A stretch of 64,000 nt of DNA from Sphingobacteriia bacterium 24-36-13. GTDB taxonomy: Bacteria > Bacteroidota > Bacteroidia > Chitinophagales > Chitinophagaceae. The stretch lies in assembly GCA_002281875.1 (NCBI GenBank), contig NCHN01000002.1, forward strand, positions 62,001-126,000. The letters are read 5' to 3'. The notes below the pieces were generated by a model that ran no database searches, had not been told where the DNA came from, and saw nothing but the letters and a program-made list of their open reading frames with translations. Below are positions 1 to 64,000 of this stretch, piece by piece; within the stretch, counting starts at the first letter, position 1, and every line of letters starts with the position of its first letter. The position numbers and the translations under genes were made by a program.

Positions 1-410
1 TCGATAATAAATACCTTAATGATGAAATGATGTATTTCTGTTGAGGAAACGTAAGTGGTTATGTAATAATCATGATTAGCCCACTTGGCCTTGCTTGTAC
101 TCATTTCGAAAGGCAGGAACTGATTGCTTTCCTTAAAATAAATAATAGTATCTTTTGGTCTGTTTAATTTGATTTGGGGATTTATATCAGTACTAATATC
201 ATACTCACCTTGTATATATCTTTCAAGATTTCCGGATTTATTCAGAAAGGCCTTCCAAATATTTTTTTGTTTGAGCATCAATTGTTTTTCCTGCATATGA
301 TGCGCCTGCATTTGCATCAGGAAATAAAATAGCAGGGAACAAATTAGAAGAACCAGCGGTAGCCAGGTCAATAATAAACGAGTATTTTTCTGTAATAGTG
401 GTTTACTCAT
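1..410 (-). CDS. Sensor histidine kinase, N-terminal part (cut by window edge)
   Basis: The frame opens with ATG at 410-408 and stays open to the window edge (about 136 codons). Residues about 13-32 form a hydrophobic membrane segment (LLLTWLPLVLLICSLLFYFL), followed by an extracytoplasmic sensor stretch. The start overlaps the stop of the upstream OmpR-type response regulator by four bases (ATGA), the usual arrangement of a two-component pair. The dimerization and ATPase domains are not in the window, so the kinase call rests on topology and on the neighbour. The signal is unknown; the surrounding metal genes make a metal or envelope-stress signal plausible, but that is inference. Confidence 0.7.
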   Translation of the reverse strand, partial: MSKPLLQKNTRLLLTWLPLVLLICSLLFYFLMQMQAHHMQEKQLMLKQKNIWKAFLNKSGNLERYIQGEYDISTDINPQIKLNRPKDTIIYFKESNQFLPFEMSTSKAKWANHDYYITTYVSSTEIHHFIIKVFII

Positions 411-1081
411 ACCGTGAATTTATAACCCAACCCATAAACAGTTTCTATCACATCCTTACATCCATTTTCTTTTAACTTCCTTTTTAAATTTTTCATTTGG
501 TAATAAACGAAATCAAAAGAGGGCATGCTTTCAGTTTCGTTACCGTATATATGCTCCGCAATAGCCTGTCTGCTTACTACTCGATTTTTGTTATTAATTA
601 AATACGCTAGGAGGTTAAATTCATTTTTGGTCAACATAATCCTTTTTGATCGATAAAACACAGATCTGGAAAATAAATCAATACACAATCCTTCAATTTC
701 AAGTATATCGTTCCCTTTAGCATACTTTCTTCGTAATAATGCCTTTACTCTTGCATTCAGTTCTGAAAGATGAAAAGGTTTTGTTAGATAATCATCAGCC
801 CCCAGTTCAAGACCATTAATTCTGTCATCAACTGAATCTCTTGCGGAAATTATAATTACTCCGTCAGCTTGTTTATTTTCACGTAAGAATTGTAGAAGTT
901 TAAGCCCATTCCCATCCGGCAGATTAATATCAAGAATAATGCAATCGTAACTAAAATCTTCAATTCTGTAAATAGCATCTTTGTAAGTAGCTACTCCCTC
1001 GCAATAGAACTCTTCCTGCTTAAAATATTCTTGAATGCTACTCAGCAGGCTTAATTCATCTTCTATCACTAAAATTTTCAT
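407..1081 (-). CDS. OmpR/PhoB-family response regulator
   Basis: A 224-residue protein with a receiver domain (about 1-115) and a C-terminal winged-helix DNA-binding domain (about 125-224). The acidic pocket (E7, D8), phospho-acceptor D51 in LDINLPDGNG, T100-adjacent K101 in LTKPF and the output-domain motif ETVYGLGYKF are all present, so phosphotransfer and DNA binding look intact. It lies directly upstream of the histidine kinase with an ATGA overlap, forming a two-gene operon that reads leftward. In metal islands such pairs are often CusRS-like, but there is no sequence proof of that here. Confidence 0.93.
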   Translation of the reverse strand: MKILVIEDELSLLSSIQEYFKQEEFYCEGVATYKDAIYRIEDFSYDCIILDINLPDGNGLKLLQFLRENKQADGVIIISARDSVDDRINGLELGADDYLTKPFHLSELNARVKALLRRKYAKGNDILEIEGLCIDLFSRSVFYRSKRIMLTKNEFNLLAYLINNKNRVVSRQAIAEHIYGNETESMPSFDFVYYQMKNLKRKLKENGCKDVIETVYGLGYKFTV

Positions 1082-1204
1082 ATTACCGAAATTGGTACTA
1101 AGTTAAGCTTTAAAATTGGAGATATTTTGGATGCCTATCTATCTCTATCTGAGTAAATAGAGCTGCATAATATAAATATTCAAGTTGTAAATAGTTTATT
1201 AGCC

Positions 1205-1501
1205 CTACTGCATCAATTTAATTATAATTCCAGCTACGGCGGCTATAGCAATGATTGCCGGTTCTTGTACTTTCTTTATATATATAAGCGTTAGCACGCT
1301 CAATATAGCAATTAATGCCGTCGGAATATCAACAATAGAACGTATTCCAATAACTATTACTGCTCCAACCAGGGCTCCGATCACTGAAGCAGTGATACCA
1401 TCAACGAAGGCTTTTATGCTGGTGTTTACAACTGCTCCGATATCGCGTAAGAATGTCCAGCGCCCGAAGGAAACTGGAAGATGCCTCGGGCATTTCATCA
1501 A
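1205..1501 (-). pseudogene. Chromate transporter ChrA, C-terminal remnant
   Basis: The frame encodes 98 residues, of which the last 75 or so match the C-terminal end of ChrA chromate/sulfate transporters: SIKAFVDGITASVIGAL, SIVDIPTALIA and a final hydrophobic helix. Full ChrA proteins have about 390-450 residues and two repeated halves. The first 20 or so residues here (MMKCPRHLPVSFGRW) do not look like the family, and no upstream continuation was found in other frames. This is best read as debris of an older chromate-resistance gene cut off when the adjacent arsenic operon was inserted. Expression is doubtful. Confidence 0.65.
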
Positions 1502-1546
1502 GCTAAAGTCATAACCGCCGGCACCTCGAAGTTTTTTTCAGAAACA

Positions 1547-1588
1547 TTTGCCGGTCAAAAATAGTTATCGTAATATTGCGATAACTAT
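1547..1588 (+). promoter_or_regulatory. arsR promoter with overlapping ArsR operator
   Basis: A Bacteroidota-type promoter is visible: TTTG at 1547-1550, then 20 nt, then TAATATTG at 1571-1578 (consensus TAnnTTTG, one mismatch). The -7 element is the centre of a near-perfect palindrome, with arms ATAGTTATCG (1561-1570) and CGATAACTAT (1579-1588). A repressor bound here would cover the -7 box, which fits ArsR autorepression. The palindrome lies 10 nt before the arsR ATG at 1599. This argues against the longer open frame starting at 1548, whose codons would lie within the operator. Confidence 0.8.
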
Positions 1589-1598
1589 AACAAAGACG

Positions 1599-1928
1599 AT
1601 GGGTGCAACGAAAACAACATTATTTACCAAAGCGCAGAACGATATGGCAGTGATGGCTAAAGCCATTGCGCATCCGGCCCGTATTGCAATCCTGCAATAT
1701 CTGGTAAAGAAGAATGCTTGTGTATGTGGTGACCTGGTAGAAGAACTGGGGCTAGCCCAGGCTACGACTTCACAGCATTTAAAGGAATTGAAGAATGCCG
1801 GGATCATACAGGGCAATATTGAAGGTGCAAGCGTTTGTTACTGCATTGATCCTAAAGTCTGGAACCAGTACCATTCCCTGTTCAGCAGCTTCTTCAAAGA
1901 AGTTGACTTGAGCGGTGGCTGCTGCTAA
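1599..1928 (+). CDS. arsR: ArsR-family arsenite-responsive repressor
   Basis: A 109-residue winged-helix repressor of the ArsR/SmtB family. The helix-turn-helix is around residues 45-75 (AQATTSQHLKELKNAGI). The alpha-3 thiol pair C41-V-C43-G-D-L matches the As(III) site of ArsR proteins (ELCVCDL type), and the tail ends in GGCC, offering extra thiols. The ATG at 1599 is chosen because the alternative start at 1548 lies inside the operator. It heads an operon with arsM, acr3 and two phosphoesterases, and is predicted to repress them until arsenite binds. Confidence 0.92.
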   Translation: MGATKTTLFTKAQNDMAVMAKAIAHPARIAILQYLVKKNACVCGDLVEELGLAQATTSQHLKELKNAGIIQGNIEGASVCYCIDPKVWNQYHSLFSSFFKEVDLSGGCC

Positions 1929-1946
1929 ATATTTTTTTGTTTAAAA

Positions 1947-1966
1947 TAATCGCAATATTGCAATAG
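1947..1966 (+). promoter_or_regulatory. Second ArsR-like box upstream of arsM
   Basis: The stretch TAATCGCAATATTGCAATAG repeats the core of the arsR operator (TTATCGTAATATTGCGATAA): both share an ATCG-n-AATATTGC core, and GCAATATTGC is itself a perfect palindrome. It lies between the arsR stop (1928) and the arsM start (1987). It suggests a second ArsR contact point that allows separate control of arsM and downstream genes. No convincing TTTG/TAnnTTTG pair was found at this site, so it may act only on read-through or as an auxiliary operator. Confidence 0.6.
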
Positions 1967-1986
1967 TACGATAAAAATCAAATGTT

Positions 1987-2835
1987 ATGAAAACTGATGA
2001 ACAACTCAAAGAACTGGTAAAGCAGAAATACGGTGAGATCGCTTTACAAGACAAAGAAACCAATGCAGCCTCTTGCTGTGGCTCTGGCGGCTGCTCCACC
2101 GATGTATATAACATCATGAACGAAGATTACACCAAGCTGGAGGGATATAACGCAGATGCCGACCTGGGTTTAGGTTGCGGACTGCCAACTCAATTCGCCA
2201 AGATCAAGAAAGGTGATGTGGTAATTGACCTGGGCAGTGGCGCTGGTAACGATGCTTTTATTGCACGTACAGAGGCAGGTGAAACCGGTAAGGTGATTGG
2301 TATCGACTTCACACCGGCTATGATCGACAAAGCAAGGATAAACGCTGAAAAGCTGTCTTTCCACAATGTAGAATTCCGTCAGGGGGATATTGAGAATATG
2401 CCGGTTACCGCTAATGTAGCTGACGTGATCGTGAGCAATTGCGTCCTCAACCTGGTGCCGAATAAGGCAGGTGTATTTAAAGACATCTACCGTGTGTTAA
2501 AGCCAGGTGGACACTTTAGCATTTCAGATGTGGTACTGGCAGGTGACCTGCCGGAAAACCTGAAATCAGCAGCAGAAATGTACGCGGGCTGTGTATCTGG
2601 TGCAATACAAAAAGATGAATACCTGAAGCTGATTGATACCACGGGCTTTAAGAACGTAGTACTGCAAAAAGAAAAGGCCATTACCATTCCGGATGATATC
2701 CTGAAAGATTACCTGAATGAAGCGGAAATAGCAGCTTTCAAAGCCAGTGGAACGGGCGTCTACAGCATCACCGTTTACGCGGAAAAACCATTGGAAACAG
2801 CCGAAGCCTGCTGTGCTCCGGGATGTTGCAATTAA
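1987..2835 (+). CDS. arsM: Arsenite S-adenosylmethionine methyltransferase
   Basis: A 282-residue class I SAM methyltransferase that methylates As(III). The SAM-binding motif DLGSGAG lies at 81-87, with an acidic residue after strand 2 (GIDFTPAMID). The three cysteines that bind arsenic in characterized ArsM proteins are matched by C64 (GLGCGLP), C152 (SNCVLN) and C202 (AGCVSGA), with the last two 50 residues apart as in the algal enzyme. An N-terminal C30-C31/C36 cluster and a C-terminal ACCAPGCCN tail add further thiols. It lies in the ars operon between arsR and acr3; its product would be methylated arsenicals. Confidence 0.95.
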   Translation: MKTDEQLKELVKQKYGEIALQDKETNAASCCGSGGCSTDVYNIMNEDYTKLEGYNADADLGLGCGLPTQFAKIKKGDVVIDLGSGAGNDAFIARTEAGETGKVIGIDFTPAMIDKARINAEKLSFHNVEFRQGDIENMPVTANVADVIVSNCVLNLVPNKAGVFKDIYRVLKPGGHFSISDVVLAGDLPENLKSAAEMYAGCVSGAIQKDEYLKLIDTTGFKNVVLQKEKAITIPDDILKDYLNEAEIAAFKASGTGVYSITVYAEKPLETAEACCAPGCCN

Positions 2836-2856
2836 TCTTTAATCTGATAAACTATT

Positions 2857-3936
2857 ATGACAGCAAACAATTGTGCTCCTGCACATGAGCGGAAGAAGCT
2901 CAGCTTCCTTGACCGTTACTTAACCCTTTGGATATTCCTTGCTATGGCCATTGGCGTTGGCATCGGCTATTTCCTGCCATCATCTTCAGGTTTTATCAAT
3001 TCCTTTTCCAGCGGAACAACCAATGTTCCTCTGGCAATTGGCCTGATTCTGATGATGTACCCGCCCCTGGCAAAAGTGAAGTATGAAAAAATGGGCGAGG
3101 TATTCAAGAACACGAAGGTTCTGGGAACATCCCTTTTCCTGAACTGGGTCATCGGCCCGATTTTAATGTTTGTTCTTGCTATTACTTTTTTGCATGGTTA
3201 TCCAGAATACATGATCGGGCTGATCCTGATCGGACTTGCCCGCTGTATTGCAATGGTAGTGGTTTGGAATGAACTGGCCGAAGGCAACCGGGAGTATGCT
3301 GCCGGGCTTATTGCCCTCAACAGTATCTTCCAAGTGTTGCTTTACAGTGTGTATGCCTACCTGTTCATTACGGTGCTACCACCACTTTTTGGGATCAAAG
3401 GGCTGGAGGTTAATATTACCATTGCGGAGATTGCTAAAAGTGTAGGTATCTACTTAGGGATTCCATTTGCAGCGGGTGTGGTCAGCCGTTACGTGCTGAT
3501 CAGAGCCAAAGGTGAAGAATGGTTCCAGAAAAAGTTTATTCCCGTTATCTCTCCGATAACCTTGATAGCCCTGCTGTTTACCATTGTAGTGATGTTTAGC
3601 CTGAAAGGTGAATTGATCGTACAGATCCCAATGGACGTAGTTCGGATTGCAATTCCGCTGGTGATCTATTTTGCCATTATGTTCCTGGTCAGCTTTTTTG
3701 CAGGTAAGAAAATGGGCGCAGATTATTCGCAAAGCGCCTCCATAGCTTTCACTGCCGCCGGAAACAACTTTGAACTGGCTATCGCTGTAGCAATTGGTGT
3801 GTTCGGCATCAACTCAGGACAGGCATTTGTAGGCGTCATCGGCCCACTGGTTGAAGTACCCGCATTAATTGCACTGGTAAATTTGGCCTTCTGGCTCCGT
3901 AATAAATACTATCCTGTACCACAAACTCAAATATAA
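2857..3936 (+). CDS. acr3: Arsenite efflux transporter ACR3
   Basis: A 359-residue inner-membrane carrier of the ACR3 (bile/arsenite/riboflavin transporter) family with about ten hydrophobic segments. The family-specific cysteine in the fourth helix is C130 ([18 protein letters not shown]), and the motif [16 protein letters not shown] near the C-terminus carries the conserved charged residue. It exports As(OH)3 driven by the membrane potential. It follows arsM by 21 nt and precedes the first phosphoesterase by a single base, so co-translation is likely. Length and motifs are typical and the gene appears intact. Confidence 0.95.
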
Positions 3937-3937
3937 G

Positions 3938-4708
3938 ATGAAAATCGCCCTTTTTTCCGATATCCACGCCAACCTTCCGGCGCTGGAAGCCTTTTTTAAA
4001 GACGTGGAAACACGCAACACAGATGCCATCTACTGCCTTGGCGATCTGGTCGGCTATAACATTTGGCCCAATGAAGTCATTGATGAAATCCGCAAGCGCG
4101 GAATACCAACCATTGCAGGAAATTACGATTGGGGCATTGGTAGAAGCAGTGATGATTGCGGATGTGCTTACAAGACGGACGAAGAAAAAGCGATGGGCAA
4201 GGTTTCCATAGCCTATACCAATGAGGTTGTTAAGGACGAGCAGCGTGCTTACCTGAGAACATTGCCAGCACATATCCGTCTGGAATATCAGTTAAACCAT
4301 GACAAACGGAATATTCTGTTTGTGCATGGAAGCCCTCGCAAAGTAAATGAATACTTGTTTGAAGACCGGGATGAGAAAAGTATTATCAGGATCATGGAAC
4401 AGGCCGATGCTGATATCATGTGCTTTGGACATACCCATCAGCCTTATCACCGAATTTTGAACTCCGGAACAGAGGGCAATGATCATTTCAGGCATGCGAT
4501 CAACATCGGCTCTGTGGGTAAGCCAAAGGATAAGGACCCCAGGGGTGGTTATGTGATCCTTACCATAAACCCGGACAACACGGTCATTGTGAAAGACAGC
4601 ATCAGTGTAGAATTTATCCGCTTTGAGTATGATGTCGAGAAAGCGGCCAAAGCTGTTGAAGACAGTCCCCTTCCTAATGAATATGCTGATATGTTACGAA
4701 ACGGATAA
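3938..4708 (+). CDS. Calcineurin-like metallophosphoesterase, ars-operon copy 1
   Basis: A 256-residue metallophosphoesterase. The metal-binding motifs are D8-x-H10 (SDIHAN), G35-D36 (CLGDLVGYN), G61-NYD (a Tyr replacing the usual His of GNHD), FVHGSP and FGHTHQPYHR. A DDCGCAY segment at 72-78 follows the GNYD motif and offers two closely spaced cysteines. The start is one base after the acr3 stop, so it belongs to the ars operon. Its substrate is unknown. By context it might act on arsenate-containing or damaged phosphoesters, but this is inference. It is a paralogue of the next gene; both end in a similar SPLPNE(Y/F)A(D/E)MLR stretch. Confidence 0.85.
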   Translation: MKIALFSDIHANLPALEAFFKDVETRNTDAIYCLGDLVGYNIWPNEVIDEIRKRGIPTIAGNYDWGIGRSSDDCGCAYKTDEEKAMGKVSIAYTNEVVKDEQRAYLRTLPAHIRLEYQLNHDKRNILFVHGSPRKVNEYLFEDRDEKSIIRIMEQADADIMCFGHTHQPYHRILNSGTEGNDHFRHAINIGSVGKPKDKDPRGGYVILTINPDNTVIVKDSISVEFIRFEYDVEKAAKAVEDSPLPNEYADMLRNG

Positions 4709-4711
4709 CCT

Positions 4712-5440
4712 ATGAAAATTGCTTTATTCTCTGATATACATGCAAATCTTCCGGCCTTTGAAGAAATGCTGACAGATCTCGATAGCCGCCCCATCGATGC
4801 TGTTTATTGCTTAGGTGATCTTGTAGGCTATAATGTCTGGCCGAACGAAATTATCGCCGAGATGCAACGCCGCAAGGTTCCCTGTATTGCCGGAAACCAC
4901 GATGTAAAGGTAAATGGTTTGGTTACTACAGATGCCAGCCTGAAAGAACCCGGTAAGAAACACGCCTACCACATCATTGAAGGACCAGGCCGCAAGTATC
5001 TTTCAACGCTACCTGCATATATACGTCTGGAATATTCGTTAGATGGGAAACCATTGAATATTGTACTTGCGCACGGGAGTACCCGGAGCATTGATGAATA
5101 TGTACTTATTGATACTGATGAAGACTATGTGTTGGAGCTAATGCAGGAGACAAACGCAGATGTACTTTGCGTGGGTCATTCCCATAAACCTTACCATAGA
5201 GTGATCGTTGATGAAAAAGGTAACAAAAAGCACGTCGTCAATACAGGTTCGGTTGGAAAGCCGAAGGATGGCAATTCTAAAGGATGTTATGTTTTACTAA
5301 CGATTGAGCCTAATGGCAACAGTGATCCTTTGTCTGTTGAGTTCATTCGCTTAGACTATGACATAGAAAAGGCAGCGAAAGCTATTGAAGATAGTCCTTT
5401 GCCTAATGAATTTGCTGAGATGTTACGACAAGCAAAATAA
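4712..5440 (+). CDS. Calcineurin-like metallophosphoesterase, ars-operon copy 2
   Basis: A 242-residue paralogue of the preceding protein, starting three bases after its stop. The motifs SDIHAN (D8, H10), CLGDLVGYN, GNHD at 61-64, LAHGST and VGHSHKPYHR are complete. Unlike copy 1 it keeps the canonical His in GNHD and lacks the DDCGCAY insert, so the two copies may differ in substrate or redox response. It is the last gene of the ars operon and is followed by a strong bidirectional terminator. Family COG0639-like phosphoesterases are often annotated as YfcE-type phosphodiesterases; the true substrate is unknown. Confidence 0.85.
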   Translation: MKIALFSDIHANLPAFEEMLTDLDSRPIDAVYCLGDLVGYNVWPNEIIAEMQRRKVPCIAGNHDVKVNGLVTTDASLKEPGKKHAYHIIEGPGRKYLSTLPAYIRLEYSLDGKPLNIVLAHGSTRSIDEYVLIDTDEDYVLELMQETNADVLCVGHSHKPYHRVIVDEKGNKKHVVNTGSVGKPKDGNSKGCYVLLTIEPNGNSDPLSVEFIRLDYDIEKAAKAIEDSPLPNEFAEMLRQAK

Positions 5441-5442
5441 AC

Positions 5443-5472
5443 GACTGAACTGGTTATAACTCCAGTTCAGTC
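5443..5472. terminator. Bidirectional terminator between convergent operons
   Basis: An 11-bp perfect stem, GACTGAACTGG (5443-5453) and CCAGTTCAGTC (5462-5472), encloses an 8-nt loop. It ends the rightward ars operon and also overlaps the last codons and stop (5454-5456) of the leftward Cys-rich lipoprotein gene. T-rich sequence follows on the plus side. The overlap of terminator stem and coding end makes this a compact convergent boundary. Confidence 0.75.
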
Positions 5473-5900
5473 TTTATAAAATCTTTTGCCCCTTTTTGGC
5501 CGGTGATCGTCAGCCAGGCGGTTGATGCGTCACCTGCGATCTTCAGCTCAAAGTCAAAAAAATCGCAGCATAAGCGTTCTGTTTTTACAAAGTCTGCCAG
5601 TTCATTTACTACACTGTCTGTGCCTTTGAATTTATAGGAATAGCCATTTGTAAGCTCCTTTTTTTCGATCACCTGCTTTTTAAGGCTTGCAATCACGGTT
5701 GCTTTCCGCTGCTGCATTTCAGGGCTGGTCAGTTTGCAGCTAAGGGTTTTCCCGGTTGTTTCTCCGCAGTTGTCGGTACATTGATCTGTGCAGATGGCTG
5801 CTGCCGTTTTCTTTTTCATAACCGTATCTTTTGTTTGCTTACTCTGGCAGCATCCGGCGAGCGAATGGGTCAGTAACGGAATAATGAGGATGTATTTCAT
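5454..5900 (-). CDS. Cys-rich lipoprotein, probable metal-binding
   Basis: A 148-residue predicted lipoprotein: lipobox LAGC with C17 as the lipidated residue, followed by C18. Residues about 37-55 hold spaced cysteines (CTDQCTDNCGETTGKTLSC), and the C-terminal half contains an ERLCCDFFDFEL motif followed by LTITGQKGAKDFI. The ERxCCxFFxF signature is familiar from small proteins near mercury and arsenic resistance genes, but I know of no function. The gene follows ynfA by one base and shares its MerR-controlled promoter, which supports a role in binding a thiophilic metal at the cell envelope. Confidence 0.7.
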   Translation of the reverse strand: MKYILIIPLLTHSLAGCCQSKQTKDTVMKKKTAAAICTDQCTDNCGETTGKTLSCKLTSPEMQQRKATVIASLKKQVIEKKELTNGYSYKFKGTDSVVNELADFVKTERLCCDFFDFELKIAGDASTAWLTITGQKGAKDFIKTELEL

Positions 5901-5901
5901 A

Positions 5902-6240
5902 TTATTGTTGGATTGAACGTGGTGCGTAAAAAATAATGCAGACGCCGACCAGCGCGATTAGCGCCCCGATAATATCGTAACGATCAGGCTTGAAGCCGTC
6001 AACCTTCCAGGCCCACAACAGGGAGAGTGCAATGAAGATCCCGCCATATGTAGCGTAAACACGGCCAAAGCTATTGGTTTGCCATGTGGCAACTACCCCG
6101 TAGAACACAAGGATCACTGCGCCGAGGATGCCGTACCAGAATGGTTTATCTTCTTTCAGCCACAGCCACACCAGGTAGCCGCCGCCTATTTCACAAATTC
6201 CCGCAAGCAAGAAGGTCAGTATTGATTTTACGATTGTCAT
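5902..6240 (-). CDS. ynfA: YnfA-family (UPF0060) small membrane protein
   Basis: A 112-residue protein with four hydrophobic helices, matching UPF0060/YnfA: AGICEIGGGYLVWLWLK, GRVYATYGGIFIALSLLWAW and DRYDIIGALIALVGVCIIFYAP. YnfA is related to small multidrug resistance exporters. The ATG at 6240 (MTIVKS) is preferred over the upstream frame extension to 6267, which would run into the promoter -7 element. It is the first gene of a leftward two-gene operon with the Cys-rich lipoprotein, divergent from a MerR regulator, so induction by a metal is likely. Confidence 0.88.
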   Translation of the reverse strand: MTIVKSILTFLLAGICEIGGGYLVWLWLKEDKPFWYGILGAVILVFYGVVATWQTNSFGRVYATYGGIFIALSLLWAWKVDGFKPDRYDIIGALIALVGVCIIFYAPRSIQQ

Positions 6241-6264
6241 ATCATGTAAATAAGTATATTTTAG

Positions 6265-6299
6265 CAAATATAAACCGTGGAGTATAGTCCACTGTCAAG
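6265..6299 (-). promoter_or_regulatory. MerR-controlled promoter of ynfA operon
   Basis: Reading leftward, CTTG (complement of 6296-6299) and TATATTTG (complement of 6265-6272) match the Bacteroidota -33 and -7 elements, but are 23 nt apart instead of the usual 19-20. The spacer contains the dyad ACCGTGGA (6274-6281) and TCCACTGT (6288-6295), with 7 of 8 bases paired. An over-long spacer filled by a dyad is the hallmark of MerR-family activation by DNA distortion. The divergent merR-type gene starts at 6318. Confidence 0.75.
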
Positions 6300-6317
6300 A
6301 AAAAACTTAATATTTTT

Positions 6318-6734
6318 ATGTTAATAGGAGAATTGTCAGCAAAAACAGGTCTTTCCAGGGACGCCATCCGCTTTTACGAGAAGCAGGGATTGATTGCTGT
6401 AAGGAGAAAACAGCGCCGGGATAACAACTATAAAGAGTATTCTGATGATGTGCTGGAGAGGTTGCAAACCATAAAGCGGTTAAAGAATTTTGGCTTTACC
6501 CTGAATGAATCCGCAGAAGTATTAGATATGATAGAAGTGAAGGAAGCCACCTGCAACAACGTCAGCGAAATGATTGATAAAAAGGTGCAGCTATTGGATG
6601 CCAAGATTATGGATATGCTTGCTTTGCGCAATCAACTGATCAATGGCGTAAAAAAATGTGTGGATTGCTGTAATCCTGCAAACCCGGAAGAAAACTGCCC
6701 GATACTGGTTTCCGATAACTTTCTGAAAGGGTAA
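6318..6734 (+). CDS. MerR-family metal-responsive regulator
   Basis: A 138-residue MerR-family protein: winged helix-turn-helix at about 1-40 (IGELSAKTGLSRDAIRFYEKQGLI), a second helix-turn-helix part to about 70, and a dimerization helix at 80-110. Potential metal ligands are C79 at the start of the dimerization helix, then C114, C117, C118 and C127 (KKCVDCCNP, EENCPIL). The C79 plus distal CxxC pattern fits a soft-metal sensor, but the exact metal cannot be read off. It is transcribed divergently from ynfA, with the dyad operator between them, and converges with a broken VOC gene two bases after its stop. Confidence 0.9.
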   Translation: MLIGELSAKTGLSRDAIRFYEKQGLIAVRRKQRRDNNYKEYSDDVLERLQTIKRLKNFGFTLNESAEVLDMIEVKEATCNNVSEMIDKKVQLLDAKIMDMLALRNQLINGVKKCVDCCNPANPEENCPILVSDNFLKG

Positions 6735-6735
6735 G

Positions 6736-7142
6736 CTAATATTCCTGGTAAAACGTGATCAGGTTACCATACAGGTCCAAGGTTGCAAAATCCCTGTGGC
6801 CCAAATGCTGTTGCTCCACAACCGAATGTTCACCATGCAGGACACTTTGGGATTTGTATTCCTGGTAGAGTTCATCAATCCCTTCCACTTTGACCCGGCA
6901 GCTTGCTGTTCCGGCAAGGAAGGTCTCAGCACCGCTCCATATTGGTCTCAGGAAAAGAAATAGACTTCTGAATTTCCAGCCCCTGTCACAAGCCTGCCAA
7001 AGATGTATTTCCACTTCATCCCTAACCAGAATGGCAAAAGAAGGCTCCTGGTGACGTGCATGGAATCTCTTTTGGTAGAACGCGATTGCTTTCGAATTTC
7101 CACAACCGGTAATGCCGGAATACTGCTTTTGAAGTTGACCAT
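6736..7142 (-). pseudogene. Frameshifted VOC/bleomycin-resistance-like protein
   Basis: Two overlapping leftward frames together give one VOC (glyoxalase/bleomycin-resistance fold) protein of about 135 residues. The first 17 residues (VNFKSSIPALPVVEIR) are in one frame. The rest, beginning KAIAFYQKRFHARHQ and continuing through VEIHLWQACDRG, GTASCRVKVEGIDELY and LGHRDFATLDLYGNLITFY, is in another. A single missing base near 7090-7094 explains the break. The protein would sequester hydrophobic toxins such as bleomycin. It may be inactive here or reflect a sequencing error. It lies where merA would be expected downstream of the merTP module. Confidence 0.8.
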
Positions 7143-7161
7143 TTCTTGTTTTTTAAAGTGC

Positions 7162-7371
7162 TTAGGTTTTGGAACAACAGGATTTACCCTGCTGGATGGG
7201 TGGGCATGGCACTGTTCCGTAACTGCAATACACGCAGCAGTCTCCTGGAAGTGGCTTTAACCGCTCGTGGCAGCTTTCACATTCATAAAAATACTGACAG
7301 GCATCAGTAGGCATAGTTTCTTCTTTCTGGTGTTTACAGAGCGGACAGGTAATTACTGATTGAAGTATCAT
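7162..7371 (-). CDS. Small GDCCVYCSYGT Cys-rich protein of the mer module
   Basis: A 69-residue protein with CPLC near the N-terminus, a CESC pair, the signature GDCCVYCSYGTVPCPP and a CCSKT tail, eleven cysteines in all. Such proteins are found directly after merTP in Bacteroidota mercury operons and are presumed cytoplasmic metal handlers. ATG at 7371 (MILQSVITCPLC) is chosen: it starts one base after the merTP stop, while the longer frame would overlap merTP. No enzymatic domain is visible. Confidence 0.8.
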   Translation of the reverse strand: MILQSVITCPLCKHQKEETMPTDACQYFYECESCHERLKPLPGDCCVYCSYGTVPCPPIQQGKSCCSKT

Positions 7372-7372
7372 A

Positions 7373-7981
7373 TTAGTTGACATCATTTTTAATGTTAGTT
7401 ACAGTATAGCCAGTCTCTTTTTCTACGGCCGCAGCCAGTTGCTGGAGCGATACCTGGCTGCTGTCGAATTTGACCAGTGATTCCCCTTTAGCATAAGAGG
7501 TACTTACCTGCTGCACACCTTTTTGCTGCTGCAAGGCATGGTTTACATGCCCCTCACAGGCTTCGCAGCTCATGCCTTTGATCCGGATCACTGTCTGGCT
7601 GAAATGCCCGGTCGTAGCCGCAGGTTGAGCAGGGTTCTTTGGATAAAAATAATCTGCGTAGTAAGGAAAGGCAGATAATCCGACAGAAAGAAATGCAATT
7701 ATCCATAAAAATTGTTTTGACTGCATTCCTGTTTTCTTATCCGCACAGCCGCATTCATCTTTTCTTGCAGGTCGGTAGGCCCGGTAAAATGCAATTCCCA
7801 AAACTACTACTGTAAGGGTAAGTAAATAGGGCCGCAAAGGTGCTATCCAGCTAAACATGGATACCGCACTGCCCGCTGCACCGAACAGGGCAAGTATCGG
7901 CACAATGCAGCACAACGATGAGGCCAGGGCCAGCAGTAATCCTGATCCCAATAACTTCCTGATTTGTTTAGTGCTGCTCAT
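7373..7981 (-). CDS. merTP: MerT-MerP fusion mercuric uptake protein
   Basis: A 202-residue fusion protein. The N-terminal MerT-like part has three membrane helices, with vicinal C24-C25 in helix 1 (SSLCCIVPIL) and a cytosolic C77-x-C79 pair. The C-terminal part (about 127-202) is a MerP/HMA domain with GMSCEAC (C139, C142). It carries Hg(II) into the cell, normally for reduction by MerA. Its start overlaps the upstream arsR-type stop by one base (TAATG), so the genes are translationally coupled. No merA or merB is present in the window, which leaves the uptake apparently unpaired. Confidence 0.92.
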   Translation of the reverse strand: MSSTKQIRKLLGSGLLLALASSLCCIVPILALFGAAGSAVSMFSWIAPLRPYLLTLTVVVLGIAFYRAYRPARKDECGCADKKTGMQSKQFLWIIAFLSVGLSAFPYYADYFYPKNPAQPAATTGHFSQTVIRIKGMSCEACEGHVNHALQQQKGVQQVSTSYAKGESLVKFDSSQVSLQQLAAAVEKETGYTVTNIKNDVN

Positions 7982-8358
7982 TAGGTTTGCGGGATTAGGT
8001 TTTCCTGGTTAATGATGCTGAAAAAAGGTGTTAGCAGGCTCAGGCTGTCTGATTTTAAGAAATAAAAGATTGTTTGTCCTTCCTTTCTAAATTCTATAAG
8101 GTGCCCATCTTTCATCTTTCTTAAATGTTGGGAGATAGCCGGGACCGTCATGCCCAGTATATCGCTTAGGTCACAGGGACACAATTCCTTTTCCCGGTCC
8201 AGTAGGTAAAGGATCTTTAACCTTACTTCATTTCCAGCTAATGAAAGCAGCGCCGACAATTGAAGAAATGAATCTTTACCACCGTATATTATACTTCTGC
8301 AATCCTGTATTTGCATTTGATTCGCTTTCTCCCGGATGCAGCTATTCAAATTTTCCAT
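7981..8358 (-). CDS. ArsR/SmtB-family repressor of the mer module
   Basis: A 125-residue ArsR-family repressor with winged helix-turn-helix (MTVPAISQHLRKMKDGHLI) and a C60-P-C62-D-L thiol pair in the alpha-3 position, similar to the metal site of arsenite or mercury sensors. ATG at 8358 (MENLNSC) is chosen over a TTG at 8376 because the predicted transcription start falls between them. It leads the merTP and GDCC genes in a coupled operon, in place of the MerR used in proteobacterial mer operons. Confidence 0.88.
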   Translation of the reverse strand: MENLNSCIREKANQMQIQDCRSIIYGGKDSFLQLSALLSLAGNEVRLKILYLLDREKELCPCDLSDILGMTVPAISQHLRKMKDGHLIEFRKEGQTIFYFLKSDSLSLLTPFFSIINQENLIPQT

Positions 8359-8373
8359 ACCATTCGTTTCAAG

Positions 8374-8414
8374 CAAAAATATAGCATTTTAACTATTTAA
8401 GCAAATGCTTAAAT
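8374..8414 (-). promoter_or_regulatory. Promoter and palindromic operator of the arsR-merTP operon
   Basis: Leftward, TTTG (complement of 8402-8405) and TATTTTTG (complement of 8374-8381) are separated by exactly 20 nt, a textbook Bacteroidota promoter. The -33 element sits in a perfect palindrome, ATTTAAGCA (8395-8403), AA, TGCTTAAAT (8406-8414), which is the natural operator for the ArsR-family repressor encoded immediately downstream. The predicted transcription start is about 10 nt before the ATG at 8358. Confidence 0.8.
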
Positions 8415-8445
8415 ATAAAAAATTGGGCGCCTCCTTGGGATCGAG

Positions 8446-8564
8446 CTATGTACTGCAATCTTTTCTTTAATAAAAAGGATTTACGCTGCTATCCCCGGCG
8501 CGAGAGACAACTGCTTTCATAAAATTTTTATTGAAAAAAATTTGTAATCGGACGGTATAACTGA
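8446..8564. repeat. Diverged direct repeat, copy 1
   Basis: This non-coding stretch shares blocks with copy 2 at 8669-8774: CTAT near the start, GGAT followed by CGCTGC(T/A)ATCCC (8484-8495 versus 8707-8718), and a 34-nt block at 8531-8564 that matches 8741-8774 in 28 of 34 positions, both containing ACGGTATAA. The spacing between blocks differs by about 13 nt. It lies in the 487-nt gene-free region between the mer module and the copper locus and has no coding potential that I can see. Confidence 0.55.
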
Positions 8565-8611
8565 CCCTGTTTTACAGCTTCATGAAATACTGAGAGTTTT
8601 AATCACCTCTC

Positions 8612-8644
8612 AAATCCGACATCAAAAGTGTCGGATTTTTTTGT
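8612..8644 (+). terminator. Strong rho-independent terminator
   Basis: A 10-bp stem AAATCCGACA (8612-8621) and TGTCGGATTT (8629-8638) with a 7-nt loop is followed by a run of T. No protein gene ends just upstream on the plus strand, so it may close a short untranslated transcript starting near repeat copy 1, or mark an old gene end. On the minus strand it has no T-run of similar quality. Confidence 0.75.
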
Positions 8645-8668
8645 CAAATTTTTCTTGCTTTTTAAGAC

Positions 8669-8774
8669 AGTACCTGTTCGCTATATCTCCCTTTTGGGGA
8701 GGATGCCGCTGCAATCCCATGCAGTTCGGCGAAATATTTCTTTCAAAAAATTTGGAAACGAACGGTATAATTGA
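8669..8774. repeat. Diverged direct repeat, copy 2
   Basis: Counterpart of the 8446-8564 repeat. The best-matched part is 8741-8774 (AAAAAATTTG followed by ACGGTATAATTGA), and CGCTGCAATCCC lies at 8707-8718. A 70-codon rightward frame (8641-8853, TTG start) crosses it but shows no protein features. It resembles leader DNA repeated in front of accessory genes, with function unknown. Confidence 0.5.
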
Positions 8775-8845
8775 TTTCATTTATAAATTTATTTTGATCG
8801 TAGGGTCATTTAGTGTTCTGGCTTTATTTCCAAATGATGATAGAA

Positions 8846-9373
8846 TTATATAGCACTTCTCTTTTTATATTTAAAATATTCTATCAGTTGAATAATTAAA
8901 ACGGGTAGTATGAGCACTGCTAATAATGCAGTGTATGGAATTTCTCTCTTTTCAATAACTTGGTAAGCTATGGCGTGAATGATTACCAATAAGTAAAACA
9001 CATAATTCCATCTTTGCCAATACTTCCAACGGGGCGCTTTGAACTTTCGCAGCGTCAAATCATTTGATAGCGCCAATAACATAACCAAAATTATTGCTCC
9101 GATTAAACCCGTATAATTGGCAAAGCCAAACAGATCCGAACGAAGTATTAATTCCTTAGCAATCTTATCTTCTTTGAAAAAATACAACAACATGTTTCCC
9201 ATGTGCACTTGCCAGCCAATTGCAACATGAGCCAGGCCAATAATTCCGCCCCATATACCGATATCCCTGCGTAAATCTGTAGAAACAGGGTTGCGCCGCC
9301 TAAGCAGCAAGTTTACCGGACCGGTAACTAATGTTAATCCTAAAAGTAAAAGAGATACATAAGCAGTACTCAT
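8846..9373 (-). CDS. Ferric-reductase-like transmembrane protein
   Basis: A 175-residue membrane protein with about five to six helices. The segment DIGIWGGIIGLAHVAIGWQVHM and the later LVIIHAIAYQVI hold the spaced histidines that ligate heme in ferric-reductase-like (MsrQ/YedZ-type) domains. It would carry electrons across the inner membrane to a partner that is not obvious here. Its ATG overlaps the stop of a 44-residue upstream gene by four bases. It lies at the downstream (left) end of the copper locus, so a role in metal reduction or methionine-sulfoxide repair is possible. Confidence 0.7.
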   Translation of the reverse strand: MSTAYVSLLLLGLTLVTGPVNLLLRRRNPVSTDLRRDIGIWGGIIGLAHVAIGWQVHMGNMLLYFFKEDKIAKELILRSDLFGFANYTGLIGAIILVMLLALSNDLTLRKFKAPRWKYWQRWNYVFYLLVIIHAIAYQVIEKREIPYTALLAVLILPVLIIQLIEYFKYKKRSAI

Positions 9374-9504
9374 ACTCCATTTGAATTTGGCATTGGAGAT
9401 TCCAGCGTAAAATAAATGATGAAAAGTGAAACACTGCTCGTCAAACCTAAAATGATATGTTGCGCTAATCTCCGCTTAAAACGTGACATTGGTTTTGATT
9501 TCAT
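9370..9504 (-). CDS. Small membrane protein (44 aa) coupled to the ferric-reductase-like gene
   Basis: A short frame beginning with ATG at 9504 (MKSKPMSRFKRRLAQ) encodes 44 residues with a basic N-terminus and one hydrophobic helix (HIILGLTSSVSLFIIYF). Its TGA overlaps the next gene's ATG (ATGA at 9373-9370), a strong sign of translational coupling. No homologue is recognized. It may be an accessory subunit of the reductase-like membrane protein. Confidence 0.6.
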   Translation of the reverse strand: MKSKPMSRFKRRLAQHIILGLTSSVSLFIIYFTLESPMPNSNGV

Positions 9505-9560
9505 TCTATCTGAAATTACTAATTCTCGTATGGGGTATCATGTTACTCGGCAATCCATTA

Positions 9561-10055
9561 TTATTTTTGGAATTCTTTCAATTTGGCTTTCATGATTTTT
9601 ATTTCTTCCCGCTGACTTGTTATAATTTCTTCCTGTAATTTTTTTATTTCCGGATCTTGTGACTTCGATTGTTCGCTCATCAGGATGGCTGCTGCATGGT
9701 GCGGGATCATTCCTTTCAAAAATTGTTTATCAGAAACCGCTGTCTGAAACTGGATCAGTAAAAAAAATGCTATTAATGCTACAGAACTTAAAGAAATAAG
9801 AACCGCATTCAGTCTTTTGTTCATATACATTTTACCCATTAAAACCAGTTCAATAATTATCATAGGCATGGTCATCAAAGAGGCCATGTAAAACTGGTTA
9901 ATATTCGGATACACATTTTCCAGGCGATTTACCATGGCATACATGAGAATATACATTGAAATAAAAGACAGCACCAGCATGATCAATAACTTTCTGTATG
10001 GATGGCTACCATGTCCCATTGTTCCGTTTATGTTTTTGTGATTTTCGTTTTTCAT
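9561..10055 (-). CDS. DUF305-family membrane protein
   Basis: A 164-residue protein with three to four N-terminal membrane helices (about 22-110) and a C-terminal DUF305-type segment: FLKGMIPHHAAAILMSEQ and a helical tail rich in Lys and Glu. The MIPHHxxAxxM motif is typical of DUF305 proteins, a ferritin-like helical fold common in copper-resistance regions. It lies 57 nt downstream of the copper ATPase gene and reads the same way, so it is probably part of that operon. The biochemical role is not established. Confidence 0.8.
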   Translation of the reverse strand: MKNENHKNINGTMGHGSHPYRKLLIMLVLSFISMYILMYAMVNRLENVYPNINQFYMASLMTMPMIIIELVLMGKMYMNKRLNAVLISLSSVALIAFFLLIQFQTAVSDKQFLKGMIPHHAAAILMSEQSKSQDPEIKKLQEEIITSQREEIKIMKAKLKEFQK

Positions 10056-10112
10056 GGTCTAATTTTTTTATTTTCATTTAACTTGTCCTTAGTACCTAAA
10101 CATTATATTTAT

Positions 10113-12662
10113 TTAATCCAGCTTTGTGCTCCTCAGCCTTAATGAATTCAGGATAACGGATACCGAGCTAAAACTCATGGCCAGTGCCGCGATCATTGGC
10201 GAAAGTAGGATGCCAAAAAACGGATATAAAACCCCGGCTGCAATAGGAATTCCCAGAACATTATAACCCAGAGCGAAAAACAGGTTCTCTTTAATGTTCC
10301 GCATCACTTTGTGGCTCAATTGCCGTGCTTTTGCAATTCCATTAAGATCGCCTTTTACCAGCGTAATTGCCGCACTTTCAATAGCGACATCGGTTCCCGT
10401 ACCCATTGCAATACCAATATCCGCCTGTGACAACGCAGGGGCATCATTGATGCCATCGCCCGCCATTGCTACTTTCTTTCCTTCTGCCTGCAAATGTTTT
10501 ATCTCGTTCAGTTTATCTTCCGGTAGCATCCCAGCTTTGAAACCATCCAGATTTAAGGTTTCGCTTACTGCTCTTGCCGTATCTTCATTATCTCCGGTAA
10601 ACATCATTACCTCCAAGCCTTCTTCCTGAAGTTTTTTGATAGCGATAGCACTCGATGGCTTAATCTTATCAGAAATAACCACAAACCCAACGGCTTTACT
10701 TCCGACAGCTAAATAAGAAACCGTTTTTCCTTGTCTTTGCTCCGCTTTGATCTGTTCATGCAATTCAGAGGAAACTTCCGCTTCCACTTGTTCCATCAGT
10801 TTCTTGTTGCCCAAAGCCAGTTTCTTGCCTTCCAGCATCCCGATAACCCCTTTCCCGGTAATGGCTTCAAAATTTGAAATAGGCTGAACGTTTATATTTT
10901 TTTCTTGTCCATATCGAAGCGTTGCCTGTGCCAAAGGATGTTCACTGCTGCTGTTCAATGATATGATCCTTTGAAGGATATCATTTTCGTTTAGACCGGG
11001 ATTTGTGCTGATAACCTTTTCAACGGATGGCTTTCCTTCGGTAACCGTTCCCGTTTTATCAATGATTACGATATCAATGACATTCATTTTTTCCAAAGAT
11101 TCGGCATTTTTGATGAGCACACCGGATTTTGCGCCTTTTCCAACACCAACCATCACAGACATCGGGGTGGCAAGGCCAAGCGCACATGGGCAGGCAATGA
11201 TCAGCACTGCTATCGCATTTACAAATGCATACACGTAGGAAGGTTCAGGACCGTAAATCGCCCAGACAATAAAGGTGGCTATCGCTATCAGAACTACAAT
11301 AGGCACAAAGTAGCCGGAAATTTTATCGGCCAGCTTTTGAATGGGCGCTTTTGAACGGCTTGCAGAATTGACCATTTCAATAATCTGAGAAAGCAAGGTT
11401 TCCGAACCTACCTTTTCGGCAAGCATTGTGAAAGTTTTATTTCCGTTTATGGTACCAGAACTTACTTTGTCTCCTGGCTTTTTATCAACAGGGATTGGCT
11501 CACCGGAAATCATAGACTCATCAATCGTTACTTCTCCTATTTTAATACTTCCATCGACAGGTACTTTTTCACCTGGCTTCACACGCAGGAGATCTCCTTT
11601 TTGAATGTCATCGATGGCAACAAGCAATTCCTTTTCCCCTACGATCTTCGTAGCCTTATTGGGTGCCAGCTTAAGCAGTTCTTTAATGGCACTGTTCGTT
11701 TTTCCATGTGCTCTTGCCTCTAAGAGCTGTCCGAGCAAAACCAGTGTCAGGATAACAGTAGCTGCTTCAAAATACACGTAAACGGTTCCCATATGCGTTT
11801 TAAATTGGTCTGGAAAAACATTGGGAAACAATAAGGCAACAACACTGAACAACCAAGCCACACCAGCCCCGATGCCGATAAGCGTAAACATATTCAGCTT
11901 CCATGTAGCGATAGAGCGCCATGCCCGCTCAAAAAACATCCAGGTCGCATAAAATACCACAGGAATTGACAAAGCAAATTGCACCCAGTTCCAATATTGC
12001 AGATCCATGATTTTAAACAATGGATTATTCGGGATCATCTCCGACATGGAGATGATGAAAATGGGAATTGTAAAAACAGTGGCTATTTTAAATTTGCGTA
12101 AGAGCTTGCTATAAGTTTGATCCTCTTCCTCCGCATCAGCATCCATTGGCACCAGATCCATTCCACATATTGGGCAGGAACCCGGTTCATCCCGGATAAT
12201 CTCGGGATGCATTGGACAAGTATATTTTGTGGCTTTTTTTACTGATGGCTGTTGGACAAGGTCCATTCCACAAACCGGGCAGTTTCCCGGCTTATCGTAG
12301 GTTTTGTCACCTTCACAGTGCATTGGACAATAATATTTACCTCCACTGTTTGTAGTTAGAGGTTTCGAGACCATTGTTCCGTGATGAGGATCAGGATTTT
12401 GATGGGTTTCATGTGACTTCACATCATGATGGTTAGACGCATCTGAATGATGTTGATTTGACATCACAATTGTATAATTTCCCGTAGCGGATAATGCTTC
12501 CTGCAGCTTTTCGGTTGAAACATGCTTTTGCATGTTAATAGTAGCCTGTGGCGGCTCTAATGTAACTACCGCAGAAATTCCCTCTATGGCATTCAGTGCT
12601 TTTTCAACTTTTGTGCGGCATCCGTCGCAACTCATTCCGGTTATTTTATAGGTATGTTTCAT
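10113..12662 (-). CDS. copA: Cu(I)-exporting P1B-type ATPase
   Basis: An 849-residue copper pump. In order: an HMA domain with C12-x-x-C15, a His-rich linker (70-100), two heavy-metal-binding CPMH...CPxCGMDL modules (about 110-137 and 148-172), eight membrane helices, the actuator SGEP at 386-389, the metal site CPC at 491-493, the phosphorylation motif DKTGT at 535-539, and the hinge GDGINDAPAL. The CPC motif and the MAMSFSSVSVILNSLRL end identify a Cu(I) exporter. It moves cytosolic copper to the periplasm, where the adjacent multicopper oxidase can oxidize it. Confidence 0.96.
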   Translation of the reverse strand: MKHTYKITGMSCDGCRTKVEKALNAIEGISAVVTLEPPQATINMQKHVSTEKLQEALSATGNYTIVMSNQHHSDASNHHDVKSHETHQNPDPHHGTMVSKPLTTNSGGKYYCPMHCEGDKTYDKPGNCPVCGMDLVQQPSVKKATKYTCPMHPEIIRDEPGSCPICGMDLVPMDADAEEEDQTYSKLLRKFKIATVFTIPIFIISMSEMIPNNPLFKIMDLQYWNWVQFALSIPVVFYATWMFFERAWRSIATWKLNMFTLIGIGAGVAWLFSVVALLFPNVFPDQFKTHMGTVYVYFEAATVILTLVLLGQLLEARAHGKTNSAIKELLKLAPNKATKIVGEKELLVAIDDIQKGDLLRVKPGEKVPVDGSIKIGEVTIDESMISGEPIPVDKKPGDKVSSGTINGNKTFTMLAEKVGSETLLSQIIEMVNSASRSKAPIQKLADKISGYFVPIVVLIAIATFIVWAIYGPEPSYVYAFVNAIAVLIIACPCALGLATPMSVMVGVGKGAKSGVLIKNAESLEKMNVIDIVIIDKTGTVTEGKPSVEKVISTNPGLNENDILQRIISLNSSSEHPLAQATLRYGQEKNINVQPISNFEAITGKGVIGMLEGKKLALGNKKLMEQVEAEVSSELHEQIKAEQRQGKTVSYLAVGSKAVGFVVISDKIKPSSAIAIKKLQEEGLEVMMFTGDNEDTARAVSETLNLDGFKAGMLPEDKLNEIKHLQAEGKKVAMAGDGINDAPALSQADIGIAMGTGTDVAIESAAITLVKGDLNGIAKARQLSHKVMRNIKENLFFALGYNVLGIPIAAGVLYPFFGILLSPMIAALAMSFSSVSVILNSLRLRSTKLD

Positions 12663-12673
12663 GATGCTATCAA

Positions 12674-13033
12674 TTAATAAGTTAACGTAATCCCTCCTCC
12701 ATAACCCATATCACTGTCGTAATGTGTGGATAATGAGAAGTATTTGGTAACAATATATCGGAAGCCAGCCATGTATTCCTTATCGGTATTAGCCATAAAG
12801 TTCATTCTTAACCTGCTGGTTAGGGGAACATCTTCACGCATCAACTGAAAACGCAGCTTTCCCTTACTGTCCAGCCGTGCTTCAGCAGTGACCAGCATCG
12901 GAAGGATATATTGAACCCCTATCACAGCAGCTTTCCGGTTCTTTTGGTTGCTGACTTGCCCGAACAGATTGTTTTCTCTCTCATTGTTCATACTGTTGTA
13001 GTGATAATCAAATCCAATGAAGGAAACAGCCAT
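12674..13033 (-). pseudogene. CopB-like barrel tail separated from the multicopper oxidase by a frameshift
   Basis: This leftward frame (119 residues) continues the protein encoded upstream: the junction residues FIGFDYHYN follow naturally after GRYIGRMQWLFP of the oxidase. It contains alternating hydrophobic strands typical of a CopB-like outer-membrane barrel (VIGVQYILPMLVTAEARLD, LRMNFMANTDKEYMAGFRY) and ends in ITLTY, a terminal aromatic as in outer-membrane proteins. One missing base near 13019-13022 would restore a single protein of about 904 residues. Whether the break is real, a sequencing error or programmed cannot be decided from one sequence. Confidence 0.75.
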
Positions 13034-15387
13034 TGCATTCTGCCGATATACCGCCCGAAATAGGTTTCACTTTCATTGCCGTGATGTGCCTTTAAGCCAA
13101 GTCGCCATTCTGTTGAAAAGCGGTAGCGGGTATTAGCCAGCATAAATTCACCATCACTTCCGTTGCTTTCCAGTCCTATGGTCGCCATTGGATGAAATGC
13201 CCTGTCATCGGAATTTAACCCACGCTTAGCTACTTTGGGGTCCTTAATATCGGTTTTGTCAACCAGCGTATCCTGGTAGCTGAAAACCCTGCCCATTCCG
13301 CTCATCATGTGATATAGAATATGACAGTGGAAAAACCAGTCCCCGCCGGGTTCGGATGCAGCAAATTCGATGGTATCCCGTTCCATAGGCATAATGTCCA
13401 GCACATTTTTCATCGGGGCATTTTCGCCTTGTTCGTTCAGCACCCTGAAATCATGGCCATGAAGGTGCATAGGATGCCGCATCATGCTGTTATTGAACAT
13501 GATGATCCGTACATTTTCCCCTTTTTTGATCAGGATCTTGTCACTTTCAGAAACGGTTTTATTGTCCAATGACCATACATAACGGTTCATGTTGCCGGTA
13601 AGCTCGAACTTCAATTCCTTCCACGGCCCTTTAGGCAATGTTGTTTTCTTGGGATCACGGAGCATGTTGTAATTGAGGGTTACGATATCGGAGCTGGAGT
13701 TCTCCATCTCTGCCATGTTGTGCATGCCGCCATTCATCTGCATTTGATCTGCTTTTGCAGTATCAGCCGGATTTTCCGGGCCGGTTATTTCCGGGTACAT
13801 TACCGTATTCATATCCATAACCTGGTTCTGCATTTTCATACCTTCCATTTCGATCATGTTGCCTTGCATGTCCATCATGTCATTCATCATTTTCATTCCG
13901 GCAAAATATTTCAGTTTTGGCAACTTCTTAGCAGGTACTTTTTCTCCTTTTCCCAGCCACAGCGAAGCCGATTTAGTACGGTCTTCAGGTGTTACCAAAA
14001 ATTCGTAACTCTTATTATCAGGAATAGTCACCACTACATCGTATGTTTCAGATACAGCTATAATTAACCTGTCCACCTCTACAGGTTCAACATCATTACC
14101 GTCCGTAGCTACTACCGTTATTTTACCGCCAGAATAGGTAAGCCAGAAATAATCAGATGCACCGCCATTAGCTATACGTAATCGTACTTTGTCACCAGCC
14201 TTAAATTGTGGTTGCTCATTTTGGTTTTTTCCATTGATTAAAAATGCATCATAATACACATCGCTAACGTCCATTGCATTCATACGCTTCCATTCATTGT
14301 TAACTTTGGTTTTGAAATGACCTGTTCGGATTGCTTCGGCATAGCTTTGGGTAGTGCCTTTTTGTATGGCGAACCAATCAGTAGCGTTCTTTAGGCTGCG
14401 GTGAACTTCTTCGGGTTTCATATCCGTCCATTCACTTAATACTACCGGAATGGTAGGAATATCCCATTCTTTTCTTTTATTCATGATGAATGCACCGTAC
14501 ATACCGATCTGCTCCTGCAATTTACTATGGCTATGATACCAATGGGTGCCATGTTGGACAATCGGAAATTTATAGAGGTAAGTTTCCCCCGGTTTAATCG
14601 GCATTTGAGTTAAAAAGGGAACTCCATCCATCCGGTTGGGTAAAAATAATCCATGCCAATGCAGCGATGTTACTTCATCAAGATTATTATGCACATAAAT
14701 CAATGCCGTGTCGCCTTCTGTAAAAGTCAACGTAGGCATAGGGATTTGGCCGTTTACCGCAATAGCTCTTTTTGATTTTTTGCCATATGTTACCGTGGTA
14801 TCGGCTATGTATAAATCGTAACGCACTGTACGGGGAGGTGTACTGCTGGTAATGGTTTTTATGGGCCCTAAATTTGCCTTTGCCTGTTTGATATTTTCCA
14901 TATTAGGATTGTCATCTCCCATCTGCATTCCGGTCATGTCTTCCATATTGCCCGTCTTTTTAGCGTCCTCTTTCATTGGCATATCCATTCCATCATGCTT
15001 AGTAGGAGCTGTCTTGGGAGTTTCTTTTACCAGTTTCATTCCGCATTTAGGGCAATTGCCGGGTTTAGAAGCATGTATTTCAGGGTGCATTACACAGGTG
15101 TATGTTGCGGACTGCGCCTTTGCTGGCACCTTAGCAGGCATCTTCATTTTTGCCTCTTTTTGAGATACTGCTTTAGGGGCTGTAGCTTTAGGGTTTTCCT
15201 TAACCAGTTTCATTCCGCATTTAGGACAATTACCCGGCTTTGATGCATGAATTTCAGGATGCATTGGGCAGGTGTAGGTAACGGGCTGTTCTTTTTGCCC
15301 TGTAGGTGTGTTATGCCCTTGATGCTGAGCGAATGCTAATTGACCGAAACAAAGTATAAACACCACTATTAATATTCTCTTCATCAT
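12988..15387 (-). CDS. Periplasmic multicopper oxidase with metal-binding N-terminal repeats
   Basis: A 799-residue secreted copper oxidase (PcoA/CopA type). It has a signal peptide (about 1-20), two CPMH/CVMHPEIHASKPGNCPKCGMKL metal-binding repeats (about 40-62 and 98-120), three cupredoxin domains with copper ligands HWHG (243-246), HWYHSH (282-287), HPMHLHGH (638-645) and HCHILYHMMSGM (687-698), and a Met-rich loop (498-560) that would bind Cu(I). The last 60 residues begin a CopB-like barrel that goes out of frame after about residue 789. It oxidizes Cu(I) in the periplasm; the oxidase core is complete, but the C-terminal barrel is cut. Confidence 0.92.
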   Translation of the reverse strand: MMKRILIVVFILCFGQLAFAQHQGHNTPTGQKEQPVTYTCPMHPEIHASKPGNCPKCGMKLVKENPKATAPKAVSQKEAKMKMPAKVPAKAQSATYTCVMHPEIHASKPGNCPKCGMKLVKETPKTAPTKHDGMDMPMKEDAKKTGNMEDMTGMQMGDDNPNMENIKQAKANLGPIKTITSSTPPRTVRYDLYIADTTVTYGKKSKRAIAVNGQIPMPTLTFTEGDTALIYVHNNLDEVTSLHWHGLFLPNRMDGVPFLTQMPIKPGETYLYKFPIVQHGTHWYHSHSKLQEQIGMYGAFIMNKRKEWDIPTIPVVLSEWTDMKPEEVHRSLKNATDWFAIQKGTTQSYAEAIRTGHFKTKVNNEWKRMNAMDVSDVYYDAFLINGKNQNEQPQFKAGDKVRLRIANGGASDYFWLTYSGGKITVVATDGNDVEPVEVDRLIIAVSETYDVVVTIPDNKSYEFLVTPEDRTKSASLWLGKGEKVPAKKLPKLKYFAGMKMMNDMMDMQGNMIEMEGMKMQNQVMDMNTVMYPEITGPENPADTAKADQMQMNGGMHNMAEMENSSSDIVTLNYNMLRDPKKTTLPKGPWKELKFELTGNMNRYVWSLDNKTVSESDKILIKKGENVRIIMFNNSMMRHPMHLHGHDFRVLNEQGENAPMKNVLDIMPMERDTIEFAASEPGGDWFFHCHILYHMMSGMGRVFSYQDTLVDKTDIKDPKVAKRGLNSDDRAFHPMATIGLESNGSDGEFMLANTRYRFSTEWRLGLKAHHGNESETYFGRYIGRMQWLFPSLDLIITTTV

Positions 15388-15852
15388 TTAATTTTTTAGT
15401 AAAAGACTGTCTCTCGTTTTTTTAACCCAATTCAGTAAAAGGGTTTTATCTTCTTTTGAAAGTTTCGCGTTTTTATGGATTAAGGTATAAGAAGGCAAAG
15501 GCATTGTTCCATCTTCTATGCTGCTGGCGATGGATTTTAATTTGCTTTGCCGCCTTCGTTTGGAATAATTCCCAAATTCATCGAAATTCAATTCTGCCTT
15601 CCCCTTTTTTATATGCGAGGCCAGCCACCAGCCACCCGGTTGGACGTTTACATACCAAGGGTAATTGGTGTTATTGCTGTGGCAATCATAACATGAAGTT
15701 TTTAAAACCGCTTCTACGTTCTCCGGCACCATGTAGAGCCTTGTTATGTCCGCATCCAAAACCTGTCGGTTTTGATTTCGGGCAGGTTGTACAAACTGAA
15801 TGGCAATGATTATAACCGACAAGACTAACAATCCTATTTTAATCCGGCTCAT
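15388..15852 (-). CDS. Heme-binding-domain protein (c-type, CYDCHS)
   Basis: A 154-residue exported or membrane-anchored protein: an N-terminal hydrophobic segment (about 5-20), then a single heme c site C-Y-D-C-H-S at about residues 54-59, followed by NNTNYPWYVNVQP and an MPLPSYTLIHKNAKLS segment, matching the haem-binding domain family (PF14376 type). It ends exactly where the multicopper oxidase begins (15388/15387), so both are in one operon. It may accept electrons from copper oxidation, which is an inference from position. Confidence 0.85.
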   Translation of the reverse strand: MSRIKIGLLVLSVIIIAIQFVQPARNQNRQVLDADITRLYMVPENVEAVLKTSCYDCHSNNTNYPWYVNVQPGGWWLASHIKKGKAELNFDEFGNYSKRRRQSKLKSIASSIEDGTMPLPSYTLIHKNAKLSKEDKTLLLNWVKKTRDSLLLKN

Positions 15853-15860
15853 TGTGGTTA

Positions 15861-16439
15861 TTAATTTAATTCTTCTTTTACCGTACCGCAGGTAGGCATA
15901 GATTTTCCTAAATAAGGATTTTCGATGTCTTTAGTCTCGCTCAACCAATTAGCCCCTTTATTTTTATTGTACATAGGGCAATGGTCAACATACAATTTCT
16001 GTCCTGCACCAACTACTTTGACCAGTTCGTACGTTTCCTGACTTAATGTTTCAAAGTGCTCACGCTGATGTTCGATGTTACCTGCATTGGCCCCGATATG
16101 CTCTGCATGTTCTTTGGCATCATCTACTATATCATTATAGACTTTGGCCTGGTCAGCGGTTAAAGAAGCTTTATCAAAACTGTCAAATGCTTTTACCATT
16201 TCATTTCCGGCATCGGCAGCATCTTTATCGTTATCTTTTGTTAAAGCGTTTTTGATTTTCAAATAACTGTTTAATAAGTCTTTTATTGATGACCCTGTTT
16301 CTACAGATCCATCCTTTGTATCTAATCCCTCTGCCGTTGCAGGGGTAGTATTGTCAGCCGTTTGGTTTTTAGGTGTACCATTATTGCAGGCAGCGAAAAA
16401 CATCGTAGAAAGAACTATGCTAAAAATTAGTGTTTTCAT
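15861..16439 (-). CDS. DUF3347 lipoprotein
   Basis: A 192-residue lipoprotein with lipobox FFAAC (C18) and a DUF3347 domain (about 50-190): helical LLNSYLKIKNALTKDND, the H-rich EHAEHIGANAGNIEHQREHF, then VDHCPMYNKNKGANWLS and the closing IENPYLGKSMPTCGTVKEEL. The CPM...C pair and the histidines suit copper binding in the periplasm. It is one of two DUF3347 proteins in tandem, and lies eight bases upstream of the heme-binding gene. DUF3347 is also found on CusB-type adaptor proteins, which fits copper handling. Confidence 0.85.
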   Translation of the reverse strand: MKTLIFSIVLSTMFFAACNNGTPKNQTADNTTPATAEGLDTKDGSVETGSSIKDLLNSYLKIKNALTKDNDKDAADAGNEMVKAFDSFDKASLTADQAKVYNDIVDDAKEHAEHIGANAGNIEHQREHFETLSQETYELVKVVGAGQKLYVDHCPMYNKNKGANWLSETKDIENPYLGKSMPTCGTVKEELN

Positions 16440-16608
16440 TATTTTAATTTTAAACTGTGAATTGAGAAGTGTTAAATTACCGGCAGCATTTTTTTATAAA
16501 AATGCTCTTAAAAATCCTTTTAAGGACTGCGATTATCTTAGCCATAATTGAAAAATTAAAGTGTAAAAACCATAGTCGCAGAACAACTATGGCACAAACA
16601 AATTACTG

Positions 16609-17088
16609 TTACTTTAAAGTTTCAACGACTTTCCCGCAGGTAAGCATGGAGCTACCGAAATAAGGATTTTTAATTGCTGTGCTGCTGCTGAGCCAGCTTG
16701 CCTTTTTCATGGGACAATAAGCCTTGTAGATAGGCTCTGTACTAAGCTCTGTTGTTTTGGCCAAAGCAAACATATGGTCTGAGAAACCGGTAAAATATTC
16801 CCGCTGTTTTTTGATGTCTTTTGTTTTTACAATATCACCTGCATCTTTTAACAAAGCGGTACGGCTTGCTTCGGGAAGGATTTTGTCGTCAATCGAGTTA
16901 GCAGTTTTTACAAACTCAGAAGCCTTTGCTGCCGCTGTACTGGCATTGCCGCTCACTAAAGCATCCTTAATAGCATAGTATTGAGTGAGTAATTGAGAGG
17001 ACTGGGTATTATTTGTATTGTTTTGGGCAAAGCTATATTGACCAAATGCAGTTGCTATGAAAGCAACTAAGAAAAATATCTTTTTCAT
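16609..17088 (-). CDS. DUF3347 periplasmic protein
   Basis: A 159-residue protein with a Sec signal peptide (MKKIFFLVAFIATAFGQYSF, cleavage near AQ) and a complete DUF3347 domain: LLTQYYAIKDALVSGN at the start, AYCPMKKASWLSS and AIKNPYFGSSMLTCGKVVETL at the end. It is a soluble counterpart of the lipoprotein at 15861-16439; both share the CPM and TCG cysteines. The 169-nt gap to its neighbour has no gene. It is likely a periplasmic copper-binding protein. Confidence 0.85.
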   Translation of the reverse strand: MKKIFFLVAFIATAFGQYSFAQNNTNNTQSSQLLTQYYAIKDALVSGNASTAAAKASEFVKTANSIDDKILPEASRTALLKDAGDIVKTKDIKKQREYFTGFSDHMFALAKTTELSTEPIYKAYCPMKKASWLSSSTAIKNPYFGSSMLTCGKVVETLK

Positions 17089-17169
17089 CTTTATTGATTT
17101 TAATGTTTTAAGCTAAATAATTACGGGCATGGATGTGCAACACCCATACCACAGGCAAAAAACATTAAA

Positions 17170-17643
17170 TCAAATCTGGAAACTCTGAATAGCTACTCGT
17201 ATGTCCGATATAGGTGGATGATGGGTTCGGACAAAAAATTTATTGTTGGGTATATGCGAATTTGATGCAAAAACATCAAAACGATAAAAAGAGGAAACAA
17301 ATGCTGTGAAGAATACAGGGTGGATACTAAAATCGAAAGATTGCGGTGTTAGCTTATCAACCTTTGCAAATTTTGCTGCCTCGTCTGTGCAACAGTTGTC
17401 TTTAGTCTTTTTCGATGAATGGTGATCCTTAGCCAAACCATTCTGTTCGTCATGTAAATGTGCTTTAGAGTGCTGATGAGCAGGCGCATCCTTATGAGCC
17501 AAGACGGTTTTTTCTTCCTGATGATGTGAACCATTAAAACCCATATCTAACCCAACAGAGCAAGCAAAACCTACAACCGTATTTAAAGAAAATACGATCA
17601 ATAGAAAAACTGCTTTTAGTTGTATGGATGGGTTTTTTTTCAT
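17170..17643 (-). CDS. HYC_CC_PP family His/Cys-rich protein
   Basis: A 157-residue exported protein: hydrophobic N-terminus (about 10-30) with FACSVG, a His-rich stretch (SHHQEEK, HKDAPAHQHSKAHLHDE, DHHSSKK), a vicinal NCC at about 85-87, and a C-terminal THHPPISDIRV. These are the features behind the HYC_CC_PP family name, small Bacteroidota proteins seen near copper genes. The His runs and the CC suggest copper or zinc binding at the envelope. It is read in the same direction as the other copper genes; no enzymatic domain is present. Confidence 0.75.
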   Translation of the reverse strand: MKKNPSIQLKAVFLLIVFSLNTVVGFACSVGLDMGFNGSHHQEEKTVLAHKDAPAHQHSKAHLHDEQNGLAKDHHSSKKTKDNCCTDEAAKFAKVDKLTPQSFDFSIHPVFFTAFVSSFYRFDVFASNSHIPNNKFFVRTHHPPISDIRVAIQSFQI

Positions 17644-17752
17644 TAATCAATACAAAAATAAAACTATTTATACAAATACCTGCATCTTTAGCAACAAAGG
17701 TACTTTTTTAAGTAGTCAGGAACTTACACAATTACGGCAAATTGTTATATAA

Positions 17753-17780
17753 TTCCTGCCTGGAGTCTTCCAGGCAGGAA
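17753..17780 (-). terminator. Hairpin downstream of the Csp gene
   Basis: An 11-bp perfect stem, TTCCTGCCTGG (17753-17763) and CCAGGCAGGAA (17770-17780), with a 6-nt loop lies eight bases beyond the end of the leftward four-helix copper protein gene. There is no long T-run, so it may be a weak terminator or an mRNA-stabilizing 3' hairpin separating it from the next copper gene. Confidence 0.6.
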
Positions 17781-17787
17781 AATTAAA

Positions 17788-18132
17788 TTAAGCTGCTGTA
17801 GCCATTTGTTCACAGGCGGCAGCACATTTGCGGCAAGCTTCTGCACATTCTTTGCAATGCTCCATACCCATTTGCGCATGTTTTTCGCATTCTTCGGCGC
17901 AGGCATTACAGACATCTGCACAAACCCGGCAAAGATGATTACTGTACTCACTCCCTAAACTCATTACCTCTGCTGCTGAACGGCAGATTGCTGCGCATTC
18001 CAGATCAAGTTGAATACATTTCGATAGCATTTTTACGTCTTCTTCTTTAAGACATTCGGTAGCACAATGGCTACAAGTTACTGCACATGCTACACAGACA
18101 TCGATGCAATCTTTGAATTGTTGATGTGACAT
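17788..18132 (-). CDS. Four-helix-bundle copper-storage protein (Csp type)
   Basis: A 114-residue, Cys-rich, all-helical protein with repeated CxxxC spacing (DVCVACAVTCSHCATEC, LDLECAAICRSA, CRVCADVCNACAEECEKH, CKECAEACRKCAAACEQ). This is the pattern of Csp/DUF326 proteins, which store many Cu(I) ions inside a four-helix bundle. There is no signal peptide, so it resembles cytosolic Csp3. It lies within the copper locus and would buffer cytosolic Cu(I) before export by the P-type ATPase. Confidence 0.9.
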   Translation of the reverse strand: MSHQQFKDCIDVCVACAVTCSHCATECLKEEDVKMLSKCIQLDLECAAICRSAAEVMSLGSEYSNHLCRVCADVCNACAEECEKHAQMGMEHCKECAEACRKCAAACEQMATAA

Positions 18133-18169
18133 AATGTTACTTTTTTAGTTAGATGAATTATTGTTATTG

Positions 18170-18784
18170 TTATTTTCCGTCTGATAAAATCCATTGCTGC
18201 AATTCTTTGATCTCTTGATCCTGCGCTTCAATGATATTCTTTGCCATTGTTTTCATGGCATCCTCATGACCGTAGATTAATTCCAGTCTTGCATTTTCAA
18301 TAGCACTTTGATGATGCTGTATCATGAGCATGGCAAAATCATGATCTATGTCTCCATTGATGATCTGGAGGTCAGTAACTTTTCCTGACCTTTCCATATT
18401 AGCCATTTGCTGCATACTGAATTCAGGGACATTTCCGTGTGGGGAATGGGAATTTAAGAAAGTGGTTAACTGTTCGATTTCTGCTGTTTGAGCGTCAATA
18501 ATCATTTGTGCCATTTCCTTCATTTGTGCATCATCGCCACTTTTCAGTTCGGCATTAGACATGTCTATAGCTCCCTGGTGATGCATTCGCATCATCATCG
18601 CAAAATCATTATCAGGGTCATTTGTTTTTTGCATACCCATCATTGTATCCATCATATTATGCATAATGGACATCATCTGGTTATCATCATGTTTTTGGAT
18701 TTTGATGGTATCATCATCTTTACTGCAAGAAGCAACTGAAATTGTAAAGAGAGAGATTGCTAAAAGTTTAATTGTATTTTTCAT
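18170..18784 (-). CDS. DUF305 lipoprotein with two DUF305 repeats
   Basis: A 204-residue lipoprotein with lipobox SVASC (C20) followed by an Asp-rich segment and two tandem DUF305 units. The first has FAMMMRMHHQGAIDMSNAEL, the second FAMLMIQHHQSAIENARLEL; each HHQxAI motif carries the paired histidines. A Met-rich stretch (MMSIMHNMMDTMMGMQ) precedes unit 1 and suits Cu(I) binding. It is the second DUF305 gene in the copper locus, the other being a membrane protein at 9561-10055. Confidence 0.88.
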   Translation of the reverse strand: MKNTIKLLAISLFTISVASCSKDDDTIKIQKHDDNQMMSIMHNMMDTMMGMQKTNDPDNDFAMMMRMHHQGAIDMSNAELKSGDDAQMKEMAQMIIDAQTAEIEQLTTFLNSHSPHGNVPEFSMQQMANMERSGKVTDLQIINGDIDHDFAMLMIQHHQSAIENARLELIYGHEDAMKTMAKNIIEAQDQEIKELQQWILSDGK

Positions 18785-18813
18785 AATTGTAGTGTTTATT
18801 TAATTGTGAATGT

Positions 18814-20169
18814 TTACATATTCATTTTCATCAATGAAGGATATATTCTTAGGAAAACTTGTCCTGACATAGGATTTTTGCCATACAAATTGTCTAAACG
18901 GTTATCAGCATAGTAACCGATTAACTGGCCGCCTCCAGCTACACGGAACTTACCGATGGAAAACAGATCATAATTCAGTCCAAGTGTCAATGCGTTTACC
19001 GGAAATACAGAACGATCACCATACGTTACCGGGTTTAAATCCAACTCTTCAGCAGATTTTTGTGTCCATTCATAACGAGTATAAAGTGCCAGGCGTTGTA
19101 AACGCAAAGTAGCTTCAAGAAGTGCTGCATTTTCTCCATCAGCCCCCTTACTTTTATTTAATCCCCAAAGAGCCGTTGCGTTCAGCGATTTTTCTTCCCC
19201 AAATGACAGGCTATAAATAGCGGATGCTGTTGTACGGGTGATATCCTCCTCTGAGTGCAGGGCTTCCGGACTTTTGATCCAGCCTTGCGATACCTGAAGA
19301 GACCAGTTTTTAGATGGATTAAAAGATAACCGGCCACTGTAGGAATCAAACCGGGGCTTATCAAAATTATAACGGTTTTCATTGGGTTCCCTGCCGGTAA
19401 ATGATGATGCTTCAATCTTGAACTTATCATACCTATAGCCAATAGTTGCTACGCCAAACGTAATATGTGTTCCGTCGTTCCAGTGATGGCTTATTGGCGC
19501 ATCCGGGTTAGACAGGGCCGAAGGGCGGTGCATAAATGCCACTGATCCCAAAGCAGGTTCTCCCGGATAGCCGACATAGATAGACAGATCTGATTGTTTG
19601 GAAAAGGCATAAGTATAACCAACTGAAAGTTCAGAAAACAAGTCATGCGGATGCTGATGATCTACTAAAGGCTCGTTTTGCCAGCTTTCCCCTGATTGGA
19701 ACAGCAGAGGATATCCGCCTCCACCTTCGGTTAACCGGTCTAAAGAAAGCATCGCACTGAAATGGAATAACCCTTTTTGTCCAACTTTTCGTTGACCCAT
19801 TGCCATAAACCAGTTAGGCGCATCAAAGGCTTCATCGCCACGTGAGCCTTTGTTTCCTAAATCCTGCTTGGTATATCTGGGAGCAATATTACCATGAAAC
19901 ATGTACATCCATTTTTTGGAATGTACCATAATGCCATACATGGGTGATGCGTCCGGGAGCCATGCTGTTCCTGAACCATTTCGGCTCATAGGAAGGTTTA
20001 AAGAATAAGAATGACTCATTGGGGGTATATCTATGCCCATCATAGATGAATCCTGCATCATTCTCTTATTTTTAGTGCTATCTGTCATTCCTGGCATATG
20101 ATGCTGAGCCCGGACCATAAGTGCATTACATATTAGCAATGTCACTATGACAACGAATTGTATTCTCAT
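18814..20169 (-). CDS. Outer-membrane barrel protein of the copper locus
   Basis: A 451-residue protein with a Sec signal peptide (about 1-21), a His/Met-rich mature N-terminus (QHHMPGMTDSTKNKRMMQDSSMMG) and a long region of alternating strands typical of an outer-membrane barrel. Segments such as WMYMFHGNIAPRYTKQDLG, DHQHPHDLFSELSVGYTYAF and SHHWNDGTHITFGV bear histidines placed for metal contact. Similar proteins occur near copper oxidases in Bacteroidota and are left as uncharacterized. It might release or sense copper at the outer membrane; function is inferred from context. Confidence 0.7.
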   Translation of the reverse strand: MRIQFVVIVTLLICNALMVRAQHHMPGMTDSTKNKRMMQDSSMMGIDIPPMSHSYSLNLPMSRNGSGTAWLPDASPMYGIMVHSKKWMYMFHGNIAPRYTKQDLGNKGSRGDEAFDAPNWFMAMGQRKVGQKGLFHFSAMLSLDRLTEGGGGYPLLFQSGESWQNEPLVDHQHPHDLFSELSVGYTYAFSKQSDLSIYVGYPGEPALGSVAFMHRPSALSNPDAPISHHWNDGTHITFGVATIGYRYDKFKIEASSFTGREPNENRYNFDKPRFDSYSGRLSFNPSKNWSLQVSQGWIKSPEALHSEEDITRTTASAIYSLSFGEEKSLNATALWGLNKSKGADGENAALLEATLRLQRLALYTRYEWTQKSAEELDLNPVTYGDRSVFPVNALTLGLNYDLFSIGKFRVAGGGQLIGYYADNRLDNLYGKNPMSGQVFLRIYPSLMKMNM

Positions 20170-20331
20170 AGAAATGTATTTGTGTTACACATTATCTTGA
20201 TTTTCCAACTCACAACAAACATGTGCCGTGGTAATAAAGATTCGCGTAGGATGTAAAACGATTATTAAATTCAAGCTCTTTGGGGCAATAGGAATTCATT
20301 GCTGAAAGAGGTTACAGCATTATGGCTTGAA

Positions 20332-20757
20332 TCATATAAGAAGGGAACGAAATTTAATGGAAATATCTTTACCTGAAATTCCAGGGGGACCATGAATTTC
20401 AGGCCACGATTCTTCTAATGATATGTATTTATAATATGCAGCAAACTGGTAATTCGAATAGGTAAGTAACTCAGGAACAGCAGGAATTTTAATATCAAAG
20501 TTTACTTTAATATTTTCGGTAACTACATAATTTCCATGCTTATTACAACAGGAACAGTCCTTATCTCCATCGCAATCCTTGTCTTTGTCATTGTGAGCAC
20601 TTTTTTCATTGTCTTTATGAGGCTGATCGTGATGCGCTATTTGAACCTTACCAAGTAAATAATCACCTGCACAATGAACAATACACACAAACATACCTGT
20701 TGCTATCAACAGATAAAGTGCGGCAATACTCACTATGGCTGTATTTCTCAATTGCAT
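20332..20757 (-). CDS. Second HYC_CC_PP-like His/Cys-rich envelope protein
   Basis: A 141-residue protein with an N-terminal membrane segment (about 8-28) ending in CIVHCAG, a His/Asp/Lys-rich linker (HHDQPHKDNEKSAHNDKDKD), the cluster DKDCSCCNKHG and a C-terminal HGPPG. The order HxC, CC, PP matches the HYC_CC_PP family, like the 157-residue protein at 17170-17643. It is the first gene of the leftward copper locus; 160 nt without a gene separate it from the outer-membrane protein gene. Confidence 0.68.
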   Translation of the reverse strand: MQLRNTAIVSIAALYLLIATGMFVCIVHCAGDYLLGKVQIAHHDQPHKDNEKSAHNDKDKDCDGDKDCSCCNKHGNYVVTENIKVNFDIKIPAVPELLTYSNYQFAAYYKYISLEESWPEIHGPPGISGKDISIKFRSLLI

Positions 20758-20933
20758 CTTGGTGGATCATTAAGACTACAGTTCTTAAAGATATTTGTTC
20801 ATGTTTTCTAATCTTCAATAATTATGCCCTTATAACAGACTGAACCACACCAATTCAGACATCAGCTAATTCTTCCTTTCACAGCTATATATAGGGATTT
20901 AAAGAGTTTATCGCATTAATTATATGCAAAGTT

Positions 20934-21040
20934 AGGCACAGGGCTGCTGGAGCGCCCAAAAACTTCCGGCATAAACACATGCCCCTCGCACATATCCCTC
21001 ATTTATTCCTTTGCTTTTTGGACTTGATTGCCCTGTGCCT
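20934..21040. repeat. Long-range inverted repeat upstream of the radC-like gene
   Basis: Outer arms AGGCACAGGGC (20934-20944) and GCCCTGTGCCT (21030-21040) are perfectly complementary over 11 bp. Inner CCAAAAA (about 20956-20962) and TTTTTGG (about 21015-21021) extend the fold. It fills most of the 328-nt gap between the copper locus and radC and ends 45 nt before the radC ATG. It could be a structured leader, a small RNA or a DNA element for processing of the mobile element. Confidence 0.65.
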
Positions 21041-21085
21041 GAAAACGCACCATAATTAATTTTTAAACTTTTAAATGATTGAATT

Positions 21086-21556
21086 ATGGAAAGCGTAATG
21101 AGTGTTTCAGAAATGTACAATGTTGCAGAAATTGAACTGGTTTACAAAACTAAAATTAAAGCATCGCAACGTCCCAAAGTAACATCTTCCAAAGAAGTAT
21201 ATAATGTTTTGCTGCAAAGCTGGGATGAAAATAAAATCGAATTTGTGGAGCAGTTTAAAATATTGCTATTAAACAGATGTGGAAGAATTTTAGGCATAGT
21301 TGAGGTTTCAACCGGTGGCATCGCAGGGACTGTTGCTGACCCGAAAGTGATTTTCTCAGCGGCCTTAAAAGCGAATGCAAGTTCTCTGATCCTGGCACAT
21401 AATCATCCTTCTGGAAATATCAAACCAAGTGAAGCTGATAAGTACTTGACCAGAAAGATAAAGGAAGTAGGCAAGCTACTGGACATTTCGGTACTTGATC
21501 ATATCATTGTAACTACAGAAGGATATTGCTCATTAGCAGATGAAGGGGAGATGTAA
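21086..21556 (+). CDS. RadC-like JAB/MPN-domain protein of mobile elements
   Basis: A 156-residue protein with a complete JAMM metal site: HNHPSG at 105-110 (H105, H107, S109) and D118, plus E55 in the preceding strand. It lacks the N-terminal helix-hairpin-helix part of chromosomal RadC, as is usual for the short copies on Bacteroidota conjugative elements. JAMM proteins hydrolyse isopeptide or related bonds. The PRTRC cassette on this same element lacks its usual JAB member, so a functional link is possible but unproven. Confidence 0.9.
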   Translation: MESVMSVSEMYNVAEIELVYKTKIKASQRPKVTSSKEVYNVLLQSWDENKIEFVEQFKILLLNRCGRILGIVEVSTGGIAGTVADPKVIFSAALKANASSLILAHNHPSGNIKPSEADKYLTRKIKEVGKLLDISVLDHIIVTTEGYCSLADEGEM

Positions 21557-21631
21557 ACTCCCTTTTTTCTCAAAATCATTTCTAAAAAAAGAGATTATTC
21601 GTAATTTTATAATAACTAATTTTTTATTGCT

Positions 21632-22168
21632 ATGAAGAATGTACTATTTGTCTTTTTTGCCGCATGTATCCTAATGACAGCTTGCTCCAATGATAATAAA
21701 GATTTAAGCAGAGACGAAGCTATGAATCTCATCAAACAGGAAACCGCATACCCTAAGGTTGTTGAGTATGACCTGTTTTGCGGAGATCCCGAATTTGCAA
21801 AAAAAGTGCTTGATGCCGGCTTGGAAACACAGGGCCTCTTGACTGTGCAACGTACTCAGAAATTAAGTGATGTAGGGAAGCCTATTATCCAGCTTTCTGG
21901 CAAAGCCGAGCCTTATCTATTACCAACTCCCGAAAAGGACAAATCAATAAATATACAAAAGGTGAAATTGGCTGAAGAAGAACTGAAAGAAGTTACCGGT
22001 ATAAAAATGACCGAGGACGGAAAAGGTGCGGTTGCAGAGTACACTACAACATACAAAAACGTTACTCCATTCTCCGCCTTAGTCAATACCGATTTTCAAA
22101 AAGAAAATATCCATCAGGCTACTTTTGCTCTGTATGATGATGGCTGGAGATTGGAAAAAAAACAATGA
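21632..22168 (+). CDS. Lipoprotein of unknown function
   Basis: A 178-residue predicted lipoprotein: signal MKNVLFVFFAACILM and lipobox MTAC with C18, then SNDNKDLSRDEAMNLI. The rest is a mixed helix and strand region (VVEYDLFCGDPEFAKKVLDAG, KGAVAEYTTTYKNVTPFSAL) with no domain I recognize. It lies 75 nt after the radC-like gene in the element backbone and converges with the next gene. It may be an entry-exclusion or envelope protein of the element, but there is no motif evidence. Confidence 0.7.
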   Translation: MKNVLFVFFAACILMTACSNDNKDLSRDEAMNLIKQETAYPKVVEYDLFCGDPEFAKKVLDAGLETQGLLTVQRTQKLSDVGKPIIQLSGKAEPYLLPTPEKDKSINIQKVKLAEEELKEVTGIKMTEDGKGAVAEYTTTYKNVTPFSALVNTDFQKENIHQATFALYDDGWRLEKKQ

Positions 22169-22175
22169 ATTTGAT

Positions 22176-22526
22176 TTATCGATCTCCTGAAATGGTCGCT
22201 TCTTTAAAGCTAATATTTCCCCTATTATTTAGCCCGATCTTAATCTCGTAAAAGACCGGAATTGGACAAACTTTGAAGTCTATATCACATCCTTCTAATT
22301 GGTATAGTTCATCGGATTTTCTGCGATACACGGTTAATTGAAATTTGATACCGGTATCCTGCTGAGTAAAGTAACAGCAGATGCCCGCTATTTTCCTCGC
22401 CCAGATTTTGAAATCCAGTTTAGCATAATACCTTCCTAAAGGTATTTGATCTGTTTGATAAGGATATAGTTTCGGCTCATATCCTTTTACCAATGCCTGG
22501 TTCCAGGACAATACATTACTTTCCAT
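22176..22526 (-). CDS. Conserved-type hypothetical protein of the element
   Basis: A 116-residue soluble protein without signal or membrane segment, rich in beta-type sequence (YYAKLDFKIWARKIAGICCYF, IKFQLTVYRRKSDELY, FYEIKIGLNNRGNISF). No family is recognized. Codon use and length suggest a real gene, and it sits among backbone genes of the element, convergent with the lipoprotein (7-nt gap). Function unknown. Confidence 0.6.
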   Translation of the reverse strand: MESNVLSWNQALVKGYEPKLYPYQTDQIPLGRYYAKLDFKIWARKIAGICCYFTQQDTGIKFQLTVYRRKSDELYQLEGCDIDFKVCPIPVFYEIKIGLNNRGNISFKEATISGDR

Positions 22527-22638
22527 ACGTTCATATCTTCAAGAGGCAACTGCAAAACTGCTCATTTTATTCCCTTATGTTTAACTGAAATAGTACATTT
22601 GTACAAAATATTCTTGAAGCGTTTTTGCTTTAAGTCCG

Positions 22639-22743
22639 GCACTGAAACTTAGGAATTTCACCAACAGCAGGACATAAGTGAAGAACGCTCATGCTATAGC
22701 GTGGGCGCACTTATTGTTGTTGGGTTTCCTAAGACCTCAGTGC
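22639..22743 (+). ncRNA. Large nested hairpin, candidate structured RNA
   Basis: Five stems nest in order: GCACTGA (22639-22645) with TCAGTGC (22737-22743); CTTAGGAA (22648-22655) with TTCCTAAG (22726-22733); CCAACA (22661-22666) with TGTTGG (22718-22723); ATAAGTG (22674-22680) with CACTTAT (22708-22714); and an apical fold around GCTATAGC (22693-22700). All pair perfectly, with small internal loops between them, giving one rod of about 105 nt. Regular internal loops suggest RNA. It lies in the 285-nt gap before the 68-aa gene; the strand is taken as that of the downstream gene. Confidence 0.6.
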
Positions 22744-22748
22744 TGTAA

Positions 22749-22782
22749 GTTGTTGCCTGCGCTTATTTTTGCAGGCGACAAC
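22749..22782 (+). promoter_or_regulatory. Second leader hairpin before the 68-aa gene
   Basis: GTTGTTGCCTGC (22749-22760) pairs with GCAGGCGACAAC (22771-22782) over 12 positions with a single G-T pair and a 10-nt loop. No T-run follows, so it is not a classical terminator. It begins six bases after the large nested hairpin and ends 29 nt before the start of the 68-aa gene, so it could be part of one leader RNA. Confidence 0.6.
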
Positions 22783-22811
22783 GGTCAATGTCTAATCTAA
22801 AATAATATGTT

Positions 22812-23018
22812 ATGACCGCAAACAGCCAATATCCAGGATTTGATTATCCAGCTCAAAATCTATCTAAATTTTTAGGCGTTCTTGATTTCTTTACCATTAT
22901 GCTAAAAGATGGAAGTATTATCCACTTTAAACCAGATGATGCTAATTCTTTTCGCCACTGGCTGCTATTGAATAAAGTGATAGATATGAGAACTGAGAAA
23001 GGTTGGGTCACATCATAA
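22812..23018 (+). CDS. Small element-backbone protein (68 aa), function unknown
   Basis: A 68-residue soluble protein (start MTANSQYPGFDYPAQN, later LDFFTIMLKDGSIIHFKP and a WVTS end). The DGSIIHFKPDD segment resembles the start of a small beta fold. No family is named. Its 5' region carries two strong hairpins, an unusual leader for such a small gene, which suggests RNA-level control. It sits between unknown genes upstream of the primase-like gene. Confidence 0.6.
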   Translation: MTANSQYPGFDYPAQNLSKFLGVLDFFTIMLKDGSIIHFKPDDANSFRHWLLLNKVIDMRTEKGWVTS

Positions 23019-23031
23019 ATAATGATCAATA

Positions 23032-23322
23032 TTATTTTCCACTGCCTAAAGAAGTCAATTTTTCACTAAGCTCTATCAGTCCCGCTTTTTGCAGACAATC
23101 ACCAGCCAACGCTTTCAGCTCTTGTAAGGTTTCCTGAGGAACACTGTTCAACAAGTTCGATGATTTATCATCATTTTCCACTGCCAGTCCACGTTCTATA
23201 ACACTGTTTAGAAGCAATACATTTTTGCGTGAGATTCTTAAATCAATCTTCACTGTTTCGTTCATGCCAGGGATACTCAGAATGGTATCATAAACCTTGG
23301 CCACATCATTTGTTGTTAACAT
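23032..23322 (-). CDS. Hypothetical protein (96 aa)
   Basis: A 96-residue acidic, mostly helical protein (VAKVYDTILSIPGMNETVKID, SVPQETLQELKALAGDCLQKAGL). ATG at 23322 is taken rather than a GTG two codons upstream. It has no signal or membrane segment and no recognized domain. It is read leftward, away from the primase-like gene, with about 155 nt between them, and converges with the 68-aa gene. Function unknown. Confidence 0.6.
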   Translation of the reverse strand: MLTTNDVAKVYDTILSIPGMNETVKIDLRISRKNVLLLNSVIERGLAVENDDKSSNLLNSVPQETLQELKALAGDCLQKAGLIELSEKLTSLGSGK

Positions 23323-23477
23323 AATCACACGTTTTATTTTTTAAAATCTTGAAGTACAAAAATAATAAGTACATCGTTTAACATCCTCATCAAAATATGA
23401 TGAGGATAGGTATAATCCATAACACCTGTTTAACTTTACTTCATCAAACTGAATAGTGAAGTTGAAAATGTGTAGTT

Positions 23478-24362
23478 ATGGATTTCAGAAAGCAAAGGCT
23501 TTCCATCGAGGAAGGCAAGGAAATGGACATGGTTAATTACTTGTCCTTATTAGGCCATGAGCCTTCAAAAATCAGGAATAGCGATTATTGGTATCTGTCT
23601 CCTTTGCGGAAAGAAAAGACAGCTTCTTTTAAGATTAATCGTAAGCTGAACAGATGGTACGATCATGGCCTGGCAAAAGGTGGTAATCTTATTGATTTCG
23701 GTATCGAATACCATCGCTGTACTATCGGTGAATTACTGGACAAGATTAGTGTTAATTTTTCCCTTCAGCAGCCTGTTATTTATCCTACCAAAGTGGAGAA
23801 CGCATCCGATCATAAAATCAAAGTGTTGGGAGATTTCTCGCTTACTTCTTACCCGTTATTACGCTACCTCAAGCAAAGACTTATCCCCATTGAAATTGCC
23901 GAGAAATACTGCCGGGAAATCAGGTATCAGCTAAACGGTAAAACGTATTATGGCATAGGGTTTAAAAATGATGCGGGCGGTTTTGAAATACGGAACCCAT
24001 ATTTTAAGGCGAGCAGCTCGCCTAAAGATATTACCACCTATAAAAACGGAGCTAAGGAGGCCATCGTTTTTGAGGGCTTTACAGATTTTTTATCTTTCAT
24101 GGCCATCCATAAACACCTTCCATCAAACAGCCATGATTTTGTAGTTTTAAATTCTGTTTCCTTTTTTGAAAAAGCCCGCCTGTTTATGGAAGAGCATGAA
24201 GTTATCCGGCTTTATCTGGACAGGGATGCTACCGGACGAAATTACAGTCAGCTTGCACTTTCCATTAGTGATAAATATTCAGATGAAAGCAGTCTTTACA
24301 AAAATCATAAAGACCTTAACGACTGGATAGTGAATTTCGGCAAGCCATCCAAAAGTATTTAG
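23478..24362 (+). CDS. TOPRIM-domain primase-like protein
   Basis: A 294-residue protein combining a DnaG-like N-terminal region (about 15-75, YWYLSPLRKEKTASFKIN and GLAKGGNLIDF, as in CHC2 zinc-finger primases but without the zinc cysteines) and a C-terminal TOPRIM domain: the catalytic Glu in VFEGFTDFLSF and the DxD in LYLDRDATG. It would prime the complementary strand after transfer of the mobile element. It precedes the mobilization genes on the same strand. Similar proteins are common on Bacteroidota elements and appear intact here. Confidence 0.87.
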   Translation: MDFRKQRLSIEEGKEMDMVNYLSLLGHEPSKIRNSDYWYLSPLRKEKTASFKINRKLNRWYDHGLAKGGNLIDFGIEYHRCTIGELLDKISVNFSLQQPVIYPTKVENASDHKIKVLGDFSLTSYPLLRYLKQRLIPIEIAEKYCREIRYQLNGKTYYGIGFKNDAGGFEIRNPYFKASSSPKDITTYKNGAKEAIVFEGFTDFLSFMAIHKHLPSNSHDFVVLNSVSFFEKARLFMEEHEVIRLYLDRDATGRNYSQLALSISDKYSDESSLYKNHKDLNDWIVNFGKPSKSI

Positions 24363-24506
24363 GAGGTGGTTACGCTGATATAATCGTGGCCTTATAGGTA
24401 TATCAGCAACGCTGTAGCTTCTTGCCGCCTTAAAGGATGTCTTCAACTGCTTCTAAGGTCATAAAATCTTATAGAAGGCTGTCAGATTGTAACGTTCCTG
24501 CAATCG

Positions 24507-24541
24507 GCCAGATGAACGGTTGTTAAACAACCGGATCTGGC
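24507..24541. other. Candidate oriT palindrome upstream of mobC
   Basis: A compact, nearly perfect palindrome: GCCAGAT (24507-24513), 3 nt, CGGTTGTT (24517-24524), A, AACAACCG (24526-24533), 1 nt, ATCTGGC (24535-24541). It lies 75 nt before mobC in the 254-nt intergenic region where origins of transfer are usually found next to relaxosome genes. No terminator T-run follows. The nick site itself cannot be read off by eye, so oriT is a proposal. Confidence 0.5.
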
Positions 24542-24580
24542 TGCCCTTTACTCGGAACTCGTGGGCAGGGCTACTAAAAT

Positions 24581-24610
24581 GTGAAAATGAGTTTGAAAAC
24601 GTGAAAATGA
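24581..24610. repeat. Short direct repeat just before mobC
   Basis: GTGAAAATGA occurs at 24581-24590 and again at 24601-24610, a 20-bp period that places both copies on the same DNA face. The second ends six bases before the mobC ATG. Such iterons near oriT often bind the MobC-type accessory protein for autoregulation, which is an inference here. Confidence 0.45.
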
Positions 24611-24616
24611 AAAGTG

Positions 24617-25006
24617 ATGGAAAGAGAAAATTCAAACAGGACACGCATCATCGGGCTGCGCTTAACTCCCGTTGAGTATGCCAAAATCGAAAAGAAATGG
24701 AAGGCTTCTACCTGCCGTAAGCTAAGCGAGTATGTACGCCGCAGTGTATTTGAAAAGCCTATTGTTACAACATACCGCAACAGCTCGCAGGATGACTTAA
24801 TGGCAGAACTTACACGCCTTCGCAGCGAACTTAACGCAGTTGGAAACAATTTCAACCAAGCGGTTAAAAAACTGCATACACTCAGCCAAATTGCTGAATT
24901 TAAGAGTTGGCTGATTGCTTATGAAGTGGAGAGAAAAATCCTGAATAACAAGGTGGATGAGGTTAGGAATAACATCAAAAAAATGTTGGAAATATGGTTG
25001 CAGTGA
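24617..25006 (+). CDS. MobC-type relaxosome accessory protein
   Basis: A 129-residue protein with an N-terminal ribbon-helix-helix-like part (RTRIIGLRLTPVEYAKIEKKWKAS, KLSEYVRRSVFEKPI) and a C-terminal helical part containing the family signature LNAVGNNFNQAVKKLHTL. Such proteins bind oriT and help the relaxase to nick. ATG 24617 is preferred over the adjacent GTG. Its end overlaps the relaxase start by 13 bases, so the two are translationally coupled. Confidence 0.9.
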   Translation: MERENSNRTRIIGLRLTPVEYAKIEKKWKASTCRKLSEYVRRSVFEKPIVTTYRNSSQDDLMAELTRLRSELNAVGNNFNQAVKKLHTLSQIAEFKSWLIAYEVERKILNNKVDEVRNNIKKMLEIWLQ

Positions 25007-26301
25007 TCAAGGCCGGACATTCCATGCACCGCATTTTCAACTACAATGAGAACAAAGTAAAAGAAGGCGTTGCAGAGTGCATCGGCGCAGAGAATTATCC
25101 GCTGAATGCAGGTGAAATGAGTCTTAGCATAAAGCTCAATTACCTGCTGAAGCGCATGGCACTTAATGAAAATGTGAAGCGTAACAGCGTACATATTTCG
25201 CTCAATTTCGATCCTTCGGAAATCGGTTTGCCGAAGGAAAAATTAACAGAGATTGCTAAAACTTATATGCAAAAATTAGGCTTTGGCGACCAGCCATATT
25301 TGGTTTACCAGCACCGCGATGCGGGGCATCCCCACATCCATTTAGTAACCACGAACATACAAGCCGACGGAAGGCGTATAGACCTTCATCATTTAGGCAT
25401 CCGCAAGTCGGAACCGGCAAGGAAGGAAATTGAAAAGCAATTTGGATTAGTGGTTGCGCAGGGCAGGCAAACAAAGCAACCATACGAGTTGGAACCAATC
25501 GTAATGAGTAAGATCCACTATGGGAAATTACAGTCGAAAAAGGCCATCAGGAATGTGCTGGAAGGTGTCTTAAATACCTACAAATTTACCAGCCTGCCAG
25601 AGCTTAATGCTGTGCTTCGCCAATACAACGTAATGGCTGACCGGGGGAGTGAAAATTCGAGGATTTTTAAAGGTGGAGGGTTAGTATATCGCATTCTGGA
25701 TGACATCGGAAATCCCATCGGCGTACCCATAAAAGCGAGCGACTTTTACAACAAACCAACCCTTAAATTTTTGGAAGATAAATGTGGCCCTAACCATGCA
25801 AAACGAATACCCTTTAAAGTCCGCGTGAAAAACGAAATAGACAAGGCCCTCATCGGCAAGCCGCCAACACTTGATGAATTGATGAAAAAACTGGAAAGGC
25901 AAGGGATACATACTGCCCTGCGCAAAAGTGATAGCGGTTTATTATACGGGATAACTTACGTAGATCATCAGACTAAATGTGTTTTCAACGGCAGCGTTTT
26001 AGGCAAGCAGTATAGTGCCAAAGCCATTCAGGAAAGATGCCAAGCCACAGAAACAATCCATCCTGCTTTGCTACCACAAGTAAAGTTAAAACCGGCTGAA
26101 ACAGGGCCGCTTTCACAGGCTAAAACACCACCCATGCCGGGAACCTACCACGAGCCGAATAACACTCCGGTTACAGCAGATAGAACAAGCCTTTTGGACG
26201 TCCTGATGCAACCTGAGCAAATGGCGGATTATGTACCCGGCCAATTAAAGAAAAAGGGTAAAAAGAAGAAAAAGAAAAGTAATATTTCAAATAATCAATA
26301 A
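24994..26301 (+). CDS. MobA/VirD2-family relaxase
   Basis: A 435-residue relaxase. The N-terminal about 200 residues form the nuclease domain (PF03432 type), with the three-histidine metal motif visible as HRDAGHPHIHLVTT (about 104-117), and a candidate catalytic Tyr among the early residues (NYNENKVKEG). The C-terminus is very basic (LKKKGKKKKKKSN). It nicks at oriT and pilots single-stranded DNA. It is coupled to mobC upstream, and the coupling ATPase follows 11 nt after its stop. Confidence 0.93.
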   Translation: MVAVIKAGHSMHRIFNYNENKVKEGVAECIGAENYPLNAGEMSLSIKLNYLLKRMALNENVKRNSVHISLNFDPSEIGLPKEKLTEIAKTYMQKLGFGDQPYLVYQHRDAGHPHIHLVTTNIQADGRRIDLHHLGIRKSEPARKEIEKQFGLVVAQGRQTKQPYELEPIVMSKIHYGKLQSKKAIRNVLEGVLNTYKFTSLPELNAVLRQYNVMADRGSENSRIFKGGGLVYRILDDIGNPIGVPIKASDFYNKPTLKFLEDKCGPNHAKRIPFKVRVKNEIDKALIGKPPTLDELMKKLERQGIHTALRKSDSGLLYGITYVDHQTKCVFNGSVLGKQYSAKAIQERCQATETIHPALLPQVKLKPAETGPLSQAKTPPMPGTYHEPNNTPVTADRTSLLDVLMQPEQMADYVPGQLKKKGKKKKKKSNISNNQ

Positions 26302-26312
26302 AACTTACGACT

Positions 26313-28304
26313 ATGGCTATGCAGACAGGTGAAAACGAACAGGCGCTGAGGAAAATTCTGGATATGACCAGGCTGATCAGCATCGTAATTTTAGTGTTGC
26401 ATTTTTATTACTACTGCTATGAGGCATTTCAAGCTTGGGGGCTTAGCAGTACGTTTAGCGACCGAATTTTAAACAATATCTACAGGACTGGACTATTCAG
26501 CTATTTTGTAAAAAGCAAACTCATTGCTTTAGGTTTCTTAACGATTTCGCTACTTGGGGCCAAAGGCCGTAAAGATGAAAAGCTGAGTTATAAAACAGCA
26601 TTCGCCTATATCATTACAGGCTTGCTTCTTTACTTTTCAAGTTATCTTTCGATGCTGCTGAGAATGCCTGTGCAGGAGAAAGCAGCTATTTATATTGGCA
26701 TTACTGCTATCGGTTTTCTATTAGTCCTTTCAGGGAGTACTTTGCTTTCCCGCATCATTAAAAACAGGCTCAATAATAAGGACATTTTCAATAAAGAAAA
26801 CGAAACTTTTCCACAGGAGGAACGCCTGCTGGAAAATGAGTACTCGATCAATTTGCCGGCTCGTTACCAGCTAAAGAATAAGGTACGCAATAGCTGGATC
26901 AATATCATTAACCCCTTCCGTTCCATAATGGTTTTGGGAACACCGGGTTCGGGCAAATCCTACTTCGTCATTCGCCATGTGATCACGCAGCATATCCGTA
27001 AGGGATTTACCATGTTCGTGTACGATTTCAAGTTTGACGACCTTTCTAAAATTGCCTACAACACTTGGCTGAAGAACAGGCACCGGTACCCCAAACCACC
27101 TGCTTTTTATGTGATCAACTTTGACGACCTGACCCGCAGCCACCGGTGTAATCCCTTGGAGCCTTCTGCGATGACCGATATTACCGATGCTGCTGAAAGC
27201 GCCCGCACCATCCTGATGGGTTTGAACAGGGAATGGATCAAACGCCAGGGCGACTTCTTTGTGGAATCGCCAATCAACTTTCTGTCTGCGGTAATATGGT
27301 ATCTAAAGAAATACAAGGACGGCGAATTTTGCACCCTGCCCCATGTTATCGAGCTGATGCAGGCGGACTACGATAGTTTGTTTACCCTCCTCAGGACAGA
27401 AAAGGAAATTGAAGTGCTGATCAACCCTTTTGTGAACGCTTATCTAAATGATGTGATGGAACAGCTGGAAGGCCAGATAGCAGCCGCAAAGGTAGCCATG
27501 GCGAGGCTTTCTTCCCCGCAATTGTATTACGTTTTATCGGGCAATGACTTCAATCTTGACATTAATAACCCGGACGATCCGAAGATCGTTTGCATGGGGA
27601 ACAACCCGCAAAAGATTCAGATCTATGGGGCAGTTCTCTCCTTGTATGTAACCCGTTTGGTAAAACAAGTAAATAAGAAGGGGAAATTGAAAAGCAGTCT
27701 CATTTTCGATGAGTTTCCTACTATTTATCTGAACAATATGGATAGCCTAATAGCCACTGCAAGGAGTAACAAAGTTTCCACCTGTTTAGGCATCCAGGAT
27801 TTCAGCCAGCTACGCAAAGATTATGGCCGTGAACAGGCCGATGTAATCATGAATATTACCGGCAATATTGTTTCCGGACAGGTAACAGGTGATACCGCCA
27901 AACAGCTTTCCGAACGCTTCGGAAAGATCATGCAAGACAGGGAAAGTTATTCCATTAACAGCGGCGACACTTCCATCAGTCGCTCCAAACAACTGGAAGC
28001 CGCTATACCACCCTCAAAAATATCCGGTTTAAGTTCCGGGGAATTTGTGGGTATGATAGCTGACGATCCGGATAATAAAATAGAGCTGAAATCTTTCCAT
28101 TGTGAAATTATAAATGACCATGAAGCACTAAAAAGAGAGGAAGAAAACTATAAAAATATAGAGGTAATCCGTAAGCTCGACAATAGCATGGTACAACGCA
28201 ATTATTTACAGATTAAGCAAGACATCCAGGACATTATACAGTCTGAAATGGAACGGTTGCTGAATGATCCGGGGCAGGCACATCTGGTCATTAATAAGGG
28301 TTAA
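26313..28304 (+). CDS. TraG/VirD4-family type IV coupling protein
   Basis: A 663-residue membrane ATPase. The N-terminus has three to four membrane helices (about 20-155). The motor domain has the Walker A motif LGTPGSGKSYFV at about 209-220 and the Walker B motif SSLIFDEFPTIYL. It links the relaxosome to the mating-pair channel. It is the last gene of the mobC-relaxase-coupling operon. No channel genes are found in this window, so transfer would need a channel from outside it. Confidence 0.93.
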   Translation: MAMQTGENEQALRKILDMTRLISIVILVLHFYYYCYEAFQAWGLSSTFSDRILNNIYRTGLFSYFVKSKLIALGFLTISLLGAKGRKDEKLSYKTAFAYIITGLLLYFSSYLSMLLRMPVQEKAAIYIGITAIGFLLVLSGSTLLSRIIKNRLNNKDIFNKENETFPQEERLLENEYSINLPARYQLKNKVRNSWINIINPFRSIMVLGTPGSGKSYFVIRHVITQHIRKGFTMFVYDFKFDDLSKIAYNTWLKNRHRYPKPPAFYVINFDDLTRSHRCNPLEPSAMTDITDAAESARTILMGLNREWIKRQGDFFVESPINFLSAVIWYLKKYKDGEFCTLPHVIELMQADYDSLFTLLRTEKEIEVLINPFVNAYLNDVMEQLEGQIAAAKVAMARLSSPQLYYVLSGNDFNLDINNPDDPKIVCMGNNPQKIQIYGAVLSLYVTRLVKQVNKKGKLKSSLIFDEFPTIYLNNMDSLIATARSNKVSTCLGIQDFSQLRKDYGREQADVIMNITGNIVSGQVTGDTAKQLSERFGKIMQDRESYSINSGDTSISRSKQLEAAIPPSKISGLSSGEFVGMIADDPDNKIELKSFHCEIINDHEALKREEENYKNIEVIRKLDNSMVQRNYLQIKQDIQDIIQSEMERLLNDPGQAHLVINKG

Positions 28305-28372
28305 ATGTTTGCCCTTATAACCAGCCAACAAGGAATAGGCAAAACATCGGTTAACTGCTTCTTCATATATTC

Positions 28373-29302
28373 TTATCCATTATTAGGGAAAAGTACTTTT
28401 TTCAGTTTCTCTGCGGCCTGTTGATGTTTGGTTTCATCCATTCTGGAAAGGTTCAATAACTTCCATTGTACCGAAGGAAGCCTGGAAACTTCTTCCATTT
28501 TGGGTAGTCCCAATAAATCCCACTGTGGCCGTCTTTCTTTGAAGGATTGCAAAAAATTCCGTTCGTCATCGGTCATGTTTTGATGGATAATGGCGATTAA
28601 ATCTTCCCGTGTTTGTTCCAATTCCTCTACCGGAATATCTACTTCTGCCATCTGTGTGAATTCCGTTGCGTAAATCTCGCGGATGTCTTTGCGGTGCGGA
28701 GCCAACAATTCGGACATAGGACGTTGGTGGCTGATTAAAAATACCAGAAATGTCTTCCGTAAATCTTCTGTAAAGCCTTCATTTTCCAGCAGGAATTTTA
28801 CGTCAAAGAGGTCGCGTGGGTGCTGGCGGTCTAAGGCCGCACAGATTTTGCCTGCATATAAATCCGGCAGTGAAGCCACTTGTATTTCCGCATAGCCAAA
28901 TTCCTTTTCCACTAATTCGTTCACTTCCATGCGCACTTCGGGAAATACCGTTCCCCTGATCACAGGGGACAGCTCTACTTTGACACGTATGTCCTCTACC
29001 TGGAGTATCAATCGGAGTGCATTGCTCTGTTCATGCGTATTCTGTATATGGATGCCAGGAATAGTCTTCCTGATCAGTTCGCTCAGCCGGGACAAGGCCG
29101 CCCGGATATTGACCAGCGCTTCCTCACGGTCTTCTGAAGGCAGGTATAACAGGTCAATATCCACCGAAAGACGTGGCAATGACCGGTAAAATAAATTGAT
29201 GGCCGTTCCTCCTTTCAGTGCAAAGCATTTCTCGGTGTCTAATAACGGAAGTATGCGCACAAGTAATTGCACCTGACGGTAATATATGCTGTCTCTCTTC
29301 AT
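28373..29302 (-). CDS. abiEii: AbiEii-type nucleotidyltransferase toxin
   Basis: A 309-residue type IV toxin. The nucleotidyltransferase core is visible as FALKGGTAINLFYR followed by the metal-binding DID in LSVDIDLLYL, with a third acidic site likely in the VKVELSPVIRG strand. The DLYAGKICAALDRQHPRDLFDVK motif is characteristic of AbiEii/AbiGii toxins. It modifies RNA (tRNA for studied members) and stops growth, which gives abortive infection. It is encoded three bases after its antitoxin gene. It may also stabilize the mobile element. Confidence 0.93.
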   Translation of the reverse strand: MKRDSIYYRQVQLLVRILPLLDTEKCFALKGGTAINLFYRSLPRLSVDIDLLYLPSEDREEALVNIRAALSRLSELIRKTIPGIHIQNTHEQSNALRLILQVEDIRVKVELSPVIRGTVFPEVRMEVNELVEKEFGYAEIQVASLPDLYAGKICAALDRQHPRDLFDVKFLLENEGFTEDLRKTFLVFLISHQRPMSELLAPHRKDIREIYATEFTQMAEVDIPVEELEQTREDLIAIIHQNMTDDERNFLQSFKERRPQWDLLGLPKMEEVSRLPSVQWKLLNLSRMDETKHQQAAEKLKKVLFPNNG

Positions 29303-29305
29303 GTT

Positions 29306-30094
29306 TTAATGTTGGAAATCTTTAGGTACGGTTATTTTATAGGTTTTGTCCAGTTCGCCACCCTTCACAATCATTCGGTTGCCAGACCCCAGGTTTATAC
29401 TTTCCTGTTTTAGTTTGCTATACCAGGCATAATTGTGTTTAGAACCGAACCAGAGGAAAAGCCGTTTTACCTTTACATTGGTGCAATGTTCCAAGAGTTT
29501 TTGCAAGGTCCGGGGCGATAACGTAGTCATACCCTGTATCAATTGATCGGCATGCTCAAACGATATTTTTTCGGGCACTTCATTCAACATTTCAAGACAA
29601 GCTTTTTCCGGGCAGGATATTTTCAGTTCTGCCATTCCTTCTTTCCAGGGTACAGTGGCTGTATAATCATTAGCTATTGCCGGTGTCATATCTTCAAAAA
29701 GTTCCTTTCTTGAATGGCGGATAATGACCGTGTTTTCTGATACCTCATTTACCCAGGCGGGCAATTTGTCGTTGCCATAAACCTGTATTATCTCTTTCTT
29801 TGACGTTGGTAAATAATGCGAAAAGCCTTTTAATTCCAGTGCCGACAGTCCGCCCACGACAAAATCCGTCTTCATAATGAATTGCAGGACATGGACAATA
29901 CTTTGCCAGGATAGCCGCACACTTCCCCTGGCATAAATGCCTTTCTGCAAGAGTTTTAATTGTTCGCTCTTGATCAGGTTGTCAATTGCATGTTTATTCA
30001 GCCCTGCCTGCTCCATCAGCCATTTCCTGGTAGCGATCACTCCTTCAGGAAGAAGCTGTTCCAGCATTTTACGTCTCTCAGGATTGAGTGCCAT
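29306..30094 (-). CDS. abiEi: AbiEi-type antitoxin and autorepressor
   Basis: A 262-residue antitoxin with an N-terminal winged helix-turn-helix (KWLMEQAGLNKHAIDNLIKSEQLKLLQKGIY split over residues about 24-54) and a C-terminal domain that neutralizes the toxin (LFLWFGSKHNYAWYSKL). AbiEi proteins bind inverted repeats in their own promoter. Two such repeats lie just upstream here (30114-30133 and 30173-30192). It is the first gene of the leftward toxin-antitoxin operon. Confident by length, order and motifs. Confidence 0.92.
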   Translation of the reverse strand: MALNPERRKMLEQLLPEGVIATRKWLMEQAGLNKHAIDNLIKSEQLKLLQKGIYARGSVRLSWQSIVHVLQFIMKTDFVVGGLSALELKGFSHYLPTSKKEIIQVYGNDKLPAWVNEVSENTVIIRHSRKELFEDMTPAIANDYTATVPWKEGMAELKISCPEKACLEMLNEVPEKISFEHADQLIQGMTTLSPRTLQKLLEHCTNVKVKRLFLWFGSKHNYAWYSKLKQESINLGSGNRMIVKGGELDKTYKITVPKDFQH

Positions 30095-30113
30095 GTTTAC
30101 ATTATTTGTATTA

Positions 30114-30192
30114 GACGGCGTTTATCGCCGTCAGAACAAAGATACATAAACTAATTTATAAAAATGTCAAATTACGGCGTTAATCGCCGTCA
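30114..30192 (-). promoter_or_regulatory. Paired AbiEi operator repeats
   Basis: Two copies of one palindrome lie upstream of abiEi: GACGGCG-TTTAT-CGCCGTC (30114-30132) and ACGGCG-TTAAT-CGCCGT (30174-30190). Both share GGCGTT(T/A)ATCGCCGTCA and their starts are about 59-60 bp apart. Paired inverted repeats in the promoter are the known binding sites for AbiEi autorepression. The first copy is 19 nt from the antitoxin ATG. Confidence 0.8.
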
Positions 30193-30440
30193 AGGGGATA
30201 TAGTGTAAATTGAAAAGGACTTTGAATGAAATAATTTTATTCTTTGGGCATGTCCCTTCGGACCGGGTCATTCCAGGGTTCGCTTCGCTTCCGTGTGATC
30301 ACACCGGCTCGTTTCTCGCCGCCTTCCATCCCCCTCATGCTTTATTATTTAAGTCACTTCCATGCCTCATGACAAGGGATGACGGCCAGCCTGCTCCGCA
30401 TTTTCCAATGCGAAACGGATAAAAAGGCAGCTAATGTATT

Positions 30441-30555
30441 GCGGGCAAAGCTGGCTGGAAAACCAAAAGACTACGGCATAATGGCTTTGCTCGTTCCTCA
30501 CAAATCCACCCTTCGGGACTTATTCCGTTTCCTTTTGGTTTTCCGCTTTACCCGC
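30441..30555. repeat. Large imperfect inverted repeat upstream of ssb
   Basis: GCGGGCAAAGC (30441-30451) pairs with GCTTTACCCGC (30545-30555) with one mismatch, and GGAAAACCAAAAG (30457-30469) pairs perfectly with CTTTTGGTTTTCC (30532-30544). The arms total 24 bp with a 5-nt bulge and enclose a 62-nt loop. It lies in the 577-nt gap between abiEi and ssb. No protein-like frame is convincing in that gap. It could fold when single-stranded, as in a priming site or replication origin, or be an RNA. Confidence 0.65.
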
Positions 30556-30671
30556 ACTGTTTACCTGCTTTCTTTTTTTCCGTTTTTTCTTTTGGAAAAA
30601 TGCTCTTTGGGGCAGACGGCGTGAAAAAAGATGAATGAACAAAATGGTTTAACAATTAAAATTCAAACGTT

Positions 30672-31082
30672 ATGAACATTATCGGAAGACTGACAAGGGA
30701 TGCGGAAATCAGCACCCTGCCGAGCGACAAACAAGTGGTTAACTTTTCTATTGCGGTCAATGATGGCTACCGCAACAAACAGGGCGAACAGGTGGAACTA
30801 ACCGAATACTTCAACTGCGCCTACTGGATTTCAACGAACGTGGCAAAGGCACTGACCAAAGGTACATTGGTGGAGCTTAGGGGGCGGGTAAGTGCAAGGG
30901 CATGGATTGGGGGCGATGGAGAAGCGCATGCAGCACTCAATTTCCATACTTCACAAATTAAACTGTACGGAGGTGGCAGGAGAACGGAAACCGTAGCAGA
31001 CGATAGGGAAGACAATACCGTGGCATCCGCTAACAAACGCAAAAGCGGTAATACAGCAGAAAAAGACGACCTGCCTTTCTAA
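30672..31082 (+). CDS. ssb: Single-stranded DNA-binding protein
   Basis: A 136-residue SSB with an OB fold over about 1-105 (MNIIGRLTRDAEI, NFSIAVNDGYRN, YWISTNVAKALTKGTLVELRGRVSARAW) and the acidic interaction tip EKDDLPF at the C-terminus. It coats transferred single-stranded DNA of the element. It opens the second rightward block (ssb, DUF932, PRTRC genes). The linker is short and polar, as in plasmid-encoded SSBs. Confidence 0.95.
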   Translation: MNIIGRLTRDAEISTLPSDKQVVNFSIAVNDGYRNKQGEQVELTEYFNCAYWISTNVAKALTKGTLVELRGRVSARAWIGGDGEAHAALNFHTSQIKLYGGGRRTETVADDREDNTVASANKRKSGNTAEKDDLPF

Positions 31083-31122
31083 ACAATCATTTTTCATTTA
31101 TCAATTTTTAAAAATTATAATC

Positions 31123-32196
31123 ATGGCACATAATCTCAATTTCAACGAACGTACAGGCAAATACAGTTTCTTTAGCGTACAACACAAGGCATGGCATAAT
31201 TTAGGGCAGGTAGTAGAGCAATATCCCACCAGTGCCGAAGCAGTTAAATGCGCAGGGCTTGACTTCGAGGTCATCAAATCACCGCTGTACACGCATGGTA
31301 CAGGGGTAACCATTGGCAACGATGGTGAAATAAAAGAGGGTGGTAATATTTTACTGCCCGAAAACTTCGCCACCATGCGCACCGATACCAATCAGGTTTT
31401 CGGGGTAGTGGGCAAGGATTACCAAATTGTACAAAATGCAGATGCCTTCGCTTTTTTCGATGCGATTGTAGGCGGTGGCGAAGGCATACTGTATGAAACC
31501 GCAGGGGCATTGGGTAATGGGGAACGCATATTTATAACCGCCAAACTACCCGATTATATTCGTGTGGGCAATGGTGATGACGTAACCGAAAAATACATTT
31601 TCCTGACCACCTCTCACGATGGAACAGGCAGCATAACCGCAGCCTTTACACCCATAAGGATAGTTTGCCAGAACACGCTGAATGCATCGCTTCGTAATAT
31701 GTCCAACGTGGTGCGCATTCGTCATACATCAGGTGCAAAACAGCGTTTGGAAGAGGCGCACAAAGTAATGGGACTGGCTAACCAGTTAAGTACCAAACTG
31801 GAAGAAATATTCAACCAATGGGCAAAGGTACGTATCACTGATACGGAAGTGAAAAAGCTTATTCAACTGGCACTATGCCCGAATAAGGAAACATTTGCAG
31901 CACTTAAAAAAGGTGCAGAAGATGAATTGTCTACCGTGTTCAAAAACACCGTTAACGATGCCTTTGCCTATGCAATGATAGCGGATACACAACAAATGGA
32001 TACTACCAAAGGAACAGTGTTCGGAGCGTATAACGGCATCACGGGCTATTATCAGAATGTCCGCAATTACAAAGATGATGAAGCCAAACTGCAATCTATC
32101 GTGATGGGCGGTACGGCACAACTAAAAGCACAGTCAGCCTTTAACCTCTGCAATGAATTTGCTATGAACGGGGCTGACGCATTTGCACTGAACTAA
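31123..32196 (+). CDS. DUF932 (phage/plasmid-like) protein
   Basis: A 357-residue DUF932 protein: AWHNLGQVVEQYPTSAEAV near the N-terminus, then YQIVQNADAFAFFDAIVGGG, KLPDYIRVGNGDDVTEKYIF and TPIRIVCQNTLNASL are the typical family blocks. Family members occur on phages and conjugative elements and their function is unresolved; a role in DNA replication or protection has been guessed from context. It lies 40 nt after ssb. The gene appears complete. Confidence 0.9.
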   Translation: MAHNLNFNERTGKYSFFSVQHKAWHNLGQVVEQYPTSAEAVKCAGLDFEVIKSPLYTHGTGVTIGNDGEIKEGGNILLPENFATMRTDTNQVFGVVGKDYQIVQNADAFAFFDAIVGGGEGILYETAGALGNGERIFITAKLPDYIRVGNGDDVTEKYIFLTTSHDGTGSITAAFTPIRIVCQNTLNASLRNMSNVVRIRHTSGAKQRLEEAHKVMGLANQLSTKLEEIFNQWAKVRITDTEVKKLIQLALCPNKETFAALKKGAEDELSTVFKNTVNDAFAYAMIADTQQMDTTKGTVFGAYNGITGYYQNVRNYKDDEAKLQSIVMGGTAQLKAQSAFNLCNEFAMNGADAFALN

Positions 32197-32252
32197 GACA
32201 GCAGGGCGGGCAGTAGTCCTGCCTGCCCTCATTTATTTACTCAAAAAAATGG

Positions 32253-32630
32253 ATGATGAAACCTTTAGAGAAATTGATAAACGTAGAGAAAGCCAAGTTG
32301 CTGCATGAACTGTTCCCGCAGGAAATACCTGCTTTACTGGAATATGCCGGCAATTTATGTGCAACCATAAAAGAGGATGAGCATTTACATGGGAAGTGGG
32401 AAAATGGTTTGCTGACCATTGAGGCATGGCTGTCCTTTGTGGACGAAGTGGAAAAAAAAATTAAGCGATACGGCAATTACCTGCATACACATAGCCGAGT
32501 ATTTGCCGACCAGTTGTTTGATGGCTACCTCGCATTATACATGGTGCATTGCCTGACTTTATATACCACCACACGCAAGCACAGCAATCACAAATTCGTA
32601 CTGGCAGTAGATTTATTGTTCAACCCTTAA
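32253..32630 (+). CDS. Hypothetical protein before the PRTRC genes
   Basis: A 125-residue soluble protein, largely helical (LEKLINVEKAKLLHELF, LTIEAWLSFVDEVEKKIKRY, LFDGYLALYMVHCLTLY). Two adjacent ATG codons (32253, 32256) are possible starts. No family is recognized. It sits in the same rightward block, 10 nt ahead of the small membrane protein, and similar unknown genes are usual in these backbones. Function unknown. Confidence 0.65.
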   Translation: MMKPLEKLINVEKAKLLHELFPQEIPALLEYAGNLCATIKEDEHLHGKWENGLLTIEAWLSFVDEVEKKIKRYGNYLHTHSRVFADQLFDGYLALYMVHCLTLYTTTRKHSNHKFVLAVDLLFNP

Positions 32631-32640
32631 ACGTGAATTT

Positions 32641-32874
32641 ATGGAGGCATTAATAAAACTATTGCAAGGCATTTCTTACCCAACCCTGTTTTTTGCAGGG
32701 TTGGGCATCAGGCTCATCGTCGGTATGCGACAGTTTAACCGCAGAGGCTTAGGAGGATTGCAGCATTTCAGCAACTATTTCATCGGGCTGATTACCCTTT
32801 CCATAGAATGGATACTGAAATGGGTAGCCTTTTTTGTGATGCTTTGGGGTGTATGGGGCTTGCTTTTTAAGTAG
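32641..32874 (+). CDS. Small membrane protein (77 aa)
   Basis: A 77-residue protein with two hydrophobic helices (about 8-28 and 50-75: ISYPTLFFAGLGIRLIVG and WILKWVAFFVMLWGVWGLLF) joined by a basic loop RQFNRRGLGG. The fold is unknown. It lies directly before the PRTRC-E gene and may anchor a complex of the element at the membrane, but there is no motif evidence for that. Confidence 0.65.
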   Translation: MEALIKLLQGISYPTLFFAGLGIRLIVGMRQFNRRGLGGLQHFSNYFIGLITLSIEWILKWVAFFVMLWGVWGLLFK

Positions 32875-32938
32875 GACGGTGTGGAACAAAACGGTAGTAG
32901 GACTATACAGAATATTTGAAAAATAAATTATTTAAAAG

Positions 32939-33583
32939 ATGGAAACGACAAATTTTTTTAGCGAAGTAGCGGCATTGAATATTACAGGCGACCTGCAATT
33001 GACTATACGCAAAGGAGCAGAAAACAATTGGATAGTATCGGTTATGCTCAATAATGAACAATGTGGAGATGATGCAAGAAAACTAATTCCGCCCCTTAAT
33101 CTAAAGGGAACGGTAAACGAATTGGACGAGGGATTTTTTGAAAGGATAACCACGCCTTTGCAATCCGCTTCAGGCTTATTAGATAATATGGAAGCCTTTA
33201 TGAAGCAATTGGAAGAAGCCAAAACACAATCGGCTATGGAAAAGGAGAAAGCCGACAAAGAAAAAAAGGCTAAGGAAGAAAAGGAAAAGAAATTTAAGGA
33301 AGCTATGGCTAAAGTGGACGAACTGGAGAAAGAGGGCAATTACAGGGATGCCTGGATGAAAGTACCCGACCCTGCACAATTCCCCGAACAGGCAGAAGTA
33401 ATACGCAAGCGCAAGACTGCATTGTCAGCCAAGTTTGCGCCCGACTTGTTCGGCGCACCTGAAACAGGGGTAGAGACAACAGAACCACAGGAAGAAAATA
33501 CGCTTTTCCATGAAGGCCCCGACAATGAGAAAAATCTCGATGAAGTGGAGGATAATTGGGAAGACGATAGCGAAACAGAATAA
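32939..33583 (+). CDS. PRTRC system protein E
   Basis: A 214-residue protein: an N-terminal globular part (FFSEVAALNITGDLQLTIRK, then PPLNLKGTVNELDEGFFERIT), a long charged coiled coil (about 85-130, with EKEKADKEKKAKEEKEKK), a short helical segment, and a very acidic tail (EVEDNWEDDSETE). The N-terminal part matches PRTRC system protein E. PRTRC stands for ParB-related, ThiF-related cassette. It opens the cassette here; its biochemical role is unknown. Confidence 0.85.
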   Translation: METTNFFSEVAALNITGDLQLTIRKGAENNWIVSVMLNNEQCGDDARKLIPPLNLKGTVNELDEGFFERITTPLQSASGLLDNMEAFMKQLEEAKTQSAMEKEKADKEKKAKEEKEKKFKEAMAKVDELEKEGNYRDAWMKVPDPAQFPEQAEVIRKRKTALSAKFAPDLFGAPETGVETTEPQEENTLFHEGPDNEKNLDEVEDNWEDDSETE

Positions 33584-33609
33584 TTTACCAACATCAAAAA
33601 ACAACAACC

Positions 33610-33828
33610 ATGTTATTAGCAACACAATTAGAACGAGTGTTCTTACTGAAAGATAAAGGGCAGGAAATCAAATTGACCGACCCCGAACCCAAATGGAGTG
33701 TTGAGGCGGTATTGAATTTTTATGCCAATACATATCCCATATTAACAACGGCAAAAGTATCTGCACCTGTTATTCGTGATGATACCGTACAGTACAGATT
33801 TGAGAGCGTAATGGGAACAAAAGGTTAA
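33610..33828 (+). CDS. PRTRC system protein C, small possibly ubiquitin-like protein
   Basis: A 72-residue protein (ERVFLLKDKGQEIKLTDPEP, then WSVEAVLNFYANTYPILTTAKV) matching PRTRC system protein C. Its strands and central helix fit a small beta-grasp-like fold, and it ends in MGTKG with a C-terminal glycine, as a modifier activated by an E1 enzyme would. It lies in the same cassette as an E2-like and an E1-like gene. That it is conjugated to other proteins is inference; no experimental result is known to me. Confidence 0.85.
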   Translation: MLLATQLERVFLLKDKGQEIKLTDPEPKWSVEAVLNFYANTYPILTTAKVSAPVIRDDTVQYRFESVMGTKG

Positions 33829-33843
33829 TCAAAATTAAAAGAA

Positions 33844-35025
33844 ATGAACGATGCAACGCAATATTATATCCGGGATTATCCGCAAACCGCAACAGCCAAA
33901 ACAACGGGAACTGCACCAACAGTTGGGCGAGTTTGCCAATTGGATGCAAAGACCCAAAGAGGCAAACGAAATCCGAAAGGACAAACGGAAGTCCGTACCC
34001 CTTTCGATGTTGCCAATAATTTTCTAAAGTCTACGTTCCTGCCAAAACTAAAAACGGCGCATTCTGCACAGGCTTGTACAGAAAATGAAAAAACGGAAAG
34101 GGATTTTTACCATTCCCTTTCCCTACTGGCGGAAGATTACGGATTTAAGCCAATGCAGACAAAAAGCTATGGTTATCCGTACAATATCAGTTTGGCATTA
34201 TGGGATACACAGGAGAAGTTAAAACAAATAGTTTACAATTGGAACAGTTTACAATTTGTACAGGACAGGAAAAAAGCCTTTTTTATCAGCGAAGAACGGT
34301 ACAGCGCAGGGGCTACGCTTTATTACATCCCCGTTATACCACTCTTTGAAATGCTGAATGACCCAATGCGTAAAAAGACCGCCCAATTGCTTGTGTCAGT
34401 TTGCAGTTACCTGTACCATATTGTGAGTATTCCGTATTACCGGCAGGAAAACAGCTACCTCTATTGGATGTACGAAATGCTAACCGATTGGGTGGAGCAA
34501 GACGAGGAAACCAGCGAAACAGAACTATATAAAAATGAGTTACGGCAAGCCGAATGGGTTGGTGAGCGTGTCGAACAAAAACTGTTTAACCGTACCAATT
34601 TAAGTTTTTTTGAACAGCGTGTAAAGATATTTAAGCCGACAGATGAGTTTGATAAGGAATGTTTGCAGTTAGCTTGCGATGCGCTTGCACTTTACGTGGA
34701 ATATCCTCATACGAATATCTTTCGTAATGCTCCTAAAACTGATGAGGGCCCTGACGATGAGTGCGAAGACTATGACCGGGAAACTATTGGTATGGAAAAG
34801 TACATATCCTTCATGGCGAATGGAAAAGGCTGGCTATATGAAAGCCTTTCGGATAGTATTAACAACGAGTTTAACGAATATGGCAATCTGGAAGAACCGA
34901 CCATCCGCAAATGTTTTGACGGAAACCCGATAACACGTAACAACCTCGATTTTGAAGCCCGACTGTTTACTTTATTGGAAGATATATGCTACTTACTAAA
35001 CAACTATAAAGCGACAAGACGATGA
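33844..35025 (+). CDS. PRTRC-cassette protein of unknown function
   Basis: A 393-residue soluble protein between PRTRC C and B. Central parts are helical and aromatic-rich (YYIPVIPLFEMLNDP, QLLVSVCSYLYHIVSIPYY, SYLYWMYEMLTDWV), with an acidic segment (DEGPDDECEDYDRE) near residue 300. No catalytic motif is visible. Its stop overlaps the PRTRC-B start by four bases (ATGA at 35022-35025), so it is translated together with the cassette; it occupies the slot often named PRTRC F, though I cannot confirm homology. A second frame open over its first 58 codons makes the exact N-terminus less certain. Confidence 0.7.
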   Translation: MNDATQYYIRDYPQTATAKTTGTAPTVGRVCQLDAKTQRGKRNPKGQTEVRTPFDVANNFLKSTFLPKLKTAHSAQACTENEKTERDFYHSLSLLAEDYGFKPMQTKSYGYPYNISLALWDTQEKLKQIVYNWNSLQFVQDRKKAFFISEERYSAGATLYYIPVIPLFEMLNDPMRKKTAQLLVSVCSYLYHIVSIPYYRQENSYLYWMYEMLTDWVEQDEETSETELYKNELRQAEWVGERVEQKLFNRTNLSFFEQRVKIFKPTDEFDKECLQLACDALALYVEYPHTNIFRNAPKTDEGPDDECEDYDRETIGMEKYISFMANGKGWLYESLSDSINNEFNEYGNLEEPTIRKCFDGNPITRNNLDFEARLFTLLEDICYLLNNYKATRR

Positions 35026-35744
35026 ATAATACAACAGACATAACCAATGATTTTGGAATGCTTTACCATCCCAAATCGGCTTTGGTGTTCTATGAAACCA
35101 AAGGCACAAACACGGATATGTATGTAGAGCATTTTGACATGGACAGAAACGGCAACCCAATCAATGCCCACCCTTTGACCGTGAGGGAAGCACAGCTATT
35201 GGCAAAGGCATTGAATACAGGAAAGGAAAAGAACAAAGCTTTTTTAAAACCAAGGGGAATTTTGCCAACCAATATACTGGTTATCAATCCAAGCGACAAC
35301 GGTACGGTATTATGGTACACCAAAGCACAGCAACGTCCGTTATTCTTTGTCAAAGATTTGGAAATACTCAATGGGAAGGCATATGTACCGCCCATGATTT
35401 GGTTTGCCAGTAAAAACAGCATTTTTGTTTTTGCCCTTAGTTCAGACAGGCGACCACATGAAAAGACGCCGTTGTTCCATGCTCCATTTTTCAATGTATA
35501 TGAAAACGGAAATGTATGCATGGGAACAGTAAATGTGAATATCAAAAAATCGACATCGCTGGAAGAATTTATCGAAGCATGGGAAAACTATTTTTTTAAC
35601 AGCTATTTCAGCCATCTGATGCAGAACCACAACCCGGTTAAAGGGAATTGTGTAAGCCTTTGGAAAGAGCTTATTAAAACAGGCAATGCCTTTCCTAAAG
35701 AGGTTTTGAAAAAGAATAACAGGACACTTAAAAACTTATTATGA
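35022..35744 (+). CDS. PRTRC system protein B, E2-like
   Basis: A 240-residue protein matching PRTRC system protein B. Near residues 154-168 it carries HAPFFNVYENGNVCMG, which resembles the HPN...G-x-x-C active-site layout of ubiquitin E2 enzymes: a His-x-Pro, an Asn and a Cys eight to ten residues later. This is consistent with the E2-like assignment of the family made by comparative genomics. It overlaps the previous gene and the ThiF gene by four bases each, so translation is coupled. Confidence 0.88.
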   Translation: MNNTTDITNDFGMLYHPKSALVFYETKGTNTDMYVEHFDMDRNGNPINAHPLTVREAQLLAKALNTGKEKNKAFLKPRGILPTNILVINPSDNGTVLWYTKAQQRPLFFVKDLEILNGKAYVPPMIWFASKNSIFVFALSSDRRPHEKTPLFHAPFFNVYENGNVCMGTVNVNIKKSTSLEEFIEAWENYFFNSYFSHLMQNHNPVKGNCVSLWKELIKTGNAFPKEVLKKNNRTLKNLL

Positions 35745-36550
35745 TGAACACGGAAAAAACGAAAGTCCATTTTACGGATAACTCCCTGATAAATGCCACC
35801 AATCCAATACAAGTAAACGTTTTTGGTGCAGGTGGTACAGGTTCAAAGGTTTTGACTGCTTTAATTGAGATGGAGCACAGTCTGGTCGAATTGGGACACG
35901 CAGGATTATCCGTTCGTCTTTGGGATGATGATAGGGTAACTGAACCAAATTTAGGTAGACAACGTTTTGCAGCATGTGAAATAGGACTGTACAAGTCCTT
36001 AGCCTTGATAAACCGTTCCAATAGATGGGAAGGGACAAACTGGAAAGCCGAAACAGTAAAATTCGGAAAAGACCATTTGGGGAGATTGCCCCAATACGCA
36101 CCTGCAAGCATTTATATCTCTTGCGTAGACAGCGTACAAGCAAGGTTTGAAATTGCAGGGATTTTAAAAGCGTTGAGCAATAGCAGGAATTACGGTAATG
36201 AACCTAAGTATTGGCTTGATTTCGGCAACAGCCAGCATACAGGACAGGTTATATTATCTACTATTGGAAAGATAAGCCAACCCAAATCTGAAATGTACGA
36301 AACGGTGGCAAGCCTGCCATTTGTTACAGATGAATTTGGCGATTTATTGAAACACTCCGAAGCAACGGACGACACGCCAAGTTGCAGTTTAGCAGAAGCA
36401 CTGGAAAAACAGGACTTGTATATTAATTCCTCACTGACCCAAATGGGTTGCTCCTTATTGTGGAGCTTATTCCGTAACGGATTGACCCAATATAGGGGCT
36501 TTTTCCACAACCTTAAGGACTTTAATACCCACCCAATTAAGGTCGCCTGA
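35741..36550 (+). CDS. PRTRC system ThiF-family E1-like enzyme
   Basis: A 269-residue ThiF/E1-like adenylating protein. The nucleotide loop is VFGAGGTGSK (G29-x-G31-G32-x-G34), the acidic ribose contact is in LWDDDRVTEPNLGRQRF with the conserved Arg and Asn, and the crossover region begins ISCVDSVQARFEI, whose Cys could accept the modifier. It should adenylate the C-terminus of a small protein, likely PRTRC C. It is the last gene of the cassette and is followed by a structured gene-free 329-nt stretch at the end of the element. Confidence 0.92.
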   Translation: MMNTEKTKVHFTDNSLINATNPIQVNVFGAGGTGSKVLTALIEMEHSLVELGHAGLSVRLWDDDRVTEPNLGRQRFAACEIGLYKSLALINRSNRWEGTNWKAETVKFGKDHLGRLPQYAPASIYISCVDSVQARFEIAGILKALSNSRNYGNEPKYWLDFGNSQHTGQVILSTIGKISQPKSEMYETVASLPFVTDEFGDLLKHSEATDDTPSCSLAEALEKQDLYINSSLTQMGCSLLWSLFRNGLTQYRGFFHNLKDFNTHPIKVA

Positions 36551-36565
36551 AACCCTTCCCGGGCG

Positions 36566-36608
36566 GCGCATGGGCATTCCTTTCCCCGTAGGCGGAAAGC
36601 CCATGCGC
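36566..36608. repeat. Perfect inverted repeat after the ThiF gene
   Basis: GCGCATGGGC (36566-36575) and GCCCATGCGC (36599-36608) form a perfect 10-bp stem with a 23-nt loop, beginning 16 nt after the ThiF stop. There is no T-run, so a DNA-level or RNA-structure role is as likely as termination. It is GC-rich compared with the following chromosome. Confidence 0.65.
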
Positions 36609-36618
36609 TGGAAGCGGT

Positions 36619-36688
36619 GCAGCCACTTGTCCCAAACCGGGTTCCCCAGTCACATCCCCGATATCTCCGCTTTGGGACAACAGGCTGC
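36619..36688. repeat. Long inverted repeat near the element end
   Basis: GCAGCC-AC-TTGTCCCAAA (36619-36636) faces TTTGGGACAA-CA-GGCTGC (36671-36688): 16 paired bases with one symmetrical 2-nt internal loop and a 34-nt apical loop. With the neighbouring stem at 36566-36608 it makes a double-hairpin region between the last element gene and the putative attachment site. Confidence 0.65.
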
Positions 36689-36736
36689 GGCATAATTGAT
36701 ATATTTATTATCTGATTTTTCATCCAGAGTGACTTG

Positions 36737-36777
36737 TAAGCAATTTTCCGTTGATAATGAATAGTTAAGCAATTTTC
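36737..36777. repeat. Direct repeat, possible recombinase arm sites
   Basis: TAAGCAATTTTC occurs at 36737-36748 and 36766-36777, 29 bp apart and in the same orientation, 36-76 bp before the tRNA-like 3' end. Short direct repeats beside a core site are typical of arm-type sites bound by tyrosine recombinases and directionality factors. No recombinase gene is in the window to support this. Confidence 0.5.
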
Positions 36778-36812
36778 AAACTATCTAAAAATGTCAAAAA
36801 TGGAATTAGGGG

Positions 36813-36832
36813 TTCGATTGTGACCCCGCCCA
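36813..36832 (+). other. Putative attachment site: displaced tRNA 3' end
   Basis: The 20 nt fit the 3' end of a tRNA exactly: a 7-nt T-loop TTCGATT, a 5-nt T-stem strand GTGAC, a 7-nt acceptor strand CCCGCCC and a discriminator A. The preceding bases (AATTAGGGG) cannot form the matching T-stem, so this is not a full tRNA gene. A leftover 3' end followed by the original terminator is what integration into a tRNA gene leaves at the distal side. The tRNA identity is not known. Confidence 0.45.
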
Positions 36833-36838
36833 GTCCGC

Positions 36839-36866
36839 AAATGCCACTTCAATGTGGCATTTTGCA
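36839..36866 (+). terminator. Rho-independent terminator at the chromosome junction
   Basis: AAATGCCAC (36839-36847) pairs perfectly with GTGGCATTT (36854-36862) around a 6-nt loop, followed by TTGCATTTT. It sits seven bases after the tRNA-like 3' end and 14 bases beyond the end of the convergent glycosidase gene, so it may serve both directions. Confidence 0.75.
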
Positions 36867-36879
36867 TTTTAGGACTTTT

Positions 36880-39171
36880 CTAGTTTGATTTGATAAACGG
36901 AATAGTAAGTTTTTGATCGTTATTCCTGATTTCTACATAATAAATGCCAGCAGCAAATGAACCCGTATTTACCTGATAAGTATTGCTTATTGTTGTTCCT
37001 TGGGTGATGGTTTTACCCGATGTATTAAAAATGGTTATTTGCTGATTAATTCCATTGTTCAATCCTTGAATGGTAAGTGTGTTTTTTACAGGATTGGGGA
37101 AAACCCTAATGGCAGTTGAGGTACTTGGAACTTGGCTTATATAACCAACCCCTTTAACAAACAAAGGCGTTTCGGTGGCAGTTACAATTACTTTTCCGTT
37201 ATTCGTTTTCAACTTATTCAATTGCATATTCTCCATCCCAGCAACGGGGCTATACAAGTAAGCGGAGTCTGCATTGTCCAAATCAAGGGTGTACAACCCA
37301 GTTCTTCCTTTCTCATCTGGTATATATACTACATACATTTTACTGGTATCATTCAATACATATTCATCTACCAAGGGATCGGCATTTAAGGTTTTATTGA
37401 AATAGTAAGCGCCAAATAATTTGTTTGTTTGTTTCACGAAATCCGCAGCTGGTCTTGGGTTTAGTTTGTCTCCATATAAGCCACTGGTTGCATACAATTG
37501 CTCAGAATCTGGAGTGTCATCTTCCAATTGATAAAAAAATTGTTTCATGATACCATTTCTGGAATATAAAAGTGCGGTTCTTAATATCCAATCAGCTTGT
37601 GTTTGTAATACCGACTTATTTCCAATTGGAATGGCTTTGTTGGGGCTTTTTTGATTGATATCAAATCCAGTTTCGGTTACCCATACAGGCATATTATTCA
37701 AATAGACAGCGGACGATTGAATAAAAGCTTTTGCTATGGAATCTGCATTGGTATTATTAGACTTTAATTCTGGCGCAATGGCTCTATTTAAGTTGCTGCT
37801 ATTGGTGTACAAATGATAATTAATGATATCCCAACAAATATTTACTGATCCATCTGGTTTAAATCCTCTGAATTCTTTGCACCAATCAATCATTCCCCTG
37901 AAATAATCGGTAGTGGCCAACGCAACTCCTGCCATTACAACTTTCATACTGCTGTCTGCATTTTTTACGCCAACACCTGACCCTAACGTGTTTTTGTGAC
38001 CATCGTAAAAGGCCGATAAATTCGCTGCATATTCTCTACCGGTTTGATATGCTTTTCTGCCCTTCCACCATTTATCTCTTTCATTCTCACATTCAATGAA
38101 TTCTATTAAACCAAGCCCCACTTTTACCTGATTGATTTCATCACCCGTCCAACGAGCGGTATCATATACATTCAACAATCGTTGGTCTACCATTTTATTT
38201 TTCCCATATCTGGCAGCAAATTGAAAAGCAACTCTAGCTTGTTCTATATAAGACGCAGGGTCATTTAAATTTTTACCATAAAAAACTGGATTATTTTCTA
38301 AGTCTTTTAAACTATCTGGATATGAATCAAGCATCCAGTCTGGAAGGGTTTTCAAACAAGCCAAAACGGTGATGCCTTCTTTTAAACATGTCTCGTAAAT
38401 GGCATCGTAATTCCAACTACCACTTCTTGTAGGACTATAGGTATAACTCCCTTGCTTGTATTCTAATTTTTGCCAGTCTAAATAATGTCTAAATCCGCTG
38501 AACGATTTTACTGCATTCAATCTTTTGGAATCAATAATAAACGGATCTGTAAGCGGATCTGAAAAATTCCACTCATATCCATTTACCCCAAACAAATTGG
38601 ATAAAGGAATTTTTCGCTTTAAAACAGGTGTTGTTGCAGAAGGTGGTGTATAATATCCGTAACATTCAATTTCAGAAGGGAAATCATTTTCCGCAACTAT
38701 CATCAAATACATAATATTTCTAGCAGCAATATCTAATTTAATAATATCAGGACGCTCAGGGTAAGGGCCAACCCAACGATCATATTTTGATCCATCAAAA
38801 GAAGCAATTGCTTTTCTATTCCAATTGCTGTCTATAATGTAAAGTGTAAAGGGCTTGGTACTGATTCCATTCCAATCATAAAAACGAATACTATCAATGA
38901 CCATCGATTCTCCCTTTAAAAGCGGATAATAGGATTCGTGTAATGGAATGATTTTATCAAATTGTGCATCCACTGCAGTAAAAAGGTCACCATCAAATAA
39001 TTGTTGTAACCCTTTCTCTACATTGGTTAATTGGTACCATCTATTGCCATCAATGGGTATTTTCTGTCTGTTTTGTCCAATTGATTCGAATATGCCCACT
39101 GAAAGTAGAAAAACAGTAGCCCATATATTCAATATTATTTTTGTATTCCAATTACCAATGTGGTACATCAT
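36880..39171 (-). CDS. Secreted glycoside-hydrolase-like protein with T9SS sorting tail
   Basis: A 763-residue secreted protein. The N-terminal signal is about residues 10-33; an N-terminal beta-rich part (about 40-170) resembles a carbohydrate-binding module; the central part looks like a TIM-barrel of clan GH-A type, with a possible acid/base Glu in FIECENERDKWW and nucleophile in WVTETGFD. The last 75 residues (IRVFPNPVKNTLTIQG to the lysine-containing end) are a type A T9SS C-terminal sorting domain. It is the first chromosomal gene beyond the mobile element. The exact GH family and substrate cannot be fixed by eye. Confidence 0.75.
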   Translation of the reverse strand: MMYHIGNWNTKIILNIWATVFLLSVGIFESIGQNRQKIPIDGNRWYQLTNVEKGLQQLFDGDLFTAVDAQFDKIIPLHESYYPLLKGESMVIDSIRFYDWNGISTKPFTLYIIDSNWNRKAIASFDGSKYDRWVGPYPERPDIIKLDIAARNIMYLMIVAENDFPSEIECYGYYTPPSATTPVLKRKIPLSNLFGVNGYEWNFSDPLTDPFIIDSKRLNAVKSFSGFRHYLDWQKLEYKQGSYTYSPTRSGSWNYDAIYETCLKEGITVLACLKTLPDWMLDSYPDSLKDLENNPVFYGKNLNDPASYIEQARVAFQFAARYGKNKMVDQRLLNVYDTARWTGDEINQVKVGLGLIEFIECENERDKWWKGRKAYQTGREYAANLSAFYDGHKNTLGSGVGVKNADSSMKVVMAGVALATTDYFRGMIDWCKEFRGFKPDGSVNICWDIINYHLYTNSSNLNRAIAPELKSNNTNADSIAKAFIQSSAVYLNNMPVWVTETGFDINQKSPNKAIPIGNKSVLQTQADWILRTALLYSRNGIMKQFFYQLEDDTPDSEQLYATSGLYGDKLNPRPAADFVKQTNKLFGAYYFNKTLNADPLVDEYVLNDTSKMYVVYIPDEKGRTGLYTLDLDNADSAYLYSPVAGMENMQLNKLKTNNGKVIVTATETPLFVKGVGYISQVPSTSTAIRVFPNPVKNTLTIQGLNNGINQQITIFNTSGKTITQGTTISNTYQVNTGSFAAGIYYVEIRNNDQKLTIPFIKSN

Positions 39172-39272
39172 TAAGTATAAGTTATTGGGTTCTTGTGCAA
39201 ATTAACCATGTTTACAGATAGAAGAGCCATTTTGTTGATGGGTTGTTGCATATTGGCAAGACCTTTTAAAAT

Positions 39273-39302
39273 AAAAAAACCGGCCAATAAAAATTGACCG
39301 GT
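39273..39302 (-). terminator. Terminator of the barrel protein gene
   Basis: Leftward, the stem ACCGGTCAAT (complement of 39293-39302) pairs with ATTGGCCGGT (complement of 39279-39288) with one mismatch and a 4-nt loop, followed by a seven-base T-run (complement of 39273-39279). It ends the gene at 39327-39959. Confidence 0.85.
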
Positions 39303-39326
39303 CTGGTGTTATTGATTGCAAATAAA

Positions 39327-39959
39327 CTAAAACAAAAATTTGAAGCCAAAAGACAAAGGAGTAGTTAGGGTTGGATTACTACCGCCTAATGCGCTGTTAT
39401 ACACATTCTCTACATTGGCAACATGTGCTAATGAGAAGTCGGTAATAGTTGTTTTATTTCCAGTTTTAGGCGTTAAAGTGGTTATTGAGAAGTTGGCCAG
39501 ATTATAAGAAAACTCAACACTAAAATGTTTGCCTAAAATCATATCTAAACCCCCAGAAGCTGCCAAGCCAAACTGACTTACTTTTAATTCACTTTGTTTT
39601 TCTTTTCCACTGATAATGGGAGCAGCCAATTGACCAAAAAAGTACATACTGCCTGCTACATTCCAATATTTTCTAACCAATGGTTGGAATACGAATAATC
39701 CAGTATTAGCCGTCGTTGTTGCGCCATTCACCGATTTGATATTGACGGTTCCAATTCCTGCACCAATAGCAACCGACGGAGAAACAAATGTTCCAATAAT
39801 TGGCAATAAGGTGAAATTTGTACTCTTAGTAGTGCCCGTTTTAGTTTGGGTGTATCCAAATTGAGAAGTGGCAAATGTGGTGCCTTGTAATCCTTTTTTC
39901 TGTGCATTAGCTGAAAAACTCAATGCTGCAAACAAGGTGACTGCAATAATCTTTTTCAT
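39327..39959 (-). CDS. Small outer-membrane beta-barrel protein
   Basis: A 210-residue protein with a typical signal peptide (MKKIIAVTLFAALSFSANA, cleavage before QKKG) and alternating amphipathic strands: FATSQFGYTQTKTG, SVAIGAGIGTVNIK, SQFGLAASGGLDMILGKHFSVEFSYNLANF, ending in PLSFGFKFLF with a terminal Phe, as for outer-membrane barrels inserted by BamA. It belongs to the porin-family/OmpA-like small barrels common in Bacteroidota. It has its own strong terminator and stands alone. Confidence 0.82.
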   Translation of the reverse strand: MKKIIAVTLFAALSFSANAQKKGLQGTTFATSQFGYTQTKTGTTKSTNFTLLPIIGTFVSPSVAIGAGIGTVNIKSVNGATTTANTGLFVFQPLVRKYWNVAGSMYFFGQLAAPIISGKEKQSELKVSQFGLAASGGLDMILGKHFSVEFSYNLANFSITTLTPKTGNKTTITDFSLAHVANVENVYNSALGGSNPTLTTPLSFGFKFLF

Positions 39960-40113
39960 ATTTCTTTAAATTTTAAGCAAAGTTATTTCCGCCATTTTTT
40001 GTTAAATATGAGTAGATATATTGCTGGGTATGATACTCATCATGTTTTTTTTGAATGGTAAAACCGACAACGCCAACTATAGCTATCTTCGTTAAAACGA
40101 TAAATGCTTGAAT

Positions 40114-42675
40114 ATGCTAATTAATACTGCAATGCGTTCATTAATTGCGCTCTTTTTTCTTGAACTTATGGTTCTAGTTCCAACACAATTAAAAGCGCAA
40201 AATCCAGAACTAAATGGAAGTGCTGCCATTTTTCAACAGTTGCAAAAACTGCAAGTATTAGGAAGTGTACTATACATTGCTGCTCATCCTGACGACGAAA
40301 ACAATAGTTTACTTCCTTATTTGGCAAGAGAGAAAAAATATAGAACAGCTTATTTGAGTTTAACAAGAGGAGATGGTGGCCAAAATTTAATTGGCCCTGA
40401 GCAAGGTGTTGAATTGGGGTTGATTAGAACACAAGAATTATTAGCTGCCCGACAAATTGATGGCGCTGAACAATATTTCACCAGTGCCTATGAATTTGGA
40501 TTTAGTAAAACAGCCAATGAAACACTTCAATATTGGGATAGAAGAAAAGTATTAGCAGATATGGTTTGGGTTATTCGAAAATTTCAACCTGATATTATTG
40601 TAAATCGATTCCCACCTGATGCAAGAGCTGGTCATGGACACCATACTTCTTCAGCAGTTCTATCTATTGAAGCTTTTACTGCAGCTGCAGACCCCAACCA
40701 ATTTCCTGAACAATTAAAACAAGGAGTGTTTGTTTGGCAAGCCAAAAGGTTAGTTTGGAATACGTTTAATTTCGGAGGTGCCAATACTACCAGCGAAAAT
40801 CAACTGAAAATAGATGCGGGTGTTTACAACCCATTCTTAGGACAAAGTTACGGCGAAGTTGGAGGGGAAGCTAGAAGCATGCATAAAAGTCAAGGCGAAG
40901 GCAGACCAAGAAGAAAGGGGCCAGTGTTTGAATACTTCACTACAATTGCTGGCGATACTGCAAAAACAAGTTTAATGGATGGGATTACAACTGATTGGAG
41001 TCGTATTCCTTTTGCTGGTAAAGCCATTGAGCAATCAATCCAGCAAATAATACATCAATATAATTTTATTCAACCTTCGCAATCAATTAATGATTTAATT
41101 AAGTTATACAAACAAATAAAAGCACTTTCTTATGGTGGAATTTGGAAAGAACAAAAACTGAAAGAAATAGAATCGCTTTTACTAGCCTGTGCTGGAATAG
41201 TAGTTGAAGCAACAACGGAAGCAGAATATGCTGTTCCAGGTGAAAAGTTGGGAATCCAATTTTTAGTAAACAAAAGAAGTGAAGCTCCTGTACAGTTGAA
41301 CAAAATACAAGTGTACACAACCAATAGCGTTGAATACGACACCAGCATTAATAAGCTGTTGCAAAACAATATTAATTATACCATTAATTATGTTGGTCAG
41401 GTTTCTTTAGATCAGCCTGTTTCTCAGCCATATTGGTTGGCAGCTCCAATGAAGGATATGGGTACTTTTGATGTAACCAATTACCAATTCATTGGAGGAG
41501 CGAATTCACCGCCACCTTTTACTGCACAATTCACTTTTACTTTAAATGGAATGGAGTTAGTAGTAAATAAGACCATACAATACAAATATATTGATTTAGT
41601 TCGGGGTGAAATTTTTCAACCATTGAATGTTATTCCTCGAGTGGTTGTAGCATTAGATAAAAATGTATTGTTGACAAATGTTCAAACTCCCAACAAAAAA
41701 AATCTTTCTTCAACTGGATTGTTATTACAGTTTAAAGCCAATTTTACTGCTACAGAACTTCCAGTTACTATTAGTTTGAAAGAAGCTGGAAAATACTTGT
41801 ATTCAAAAGATACCATTCTGAGTTTTGGCACAGGTAGTATTTACCCTTACATGATCCAATTAAAAGATGCTTTAGGAAGGCAAAAGCCCGCAACAATATA
41901 TGCTGAATTAAAGTTTCAACTAAATGGAAAAGCATATGCTTTCGATCAACTACTTAAAACCATAAAATACGACCATATACCATCAATTAATTACTTGGAT
42001 AAAGATCAAGCAAGGGTAATTGACGAGCCTATTTTGTCTATTCCAAAGCGGGTAGGATATATTGTTGGTGCTGGAGACAAAGTGCCTGAGGCGTTGCAAC
42101 AACTAGGACATTCGGTTAATATTTTATCTGAGTCGGATATTGTGGAAGCTAAGTTGGCAACTTATGATGTGATTGTAGTTGGGATAAGGGCTTACAATAT
42201 TCATGAATGGTTGACCAATAAAAATGAAATATTAAATCGATACATTCAAAATGGAGGGCATTTAATTGTGCAGTATTTGAAAAGTAACTTGGTGGGTAAT
42301 AAAAGAGTGAAAGTAGGACCTTATGAATTTGCCATGTCTAATATTCGTGTGACCGAAGAAAAAGCACCCGTTAAAATGTTACAACCAAATCACTCTTTGT
42401 TAAGTTTTCCCAATAAAATTGAAGAAAAAGATTTTGATAATTGGGTACAAGAAAGGAGTACTTATCAAATGGAGCCGGTAAAAGCACCCTATGAAACTTT
42501 GTTACAAATGAATGATACCAATGATAAACCTACAACTGGTAGTTTAATAACCACAAAATATGGTAAAGGGCATTTTACTTACGTTAGTTTAGTTTTATTC
42601 AGACAATTACCTGCGGGTGTTACAGGTAGCTACAAATTACTTGCAAATTTGGTATCATTGACTCCCAATAAGTAA
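40114..42675 (+). CDS. PIG-L family deacetylase with C-terminal amidotransferase-like domain
   Basis: An 853-residue secreted protein: signal peptide about 1-30, then a PIG-L/LmbE deacetylase domain with zinc motif AHPDDEN and the later RAGHGHHTSS histidines. The middle is beta-rich, and the C-terminal third (from KRVGYIVGAGDKVPEALQQLGHSV to GGHLIVQYLKSN) resembles a class I glutamine-amidotransferase-like fold. ATG 40114 is used; ATG 40132 would also give a proper signal peptide. It removes acetyl groups from a GlcNAc-type substrate. It heads an operon with two small membrane proteins, an SSS symporter and a GH13 enzyme. Confidence 0.88.
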   Translation: MLINTAMRSLIALFFLELMVLVPTQLKAQNPELNGSAAIFQQLQKLQVLGSVLYIAAHPDDENNSLLPYLAREKKYRTAYLSLTRGDGGQNLIGPEQGVELGLIRTQELLAARQIDGAEQYFTSAYEFGFSKTANETLQYWDRRKVLADMVWVIRKFQPDIIVNRFPPDARAGHGHHTSSAVLSIEAFTAAADPNQFPEQLKQGVFVWQAKRLVWNTFNFGGANTTSENQLKIDAGVYNPFLGQSYGEVGGEARSMHKSQGEGRPRRKGPVFEYFTTIAGDTAKTSLMDGITTDWSRIPFAGKAIEQSIQQIIHQYNFIQPSQSINDLIKLYKQIKALSYGGIWKEQKLKEIESLLLACAGIVVEATTEAEYAVPGEKLGIQFLVNKRSEAPVQLNKIQVYTTNSVEYDTSINKLLQNNINYTINYVGQVSLDQPVSQPYWLAAPMKDMGTFDVTNYQFIGGANSPPPFTAQFTFTLNGMELVVNKTIQYKYIDLVRGEIFQPLNVIPRVVVALDKNVLLTNVQTPNKKNLSSTGLLLQFKANFTATELPVTISLKEAGKYLYSKDTILSFGTGSIYPYMIQLKDALGRQKPATIYAELKFQLNGKAYAFDQLLKTIKYDHIPSINYLDKDQARVIDEPILSIPKRVGYIVGAGDKVPEALQQLGHSVNILSESDIVEAKLATYDVIVVGIRAYNIHEWLTNKNEILNRYIQNGGHLIVQYLKSNLVGNKRVKVGPYEFAMSNIRVTEEKAPVKMLQPNHSLLSFPNKIEEKDFDNWVQERSTYQMEPVKAPYETLLQMNDTNDKPTTGSLITTKYGKGHFTYVSLVLFRQLPAGVTGSYKLLANLVSLTPNK

Positions 42676-42678
42676 TTT

Positions 42679-42831
42679 ATGCAACCAAGGAAAAAAATAA
42701 GTTTTTTTATGTTAGTGATCATTGGAGTGGTCATTGGCTTATTTTTAAAAAACGTTAAAGCAGGGTTGCTAATAGGGTTAGCGTTGGGGTTACTAGGAGG
42801 TGGATTACTTAGTTCTAAATCTAAAAGATGA
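42679..42831 (+). CDS. Small membrane protein (50 aa) in the deacetylase/symporter operon
   Basis: A 50-residue frame starting three bases after the PIG-L stop: a basic N-terminus (MQPRKKI), then two hydrophobic stretches (FFMLVIIGVVIGLFL and AGLLIGLALGLLGGGLL) with a basic SKSKR end. Its TGA overlaps the ATG of the next small gene (ATGA). The tight spacing on both sides strongly supports a real gene. No family recognized. Confidence 0.65.
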   Translation: MQPRKKISFFMLVIIGVVIGLFLKNVKAGLLIGLALGLLGGGLLSSKSKR

Positions 42832-42941
42832 AAGAGAAAATACCTTTATTTAAGTCGTGGAAAAGCTGGTACATTTTTGTACTACTGATATTATTGGTTC
42901 AAATACTTTTTTTTGATTGGTTTACAAATCTTTTTAAATGA
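42828..42941 (+). CDS. Small membrane protein (37 aa) coupled to the symporter
   Basis: A 37-residue frame (MKEKIPLFKSWKSW then YIFVLLILLVQILFF) with one membrane helix. It overlaps the preceding small gene and the SSS symporter gene by four bases each (ATGA at 42828-42831 and at 42938-42941), a chain of coupled starts. It may be an accessory subunit of the transporter, by analogy with small helices paired with some SSS carriers; not proven. Confidence 0.6.
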   Translation: MKEKIPLFKSWKSWYIFVLLILLVQILFFDWFTNLFK

Positions 42942-44644
42942 GAACAGCTGATTGGGTTATTTTGATTCTTACTCTTACAGGCATAATAGCCTATGGCGTA
43001 TACAAAAGCCGAACCAGTAAAGATATGGAAGGGTATTTTTTGAGTAATCGAAATATGCCTTGGTATATTGTATTATTAAGTATAATGGGTACCCAGGCCA
43101 GTGCAATTACTTTTCTTTCTGCACCAGGCCAAGCGTTTACCGATGGAATGCGATTTGTTCAATATTATTTTGGAATTCCCATAGCCATGGTGGTGTTATG
43201 CATCACTTTCGTTCCATTATTTAGCAAGTTAAAAGTAATTACAGCTTATGAGTTTTTAGAACAACGTTTCGATTTAAAAACTAGGGTATTTACTTCATCA
43301 TTATTTCTTTTATCTAGAGGACTTTCAACTGGTATCAGCATCTATGCTCCTTCCATTATTCTATCTTCTTTAATGGGGTGGGATATTTTTTATACGAATA
43401 TTGTAATGGGAGGTATGTTGATTGTTTACACTGTTTCGGGGGGCGCCAAAGCAGTGGCATATACCCAACAATTACAATTGATCATCATTTTTATTGGGAT
43501 GTTTATTGCGGGATATTTAATTGTTTCAAATTTGCCCGAGAATGTTGGGTTTAGTGAAGCATTGGCGGTGAGTGGAGCTGCTGGGAAAATGAATGTGATC
43601 ACCACAGGGTTTACTGAAAATGGGTTTGATTGGAAAGACAGATATAATTTAATCAGTGGTATTATTGGTGGTTTCTTTTTGGCACTCTCGTATTTTGGCA
43701 CTGATCAGTCTCAAGTTGGAAGATATTTAACTGCTAAGTCTGAACAAGAAAGTAAAATTGGATTGTTGATGAATGGGTTGGTTAAAGTGCCTATGCAATT
43801 TTTCATTCTTTTATTAGGGGCATTGTTATTTACTTTTTATCAATTTAATCCATCTCCAGTATTCTTTAATAAGGCAGCCGAAGACAAGGCATTATTAACA
43901 CCTTACAAAGATTCATTGCTGCAAATAAAGAATCAGTTTGATGAACAACAAGCTACACAACAAGCACATAGTAAGCTTTTCGTTTTGCAACCAACTGCTG
44001 CAATTAAAGATAGTGTTGCAAAAGGAGCAGCTAAATTAACAGTCATTAAAAATGAGTATAAGGCTGTTATTAAAAAAGCGGTACCCGGTTCAGATACCAA
44101 TGATACCAACTATATATTCTTACGTTTCGTAGTAGACTTTTTGCCTAGTGGTTTGGTGGGATTATTAATTGCGATTATTTTCTTAGCAGCATGGGGGTCA
44201 ATTGCTGCTGCACTCAATTCATTGGCTTCTTGTACCATGGTAGATTTTCATCAACGGTTTACTAAAAAAGAAAAACTAGCCGATACAGTAGCGCAAGACC
44301 TAAAAGAATATCGGTTGTCTAAATGGTATACTTTTTATTGGGGCGTGTTTTGTATTATCACGGCACAATTTGCAACTGGTATGGGAAGTTTAATTGAGGC
44401 AGTAAACGTGTTGGGCTCTTTATTTTATGGAGTAATTCTAGGTATTTTTCTGGTTGCATTTTATATGAAAAAGATTGGGGGAACTGCTGTATTTAGAGCA
44501 GCAGTTATAGGTGAATTATTGGTTATCCTATTATTCCTTTTAGATAAATACAATATCATTGGGCTTGGATTTTTATGGCTGAATGTAGCTGGTGCTTTGA
44601 TTGTTGTATTGTTAAGCGCTTGTTTTTCTTTTTTCAAAAGATAA
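42938..44644 (+). CDS. Sodium:solute symporter (SSS family)
   Basis: A 568-residue transporter with about 13 membrane helices. Family blocks include DMEGYFLSNRNMPWYIVLLSIMGTQASAITFLSAPGQAF (positions about 30-67), YEFLEQRFDLKTRVF and GGFFLALSYFGTDQSQVGRYL. An unusually long polar insert at about residues 310-375 separates two helices. The substrate is likely a sugar or other organic solute given the deacetylase and GH13 enzyme in the operon; the sequence does not settle it. Confidence 0.9.
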   Translation: MRTADWVILILTLTGIIAYGVYKSRTSKDMEGYFLSNRNMPWYIVLLSIMGTQASAITFLSAPGQAFTDGMRFVQYYFGIPIAMVVLCITFVPLFSKLKVITAYEFLEQRFDLKTRVFTSSLFLLSRGLSTGISIYAPSIILSSLMGWDIFYTNIVMGGMLIVYTVSGGAKAVAYTQQLQLIIIFIGMFIAGYLIVSNLPENVGFSEALAVSGAAGKMNVITTGFTENGFDWKDRYNLISGIIGGFFLALSYFGTDQSQVGRYLTAKSEQESKIGLLMNGLVKVPMQFFILLLGALLFTFYQFNPSPVFFNKAAEDKALLTPYKDSLLQIKNQFDEQQATQQAHSKLFVLQPTAAIKDSVAKGAAKLTVIKNEYKAVIKKAVPGSDTNDTNYIFLRFVVDFLPSGLVGLLIAIIFLAAWGSIAAALNSLASCTMVDFHQRFTKKEKLADTVAQDLKEYRLSKWYTFYWGVFCIITAQFATGMGSLIEAVNVLGSLFYGVILGIFLVAFYMKKIGGTAVFRAAVIGELLVILLFLLDKYNIIGLGFLWLNVAGALIVVLLSACFSFFKR

Positions 44645-44675
44645 ACGCTTATCTTCCTACTTAGATAAATACAAA

Positions 44676-45941
44676 ATGAAGTCGTCTTTTCATGTTGTGC
44701 CTTGGGCACATACAGCTACCATGTACGAAGTAAATATTCGTCAATATACACCCGAAGGTACTTTTAATGCATTTGCAAAGCATTTGCCACGATTAAAAGA
44801 AATGGGAGTAAACTTATTGTGGTTAATGCCAATTACGCCTATAAGTAAACTTAAGATGCAGGGAAGCTTAGGCAGTTATTATGCATGCAGTAGTTACATA
44901 GATATTAATCCAGAGTACGGCACTAAAGAAGATTTTAAACAACTGATTCAACGTGCTCATGAATTGGGTTTTAAAGTCATTATTGATTGGGTGGCCAATC
45001 ATACAGGTTGGGACCATCATTGGACAGTAGATCACCCCGATTGGATGATGACAGATGCTGATGGAAATTTCACTGAAAAAAATGGGTGGCATGATGTAAT
45101 TGATCTAAATTTTGAAGTGCCTGAAATGCGTCACGAGCTAATTAAAGCGATGCGATATTGGGTGAATGATTTTGATATTGATGGATTTAGGTGCGATATG
45201 GCACATTTGGTTCCACTTGATTTTTGGCAACAAGCCAGATTAAGTTGTGAATTAACTAAACCCTTATTTTGGTTGGCAGAATGTGAAGTGCAAGATTATC
45301 ACCAGGTTTTTGATGCTACTTATTCTTGGTGGTGGATGCATGAAACTGATAGGTATGCAAAAGCGCTTACTACATTGCATGAAGTAAGAAATGTATTACA
45401 TGCTTATTCGCAATATCCTCGTGGTGCTATCAAATTGTTTTTCACTTCTAATCATGATGAAAATAGTTGGAATGGAACGGAATATGAAAAATATGGAACG
45501 GCTGCATTAGCATGGGCTGTTTTTGCATTTACCTGGCATGGTATGCCAATGGTGTATAGTGGTCAAGAAAGTCCTAGTAAAAAACGGTTGAAATTTTTTG
45601 ATAAAGATTTAATTGAGTGGAACAATCCCAACCAACTTCACGGGTTTTATCAGAAACTTTCGAATTTACGTGTTAATAACCCTGCTATTTTTAAAGGAGA
45701 ATCATTTATTCTCCCTTCAGATAAAGACAACGAATTAATGGCATTTTTTAGAAGAAGTGGCAATCATATCGTGATGGTATTACTAAATGTTTCAGCTCAT
45801 AGTAGACTAAAAATTCATGTACACCACGATTGGCTGAAAGGTGAATTCAAGAATATATTTTCTGGCTTAACTTTTCATTTTCAGGAGAAAGAAGAATTTG
45901 AATTGCAAGCAGGGGAGTATTTGGTTTATGAGAAAGTATAA
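44676..45941 (+). CDS. Alpha-amylase family (GH13) enzyme
   Basis: A 421-residue GH13 protein. Region I IIDWVANHTG, region II DGFRCDMAH (catalytic nucleophile Asp), region III WLAECE (acid/base Glu) and region IV FFTSNHDEN are all present in the right order. It has no signal peptide, so it acts in the cytosol on alpha-glucans or alpha-glucosides. It is 31 nt downstream of the SSS symporter and is followed by a strong terminator, so it is the last gene of that operon. Exact specificity is open. Confidence 0.93.
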   Translation: MKSSFHVVPWAHTATMYEVNIRQYTPEGTFNAFAKHLPRLKEMGVNLLWLMPITPISKLKMQGSLGSYYACSSYIDINPEYGTKEDFKQLIQRAHELGFKVIIDWVANHTGWDHHWTVDHPDWMMTDADGNFTEKNGWHDVIDLNFEVPEMRHELIKAMRYWVNDFDIDGFRCDMAHLVPLDFWQQARLSCELTKPLFWLAECEVQDYHQVFDATYSWWWMHETDRYAKALTTLHEVRNVLHAYSQYPRGAIKLFFTSNHDENSWNGTEYEKYGTAALAWAVFAFTWHGMPMVYSGQESPSKKRLKFFDKDLIEWNNPNQLHGFYQKLSNLRVNNPAIFKGESFILPSDKDNELMAFFRRSGNHIVMVLLNVSAHSRLKIHVHHDWLKGEFKNIFSGLTFHFQEKEEFELQAGEYLVYEKV

Positions 45942-45970
45942 AAATGGTATTATAAAGATCAGCACAAAAA

Positions 45971-46001
45971 AACCTTGCAACATTTAGTTGCAAGGTTTTT
46001 A
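45971..46001 (+). terminator. Terminator of the GH13 operon
   Basis: AACCTTGCAA (45971-45980) and TTGCAAGGTT (45988-45997) form a perfect 10-bp stem with a 7-nt loop, followed by TTT. A-rich sequence before it (CAAAAAAAA) provides a T-run for the leftward protease gene as well, so it may be bidirectional. Confidence 0.88.
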
Positions 46002-46023
46002 ATTAAATATTCCGTCTTTAATA

Positions 46024-47550
46024 TCAATCTTCCGTAACCTGAAGTGGATAGGTATATCTACCTTCAAATCCTGGATAGAATCCATCAATTCTGATGGTGC
46101 CAGATTTAATATTAGCTAAAGCAATTTTCAATTCATCTAAATTGATGATTTCTTTACCGTTGATTCCTGTAATTACAAAACCATCTTCCATTCTACTCTT
46201 ACTTAGTAATCCTGTTCCTACTTTTTTAACTACTACGCCACCTGGTACATCATTGGCAGTTGCAATTTTTTTATCTAGGTTCACTAATTCACCTCCTAAC
46301 TTTTCAATGATGCTACTATTTCTAACAATATCGGTGTTGCCAGCTTTATTTTTCAACGTAATGGTAACCGAATTTTCCTTTCCAGCACGCTTATATTGTA
46401 CGGTTACTTTATCACCTGGTTTGTAACGTGCTACCTGCTCTTGCAGTTCTGGTCCTGTAGCTATAGCTACTCCTTGAATTTTAGTGATAATATCTCCTTT
46501 CTTTAAGCCCGCGCTGGCAGCTGCACCACCTGCAGGCGTATCAGTAATTAAAACACCTTCTCCTTCTTTATATGCGGTGCCTAATTCTTTTTCTAATTCA
46601 CGTTTGGCTTCGTCGGATAAGTTTTCTTTTGGATAACTAATTCCAATAAATGCGCGTTGCACAGTGCCAAATTTTACGATATCGGTTACAATTTTCTTGA
46701 CCATGTTCACAGGTATTGCATAAGAATAACCTGCATAAGAGCCAGTCGGAGATGCAATTGCAGAATTAATCCCTACCAATTCTCCATTGGTATTAATTAA
46801 AGCCCCGCCACTATTGCCCGGATTAACTGCTGCATCAGTTTGTATAAATGATTCAACCGGATTGGCGCCCTGTCTTCCGTTGATGTCAATCGATCTTGCT
46901 TTAGCACTGATGATACCTGCAGTAACTGTTACGTCTAAACTAAATGGATATCCAATAGCCAATACCCATTGGCCCAATTTAGCTTCATCGCTATTGCCAT
47001 AAACAATATAAGGGAATGCTTTTCCTTCAATTTTAATTACCGCCAAATCACTGTTAGGGTCTTGTCCTACTAAAGTGGCTTTGTAAGATTTTTTATTCGC
47101 AAGGGTCACATTAATTTCGTCAGCACCATCAATAACGTGGTTGTTGGTTACGATATAGCCGTCTTCGGTAATGATGACACCACTACCACTGGCTCGTTGT
47201 TCTGGTTGTACTCTTGGTCCACCACCAAAAAAATCACCAAAATCGTCTCCAAACATGTCTGCAAAGGGATTTCTTTGTTGACGTTGGTTGCTGCTGATTT
47301 GTTTGGCTTTTGTTCTTGTTTTAATATGTACTACTGCAGGCGTTCCTGTTGTTGCTGCAGCAGTAAAATCTATAGAACCGACTGCAGCGTTATTAGGACT
47401 ACCAAAAAATCCTGCATAATTAACAGGAAGTTTTCCTTGTTCCTGAACACCATCTTGCTGGTTCTCTACGAATTTACCGTAGCCCCACACACTGGCGAGG
47501 GCGGTAGTGGCGCTGATGCCCACAATCACTAAACCATTTTTCCAATTCAT
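46024..47550 (-). CDS. HtrA/DegP-family periplasmic serine protease
   Basis: A 508-residue protease with an N-terminal membrane anchor or signal (about 7-25), a trypsin-like domain with catalytic triad H138 (TNNHVIDG), D168 (NSDLAVIKI) and S247 (NPGNSGGAL), and two PDZ domains (about 300-400 and 420-505). A Phe/Gly/Asp-rich loop (PFADMFGDDFGDFFGGG) precedes the protease core. It degrades misfolded envelope proteins. It is monocistronic as far as can be seen. Confidence 0.95.
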   Translation of the reverse strand: MNWKNGLVIVGISATTALASVWGYGKFVENQQDGVQEQGKLPVNYAGFFGSPNNAAVGSIDFTAAATTGTPAVVHIKTRTKAKQISSNQRQQRNPFADMFGDDFGDFFGGGPRVQPEQRASGSGVIITEDGYIVTNNHVIDGADEINVTLANKKSYKATLVGQDPNSDLAVIKIEGKAFPYIVYGNSDEAKLGQWVLAIGYPFSLDVTVTAGIISAKARSIDINGRQGANPVESFIQTDAAVNPGNSGGALINTNGELVGINSAIASPTGSYAGYSYAIPVNMVKKIVTDIVKFGTVQRAFIGISYPKENLSDEAKRELEKELGTAYKEGEGVLITDTPAGGAAASAGLKKGDIITKIQGVAIATGPELQEQVARYKPGDKVTVQYKRAGKENSVTITLKNKAGNTDIVRNSSIIEKLGGELVNLDKKIATANDVPGGVVVKKVGTGLLSKSRMEDGFVITGINGKEIINLDELKIALANIKSGTIRIDGFYPGFEGRYTYPLQVTED

Positions 47551-47669
47551 ATGCTCAATTGTTTTTTAATAATTACTCAATTTACATGCCTTTCTTTAGC
47601 AAATAAACAAAGCTGTTTAATTGACAGTTCTCCAACAATACCATTTAACAAATGTTTTGGTAAAAAATG

Positions 47670-48674
47670 TCATTTTGTAAGTTCCTTCAAGAATGCCATG
47701 GTATCTACTCCATCTGCATAGTCGGTTAGCTGTGGTTGCTGAGCCGCTCCAAAAGGCACTAGCCCTGATCCCACAATACATTGAATAGACTCATCCTTTT
47801 GTAATTGGTTTAAAATTTGGGTACGATCGTTATAAAAACAATAATGCAATTGACTAACAGGTGAAAATGGGGAAGAATTTTCGGTTAGAATTACGGTGTC
47901 GTTGTTCATATAATATTTGCCTCCCATAATTAACAAAGCCAAATGGTAGTCGAAATTGTGTTTGTATTTATGGTAATCAATGAAATCTGGGTATTTTTTT
48001 AGTGCGTTCAATAATGGAACGAAATCATAGTCTTTGGGTACATAAACTTGGGTAACATTTCTGCACCCCAAACCAAAATACTGCAATACATCATCGGCTA
48101 ATAAACTCAATGTTTCTGCACTTTCAGAGCCATCTAATACAGCTACAGAAGTTCTATTTCTTCGAATAATATGTGGGTATTTTCCAAAATAATACTCAAA
48201 ATATCTGCTAGAATTATTGCTTCCTGTAGCTATATACGCATCTAACCCATTTAGTCGATCTGCAAACGAAATCCAGTTCTGTACCCTTACATCCCATTCG
48301 TACATTTTTTTGACCAAGTGTTTTATTAAGACTTCGTCTTTAGAAGAAACTTTTACTACAGCATAATGCCCGGAAACAAACACACAGAGCAAATCGTGAA
48401 AGCCTACTAACGGTATATTCCCTGCCATTACGATGCCTATTTGTAGTGGGTGGATCAGGGCCTCCGACACTTTGTATTTTGCCGCCCAGTCTTTTAAAAG
48501 CTGTTCTTGCAGAAAATGTTGGGCAATATTCTGGGTGGCTGACTCAATAAACTCAGGCACAAACCACTGATTTTGGTTAAAAGCCCGTTCTTTAGTGTCT
48601 AACCATTCTTCGTTATTACTGTTGATATATTGGCCTAAACGGCATAATAATTCAATTCGTTCTTGTAAAATCAT
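47670..48674 (-). CDS. Acyl-CoA reductase (LuxC-like)
   Basis: A 334-residue protein of the acyl-CoA reductase/aldehyde dehydrogenase-like family. Recognizable parts are IGIVMAGNIPLVGFHDLLCVFVSGH (about 78-102), TGSNNSSRYFEYYFGKYPHIIRRNRTSVAVLDG (about 153-185) and the candidate catalytic Cys in YFGLGCRNVTQVYVP (about residue 208). It reduces fatty acyl-CoA to aldehyde. It is divergent from the ferredoxin gene (61 nt apart); that pair recurs in Bacteroidota and the ferredoxin may be an electron partner. Confidence 0.87.
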   Translation of the reverse strand: MILQERIELLCRLGQYINSNNEEWLDTKERAFNQNQWFVPEFIESATQNIAQHFLQEQLLKDWAAKYKVSEALIHPLQIGIVMAGNIPLVGFHDLLCVFVSGHYAVVKVSSKDEVLIKHLVKKMYEWDVRVQNWISFADRLNGLDAYIATGSNNSSRYFEYYFGKYPHIIRRNRTSVAVLDGSESAETLSLLADDVLQYFGLGCRNVTQVYVPKDYDFVPLLNALKKYPDFIDYHKYKHNFDYHLALLIMGGKYYMNNDTVILTENSSPFSPVSQLHYCFYNDRTQILNQLQKDESIQCIVGSGLVPFGAAQQPQLTDYADGVDTMAFLKELTK

Positions 48675-48735
48675 TTGTCAACCGTATTTTTGGTACTGCA
48701 AATGTAATTTCACTAACTCAACAAACCCATTTTGT

Positions 48736-49083
48736 ATGGCAATCAAAATAACAGAAGAATGTATTAATTGTGGCGCATGTGAGCCAGAATGTCCTAATAA
48801 CGCTATTTATGAAGGTGGAGTAGAATGGTCAATTGCCGACGGAACCACCATCAAAGGCAGTTTTCAGTTAATGGATGGCAGCACTGTAGACGCAGACAAG
48901 CGTTTTGAGCCCATCAGTTTAGATACATACTATATTACTCCAAATAAATGTACTGAGTGCCAAGGCTTTCATGAAGAACCACAATGTGCTGCGGTTTGTC
49001 CTGTAGATTGTTGTGTTCCAGATGAATTATACCAAGAAACAGTAGATGAACTGATGGCTAAGAAAGCAAAAATGCATATTTAA
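48736..49083 (+). CDS. Two-cluster [4Fe-4S] ferredoxin
   Basis: A 115-residue ferredoxin. Cluster ligands are CINCGACEPECP near the N-terminus (about 9-20) and CTECQGFHEEPQCAAVCP near residues 77-94, a CxxCx8CxxxCP spacing as in Alvin-type ferredoxins. ATG 48736 is chosen because the longer open frame reaches back into the acyl-CoA reductase gene on the other strand. It carries electrons in the cytosol. It is followed by Ddl after 17 nt. Confidence 0.93.
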   Translation: MAIKITEECINCGACEPECPNNAIYEGGVEWSIADGTTIKGSFQLMDGSTVDADKRFEPISLDTYYITPNKCTECQGFHEEPQCAAVCPVDCCVPDELYQETVDELMAKKAKMHI

Positions 49084-49100
49084 CTAGCTCAACTATTTAC

Positions 49101-50081
49101 ATGAAGCGCAAAGTAGCATTGGTTACCGGCGGACTAAGTGGGGAAGCTCAAATTAGTTATAAGAGTGCCATTACGGTTGGGAATAATGTGGATCGTACTA
49201 AATATGATTTGTATAAAATTGACATTAATGCAACAGGATGGTGGTATGAAAATGCAGTAGGGGAAAAATCCTTGGTAAATAGAGACGACTTTTCAATAGT
49301 AGACAATGGCAACACCATTCATTTTGATGTAGCATTAATGTGTATTCATGGAACTCCTGGAGAAGATGGAAAATTGCAAGGTTATTTTGATATGTTGGGC
49401 ATTCCTTATACCAGCTGTGATGCGGCAACATCTGCCTTAACCATGAATAAGCGATACACGGTTGCTGTTGCAGCATTTGGAGGAATTAATGTTGCTAAGT
49501 CAATGCACTTATTTAGTCATACACCAGTGGGTGTTGAACTGATTTTAGCGCAGCTTCGATTGCCTCTATTTGTTAAGCCAAATAACGGTGGTAGCAGTAT
49601 AGGGATGAGTAAAGTAAATACTGCTGAAGAATTAGCCCCAGCTTTGTCTAAAGCCTTTAAAGAAGATCATCAAATTTTAGTGGAAGAATTCATAAGTGGA
49701 AGAGAATTTACCATTGGTGTATTTAAGCAAGGCAATACGATTTCTGTTCTGCCTATAACTGAAATAAGTACGCAAAATGAATTCTTTGATTTTGAGGCAA
49801 AGTATCAAGGCAAAAGTATTGAAACAACCCCAGCAATCATTGATGATACAATGAAGCAACATCTTTCTGATGCTGCTAAAAAAGTATATGAAATTTTTAA
49901 TTGTAGAGGGGTGGTTAGAATTGATTTCATTTACGATACCCTTCAACAAAAACCGTTTATGTTAGAAGTAAATACAGTGCCTGGGCAAAGTGAAGCTTCT
50001 GTAATACCTCAACAGGTAAGAGCGATGGGAATGCGGTTGACTGATTTTTATTCTGCAGTAATTGAACAAGCATTTCATTAA
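49101..50081 (+). CDS. ddl: D-alanine--D-alanine ligase
   Basis: A 326-residue ATP-grasp ligase for peptidoglycan. Features are ALVTGGLSGEAQISYKSA at the N-terminus (VTGG-S-E motif), IHGTPGEDGKLQGYFDMLGIPYTS, the ATP-grasp LFVKPNNGGSSIGMSKV, and the active-site end VVRIDFIYD with MLEVNTVPGQSEASVIPQQ. It joins two D-Ala residues in the cytosol. The PASTA protein follows on the same strand after 45 nt, another cell-wall link. Confidence 0.94.
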   Translation: MKRKVALVTGGLSGEAQISYKSAITVGNNVDRTKYDLYKIDINATGWWYENAVGEKSLVNRDDFSIVDNGNTIHFDVALMCIHGTPGEDGKLQGYFDMLGIPYTSCDAATSALTMNKRYTVAVAAFGGINVAKSMHLFSHTPVGVELILAQLRLPLFVKPNNGGSSIGMSKVNTAEELAPALSKAFKEDHQILVEEFISGREFTIGVFKQGNTISVLPITEISTQNEFFDFEAKYQGKSIETTPAIIDDTMKQHLSDAAKKVYEIFNCRGVVRIDFIYDTLQQKPFMLEVNTVPGQSEASVIPQQVRAMGMRLTDFYSAVIEQAFH

Positions 50082-50126
50082 TTTTAATATCCAATTAAGG
50101 TCCTTCATTTTCATTAAATTATTATC

Positions 50127-50945
50127 GTGTTTAAATTCATAACAGAAAAGCCACTTTGGGTAAATATAGTAACTGGCATAGGATTGATTCTTATGCTCAT
50201 TTTACTATTCTTTGGCTCACTTGATTGGATTACAGGGTATGGTAAATTTGAAAAAGTGCCCAATGTAGCTGGGCAGCATATTTTAGCCGCTCAAAAAATA
50301 TTAGAAGACAAAGGATTTGAAGTGGTGATTCTAGATTCAGTATATATAGATACCATCGCTAAACAAGCTGTTATTAAACAAGCTCCTGAAGCGGATGCAG
50401 TTGTAAAAACAGGAAGAACTGTTTATCTTACTTTGAATAGGACTATTCCTCCACAAGTTGAAATGCCCAATTTGACTGGCTTCTCCATCAGAAGTGCTGA
50501 AATGTATTTACAGAGTTTGGGGCTGAAATTGGGATTTGTTACTTACAAACCTGATATTGCCCGCAATGCTGTATTGGAGCAATTATTGAACGGCACACCA
50601 GTTAAGCCAGGTGAAAAAATTGCGATTGGTAGTGTAATTAATTTGGTACTTGGAAGTGGTGTTGGAGGGGATGAAACAGACGTGCCTGATTTGGTTGGCT
50701 TAACTTTGGATCAAGCTAGGTCTACGTTATCTTCTTTAAATATTAATATAGGTTCAATTGTGGCTTCCGGAATGATTAAAGATTCTGCGGCTGCATTTGT
50801 TATCAAGCAAAATCCTCCTTTAGTGAGTGATGTACCAGGAGCGGATGGCTTGCCGGTTAAAAATAAAATTAGACAAGGACAAATTATGGACTTGTATATT
50901 AGTGAACAAGCTCCAATAAAAGATACAACCAGTAATAACTTTTAA
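50127..50945 (+). CDS. Membrane-anchored protein with three PASTA domains
   Basis: A 272-residue protein with a short cytosolic N-terminus, one membrane helix (about 12-36) and three PASTA domains outside (about 40-105, 110-175 and 184-252), each with the P-N/D-L-x-G-x-x-x-x-x-A start (VPNVAGQHILAAQ, MPNLTGFSIRSAE, VPDLVGLTLDQAR). No kinase domain is attached, unlike Ser/Thr kinases with PASTA repeats. The start is GTG at 50127; no nearby ATG keeps the helix. It probably binds peptidoglycan. Confidence 0.88.
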   Translation: MFKFITEKPLWVNIVTGIGLILMLILLFFGSLDWITGYGKFEKVPNVAGQHILAAQKILEDKGFEVVILDSVYIDTIAKQAVIKQAPEADAVVKTGRTVYLTLNRTIPPQVEMPNLTGFSIRSAEMYLQSLGLKLGFVTYKPDIARNAVLEQLLNGTPVKPGEKIAIGSVINLVLGSGVGGDETDVPDLVGLTLDQARSTLSSLNINIGSIVASGMIKDSAAAFVIKQNPPLVSDVPGADGLPVKNKIRQGQIMDLYISEQAPIKDTTSNNF

Positions 50946-50951
50946 AACTGA

Positions 50952-51266
50952 ATGATTATGCAAACAATAACTGTGGAAGAATTGAAAGCCAAATTAACAG
51001 CGGGCGAAAACATCCATTTAGTAGATGTGAGAGAATCACACGAGAGAGCAGATTTTAATATCGGTGGACTACATTTACCTTTAGGAAATATTCAAACAAT
51101 GCAAATTGATGAATTAGAAGAATGGAAAAATGAACCCATCTATATTTATTGCAGAAGTGGAAATAGGAGTGGACAAGCTTGTTTAATTTTAGAAACTGCT
51201 GGTTTCAGTAATTTAATCAATGTAACTGGTGGAATGCTTGCTTGGCAAGATCGAATTAAAGATTAA
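50952..51266 (+). CDS. Single-domain rhodanese
   Basis: A 104-residue rhodanese domain with LVDVRESHERADFNIGGLHLPL and the active-site loop YCRSGNRSGQAC (catalytic Cys at about 66). Two starts are possible, 50952 and 50958. It handles persulfide sulfur in the cytosol. It begins seven bases after the PASTA gene and is closed by a strong terminator. Confidence 0.92.
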   Translation: MIMQTITVEELKAKLTAGENIHLVDVRESHERADFNIGGLHLPLGNIQTMQIDELEEWKNEPIYIYCRSGNRSGQACLILETAGFSNLINVTGGMLAWQDRIKD

Positions 51267-51290
51267 AATAATTTAACATCAATTTACAAT

Positions 51291-51327
51291 GCCCCAACTT
51301 GGATTACCAAGTATTGGGGCTTTTTTT
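51291..51327 (+). terminator. Terminator after rhodanese
   Basis: GCCCCAA (51291-51297) pairs with TTGGGGC (51314-51320) and CTTGG (51298-51302) with CCAAG (51307-51311), giving a 12-bp stem with a 2-nt bulge and a 4-nt loop, followed by seven T. It overlaps the first codons of a longer possible frame of the next gene, showing that the true start of that gene lies further on. Confidence 0.88.
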
Positions 51328-51345
51328 GTATTCAAATTTATTGCT

Positions 51346-53799
51346 ATGTTTAAAAAAGGCCTATTACTGTTGATTGTAATGAGTATGAAGTTGGGTGCAT
51401 TTGCTGCAGTGATATCAGGTGTTATACTATCGGCAGGTAAAACTGCTCCTTTGGCTTTTTCTTCTGTTTTAGTAAAGGGAACTACAAAAGGTGCTTCTGC
51501 CAATAATATTGGATTTTATAGTATTACATTGGAGCCAGGTGAATATATTTTAGTATTTCAATACATTGGTTATCAAACAATCGAAAAAAAAGTAACGGTA
51601 GGAAAAGTAAATCAGATCATTAATATAGAATTACCTCCACAAGATTATCAATTGAATGAAGTGATTGTTAAAACTGGGGGAGAAGATCCCGCATATGGTA
51701 TTATTCGAAAAGCCATCGCAGCCAGAGTAGAACATTTAAAAGAAATAAAGCAATTTACTACAGAGGTATACATAAAAGGGCAAATGCAATTGCGTGATTA
51801 TCCCAAAAAGTTCATGGGGCAAAAAGTAGATTTTGAAGATGGCGATACCAGTAAACAGAAAATGTTGCTCTTGTCTGAAACCATTGCAAAATATTCAGTA
51901 AGTGAACCCAATCAAAGAAAAATTGAAGTAGTATCCACTAAAGTAAGTGGACGAAGCAATGGATTTGGATTTAGTAGTCCGCAAATTATTTCCTTTTATG
52001 AAAATATTATATCATTAGGTAGTGGATTAAATCCAAGAGGTTTTATTTCTCCCATTTCAGATAATGCTTTAAATTTTTATAAGTATAAGTTTGAAGGTAC
52101 GTTTTTTGAATTCGGAAAAGAGATTAGTAGGATTAAAGTGATTCCCAAAAGAGCTTACGAGCCTTTATTTACAGGGTATATACATATCACTGAAAATGAT
52201 TGGCATATACAAAGTATTGATTTGAAATTATTACGCGAGCAACAAATGCAGTTACTTGATTCTTTAATACTTCAACAACAATATATTCCTGCGGGACCTT
52301 ATTGGGTAATAAAGCAGCAGGTGATTTATCCTTATGGAAAGTTTTTCGGCTTTGATTTCTTTGGAAGTTTTTTACAGGTGTATGATCAATTTGATTTAAG
52401 CCCCAAGTTTCAGCCTAAATATTTTAATAGTACGGTACTTAAATTTTATGATAGCTCCAATAAAAAGTCGATGGCTTATTGGGATAGTATTAGACCTTTA
52501 CCATTATTGCTAGAAGAAATAAAAGATTATCAGAAAAAAGATAGTCTAGAAAAAGTAAGAGAATCCCCTGGTTATTTAGATTCATTAGATAAGATTCGGA
52601 ACAAATTTAATTTTACAAACTTATTGCTTACGGGTAAAAATTTCAGTAAGCGAAAAACTAAAACGAGCTTTAATATTGAACCCTTAATTAATACGGTGAA
52701 TTTTAATACGGTTGAAGGAGGCGTAATTAATTTATCTCCTCAGTGGCGCAAGCAAATGGAAGGAAGAAAATCGTTGACCATTATTCCTGAATTGCGTTAC
52801 GGGTTTGCAAATAGACATTTTAATCCGTCTATCACTGCTAATTATACTTTTGGTAAAAAATATATTCAGTCTTTTAGTATTGCTGGAGGCAAGAAAGTAT
52901 TTCAATTTAATAATGCTGCACCCATTTCTGAATTTATAAATAGCTATTATACATTGATGCGTGAGCAAAATTTCATGAAAATTTATGAAGCTGATTTTTT
53001 TAGATTGAATTACAATTCAGGTATCGGTAATGGGCTCAATTTTTCTGGATCCATTCAATTTCAAAATAGAAAGCCGCTGGAAAATTTAGGAGATATTGCA
53101 TTTTGGAAGAATTTCCCTAATCGCAGTTTCAGTCTTAATCATCCAACAGAATTAGGACCTGCTCCTATGCAAAACCATCAAGCATTTTTAGTAAGTGCTG
53201 GAATATCTTGGTTGCCCGGAGCTAAATACGTTGAATATCCAGACAGGAAAGTAAATATTGGATCGGGTTATCCTACATTTACGCTCTCTGTTACAAAGGC
53301 TTTTGCTGGTATACTAGGTGCTGATGCAAATTATACAAAGTGGAGAATCAATATTTCTGACGAATTAGATTTAAAATTAGCAGGAGAGTTGAAGTATTCT
53401 TTTTCGGCAGGTGGTTTTTTGCAAAAAGACAAAGTGTTCGAACCAGACCAAATTCATTTTTTAGGCAATCAAGTTTTATTTGCTGGTCCATTTACACGAT
53501 CTTTTCAATTGGCTCCTTATTACCGGTTTAGTAATACCGCTTCTTTGTATGGAACTGGCCATATTGAATATCATTTTAATGGATTATTAACCAATAAGAT
53601 TCCTGGGTTTAAAAAATTGAATTGGTTTTTGGTTACAGGAGCCAATACTTTATTACAAGAGAAAGGCAATTATTATGTTGAATATTTTGTTGGGCTAGAG
53701 AATATATTCAAAGTCATCAGAGTAGATTATATCCGTTCTATAGAAAAAGGAGGAGCACCGAATAGTGGCATTCGGCTTGCCTTGCCATTTGTGAGATAA
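51346..53799 (+). CDS. DUF5686 outer-membrane protein with carboxypeptidase-like regulatory domain
   Basis: An 817-residue protein: signal peptide ([20 protein letters not shown]), a carboxypeptidase-D-like regulatory domain (about 20-110, [21 protein letters not shown] and [15 protein letters not shown]), then the DUF5686 region starting [19 protein letters not shown], with a barrel-like C-terminal part ending in [10 protein letters not shown]. The start at 51346 is preferred because the upstream codons lie in the terminator. DUF5686 proteins are common in Bacteroidota outer membranes; their role is not known. Confidence 0.86.
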
Positions 53800-53888
53800 T
53801 TCGTAATTTTGCTATGAATTTTGGCTGCCCTGCAAGCAGCTCCATTATTAATCGGAACATAGCAGTTGCTATGTCTAAAATTTATTTT

Positions 53889-54986
53889 ATGGCAGTATTA
53901 CACAATCGTGTCTCCAATCAGGAGCTGAAAGAACGTTTAATGAAAGAGACGTTCAAGAGAACAACCATCAGTTTTTATCGGTATTTCCCAGTACAAAATC
54001 CACAGGAGTTTAGGGATGCTTTGTATAAGCAGTTAAATGCTATTCAGGTATTTGGAAGAATATACATTGCTAAAGAGGGAATTAACGCACAAATAAGTGT
54101 TCCTGAGCATTTCATGGATGATTTTAAGCAAATTATGCATTCAATTCCTGGGTTAGAAAACTTGCGATTAAATATTGCAGTAGAAGATCCTATGGGTTTA
54201 AATGATCCTTTGCTACAAGGGAAAAGTTTTTGGGTACTTAAAATTAAAGTAAGAGAGAAAATTGTAGCAGACGGAATTGACGACCCTGAATTTTCAATGG
54301 AAAAAAAAGGTAAGTATTTGAATGCGGCTCAAATGAATGAAATGTTGAACGACCCCAACACCATCGTCATTGATATGCGCAATCATTATGAATATGAAGT
54401 AGGTCATTTTGCCAATGCTTTAGAAATTCCTTCAGACACTTTTAGAGAGCAGTTGCCCATGGCAGTGGATATGTTGCATGGGAAAGAAGATAAAAATGTG
54501 GTGATGTACTGTACCGGTGGTATACGTTGTGAAAAAGCAAGCGCATATATGTTGCATAAAGGATTTGAGAATGTATACCATTTAGAAGGTGGCATTATTC
54601 ATTATGCCAATGAAATAAAAAGACAAGAACTTACACCGAAATTTATAGGGAAAAATTTTGTTTTTGATGATCGTTTAGGTGAACGTATTACACCCGATAT
54701 CATTGCGCATTGTCATCAATGTGGAGAAGTTTGTGATACCCATACCAATTGTAAAAATGATGGTTGTCACTTATTGTTTATACAATGTAATTCATGTGCT
54801 GAGAAATATGAAGGATGTTGTAGTACTGAATGCAAAGACACTATTCATATGCCTGCTGAACGACAAGCTCAAATTAGAAAAGGCATTGATAAAGGTCAAA
54901 ATATTTTCAACAAAAGCAGTGCGAGAATTAGACCTCGACTCGATGAAATTATTCAAGCTAAAAAAATAGCGGGGACTTCAATTTAG
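53889..54986 (+). CDS. trhO: tRNA uridine-34 hydroxylase, TrhO/YceA rhodanese family
   Basis: A 365-residue enzyme that hydroxylates U34 of tRNA with oxygen. The N-terminal part ([35 protein letters not shown]) and a rhodanese domain with [14 protein letters not shown] give the family. The catalytic Cys is in YCTGGIRC. The C-terminus has a zinc-like Cys cluster ([31 protein letters not shown]). ATG 53889 matches the start of E. coli YceA; further in-frame ATGs at 53814 and 53871 add residues without homology. Confidence 0.92.
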
Positions 54987-54991
54987 TCCTG

Positions 54992-55921
54992 CTATTTTAA
55001 TAATTTATTCAGTGCTTGATTAACAGCTTCTACCGTTTCAGTCTCAGTTAAATCAATGGGAATAAATTGTTCTCCAATCACTTTTTCGTATAGTTCAATA
55101 TACCTTTTACTGATGGTATTAATCCATTCATCGGTCATAACAGGAACTGTTTGCCCTTCTTTGCCCATAAAATTATTGGCAATTAACCATTCTCTTACAA
55201 ATTCTTTACTCAATTGTTTTTGTCTTTCACCTGTTGCTTGACGTTGTTCAAAATTGTCTGCATAAAAATACCTAGATGAATCAGGGGTATGTATTTCGTC
55301 CATTAAATAAATGGTATCTCCTAACTTACCAAATTCATATTTGGTGTCTGCTAAGATTAATCCTCTTTTAGCAGCTATCGATTTGCCTCTCTCAAATAAA
55401 GCGAGTGCATATTTTTCTAGGGTGGCCCATTCTTCGGCAGTTGCTAATCCTCCTATAATAATTTCTTCCTTGGAAATATCTTCATCATGCCCTTCTGCTG
55501 CTTTGGTGGATGGGGTTATTAACGGTGTAGGGAAAAAATCATTTTCCTTCAAACCTTCCGGCATTTCTACACCGCATAAGGTTCTTTTACCCGATTGATA
55601 GGTTCTCCAAGCATGACCCACTAGGTTTCCCCTAACAACCATTTCAATTTTGAAAGGCACACATTTTTGACCAATCGACACATTTGGAGCTGGACAGCTT
55701 ATTAACCAATTAGGGCAAATATCTGCTGTTTGCCCTAGCATATAAGCGGCTATTTGATTTAAAACCTGGCCTTTATAGGGTATTGTACGGGGTAAAATCA
55801 CATCAAAAGCTGAAATCCGATCGCTAGCAATCATTACCAATAAATCGCTTCCTATGGAATAAACATCTCTTACTTTTCCTTTGTAAAATCCAATCTGTTG
55901 TGGGAAGTTATGTGGTGCCAT
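54992..55921 (-). CDS. purC: Phosphoribosylaminoimidazolesuccinocarboxamide synthase
   Basis: A 309-residue SAICAR synthetase of de novo purine synthesis, the longer type. Motifs are [30 protein letters not shown] at the N-terminus, [15 protein letters not shown], and [10 protein letters not shown] with [12 protein letters not shown]. It joins CAIR and aspartate using ATP. It converges with trhO (5-nt gap) and is transcribed alone. Confidence 0.96.
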
Positions 55922-56067
55922 TCGTCAAAATTAAATACACCAATGTCTAAAACCTTCTATCCTACATAATTTTTGTCCACAAATAGCTGAATTCTTGTAT
56001 AAATTAAATTTTTACGTGAACTTAACATATCCTATTTTGCTTAACAATTCAAACTAAAATTGCCAAT

Positions 56068-59037
56068 ATGAGAAGACTATTAACCCATTTCGGTCTGTCT
56101 GTGGTTGCGCTTTTATTGAGTTTATCAGTAATAGCACAACAAACAACAACCGTTTCAGGCAGTGTAAAGAACGGAAAAACGAAGGAATTGCTATCTGCAG
56201 TTTCCATTTCTGTTAAAGGAGGTACCGCTGGTACTTACACAGACGACAAAGGAAATTTCAAGTTCTCAACTGTTCAAAAACTTCCTTTTACCCTTGTGAT
56301 TTCATCGGTTGGATATGCTGCAAAAGAAGTAGCTATCAAACAAAATAACCAAGATGTTGTAGTTGAACTAGAAACTGCATTTACATTAGGTGACGAAATC
56401 GTAGTTTCTGCTTCAAGAGTTCCTGAAAGAATTTTGGAGTCTCCTGTTTCTATTGAAAGAATTAGTACAGCTGCTATTCGCAATTCACCTTCTGCCAATT
56501 ACTATGACATGATTGCCAATCTTAAAGGGGTTGACGTGGTGTCTGCTAGTTTAACTTTTACCAGTGTTGGTACACGTGGATTTAACAGTAGTGGTAATAC
56601 TCGTTTAAATCAAATTGTAGATGGTATGGATAACCAAGCTCCAGGTTTAAACTTTTCAGTTGGTAATGTAATTGGATTAACTGAATTAGATGTAGATAAT
56701 ATTGAGTTACTTCAAGGCGCTTCTTCTGCATTATACGGTCCAGGTGGTACCAACGGTACTTTACTAATTAATAGTAAGAATCCATTCAAGTACCAAGGAT
56801 TGAGTTTCCAAATTAAAACGGGTATCAACCACGTAGATGGTTCTCAGCGTCCTAGATCTCCTTATTACGATTGGAGTGTTCGCTATGCTAAAAAGATCAA
56901 TGACAAATGGGCGTATAAAATGAATGTTCAATTTGTACAAGCTCAAGACTGGTTGGCTAACAACAGTGGCAACTATTTAAGATCTCCACTGTCTGCAAGT
57001 CCTAATGGAAATGTAGTTCCTGGAACTCGGTTAACAGATCCTAACTATGATGGTGTAAATCTTTATGGAGATGAAACCAATGCAGATTTACGCAGTGCTT
57101 TTGCTGGTGTTATTGCAGGCAATCCTTTCTTAGCTTTGCTTCCTGCAGGCACATTCCCTGGCATTACATCACCTATTCCAATTCCTTCTTCTGCTGTTTT
57201 AGGATCTTTTGCAAATTCCCCATTGTATGTTTCTAGAACTGGTTACAATGAGAATCAAGTAGTTGATCCAACTACATTGAATGTTAAATTGAGTGGTGCA
57301 TTGCATTATAAAATAAGTGATAAGATTGAAGCAATTGCTGCAGCTTATTGGGGTATGGGTAATACCGTTTACACTGGTAGTGACCGTTACTCATTGAAAG
57401 ACTTAAAAATGGGTCAGTATAAATTAGAGTTGAAAGCAAAGAACTGGTATGTTAGAGCTTTCACTACTCGTGAAAATTCTGGCGCATCTTTTAACTCTAC
57501 TATTGCTACTCGTTTATTTAATGAAGCTTGGAAGCCTAGTGCAACTGCATGGTTCCCTCAGTTTGTTGGGGCAACTGTTGGTACTGCTTCTAGTGGTGCT
57601 GTTGGTACTTATATTGGTGCACTTGCTGCTGGTTATGCTGCAGGATTAGGTGCTGGTTTATCACCAACTGCTGCATTAACTGCTGCTCAGGCAGCTGCTC
57701 CTGGTGTAGTTGCTGCAAACAGAATTAATATTTTGAATGGTGCTAGAAACGTTGCTGATGCTGGCAGACCTACTGGATTTATTGGTAATAATCCTTTATT
57801 CCAACAAATTGCTGGTACACCTATATCTCAAGGTGGTGGTTTATTTGTTGATAGAACAACTCTTAAGAGTTTAGAAGCACAATACAATTTGTCTGATGAT
57901 TTAGGCTTATCTGAGAAAGGAACCGATTTAATGATTGGTGGAAATATTCGTCAGTATGGTTTGAATTCTCAGGGTACTTTATTTGCTGATACAGCGGGTA
58001 ATATCAATATCACTGAAACTGGTGCTTATTTGCAAATTTCTCAGAAAATGTTTGGAGATCGTTTAAAGATCACTGCTTCTGGTCGTTACGACAAGAACAC
58101 CAACTTTAAAGGTCGTTTTACTCCAAGAGTTTCTGCTGTAATTAAACTTGCACAGGATCATAATTTACGTTTCTCTTACCAAACAGCTTACCGTTTCCCA
58201 ACCACTCAAAACCAGTGGATCAACTTATTAGTTGGTGGTGGTACTCGTTTGATGGGTGGTTTGCCTCAATTAAGAGATTTCTACAATTTCAATGGCAACC
58301 CTGCCTATACTTTAGCTAGTGTTCAAGCATTTGGTGCTAGTGCTTTAGCAGGTGCTCCTAATCCAGGTTTGTTGCAACAACAACAATTTGGAGAATTTAA
58401 GCCTGAGTCTACCACTTCATTTGAAGTTGGTTACAAGGGGTTAATTGGAAAGCGTTTATTAATTGATATTTATGCTTATCAAGCTAGAAACAAAGATTTC
58501 TTAAGTGGTGTTACCGTAATTCAAGCAAGAGCAGGGTTACCTCCAAGCCCATTGAATGTTTTAAGTGCAAATAATAGAATTGCTTACAGCATTTCTACCA
58601 ATGCACCTGGATCAGTTGATGTAAAAGGATGGGGTGCTTCATTAGAGTACTTAATGCCAAGAAACTTCTCTATTAATGCAAATATGTACTCTGATGTGAT
58701 AGGTGCTTTACCTGTAGGATTTGTATCTTACTTCAATACACCTAAATATCGTTTCAATGCTGGATTCGCTAATAGCGGTTTTGGTAAAGACAATAAGTTT
58801 GGGTTTAATGTAACTTATAAGTGGGTGGATACTTTCGAATATGAAGGAACATTTGCTGTTGGTCAAATTCCTTCTTATACTACTGTTGATGCAATGGTTA
58901 GTTACAAATTACCAAGCATTAAGTCTTTAATTAAAGTTGGTGGAACCAATATCTTTAATAAATATTATGCAAATGGTTTCGGTAACGTACAAATTGGCGG
59001 CTTATACTATGTAAGCTTTGGCTGGAATGTATTTTAA
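56068..59037 (+). CDS. TonB-dependent receptor with carboxypeptidase-like N-terminus
   Basis: A 989-residue outer-membrane receptor: signal peptide (about 1-24), a carboxypeptidase-like regulatory domain (VSGSVKNGKTKELLSAVSISVKG, about 29-110), a plug domain (DEIVVSASRVPERILESPVSIERIS, then RGFNSSGNTRLNQIVDGMDNQ) and a barrel ending in YYVSFGWNVF. Around residues 505-560 an Ala/Gly/Leu-rich insert breaks the strand pattern. The ligand is unknown. It has its own terminator. Confidence 0.92.
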   Translation: MRRLLTHFGLSVVALLLSLSVIAQQTTTVSGSVKNGKTKELLSAVSISVKGGTAGTYTDDKGNFKFSTVQKLPFTLVISSVGYAAKEVAIKQNNQDVVVELETAFTLGDEIVVSASRVPERILESPVSIERISTAAIRNSPSANYYDMIANLKGVDVVSASLTFTSVGTRGFNSSGNTRLNQIVDGMDNQAPGLNFSVGNVIGLTELDVDNIELLQGASSALYGPGGTNGTLLINSKNPFKYQGLSFQIKTGINHVDGSQRPRSPYYDWSVRYAKKINDKWAYKMNVQFVQAQDWLANNSGNYLRSPLSASPNGNVVPGTRLTDPNYDGVNLYGDETNADLRSAFAGVIAGNPFLALLPAGTFPGITSPIPIPSSAVLGSFANSPLYVSRTGYNENQVVDPTTLNVKLSGALHYKISDKIEAIAAAYWGMGNTVYTGSDRYSLKDLKMGQYKLELKAKNWYVRAFTTRENSGASFNSTIATRLFNEAWKPSATAWFPQFVGATVGTASSGAVGTYIGALAAGYAAGLGAGLSPTAALTAAQAAAPGVVAANRINILNGARNVADAGRPTGFIGNNPLFQQIAGTPISQGGGLFVDRTTLKSLEAQYNLSDDLGLSEKGTDLMIGGNIRQYGLNSQGTLFADTAGNINITETGAYLQISQKMFGDRLKITASGRYDKNTNFKGRFTPRVSAVIKLAQDHNLRFSYQTAYRFPTTQNQWINLLVGGGTRLMGGLPQLRDFYNFNGNPAYTLASVQAFGASALAGAPNPGLLQQQQFGEFKPESTTSFEVGYKGLIGKRLLIDIYAYQARNKDFLSGVTVIQARAGLPPSPLNVLSANNRIAYSISTNAPGSVDVKGWGASLEYLMPRNFSINANMYSDVIGALPVGFVSYFNTPKYRFNAGFANSGFGKDNKFGFNVTYKWVDTFEYEGTFAVGQIPSYTTVDAMVSYKLPSIKSLIKVGGTNIFNKYYANGFGNVQIGGLYYVSFGWNVF

Positions 59038-59061
59038 CGAATAGCCTAATATTTTATAAAA

Positions 59062-59094
59062 AACCCTCCCGTGTAAAACTCGGGAGGGTTTTTT
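59062..59094 (+). terminator. Terminator of the TonB-dependent receptor gene
   Basis: AACCCTCCCG (59062-59071) and CGGGAGGGTT (59081-59090) form a perfect 10-bp, GC-rich stem with a 9-nt loop, followed by TTTT. Confidence 0.92.
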
Positions 59095-59147
59095 GGTTTT
59101 ATATAGGTTTATCTTCTATTTTTGTGCTCATTTTAAAATATCTGATT

Positions 59148-60134
59148 ATGCGATCAATAGCGTTTAGAGAAGCCCTTCGTGAAGCAATGAGTGAGGAAAT
59201 GAGAAGAGATGAAAAGGTTTTCTTAATGGGTGAAGAAGTTGCTCAATACAATGGGGCATACAAAGTAAGTCAGGGAATGCTGGCAGAATTTGGTGATAAA
59301 CGTGTGATTGATACGCCCATTGCCGAATTGGGTTTTACTGCTGTAGCTGTTGGTGCAGCTCAAAATGGTTTGCGACCAGTTGTTGAATTCATGACCTGGA
59401 ACTTTGCTGTTTTAGCAATGGATCAAATTCTGAATACAGCTTCAAAAATGCTTGCAATGAGTGGAGGCCAAATTGGCTGTCCAATTGTATTTAGAGGGCC
59501 TAATGGTAGTGCAGGTCAGTTAGGTGCTCAGCACTCTACTGCTTTTGAAAGTTATTATGCCAATATTCCTGGCTTAAAAGTAGTTTCCCCTTCAAACGGT
59601 TACGATGCAAAAGGGCTTTTAAAGCAAGCGATTCGTTTTGAAGAAGATCCTGTTATGTTCATGGAAAGTGAAGTGATGTACGGTGATAAATCAGAAGTTC
59701 CTGATGAAGAGTATTATATCCCTTTAGGAAAAGCCGATGTAAAAAGACAAGGAACAGATGTTACCATAGTTTCATTTAATAAAATGATGAAAGTGGCACT
59801 AGGAGCTGCGGAGGAATTAGCCAAAGAAGGGGTTAGTGCTGAAGTTATCGATTTAAGAACCATCAGACCATTAGATTGGATGACTATTTTAGAAAGCGTT
59901 AAAAAAACCAATCGTTTAGTAATTATTGAAGAGCAGTGGCCATTTGCTTCTATTTCATCTGAAATTAGTTATCGAATTCAAAAAGAAGGGTTTGATTACT
60001 TAGATGCCCCTATCAGAAGAATTACCAGTGCCGATGCGCCTATGCACTATGCTCCTAATTTAACTGCCTTAGCTATACCAGATGTTACAAGAACGGTTAA
60101 GTTGGTGAAGGAAGTGATGTACATGAAAAAATAA
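59148..60134 (+). CDS. pdhB: Pyruvate dehydrogenase E1 component, beta subunit
   Basis: A 328-residue protein: SIAFREALREAMSEEMRRDEKVFLMGEEVAQYNGAYK at the N-terminus (thiamine-diphosphate site Glu), TPIAELGFTAVAVGAAQNGLRPVVEFM, and the transketolase C-terminal part EVIDLRTIRPLDW. It forms the E1 heterotetramer that decarboxylates pyruvate. ATG 59148 matches the family N-terminus. The alpha subunit is not adjacent here; it must be encoded elsewhere, as in other Bacteroidota. Confidence 0.94.
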   Translation: MRSIAFREALREAMSEEMRRDEKVFLMGEEVAQYNGAYKVSQGMLAEFGDKRVIDTPIAELGFTAVAVGAAQNGLRPVVEFMTWNFAVLAMDQILNTASKMLAMSGGQIGCPIVFRGPNGSAGQLGAQHSTAFESYYANIPGLKVVSPSNGYDAKGLLKQAIRFEEDPVMFMESEVMYGDKSEVPDEEYYIPLGKADVKRQGTDVTIVSFNKMMKVALGAAEELAKEGVSAEVIDLRTIRPLDWMTILESVKKTNRLVIIEEQWPFASISSEISYRIQKEGFDYLDAPIRRITSADAPMHYAPNLTALAIPDVTRTVKLVKEVMYMKK

Positions 60135-60149
60135 GTTTGATTATATTTT

Positions 60150-60183
60150 AGCAAAGCCCGAATTAATTCGGGCTTTGCTGTTT
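60150..60183 (+). terminator. Terminator after pdhB
   Basis: A perfect palindrome, GCAAAGCCCGAATT (60151-60164) and AATTCGGGCTTTGC (60165-60178), folds to a stem of at least 12 bp and is followed by TGTTT. It is symmetrical and could act in both directions. Confidence 0.85.
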
Positions 60184-60192
60184 AAGCTCGTT

Positions 60193-62268
60193 ATGCATTC
60201 CTATTTATTAAAATTTATTGCTGCTTTAATATTGTTGCTTTCTTGTATAAATACAAAAGCACAAGATACTTTATTGAACAAAGAAGTGTCCTTGAAAGAC
60301 GTGGTTGTAACTGCATTTAATGCTCGAATTAAATGGAAAGAAACACCAGCAGCAGTGTCTATTTTAAATAAAAAAGTATTGATGCAGTTTTCGCCTGCAT
60401 CAATTTTACCCGCAATGAATTTGGTTGCTGGAGTAAGAATGGAAGAGCGTTCTCCAGGAAGTTATCGACTATCTGTGAGAGGTAGTTTGTTGCGGTCTCC
60501 TTTTGGTATAAGAAATGTAAAAGTGTATTGGAATAATATCCCTTTTTCAGATGCAACGGGTAATACTTACCTAAATCTAATTGACCCTTCTTTAATTGAT
60601 CATGTGGAGATTGCCAAAGGTCCGGCATCTAGTATGTATGGTGCGGGAACGGGGGGAGTGTTTTTATTTAATCAGGATATTCCCTTCTCTGATAAACAAA
60701 AGCAATCTGCTAACATTGTATTAACTGCTGGTTCTTTTGGGTATAATCAACAACAGTTTCAATTGAATAATACCAATAAACAATTTACTTCTAGTTTACA
60801 ATTACATCGTTTGCAATCAGATGGATACCGAGAGCAATCCAATTTAAATAGAACAGGAATTTCATGGAGTGCTGGATTGAGAAGGGCGAAACACTTCATC
60901 AAAACAGGATTTTTTTTTACACAGTTATATTATCAAACACCAGGTGGTATAACAGCAGCTCAAATGTTGATTAATCCTCGTTTGTCTCGACAAGCAACAC
61001 CTACTTTGCCTAGTGCTATTGAGCAAAAAGCGGCCATTCAAAATAATACCATTTGGTTAGGGTTGCAAGACAATTATCAAATTAATCAACAACAAATAAT
61101 TAAAAGCTTTATATCAGTAAATCAAACCAATTTCACTAATCCATTTATAACTAATTATGAGAAAAGAAATGAATTGAATTTATCTGCTGGAATCCAATGG
61201 GTTATTCAACCCAAATTCAATCAAAACAAATGGCAATGGGTTGTAGGAACAGAATATTTAATTAATGAATCTGCGATAAAGAATTATACCAATAACAAAG
61301 GGGTTGCTGGAATGATTCAAGCGGATGATATTGTTTATACACGACAGGGATTCCTATTTACTCAATGGAGTTTTAAACCTACTCAAAAGCTATTATTGAA
61401 TGCCGGGATAAGTTTAAATCAGCAAGTGTACGAATTCAAATCTTTATTATTAATGAATCAACCGCTTTTAAAAAGAAAAATACAATCACCTATTAGCCCA
61501 AGATTTACTTTGAACTATAGCTTGAATGCGAACTTAAATTTATATGGAATTATTGCAAGAGGTTTTTCCGCACCAAGTTTAGCCGAAATTAGGCCATCTG
61601 ATGGTAATTTTTATCCTCAATTAAATGCAGAACAGGGTTGGAATGCCGAGATTGGAATTAAAGGTAGTTTACTAAATGATCAGGTTCTATTAGATGTATC
61701 ATTTTATTCTTTTCAATTAAAAAATGCAATAGTAAGAAGAGTAGATTTAAATGGAAATGAATATTTTGTCAATGCAGGAGCCACCAAGCAGAATGGTCTT
61801 GAGGTTATGATTAAATATATATTGGTTAAAGATTCAAAAGAAAGAAAGTACAATATCGATTTTACCAATTCTTTCAGTTTCCAACCATATCGTTTCACTA
61901 ATTATCAGCAGGGGGGTACGGTATTTAATGGCAATCCAATTACTGGGGTTCCAAAATTTATTTGGGCATCAACTTTAAACCTTTCCCATACAAACGGATG
62001 GGCATTTAATATTAGTGCAAATTTGACAAGTAGGATATCCTTGAATGATGCTGCAACAGTTTATGCTGAAGGATATGAATTGTTGCAAGCAAAATTATCT
62101 AAGCAATTTAAATGGAAGCAATCTTATTTTCAGTTATTTGTAGGCGGAGATAATTTATTAAATCAGTCTTACAGTTTAGGTAATGATATCAATGCAGTTG
62201 GAAATAGGTACTATAATCCTGCGCCAACTCGTAACGGTTACATGGGTATTAGAATCAATTTGCAATGA
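60193..62268 (+). CDS. TonB-dependent receptor
   Basis: A 691-residue outer-membrane receptor with a signal peptide (about 1-27, ending in KAQ), a plug domain (EVSLKDVVVTAFNARIKWKETPAAVSIL, MEERSPGSYRLSVRGSLLRSPFGIRNVK, KGPASSMYGAGTGGVFLF) and a barrel with the C-terminal YMGIRINLQ end. There is no carboxypeptidase-like domain. The start at 60193 avoids the terminator of pdhB. Its similarity is to siderophore/metal-chelate-type receptors, but the ligand cannot be told. Confidence 0.9.
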   Translation: MHSYLLKFIAALILLLSCINTKAQDTLLNKEVSLKDVVVTAFNARIKWKETPAAVSILNKKVLMQFSPASILPAMNLVAGVRMEERSPGSYRLSVRGSLLRSPFGIRNVKVYWNNIPFSDATGNTYLNLIDPSLIDHVEIAKGPASSMYGAGTGGVFLFNQDIPFSDKQKQSANIVLTAGSFGYNQQQFQLNNTNKQFTSSLQLHRLQSDGYREQSNLNRTGISWSAGLRRAKHFIKTGFFFTQLYYQTPGGITAAQMLINPRLSRQATPTLPSAIEQKAAIQNNTIWLGLQDNYQINQQQIIKSFISVNQTNFTNPFITNYEKRNELNLSAGIQWVIQPKFNQNKWQWVVGTEYLINESAIKNYTNNKGVAGMIQADDIVYTRQGFLFTQWSFKPTQKLLLNAGISLNQQVYEFKSLLLMNQPLLKRKIQSPISPRFTLNYSLNANLNLYGIIARGFSAPSLAEIRPSDGNFYPQLNAEQGWNAEIGIKGSLLNDQVLLDVSFYSFQLKNAIVRRVDLNGNEYFVNAGATKQNGLEVMIKYILVKDSKERKYNIDFTNSFSFQPYRFTNYQQGGTVFNGNPITGVPKFIWASTLNLSHTNGWAFNISANLTSRISLNDAATVYAEGYELLQAKLSKQFKWKQSYFQLFVGGDNLLNQSYSLGNDINAVGNRYYNPAPTRNGYMGIRINLQ

Positions 62269-62292
62269 TTAACTTCGTAAATAAACCATAAT

Positions 62293-63444
62293 ATGGCTTC
62301 TATACTAATTATTGATGACGAAAGAGCAATTCGGAATGTATTAAAAGACATTTTAAATAATGAAGGATATACAACAGATGAAGCAACAGATGGGGAAGAA
62401 GGGTTAAAAAAATTCAAATTGGCTAATTTTGATTTAGTGCTTTGCGATATTAAAATGCCTAAAATTGATGGCATTGAATTTTTGCAAAAAGCCAAAGAAA
62501 TTAATGCAGATGTTCCTATTATCATCATTAGTGGGCATGGCAATATTGAAACTGCTGTAGACGCAGTTAAAAAGGGCGCATTTGATTATATTTCTAAGCC
62601 ACCAGATTTAAATCGGTTGTTGATTACCATCCGGAATGCCATGGATAAAAACAGTTTGGTAAAAGAAACCAAAGTATTAAAGAAAAAAGTGGCTGGTATT
62701 CAGGAAATCATTGGACAATCTGCTCCCATTATTAAGATTAAAGAAACGATTGAAAAAGTAGCTTCAACAGATGCCAGGGTTTTAGTGACAGGTGAAAATG
62801 GAAGTGGGAAGGAATTGGTAGCAAGATGGCTACACGAAAAAAGCAATAGATCCGCTGGTACTTTAATTGAAGTGAATTGTGCTGCTATACCTGCAGAATT
62901 AATCGAAAGTGAATTATTTGGGCATGAAAAAGGCTCATTTACTTCAGCTATTAAACAGCGAATTGGAAAATTTGAACAAGCCAATGGGGGCACCCTTTTT
63001 TTAGATGAAATTGGTGATATGAGTTTGAGTGCTCAAGCTAAAGTGCTTAGAGCTTTGCAAGAGGGTAAAATAACTAGGGTGGGTGGAGATAAAGAAATTG
63101 CAGTAGATGTTAGAGTGGTAGCAGCAACAAATAAAGATTTATTAAAGGAAGTTGAAGAGAAAAATTTTCGTTTAGACTTATACCATCGTTTAGGGGTTAT
63201 TTTAATTCATGTTCCATCTTTAAATGACAGAAGAGAAGATATTCCACTATTGGTCAATCATTTTTTGATTGAAATAGCTAAAGATTACGGGCAAGCACCA
63301 AAATCTATAGCAAACAATGCTTTAGAGCTCTTAAAAAAGCATAATTGGACAGGTAATATTCGGGAGTTAAGAAATGTGGTGGAGCGCTTGATTATTCTTT
63401 CTGGGAAGGAAATTTTAGCAGAGGACGTTAAAAATTATATTTAG
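62293..63444 (+). CDS. Sigma-54-type response regulator without DNA-binding tail
   Basis: A 383-residue protein: receiver domain (1-120, phospho-acceptor D52) and an AAA+ sigma-54-interaction domain (about 135-370) with Walker A GENGSGKE (167-174), the sigma-54 loop in the form GSFTSA (214-219, usually GAFTGA) and Walker B LFLDEIGD (235-242). Typical NtrC proteins continue for about 60-80 residues with a Fis-type helix-turn-helix. Here the protein stops right after the AAA+ lid (EILAEDVKNYI). It may activate from solution or work through a partner. Confidence 0.9.
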   Translation: MASILIIDDERAIRNVLKDILNNEGYTTDEATDGEEGLKKFKLANFDLVLCDIKMPKIDGIEFLQKAKEINADVPIIIISGHGNIETAVDAVKKGAFDYISKPPDLNRLLITIRNAMDKNSLVKETKVLKKKVAGIQEIIGQSAPIIKIKETIEKVASTDARVLVTGENGSGKELVARWLHEKSNRSAGTLIEVNCAAIPAELIESELFGHEKGSFTSAIKQRIGKFEQANGGTLFLDEIGDMSLSAQAKVLRALQEGKITRVGGDKEIAVDVRVVAATNKDLLKEVEEKNFRLDLYHRLGVILIHVPSLNDRREDIPLLVNHFLIEIAKDYGQAPKSIANNALELLKKHNWTGNIRELRNVVERLIILSGKEILAEDVKNYI

Positions 63445-63514
63445 CAAAACATTATATTTAATTATTGAGCATTGTATTTGAATTAGATACATTTGTTTAA
63501 ACTAAAACCGTTTT

Positions 63515-64000
63515 ATGGGCTTAGCATTGTTTATTATAGGAACTATAGGTTGGCATATTGGAATGTATGGTATGTTTAAGAAAGCAGGTATAGATGCTTG
63601 GAAAGCCTTTGTTCCATTTTACAATACATGGGAAATTGTGCAGAAAGCAGATATAAAGCGTTTTTGGTTCTGGTTGCAATTGATTCCTATAGCAGGTCAG
63701 TTTATTACTATATGGATCACTATCATTTTTGTAATGAACTTTAAGAAAGTGTCTGTTCCTGCGCATGCAGCTGTCGTTTTCTTTCCCTTTATTTATTTCC
63801 CATATTTAGGATTTTCTGAAAAAGAAAAATGGCATGGTCCTCAAGCGCTGAACCATTATCATAAACCTGCTTCAAGAGAATGGATTGATGCGGGGGTTTT
63901 TGCGGTAGTTGCTGCAACCATCATAAGAACATTCGTGTTTGAAGCCTATGTAATACCAACAGAAAGTATGGAGAAGAGCTTGTTGGTGAATGACTTTTTG
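63515..64000 (+). CDS. lepB: Signal peptidase I (cut by window edge)
   Basis: The first 162 residues of a signal peptidase I. The N-terminal about 100 residues hold several hydrophobic segments (LALFIIGTIGWHIGMYGMF, FWFWLQLIPIAGQFITIWITIIFVMNF), an extension seen in Bacteroidota enzymes. The catalytic Ser is S151 in YVIPTESMEKSLL, after the membrane anchor WIDAGVFAVVAATIIRTF. The general-base Lys lies beyond the window. It cleaves Sec signal peptides at the outer face of the inner membrane. Confidence 0.9.
   Translation, partial: MGLALFIIGTIGWHIGMYGMFKKAGIDAWKAFVPFYNTWEIVQKADIKRFWFWLQLIPIAGQFITIWITIIFVMNFKKVSVPAHAAVVFFPFIYFPYLGFSEKEKWHGPQALNHYHKPASREWIDAGVFAVVAATIIRTFVFEAYVIPTESMEKSLLVNDFL

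Follow-up and report, generated by a model that had tools for sequence, protein, structure and literature searches.

A Bacteroidota PRTRC cassette with a predicted ubiquitin-like conjugation set and no JAB protease gene

Related ubiquitin-like systems

The PRTRC-type operon was predicted to be a ubiquitin-type conjugation set by Iyer, Burroughs and Aravind in 2006 (row 6d; PMC1779556), so this reading of the cassette described here is not new, and our alignments lend it support at the sequence level. As far as that source describes it, operon type 6d (the PRTRC cassette of NCBIfam), under which Bacteroides thetaiotaomicron is listed, shares with our locus a ubiquitin-like protein with a C-terminal Gly, an E1-like ThiF, an E2-like protein with a Cys and a downstream His, and an extra protein in the alpha-helical position; the two differ in that our locus and the Bacteroidota relatives tested lack both the JAB protein (PRTRC-A) and the PRTRC ParB. 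The initial annotation had noted that comparative genomics ties the PRTRC B, C and ThiF proteins to ubiquitin-like pathways. Section 14 of PMC1779556 states that E1-like genes unfused to JAB always had an immediately adjacent JAB gene. Literature searches found no experimental work on the PRTRC system.

In the archaeon Caldiarchaeum the JAMM protease CsRpn11 is described as trimming the ubiquitin precursor just behind the C-terminal glycines and as acting also on conjugates (PMC6043591), which resembles the scheme that we propose for the JAB-bearing PRTRC relatives, although the operon and the protein families are different and the window has no JAMM step. The Bil operon (PMC11354881) and CBASS Cap2/Cap3 (PMC10097602) likewise have bacterial E1, E2-like and JAB parts. 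As far as the Bil account goes, BilC trims BilA ahead of conjugation, and the system differs from the window cassette in that it includes a JAB protein and in that BilA has two ubiquitin-like domains (PMC11354881).

Organization of the cassette and conservation of its proteins

The window analyzed here is a stretch of 64,000 nucleotides from Sphingobacteriia bacterium 24-36-13, and the cassette occupies its positions 32939-36550, where PRTRC-E, PRTRC-C, an unnamed 393-aa protein, PRTRC-B and PRTRC-ThiF are encoded (Table 1). PRTRC-E consists of an N-terminal domain, a charged region rich in Lys and Glu, and then an acidic end. PRTRC-B scores 131.1 against TIGR03737 (cut-off 131.45) in the window search and 132.3, above the cut-off, in the genome search, and the upstream DUF932 protein also matches phrog_1221 (1.8e-74), a phrog of unknown function. 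Elsewhere in the window, outside the cassette, there is a RadC-like protein of the JAB fold (21086-21556). The 72-aa PRTRC-C ending in MGTKG and the ThiF with its GxGGxG loop and candidate Cys lie where the initial annotation placed them. Its ATGA overlaps are present between the genes for the 393-aa protein and PRTRC-B (35022-35025) and between those for PRTRC-B and ThiF (35741-35744), but PRTRC-C has gaps on both sides, of 26 bp to PRTRC-E and 15 bp to the 393-aa ORF, which separates C from B.

Table 1. Features of the PRTRC cassette and its conserved upstream partners, in window coordinates
Feature	Position	Strand	Basis
Single-stranded DNA-binding protein (SSB), conserved upstream partner	30672..31082	+	PF00436 5.2e-18
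DUF932 / TIGR03299 phage- and plasmid-like protein, conserved upstream partner	31123..32196	+	PF06067 1.1e-69
PRTRC system protein E, 214 aa	32939..33583	+	TIGR03741 52 bits (cut-off 37.95), PF19556 4.8e-74
PRTRC-C ubiquitin-like protein, 72 aa, tail-less	33610..33828	+	TIGR03738 57.5 bits (cut-off 45.95), PF14454 Prok_Ub 2.1e-27
Codons of PRTRC-C C-terminal Lys71-Gly72, proposed activated end	33820..33825	+	invariant in alignment
393-aa protein, PRTRC-F position	33844..35025	+	no family match; in 82/82 relatives, some partial
PRTRC-B E2-like protein, 240 aa	35022..35744	+	PF14460 Prok-E2_D 6e-37, TIGR03737
E2-like active-site stretch N158...G163..C166 of PRTRC-B	35493..35519	+	invariant, 26/26
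Downstream His198 of PRTRC-B	35613..35615	+	invariant, 26/26
PRTRC ThiF, E1-like adenylating enzyme by family, 269 aa	35741..36550	+	TIGR03736 230.9 bits (cut-off 144.75)
GxGGxG nucleotide loop of ThiF, residues 29-34	35825..35842	+	G29, G31, G32, G34 invariant, 24/24
Candidate catalytic Cys215 of ThiF, motif PSCS	36383..36385	+	S214-C215-S216 invariant, 24/24

Relatives of the cassette are widespread. A tblastn search with the window ThiF gives matches in 362 PLSDB records, 10 genomes among 296 from the same phylum as the window score above the PRTRC_ThiF cut-off, and a phage was found to carry a related PRTRC set; of 20 inspected loci from plasmids or phages, two (L127 and L128) have neither C nor B by profile. 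Among 82 related loci whose upstream sequence reaches 6 kb or more, the order SSB-DUF932-E-C-F-B-ThiF is kept on a single strand in 75, and the arrangement is therefore not a matter of chance. Taken gene by gene, SSB is present in 78 of these relatives, DUF932 in 76, PRTRC-E in 80 and the 393-aa protein in 82 (some partial).

PRTRC-C is the most conserved of the seven proteins compared, with a median identity to the window of 84.7%, and its K71 and G72 are invariant in all 35 aligned proteins. The C-terminal ends of 87 C proteins from related loci (not deduplicated) read GTKG in 86 cases and GVKG in one. Structure prediction of C alone, which the initial annotation had suggested as a check, gives an AlphaFold model (pLDDT 86) with strand-strand-helix-short helix-three strands in beta-grasp order and a low-confidence tail. 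Foldseek matches to this model are weak, 28 among the 50 listed (of 664) being titled ubiquitin or ubiquitin-like domain by a count of titles, and the predicted fold looks beta-grasp-like.

The GxGGxG loop, D62, N70, R73, K85, D130 and C215 of ThiF are invariant in the 24 aligned proteins, and we take the latter six to be E1 adenylation residues and the candidate catalytic Cys. Searched against the PDB, the ThiF profile matches the solved E1s Cap2, UBA6 and ThiF, with Cap2 the best (3.4e-7). In classical E2s an Asn lies eight and a Gly three residues ahead of the catalytic-site Cys, and PRTRC-B has the same E2-like spacing in 26/26 proteins, with N158, G163, C166, G168 and H198 all invariant. 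Of the HAPFFN...NGNVC signature first recognized in this protein, the Asn, Gly and Cys thus stand, but the His of HAPFFN does not, its column holding His, Tyr, Cys, Leu, Glu, Phe or Gln; nor does the PRTRC-B alignment contain a conserved His corresponding to that of the HPN motif of E2s, the window having F156 two residues before N158. A downstream His is reported for the PRTRC-B family (PMC1779556). The 393-aa protein, for which family searches gave no match, is modelled as mostly helical with ordered parts at about 75-295 and 313-386, and its hhalign comparison with 12 F-position proteins of plasmids and a phage yields a probability of 0.2%.

Absence of JAB and ParB, and the tails of PRTRC-C

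The lack of JAB and ParB members, remarked on initially for this one cassette, is confirmed and proves to be a lineage trait of the Bacteroidota cassettes, reported here as new. The PRTRC-A JAB model matches none of 26 cassette-bearing Bacteroidota genomes, the window's own included; it does match in 3 of 7 records of plasmids or phages. The Prok-JAB, PRTRC_A and JAB1/MPN models give no match in the window's genome. PRTRC ParB is above cut-off in 0/23 Bacteroidota genomes, all 23 of which contain sub-threshold ParB-like matches, for the most part of about 300 aa, and in 4/6 plasmid or phage records.

Also new is the association of JAB with a tailed form of C. Both C and ThiF were found in 248 of 265 loci, reduced to 180 distinct ones after dropping identical C cores. 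A tail of 1-100 residues directly follows the Lys-Gly in 60 of the 69 distinct C proteins with JAB, and a true tail is present in 0 of the 111 without it (five flagged cases were judged by reading); before removal of identical cores the counts are 83/92 and 0/156. Where JAB is present (69/69) its gene sits in the interval from C to ThiF and encodes a JAMM motif, and in JAB-free loci with B the distance from B to ThiF is at most 150 bp in 100/110. The 53 long-tailed rows are identical at T-K-G, and each of the 12 positions that follow has an entropy of at least 2.7 bits. The ThiF tree implies seven tail changes, none of them on JAB-free branches, which make up 65% of its length (p about 0.0007 under equal rates). 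Because tails occur in 60/69 cases with JAB and 0/111 without, we propose that JAB probably matures a C precursor and that the window's branch encodes C already mature.

Proposed pathway, alternatives and implications

We think it rather likely that the cassette is a mobile-element-borne ubiquitin-like conjugation set acting from ThiF through C to B, with C supplied ready-made here and matured from a precursor in the JAB-bearing relatives. In the chemistry that we infer, ThiF would adenylate the C-terminal Gly of PRTRC-C and then take C on Cys215, and PRTRC-B would accept C on Cys166 and hand it to a target, possibly aided by PRTRC-E and the 393-aa protein. The initial annotation had proposed the same route, and the invariant terminal Gly, the E1 residues and Cys, the E2-like Asn, Gly and Cys, and the weakly matched beta-grasp-like model of C are consistent with it, but the missing HPN His of B is not. 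In the JAB-bearing relatives C would usually be a precursor that PRTRC-A cuts behind the invariant Lys-Gly; in the Bacteroidota branch this step would have been lost or never present, and the C of the window would need no maturation because it is encoded without a tail. The cassette of this branch may have no means of its own to reverse tagging. Since SSB and DUF932 are the usual neighbours, we would guess that the set helps the element to establish itself or to transfer.

In CBASS the E2 and E1 are within one protein, Cap2, and the JAB is in Cap3, and the cassette could perform the same chemistry in a different role, as anti-phage defence cargo of the kind seen in Cap2/Cap3 or Bil. Among solved relatives Cap2 is the best match to ThiF, an AbiE pair (phage-defence or toxin-antitoxin type) is located just upstream in the window, and other bacterial E1/E2/Ubl sets are described as working in defence (PMC10097602). 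However, PADLOC at E 0.01 leaves C, B and the 393-aa protein unmatched and matches ThiF to E1-E2 at a marginal level only (E 0.005), SSB and DUF932 adjoin the set in 75/82 loci, and a related set is carried by a phage, so that we regard a defence role as possible but fairly unlikely. We consider it improbable that the set is instead a sulfur carrier, with ThiF making a C thiocarboxylate whose sulfur passes to a small molecule, DNA or tRNA, like ThiS, and with B not an E2. The window ThiF has ThiF and MoeB among its relatives, and annotated phosphoadenosine phosphosulfate reductase family genes lie near ThiF in 3/20 inspected plasmid or phage loci (L131, L231, L232), but two such PAPS-reductase-like proteins have no tblastn match in 92 window-type related loci, B retains its Asn, Gly and Cys at E2 spacing in every protein aligned, and a JAB gene adjoining C better suits conjugation and maturation, as argued in section 16 of PMC1779556.

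Two further alternatives concern JAB. The RadC-like protein, which has a JAMM-type motif and is encoded on the same strand as the cassette, a few kb away from the primase and relaxase genes of the element, might stand in for PRTRC-A as deconjugase; but the 80 related loci whose upstream flank exceeds 9 kb contain no homologue of it (most of these flanks being short of its distance of ~14 kb), nor do ten stretches from nine genomes extending about 31 kb upstream, and RadC matches are present in 8/14 control genomes, which makes such a substitution very improbable. The tails, for their part, could be an extra acquired by one clade independently of JAB, given that 67 of the 69 JAB-bearing rows fall within a single clade of the ThiF tree. 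This too seems unlikely: the tails sort into 12 clusters without detectable similarity, all starting right after the same Lys-Gly, the JAB-bearing rows outside the clade (L206 and L228) are also tailed, the JAB-free rows inside it (L244 and L307) are tail-less, and none of the 111 JAB-free rows is tailed.

Compared with the known systems, what is new is a Bacteroidota lineage without a trimming protease, in which the tag would be ready-made, alongside protease-keeping relatives in which C mostly has a tail that varies but follows the same probable cleavage site. These relatives offer a natural contrast (JAB plus tail versus neither), and the association predicts, in concrete biochemical terms, cleavage behind Lys-Gly. 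We tentatively raise the possibility that PRTRC sets follow two regimes, a C that is mostly a precursor, with JAB, in phages and proteobacterial plasmids versus a born-active C without a cassette protease in Bacteroidota conjugative elements. If so, JAB would release both the modifier and a tail drawn from a large interchangeable set, the tails perhaps having functions of their own, and Bacteroidota tagging, for want of a cassette protease, would be irreversible or self-limiting, a minimal one-way ubiquitin-like system that spread through the phylum on elements also encoding SSB and DUF932. A minimal system that conjugates without any dedicated deconjugase would be useful for studying the origin of E1/E2 conjugation and the control of such tagging.

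Genomic setting and conservation of the cassette

In the window the cassette is preceded by SSB and DUF932 genes. Farther upstream come genes resembling those for a primase, a relaxase and a T4CP, together with an AbiE pair and genes for metal resistance, and because of these neighbours we consider that the cassette is probably carried by a conjugative or mobilizable element. Some 0.6 kb separates the AbiEi/AbiEii pair from the SSB gene that follows it, and L044, the closest relative, has the pair as well. A search of the window's genome gives one match for PRTRC-B, one over the cut-off for PRTRC-ThiF, and a second RadC match at another place.

Coordinates of features in the window
Feature	Position	Strand	Details
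PRTRC-E, PRTRC-C, 393-aa protein, PRTRC-B, PRTRC-ThiF	32939-36550	plus	
AbiEi/AbiEii pair	28373-30094	minus	Pfam; PADLOC 1.5e-83 and 4.8e-119
RadC-like JAB-fold protein with JAMM-type motif	21086-21556		
Metal-resistance block	7373-18784	minus	MerT/HMA-like protein, P-type ATPase with heavy-metal-binding domains, multicopper oxidase, DUF3347, DUF305

The best ThiF match is in 'Bacteroidetes bacterium 46-16' (93% identical). Ninety-two related loci were picked by ThiF, 12 from genomes of the window's phylum and 80 from a second search, the record titles of which name Bacteroidota. The best match and these titles suggest that the window belongs to Bacteroidota. The set retains duplicates, and in 82 loci the upstream flank reaches 6 kb or more; of these 82, 75 keep the full order SSB-DUF932-E-C-F-B-ThiF (F standing for the 393-aa protein). 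C is the best conserved of the seven proteins compared, with a median identity to the window of 84.7%, followed by DUF932 (77.6%), ThiF (75.1%), B (71.4%), SSB (62.5%), the 393-aa protein (61.1%) and E (59.9%). The C terminus is GTKG in 86 of 87 C proteins and GVKG in one.

Residues of C, B and ThiF

The terminal glycine of C and the GxGGxG loop and candidate cysteine of ThiF, both pointed out in the initial annotation, are borne out by the alignments. K71 and G72 of C are invariant in 35/35 proteins (six of them plasmid or phage), as are the loop, D62, N70, R73, K85, D130 and S214-C215-S216 in 24/24 ThiF proteins; the ThiF profile finds solved E1s, with Cap2 the best (3.4e-7). The E2-like description of B stands for its Asn, Gly and Cys, with N158, G163, C166, G168 and H198 invariant in all 26 aligned proteins, and fails for the His of HAPFFN, which is not invariant there. 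The HPN-to-Cys distance in classical E2s is eight residues, and B shares this Asn-to-Cys spacing. The C proteins of L176 and L182, two loci lacking a neighbouring JAB (PRTRC-A, a putative trimming protease), end in GTKA rather than GTKG and offer a possible test of the need for the terminal Gly.

JAB, ParB and the tails of C

The lack of JAB and ParB members first noticed in the window extends to its relatives. PRTRC-A (TIGR03735) is found in 0/26 cassette-bearing Bacteroidota genomes, the window's among them, and in 3/7 plasmid or phage records; PRTRC ParB is over cut-off in 0/23 Bacteroidota genomes and 4/6 plasmid or phage records, with a weaker ParB-like match in all 23 genomes (mostly ~300 aa, two of 609 and 622 aa). 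Generic Prok-JAB matches occur in five of the 26 genomes, four of them over cut-off, and lie 74 kb (G277), 23 kb (G095) or >1.7 Mb (G261) from the cassette, on other contigs (G253), or, for one of two matches in G296, at a position exceeding the length of the cassette's contig. Two cassette-bearing genomes each contain a further, distinct pair of ThiF-like and Prok-JAB genes (G095:C1:1504038-1505137 and G277:C3:45409-46329). Nor was JAB found in the plasmid loci examined from Pseudomonas, Vibrio, Aeromonas and Shewanella (L126, L131, L230, L231, L233-L236). These results depart from the 2006 statement that JAB was always adjacent (PMC1779556).

The six-frame ORFs of 265 loci (L032-L131, L145-L309) were screened by profile for C, B, ThiF and JAB; C and ThiF were present in 248, and removal of identical C cores left 180 (48 genomes, 115 viral contigs, and 17 plasmid or phage records). 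C carries a tail after Lys-Gly in 60 of the 69 with JAB, 1 to 100 residues long (median 66; at least 15 aa in 53), the tailless nine being L130, L226, L227, L229, L232, L266, L269, L299 and L306, and in none of the 111 without JAB, by reading of the ends. Five JAB-free rows flagged by a length rule were left out after this reading: L176 and L182 end in GTKA, L197 and L200 in RLG or QLG, and the alignment of L230 broke off early, its end being VNG. Before identical cores were removed the counts were 83/92 and 0/156. A JAB with a JAMM motif is sited between C and ThiF in 69/69, and in 100 of the 110 JAB-free loci having B no more than 150 bp separate B from ThiF, leaving these 100 without room for JAB between the two. 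Annotated C genes of 132 aa (a Xanthomonas plasmid) and 129 aa (phage BgVeeders33) agree with the tails being part of C.

The T-K-G core end is identical in all 53 long-tailed rows and variability jumps at the following position; the tails themselves form 12 single-linkage clusters (E <= 1e-3) of 24, 12, 5 and 4 members and eight of one. The Burkholderia phage BgVeeders33 (L129) carries C with JAB and ThiF, as do IMG/VR viral contigs with 60 distinct C proteins, 56 of them tailed and with tails of several unrelated families.

An unrooted FastTree built from 179 ThiF sequences requires a minimum of five changes for JAB and seven for the tail; five of the tail changes map to JAB-containing branches, two to branches where JAB changes too (L206 and L228) and none to JAB-free branches, although these account for 65% of the tree length. 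This placement has p ~0.0007 under equal rates, with 67 of the 69 JAB-containing rows forming one clade; the paired test of treekit found few pairs to compare. Two JAB-free rows within that clade, L244 and L307, are both without a tail.

Proposed maturation of C

A role for the cassette in defence finds no support from the PADLOC library, since ThiF has marginal E1-E2 matches at most and C and B have none. PAPS-reductase-like (PP-loop) genes are within ~2 kb of ThiF on plasmids L131, L231 and L232 and on viral contig L190, the last called by eye from the sequence.

The simplest account of the tails is that PRTRC-A would cut a C precursor to yield mature C. JAB maturation was suggested in general terms by Iyer et al. 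(PMC1779556), and the archaeal CsRpn11-ubiquitin system, in which CsRpn11 matures a ubiquitin precursor (excerpts of PMC6043591), is a model for the proposed step; it can also be likened to Bil, where BilC is said to mature BilA (excerpts of PMC11354881). In the window's branch PRTRC-A is absent and, on this account, C is encoded in its mature form. Because nine JAB-containing cassettes have no tail, the data suggest that JAB has a further task, for example detaching C from targets. The tails on the viral contigs may be released peptides with a function of their own.
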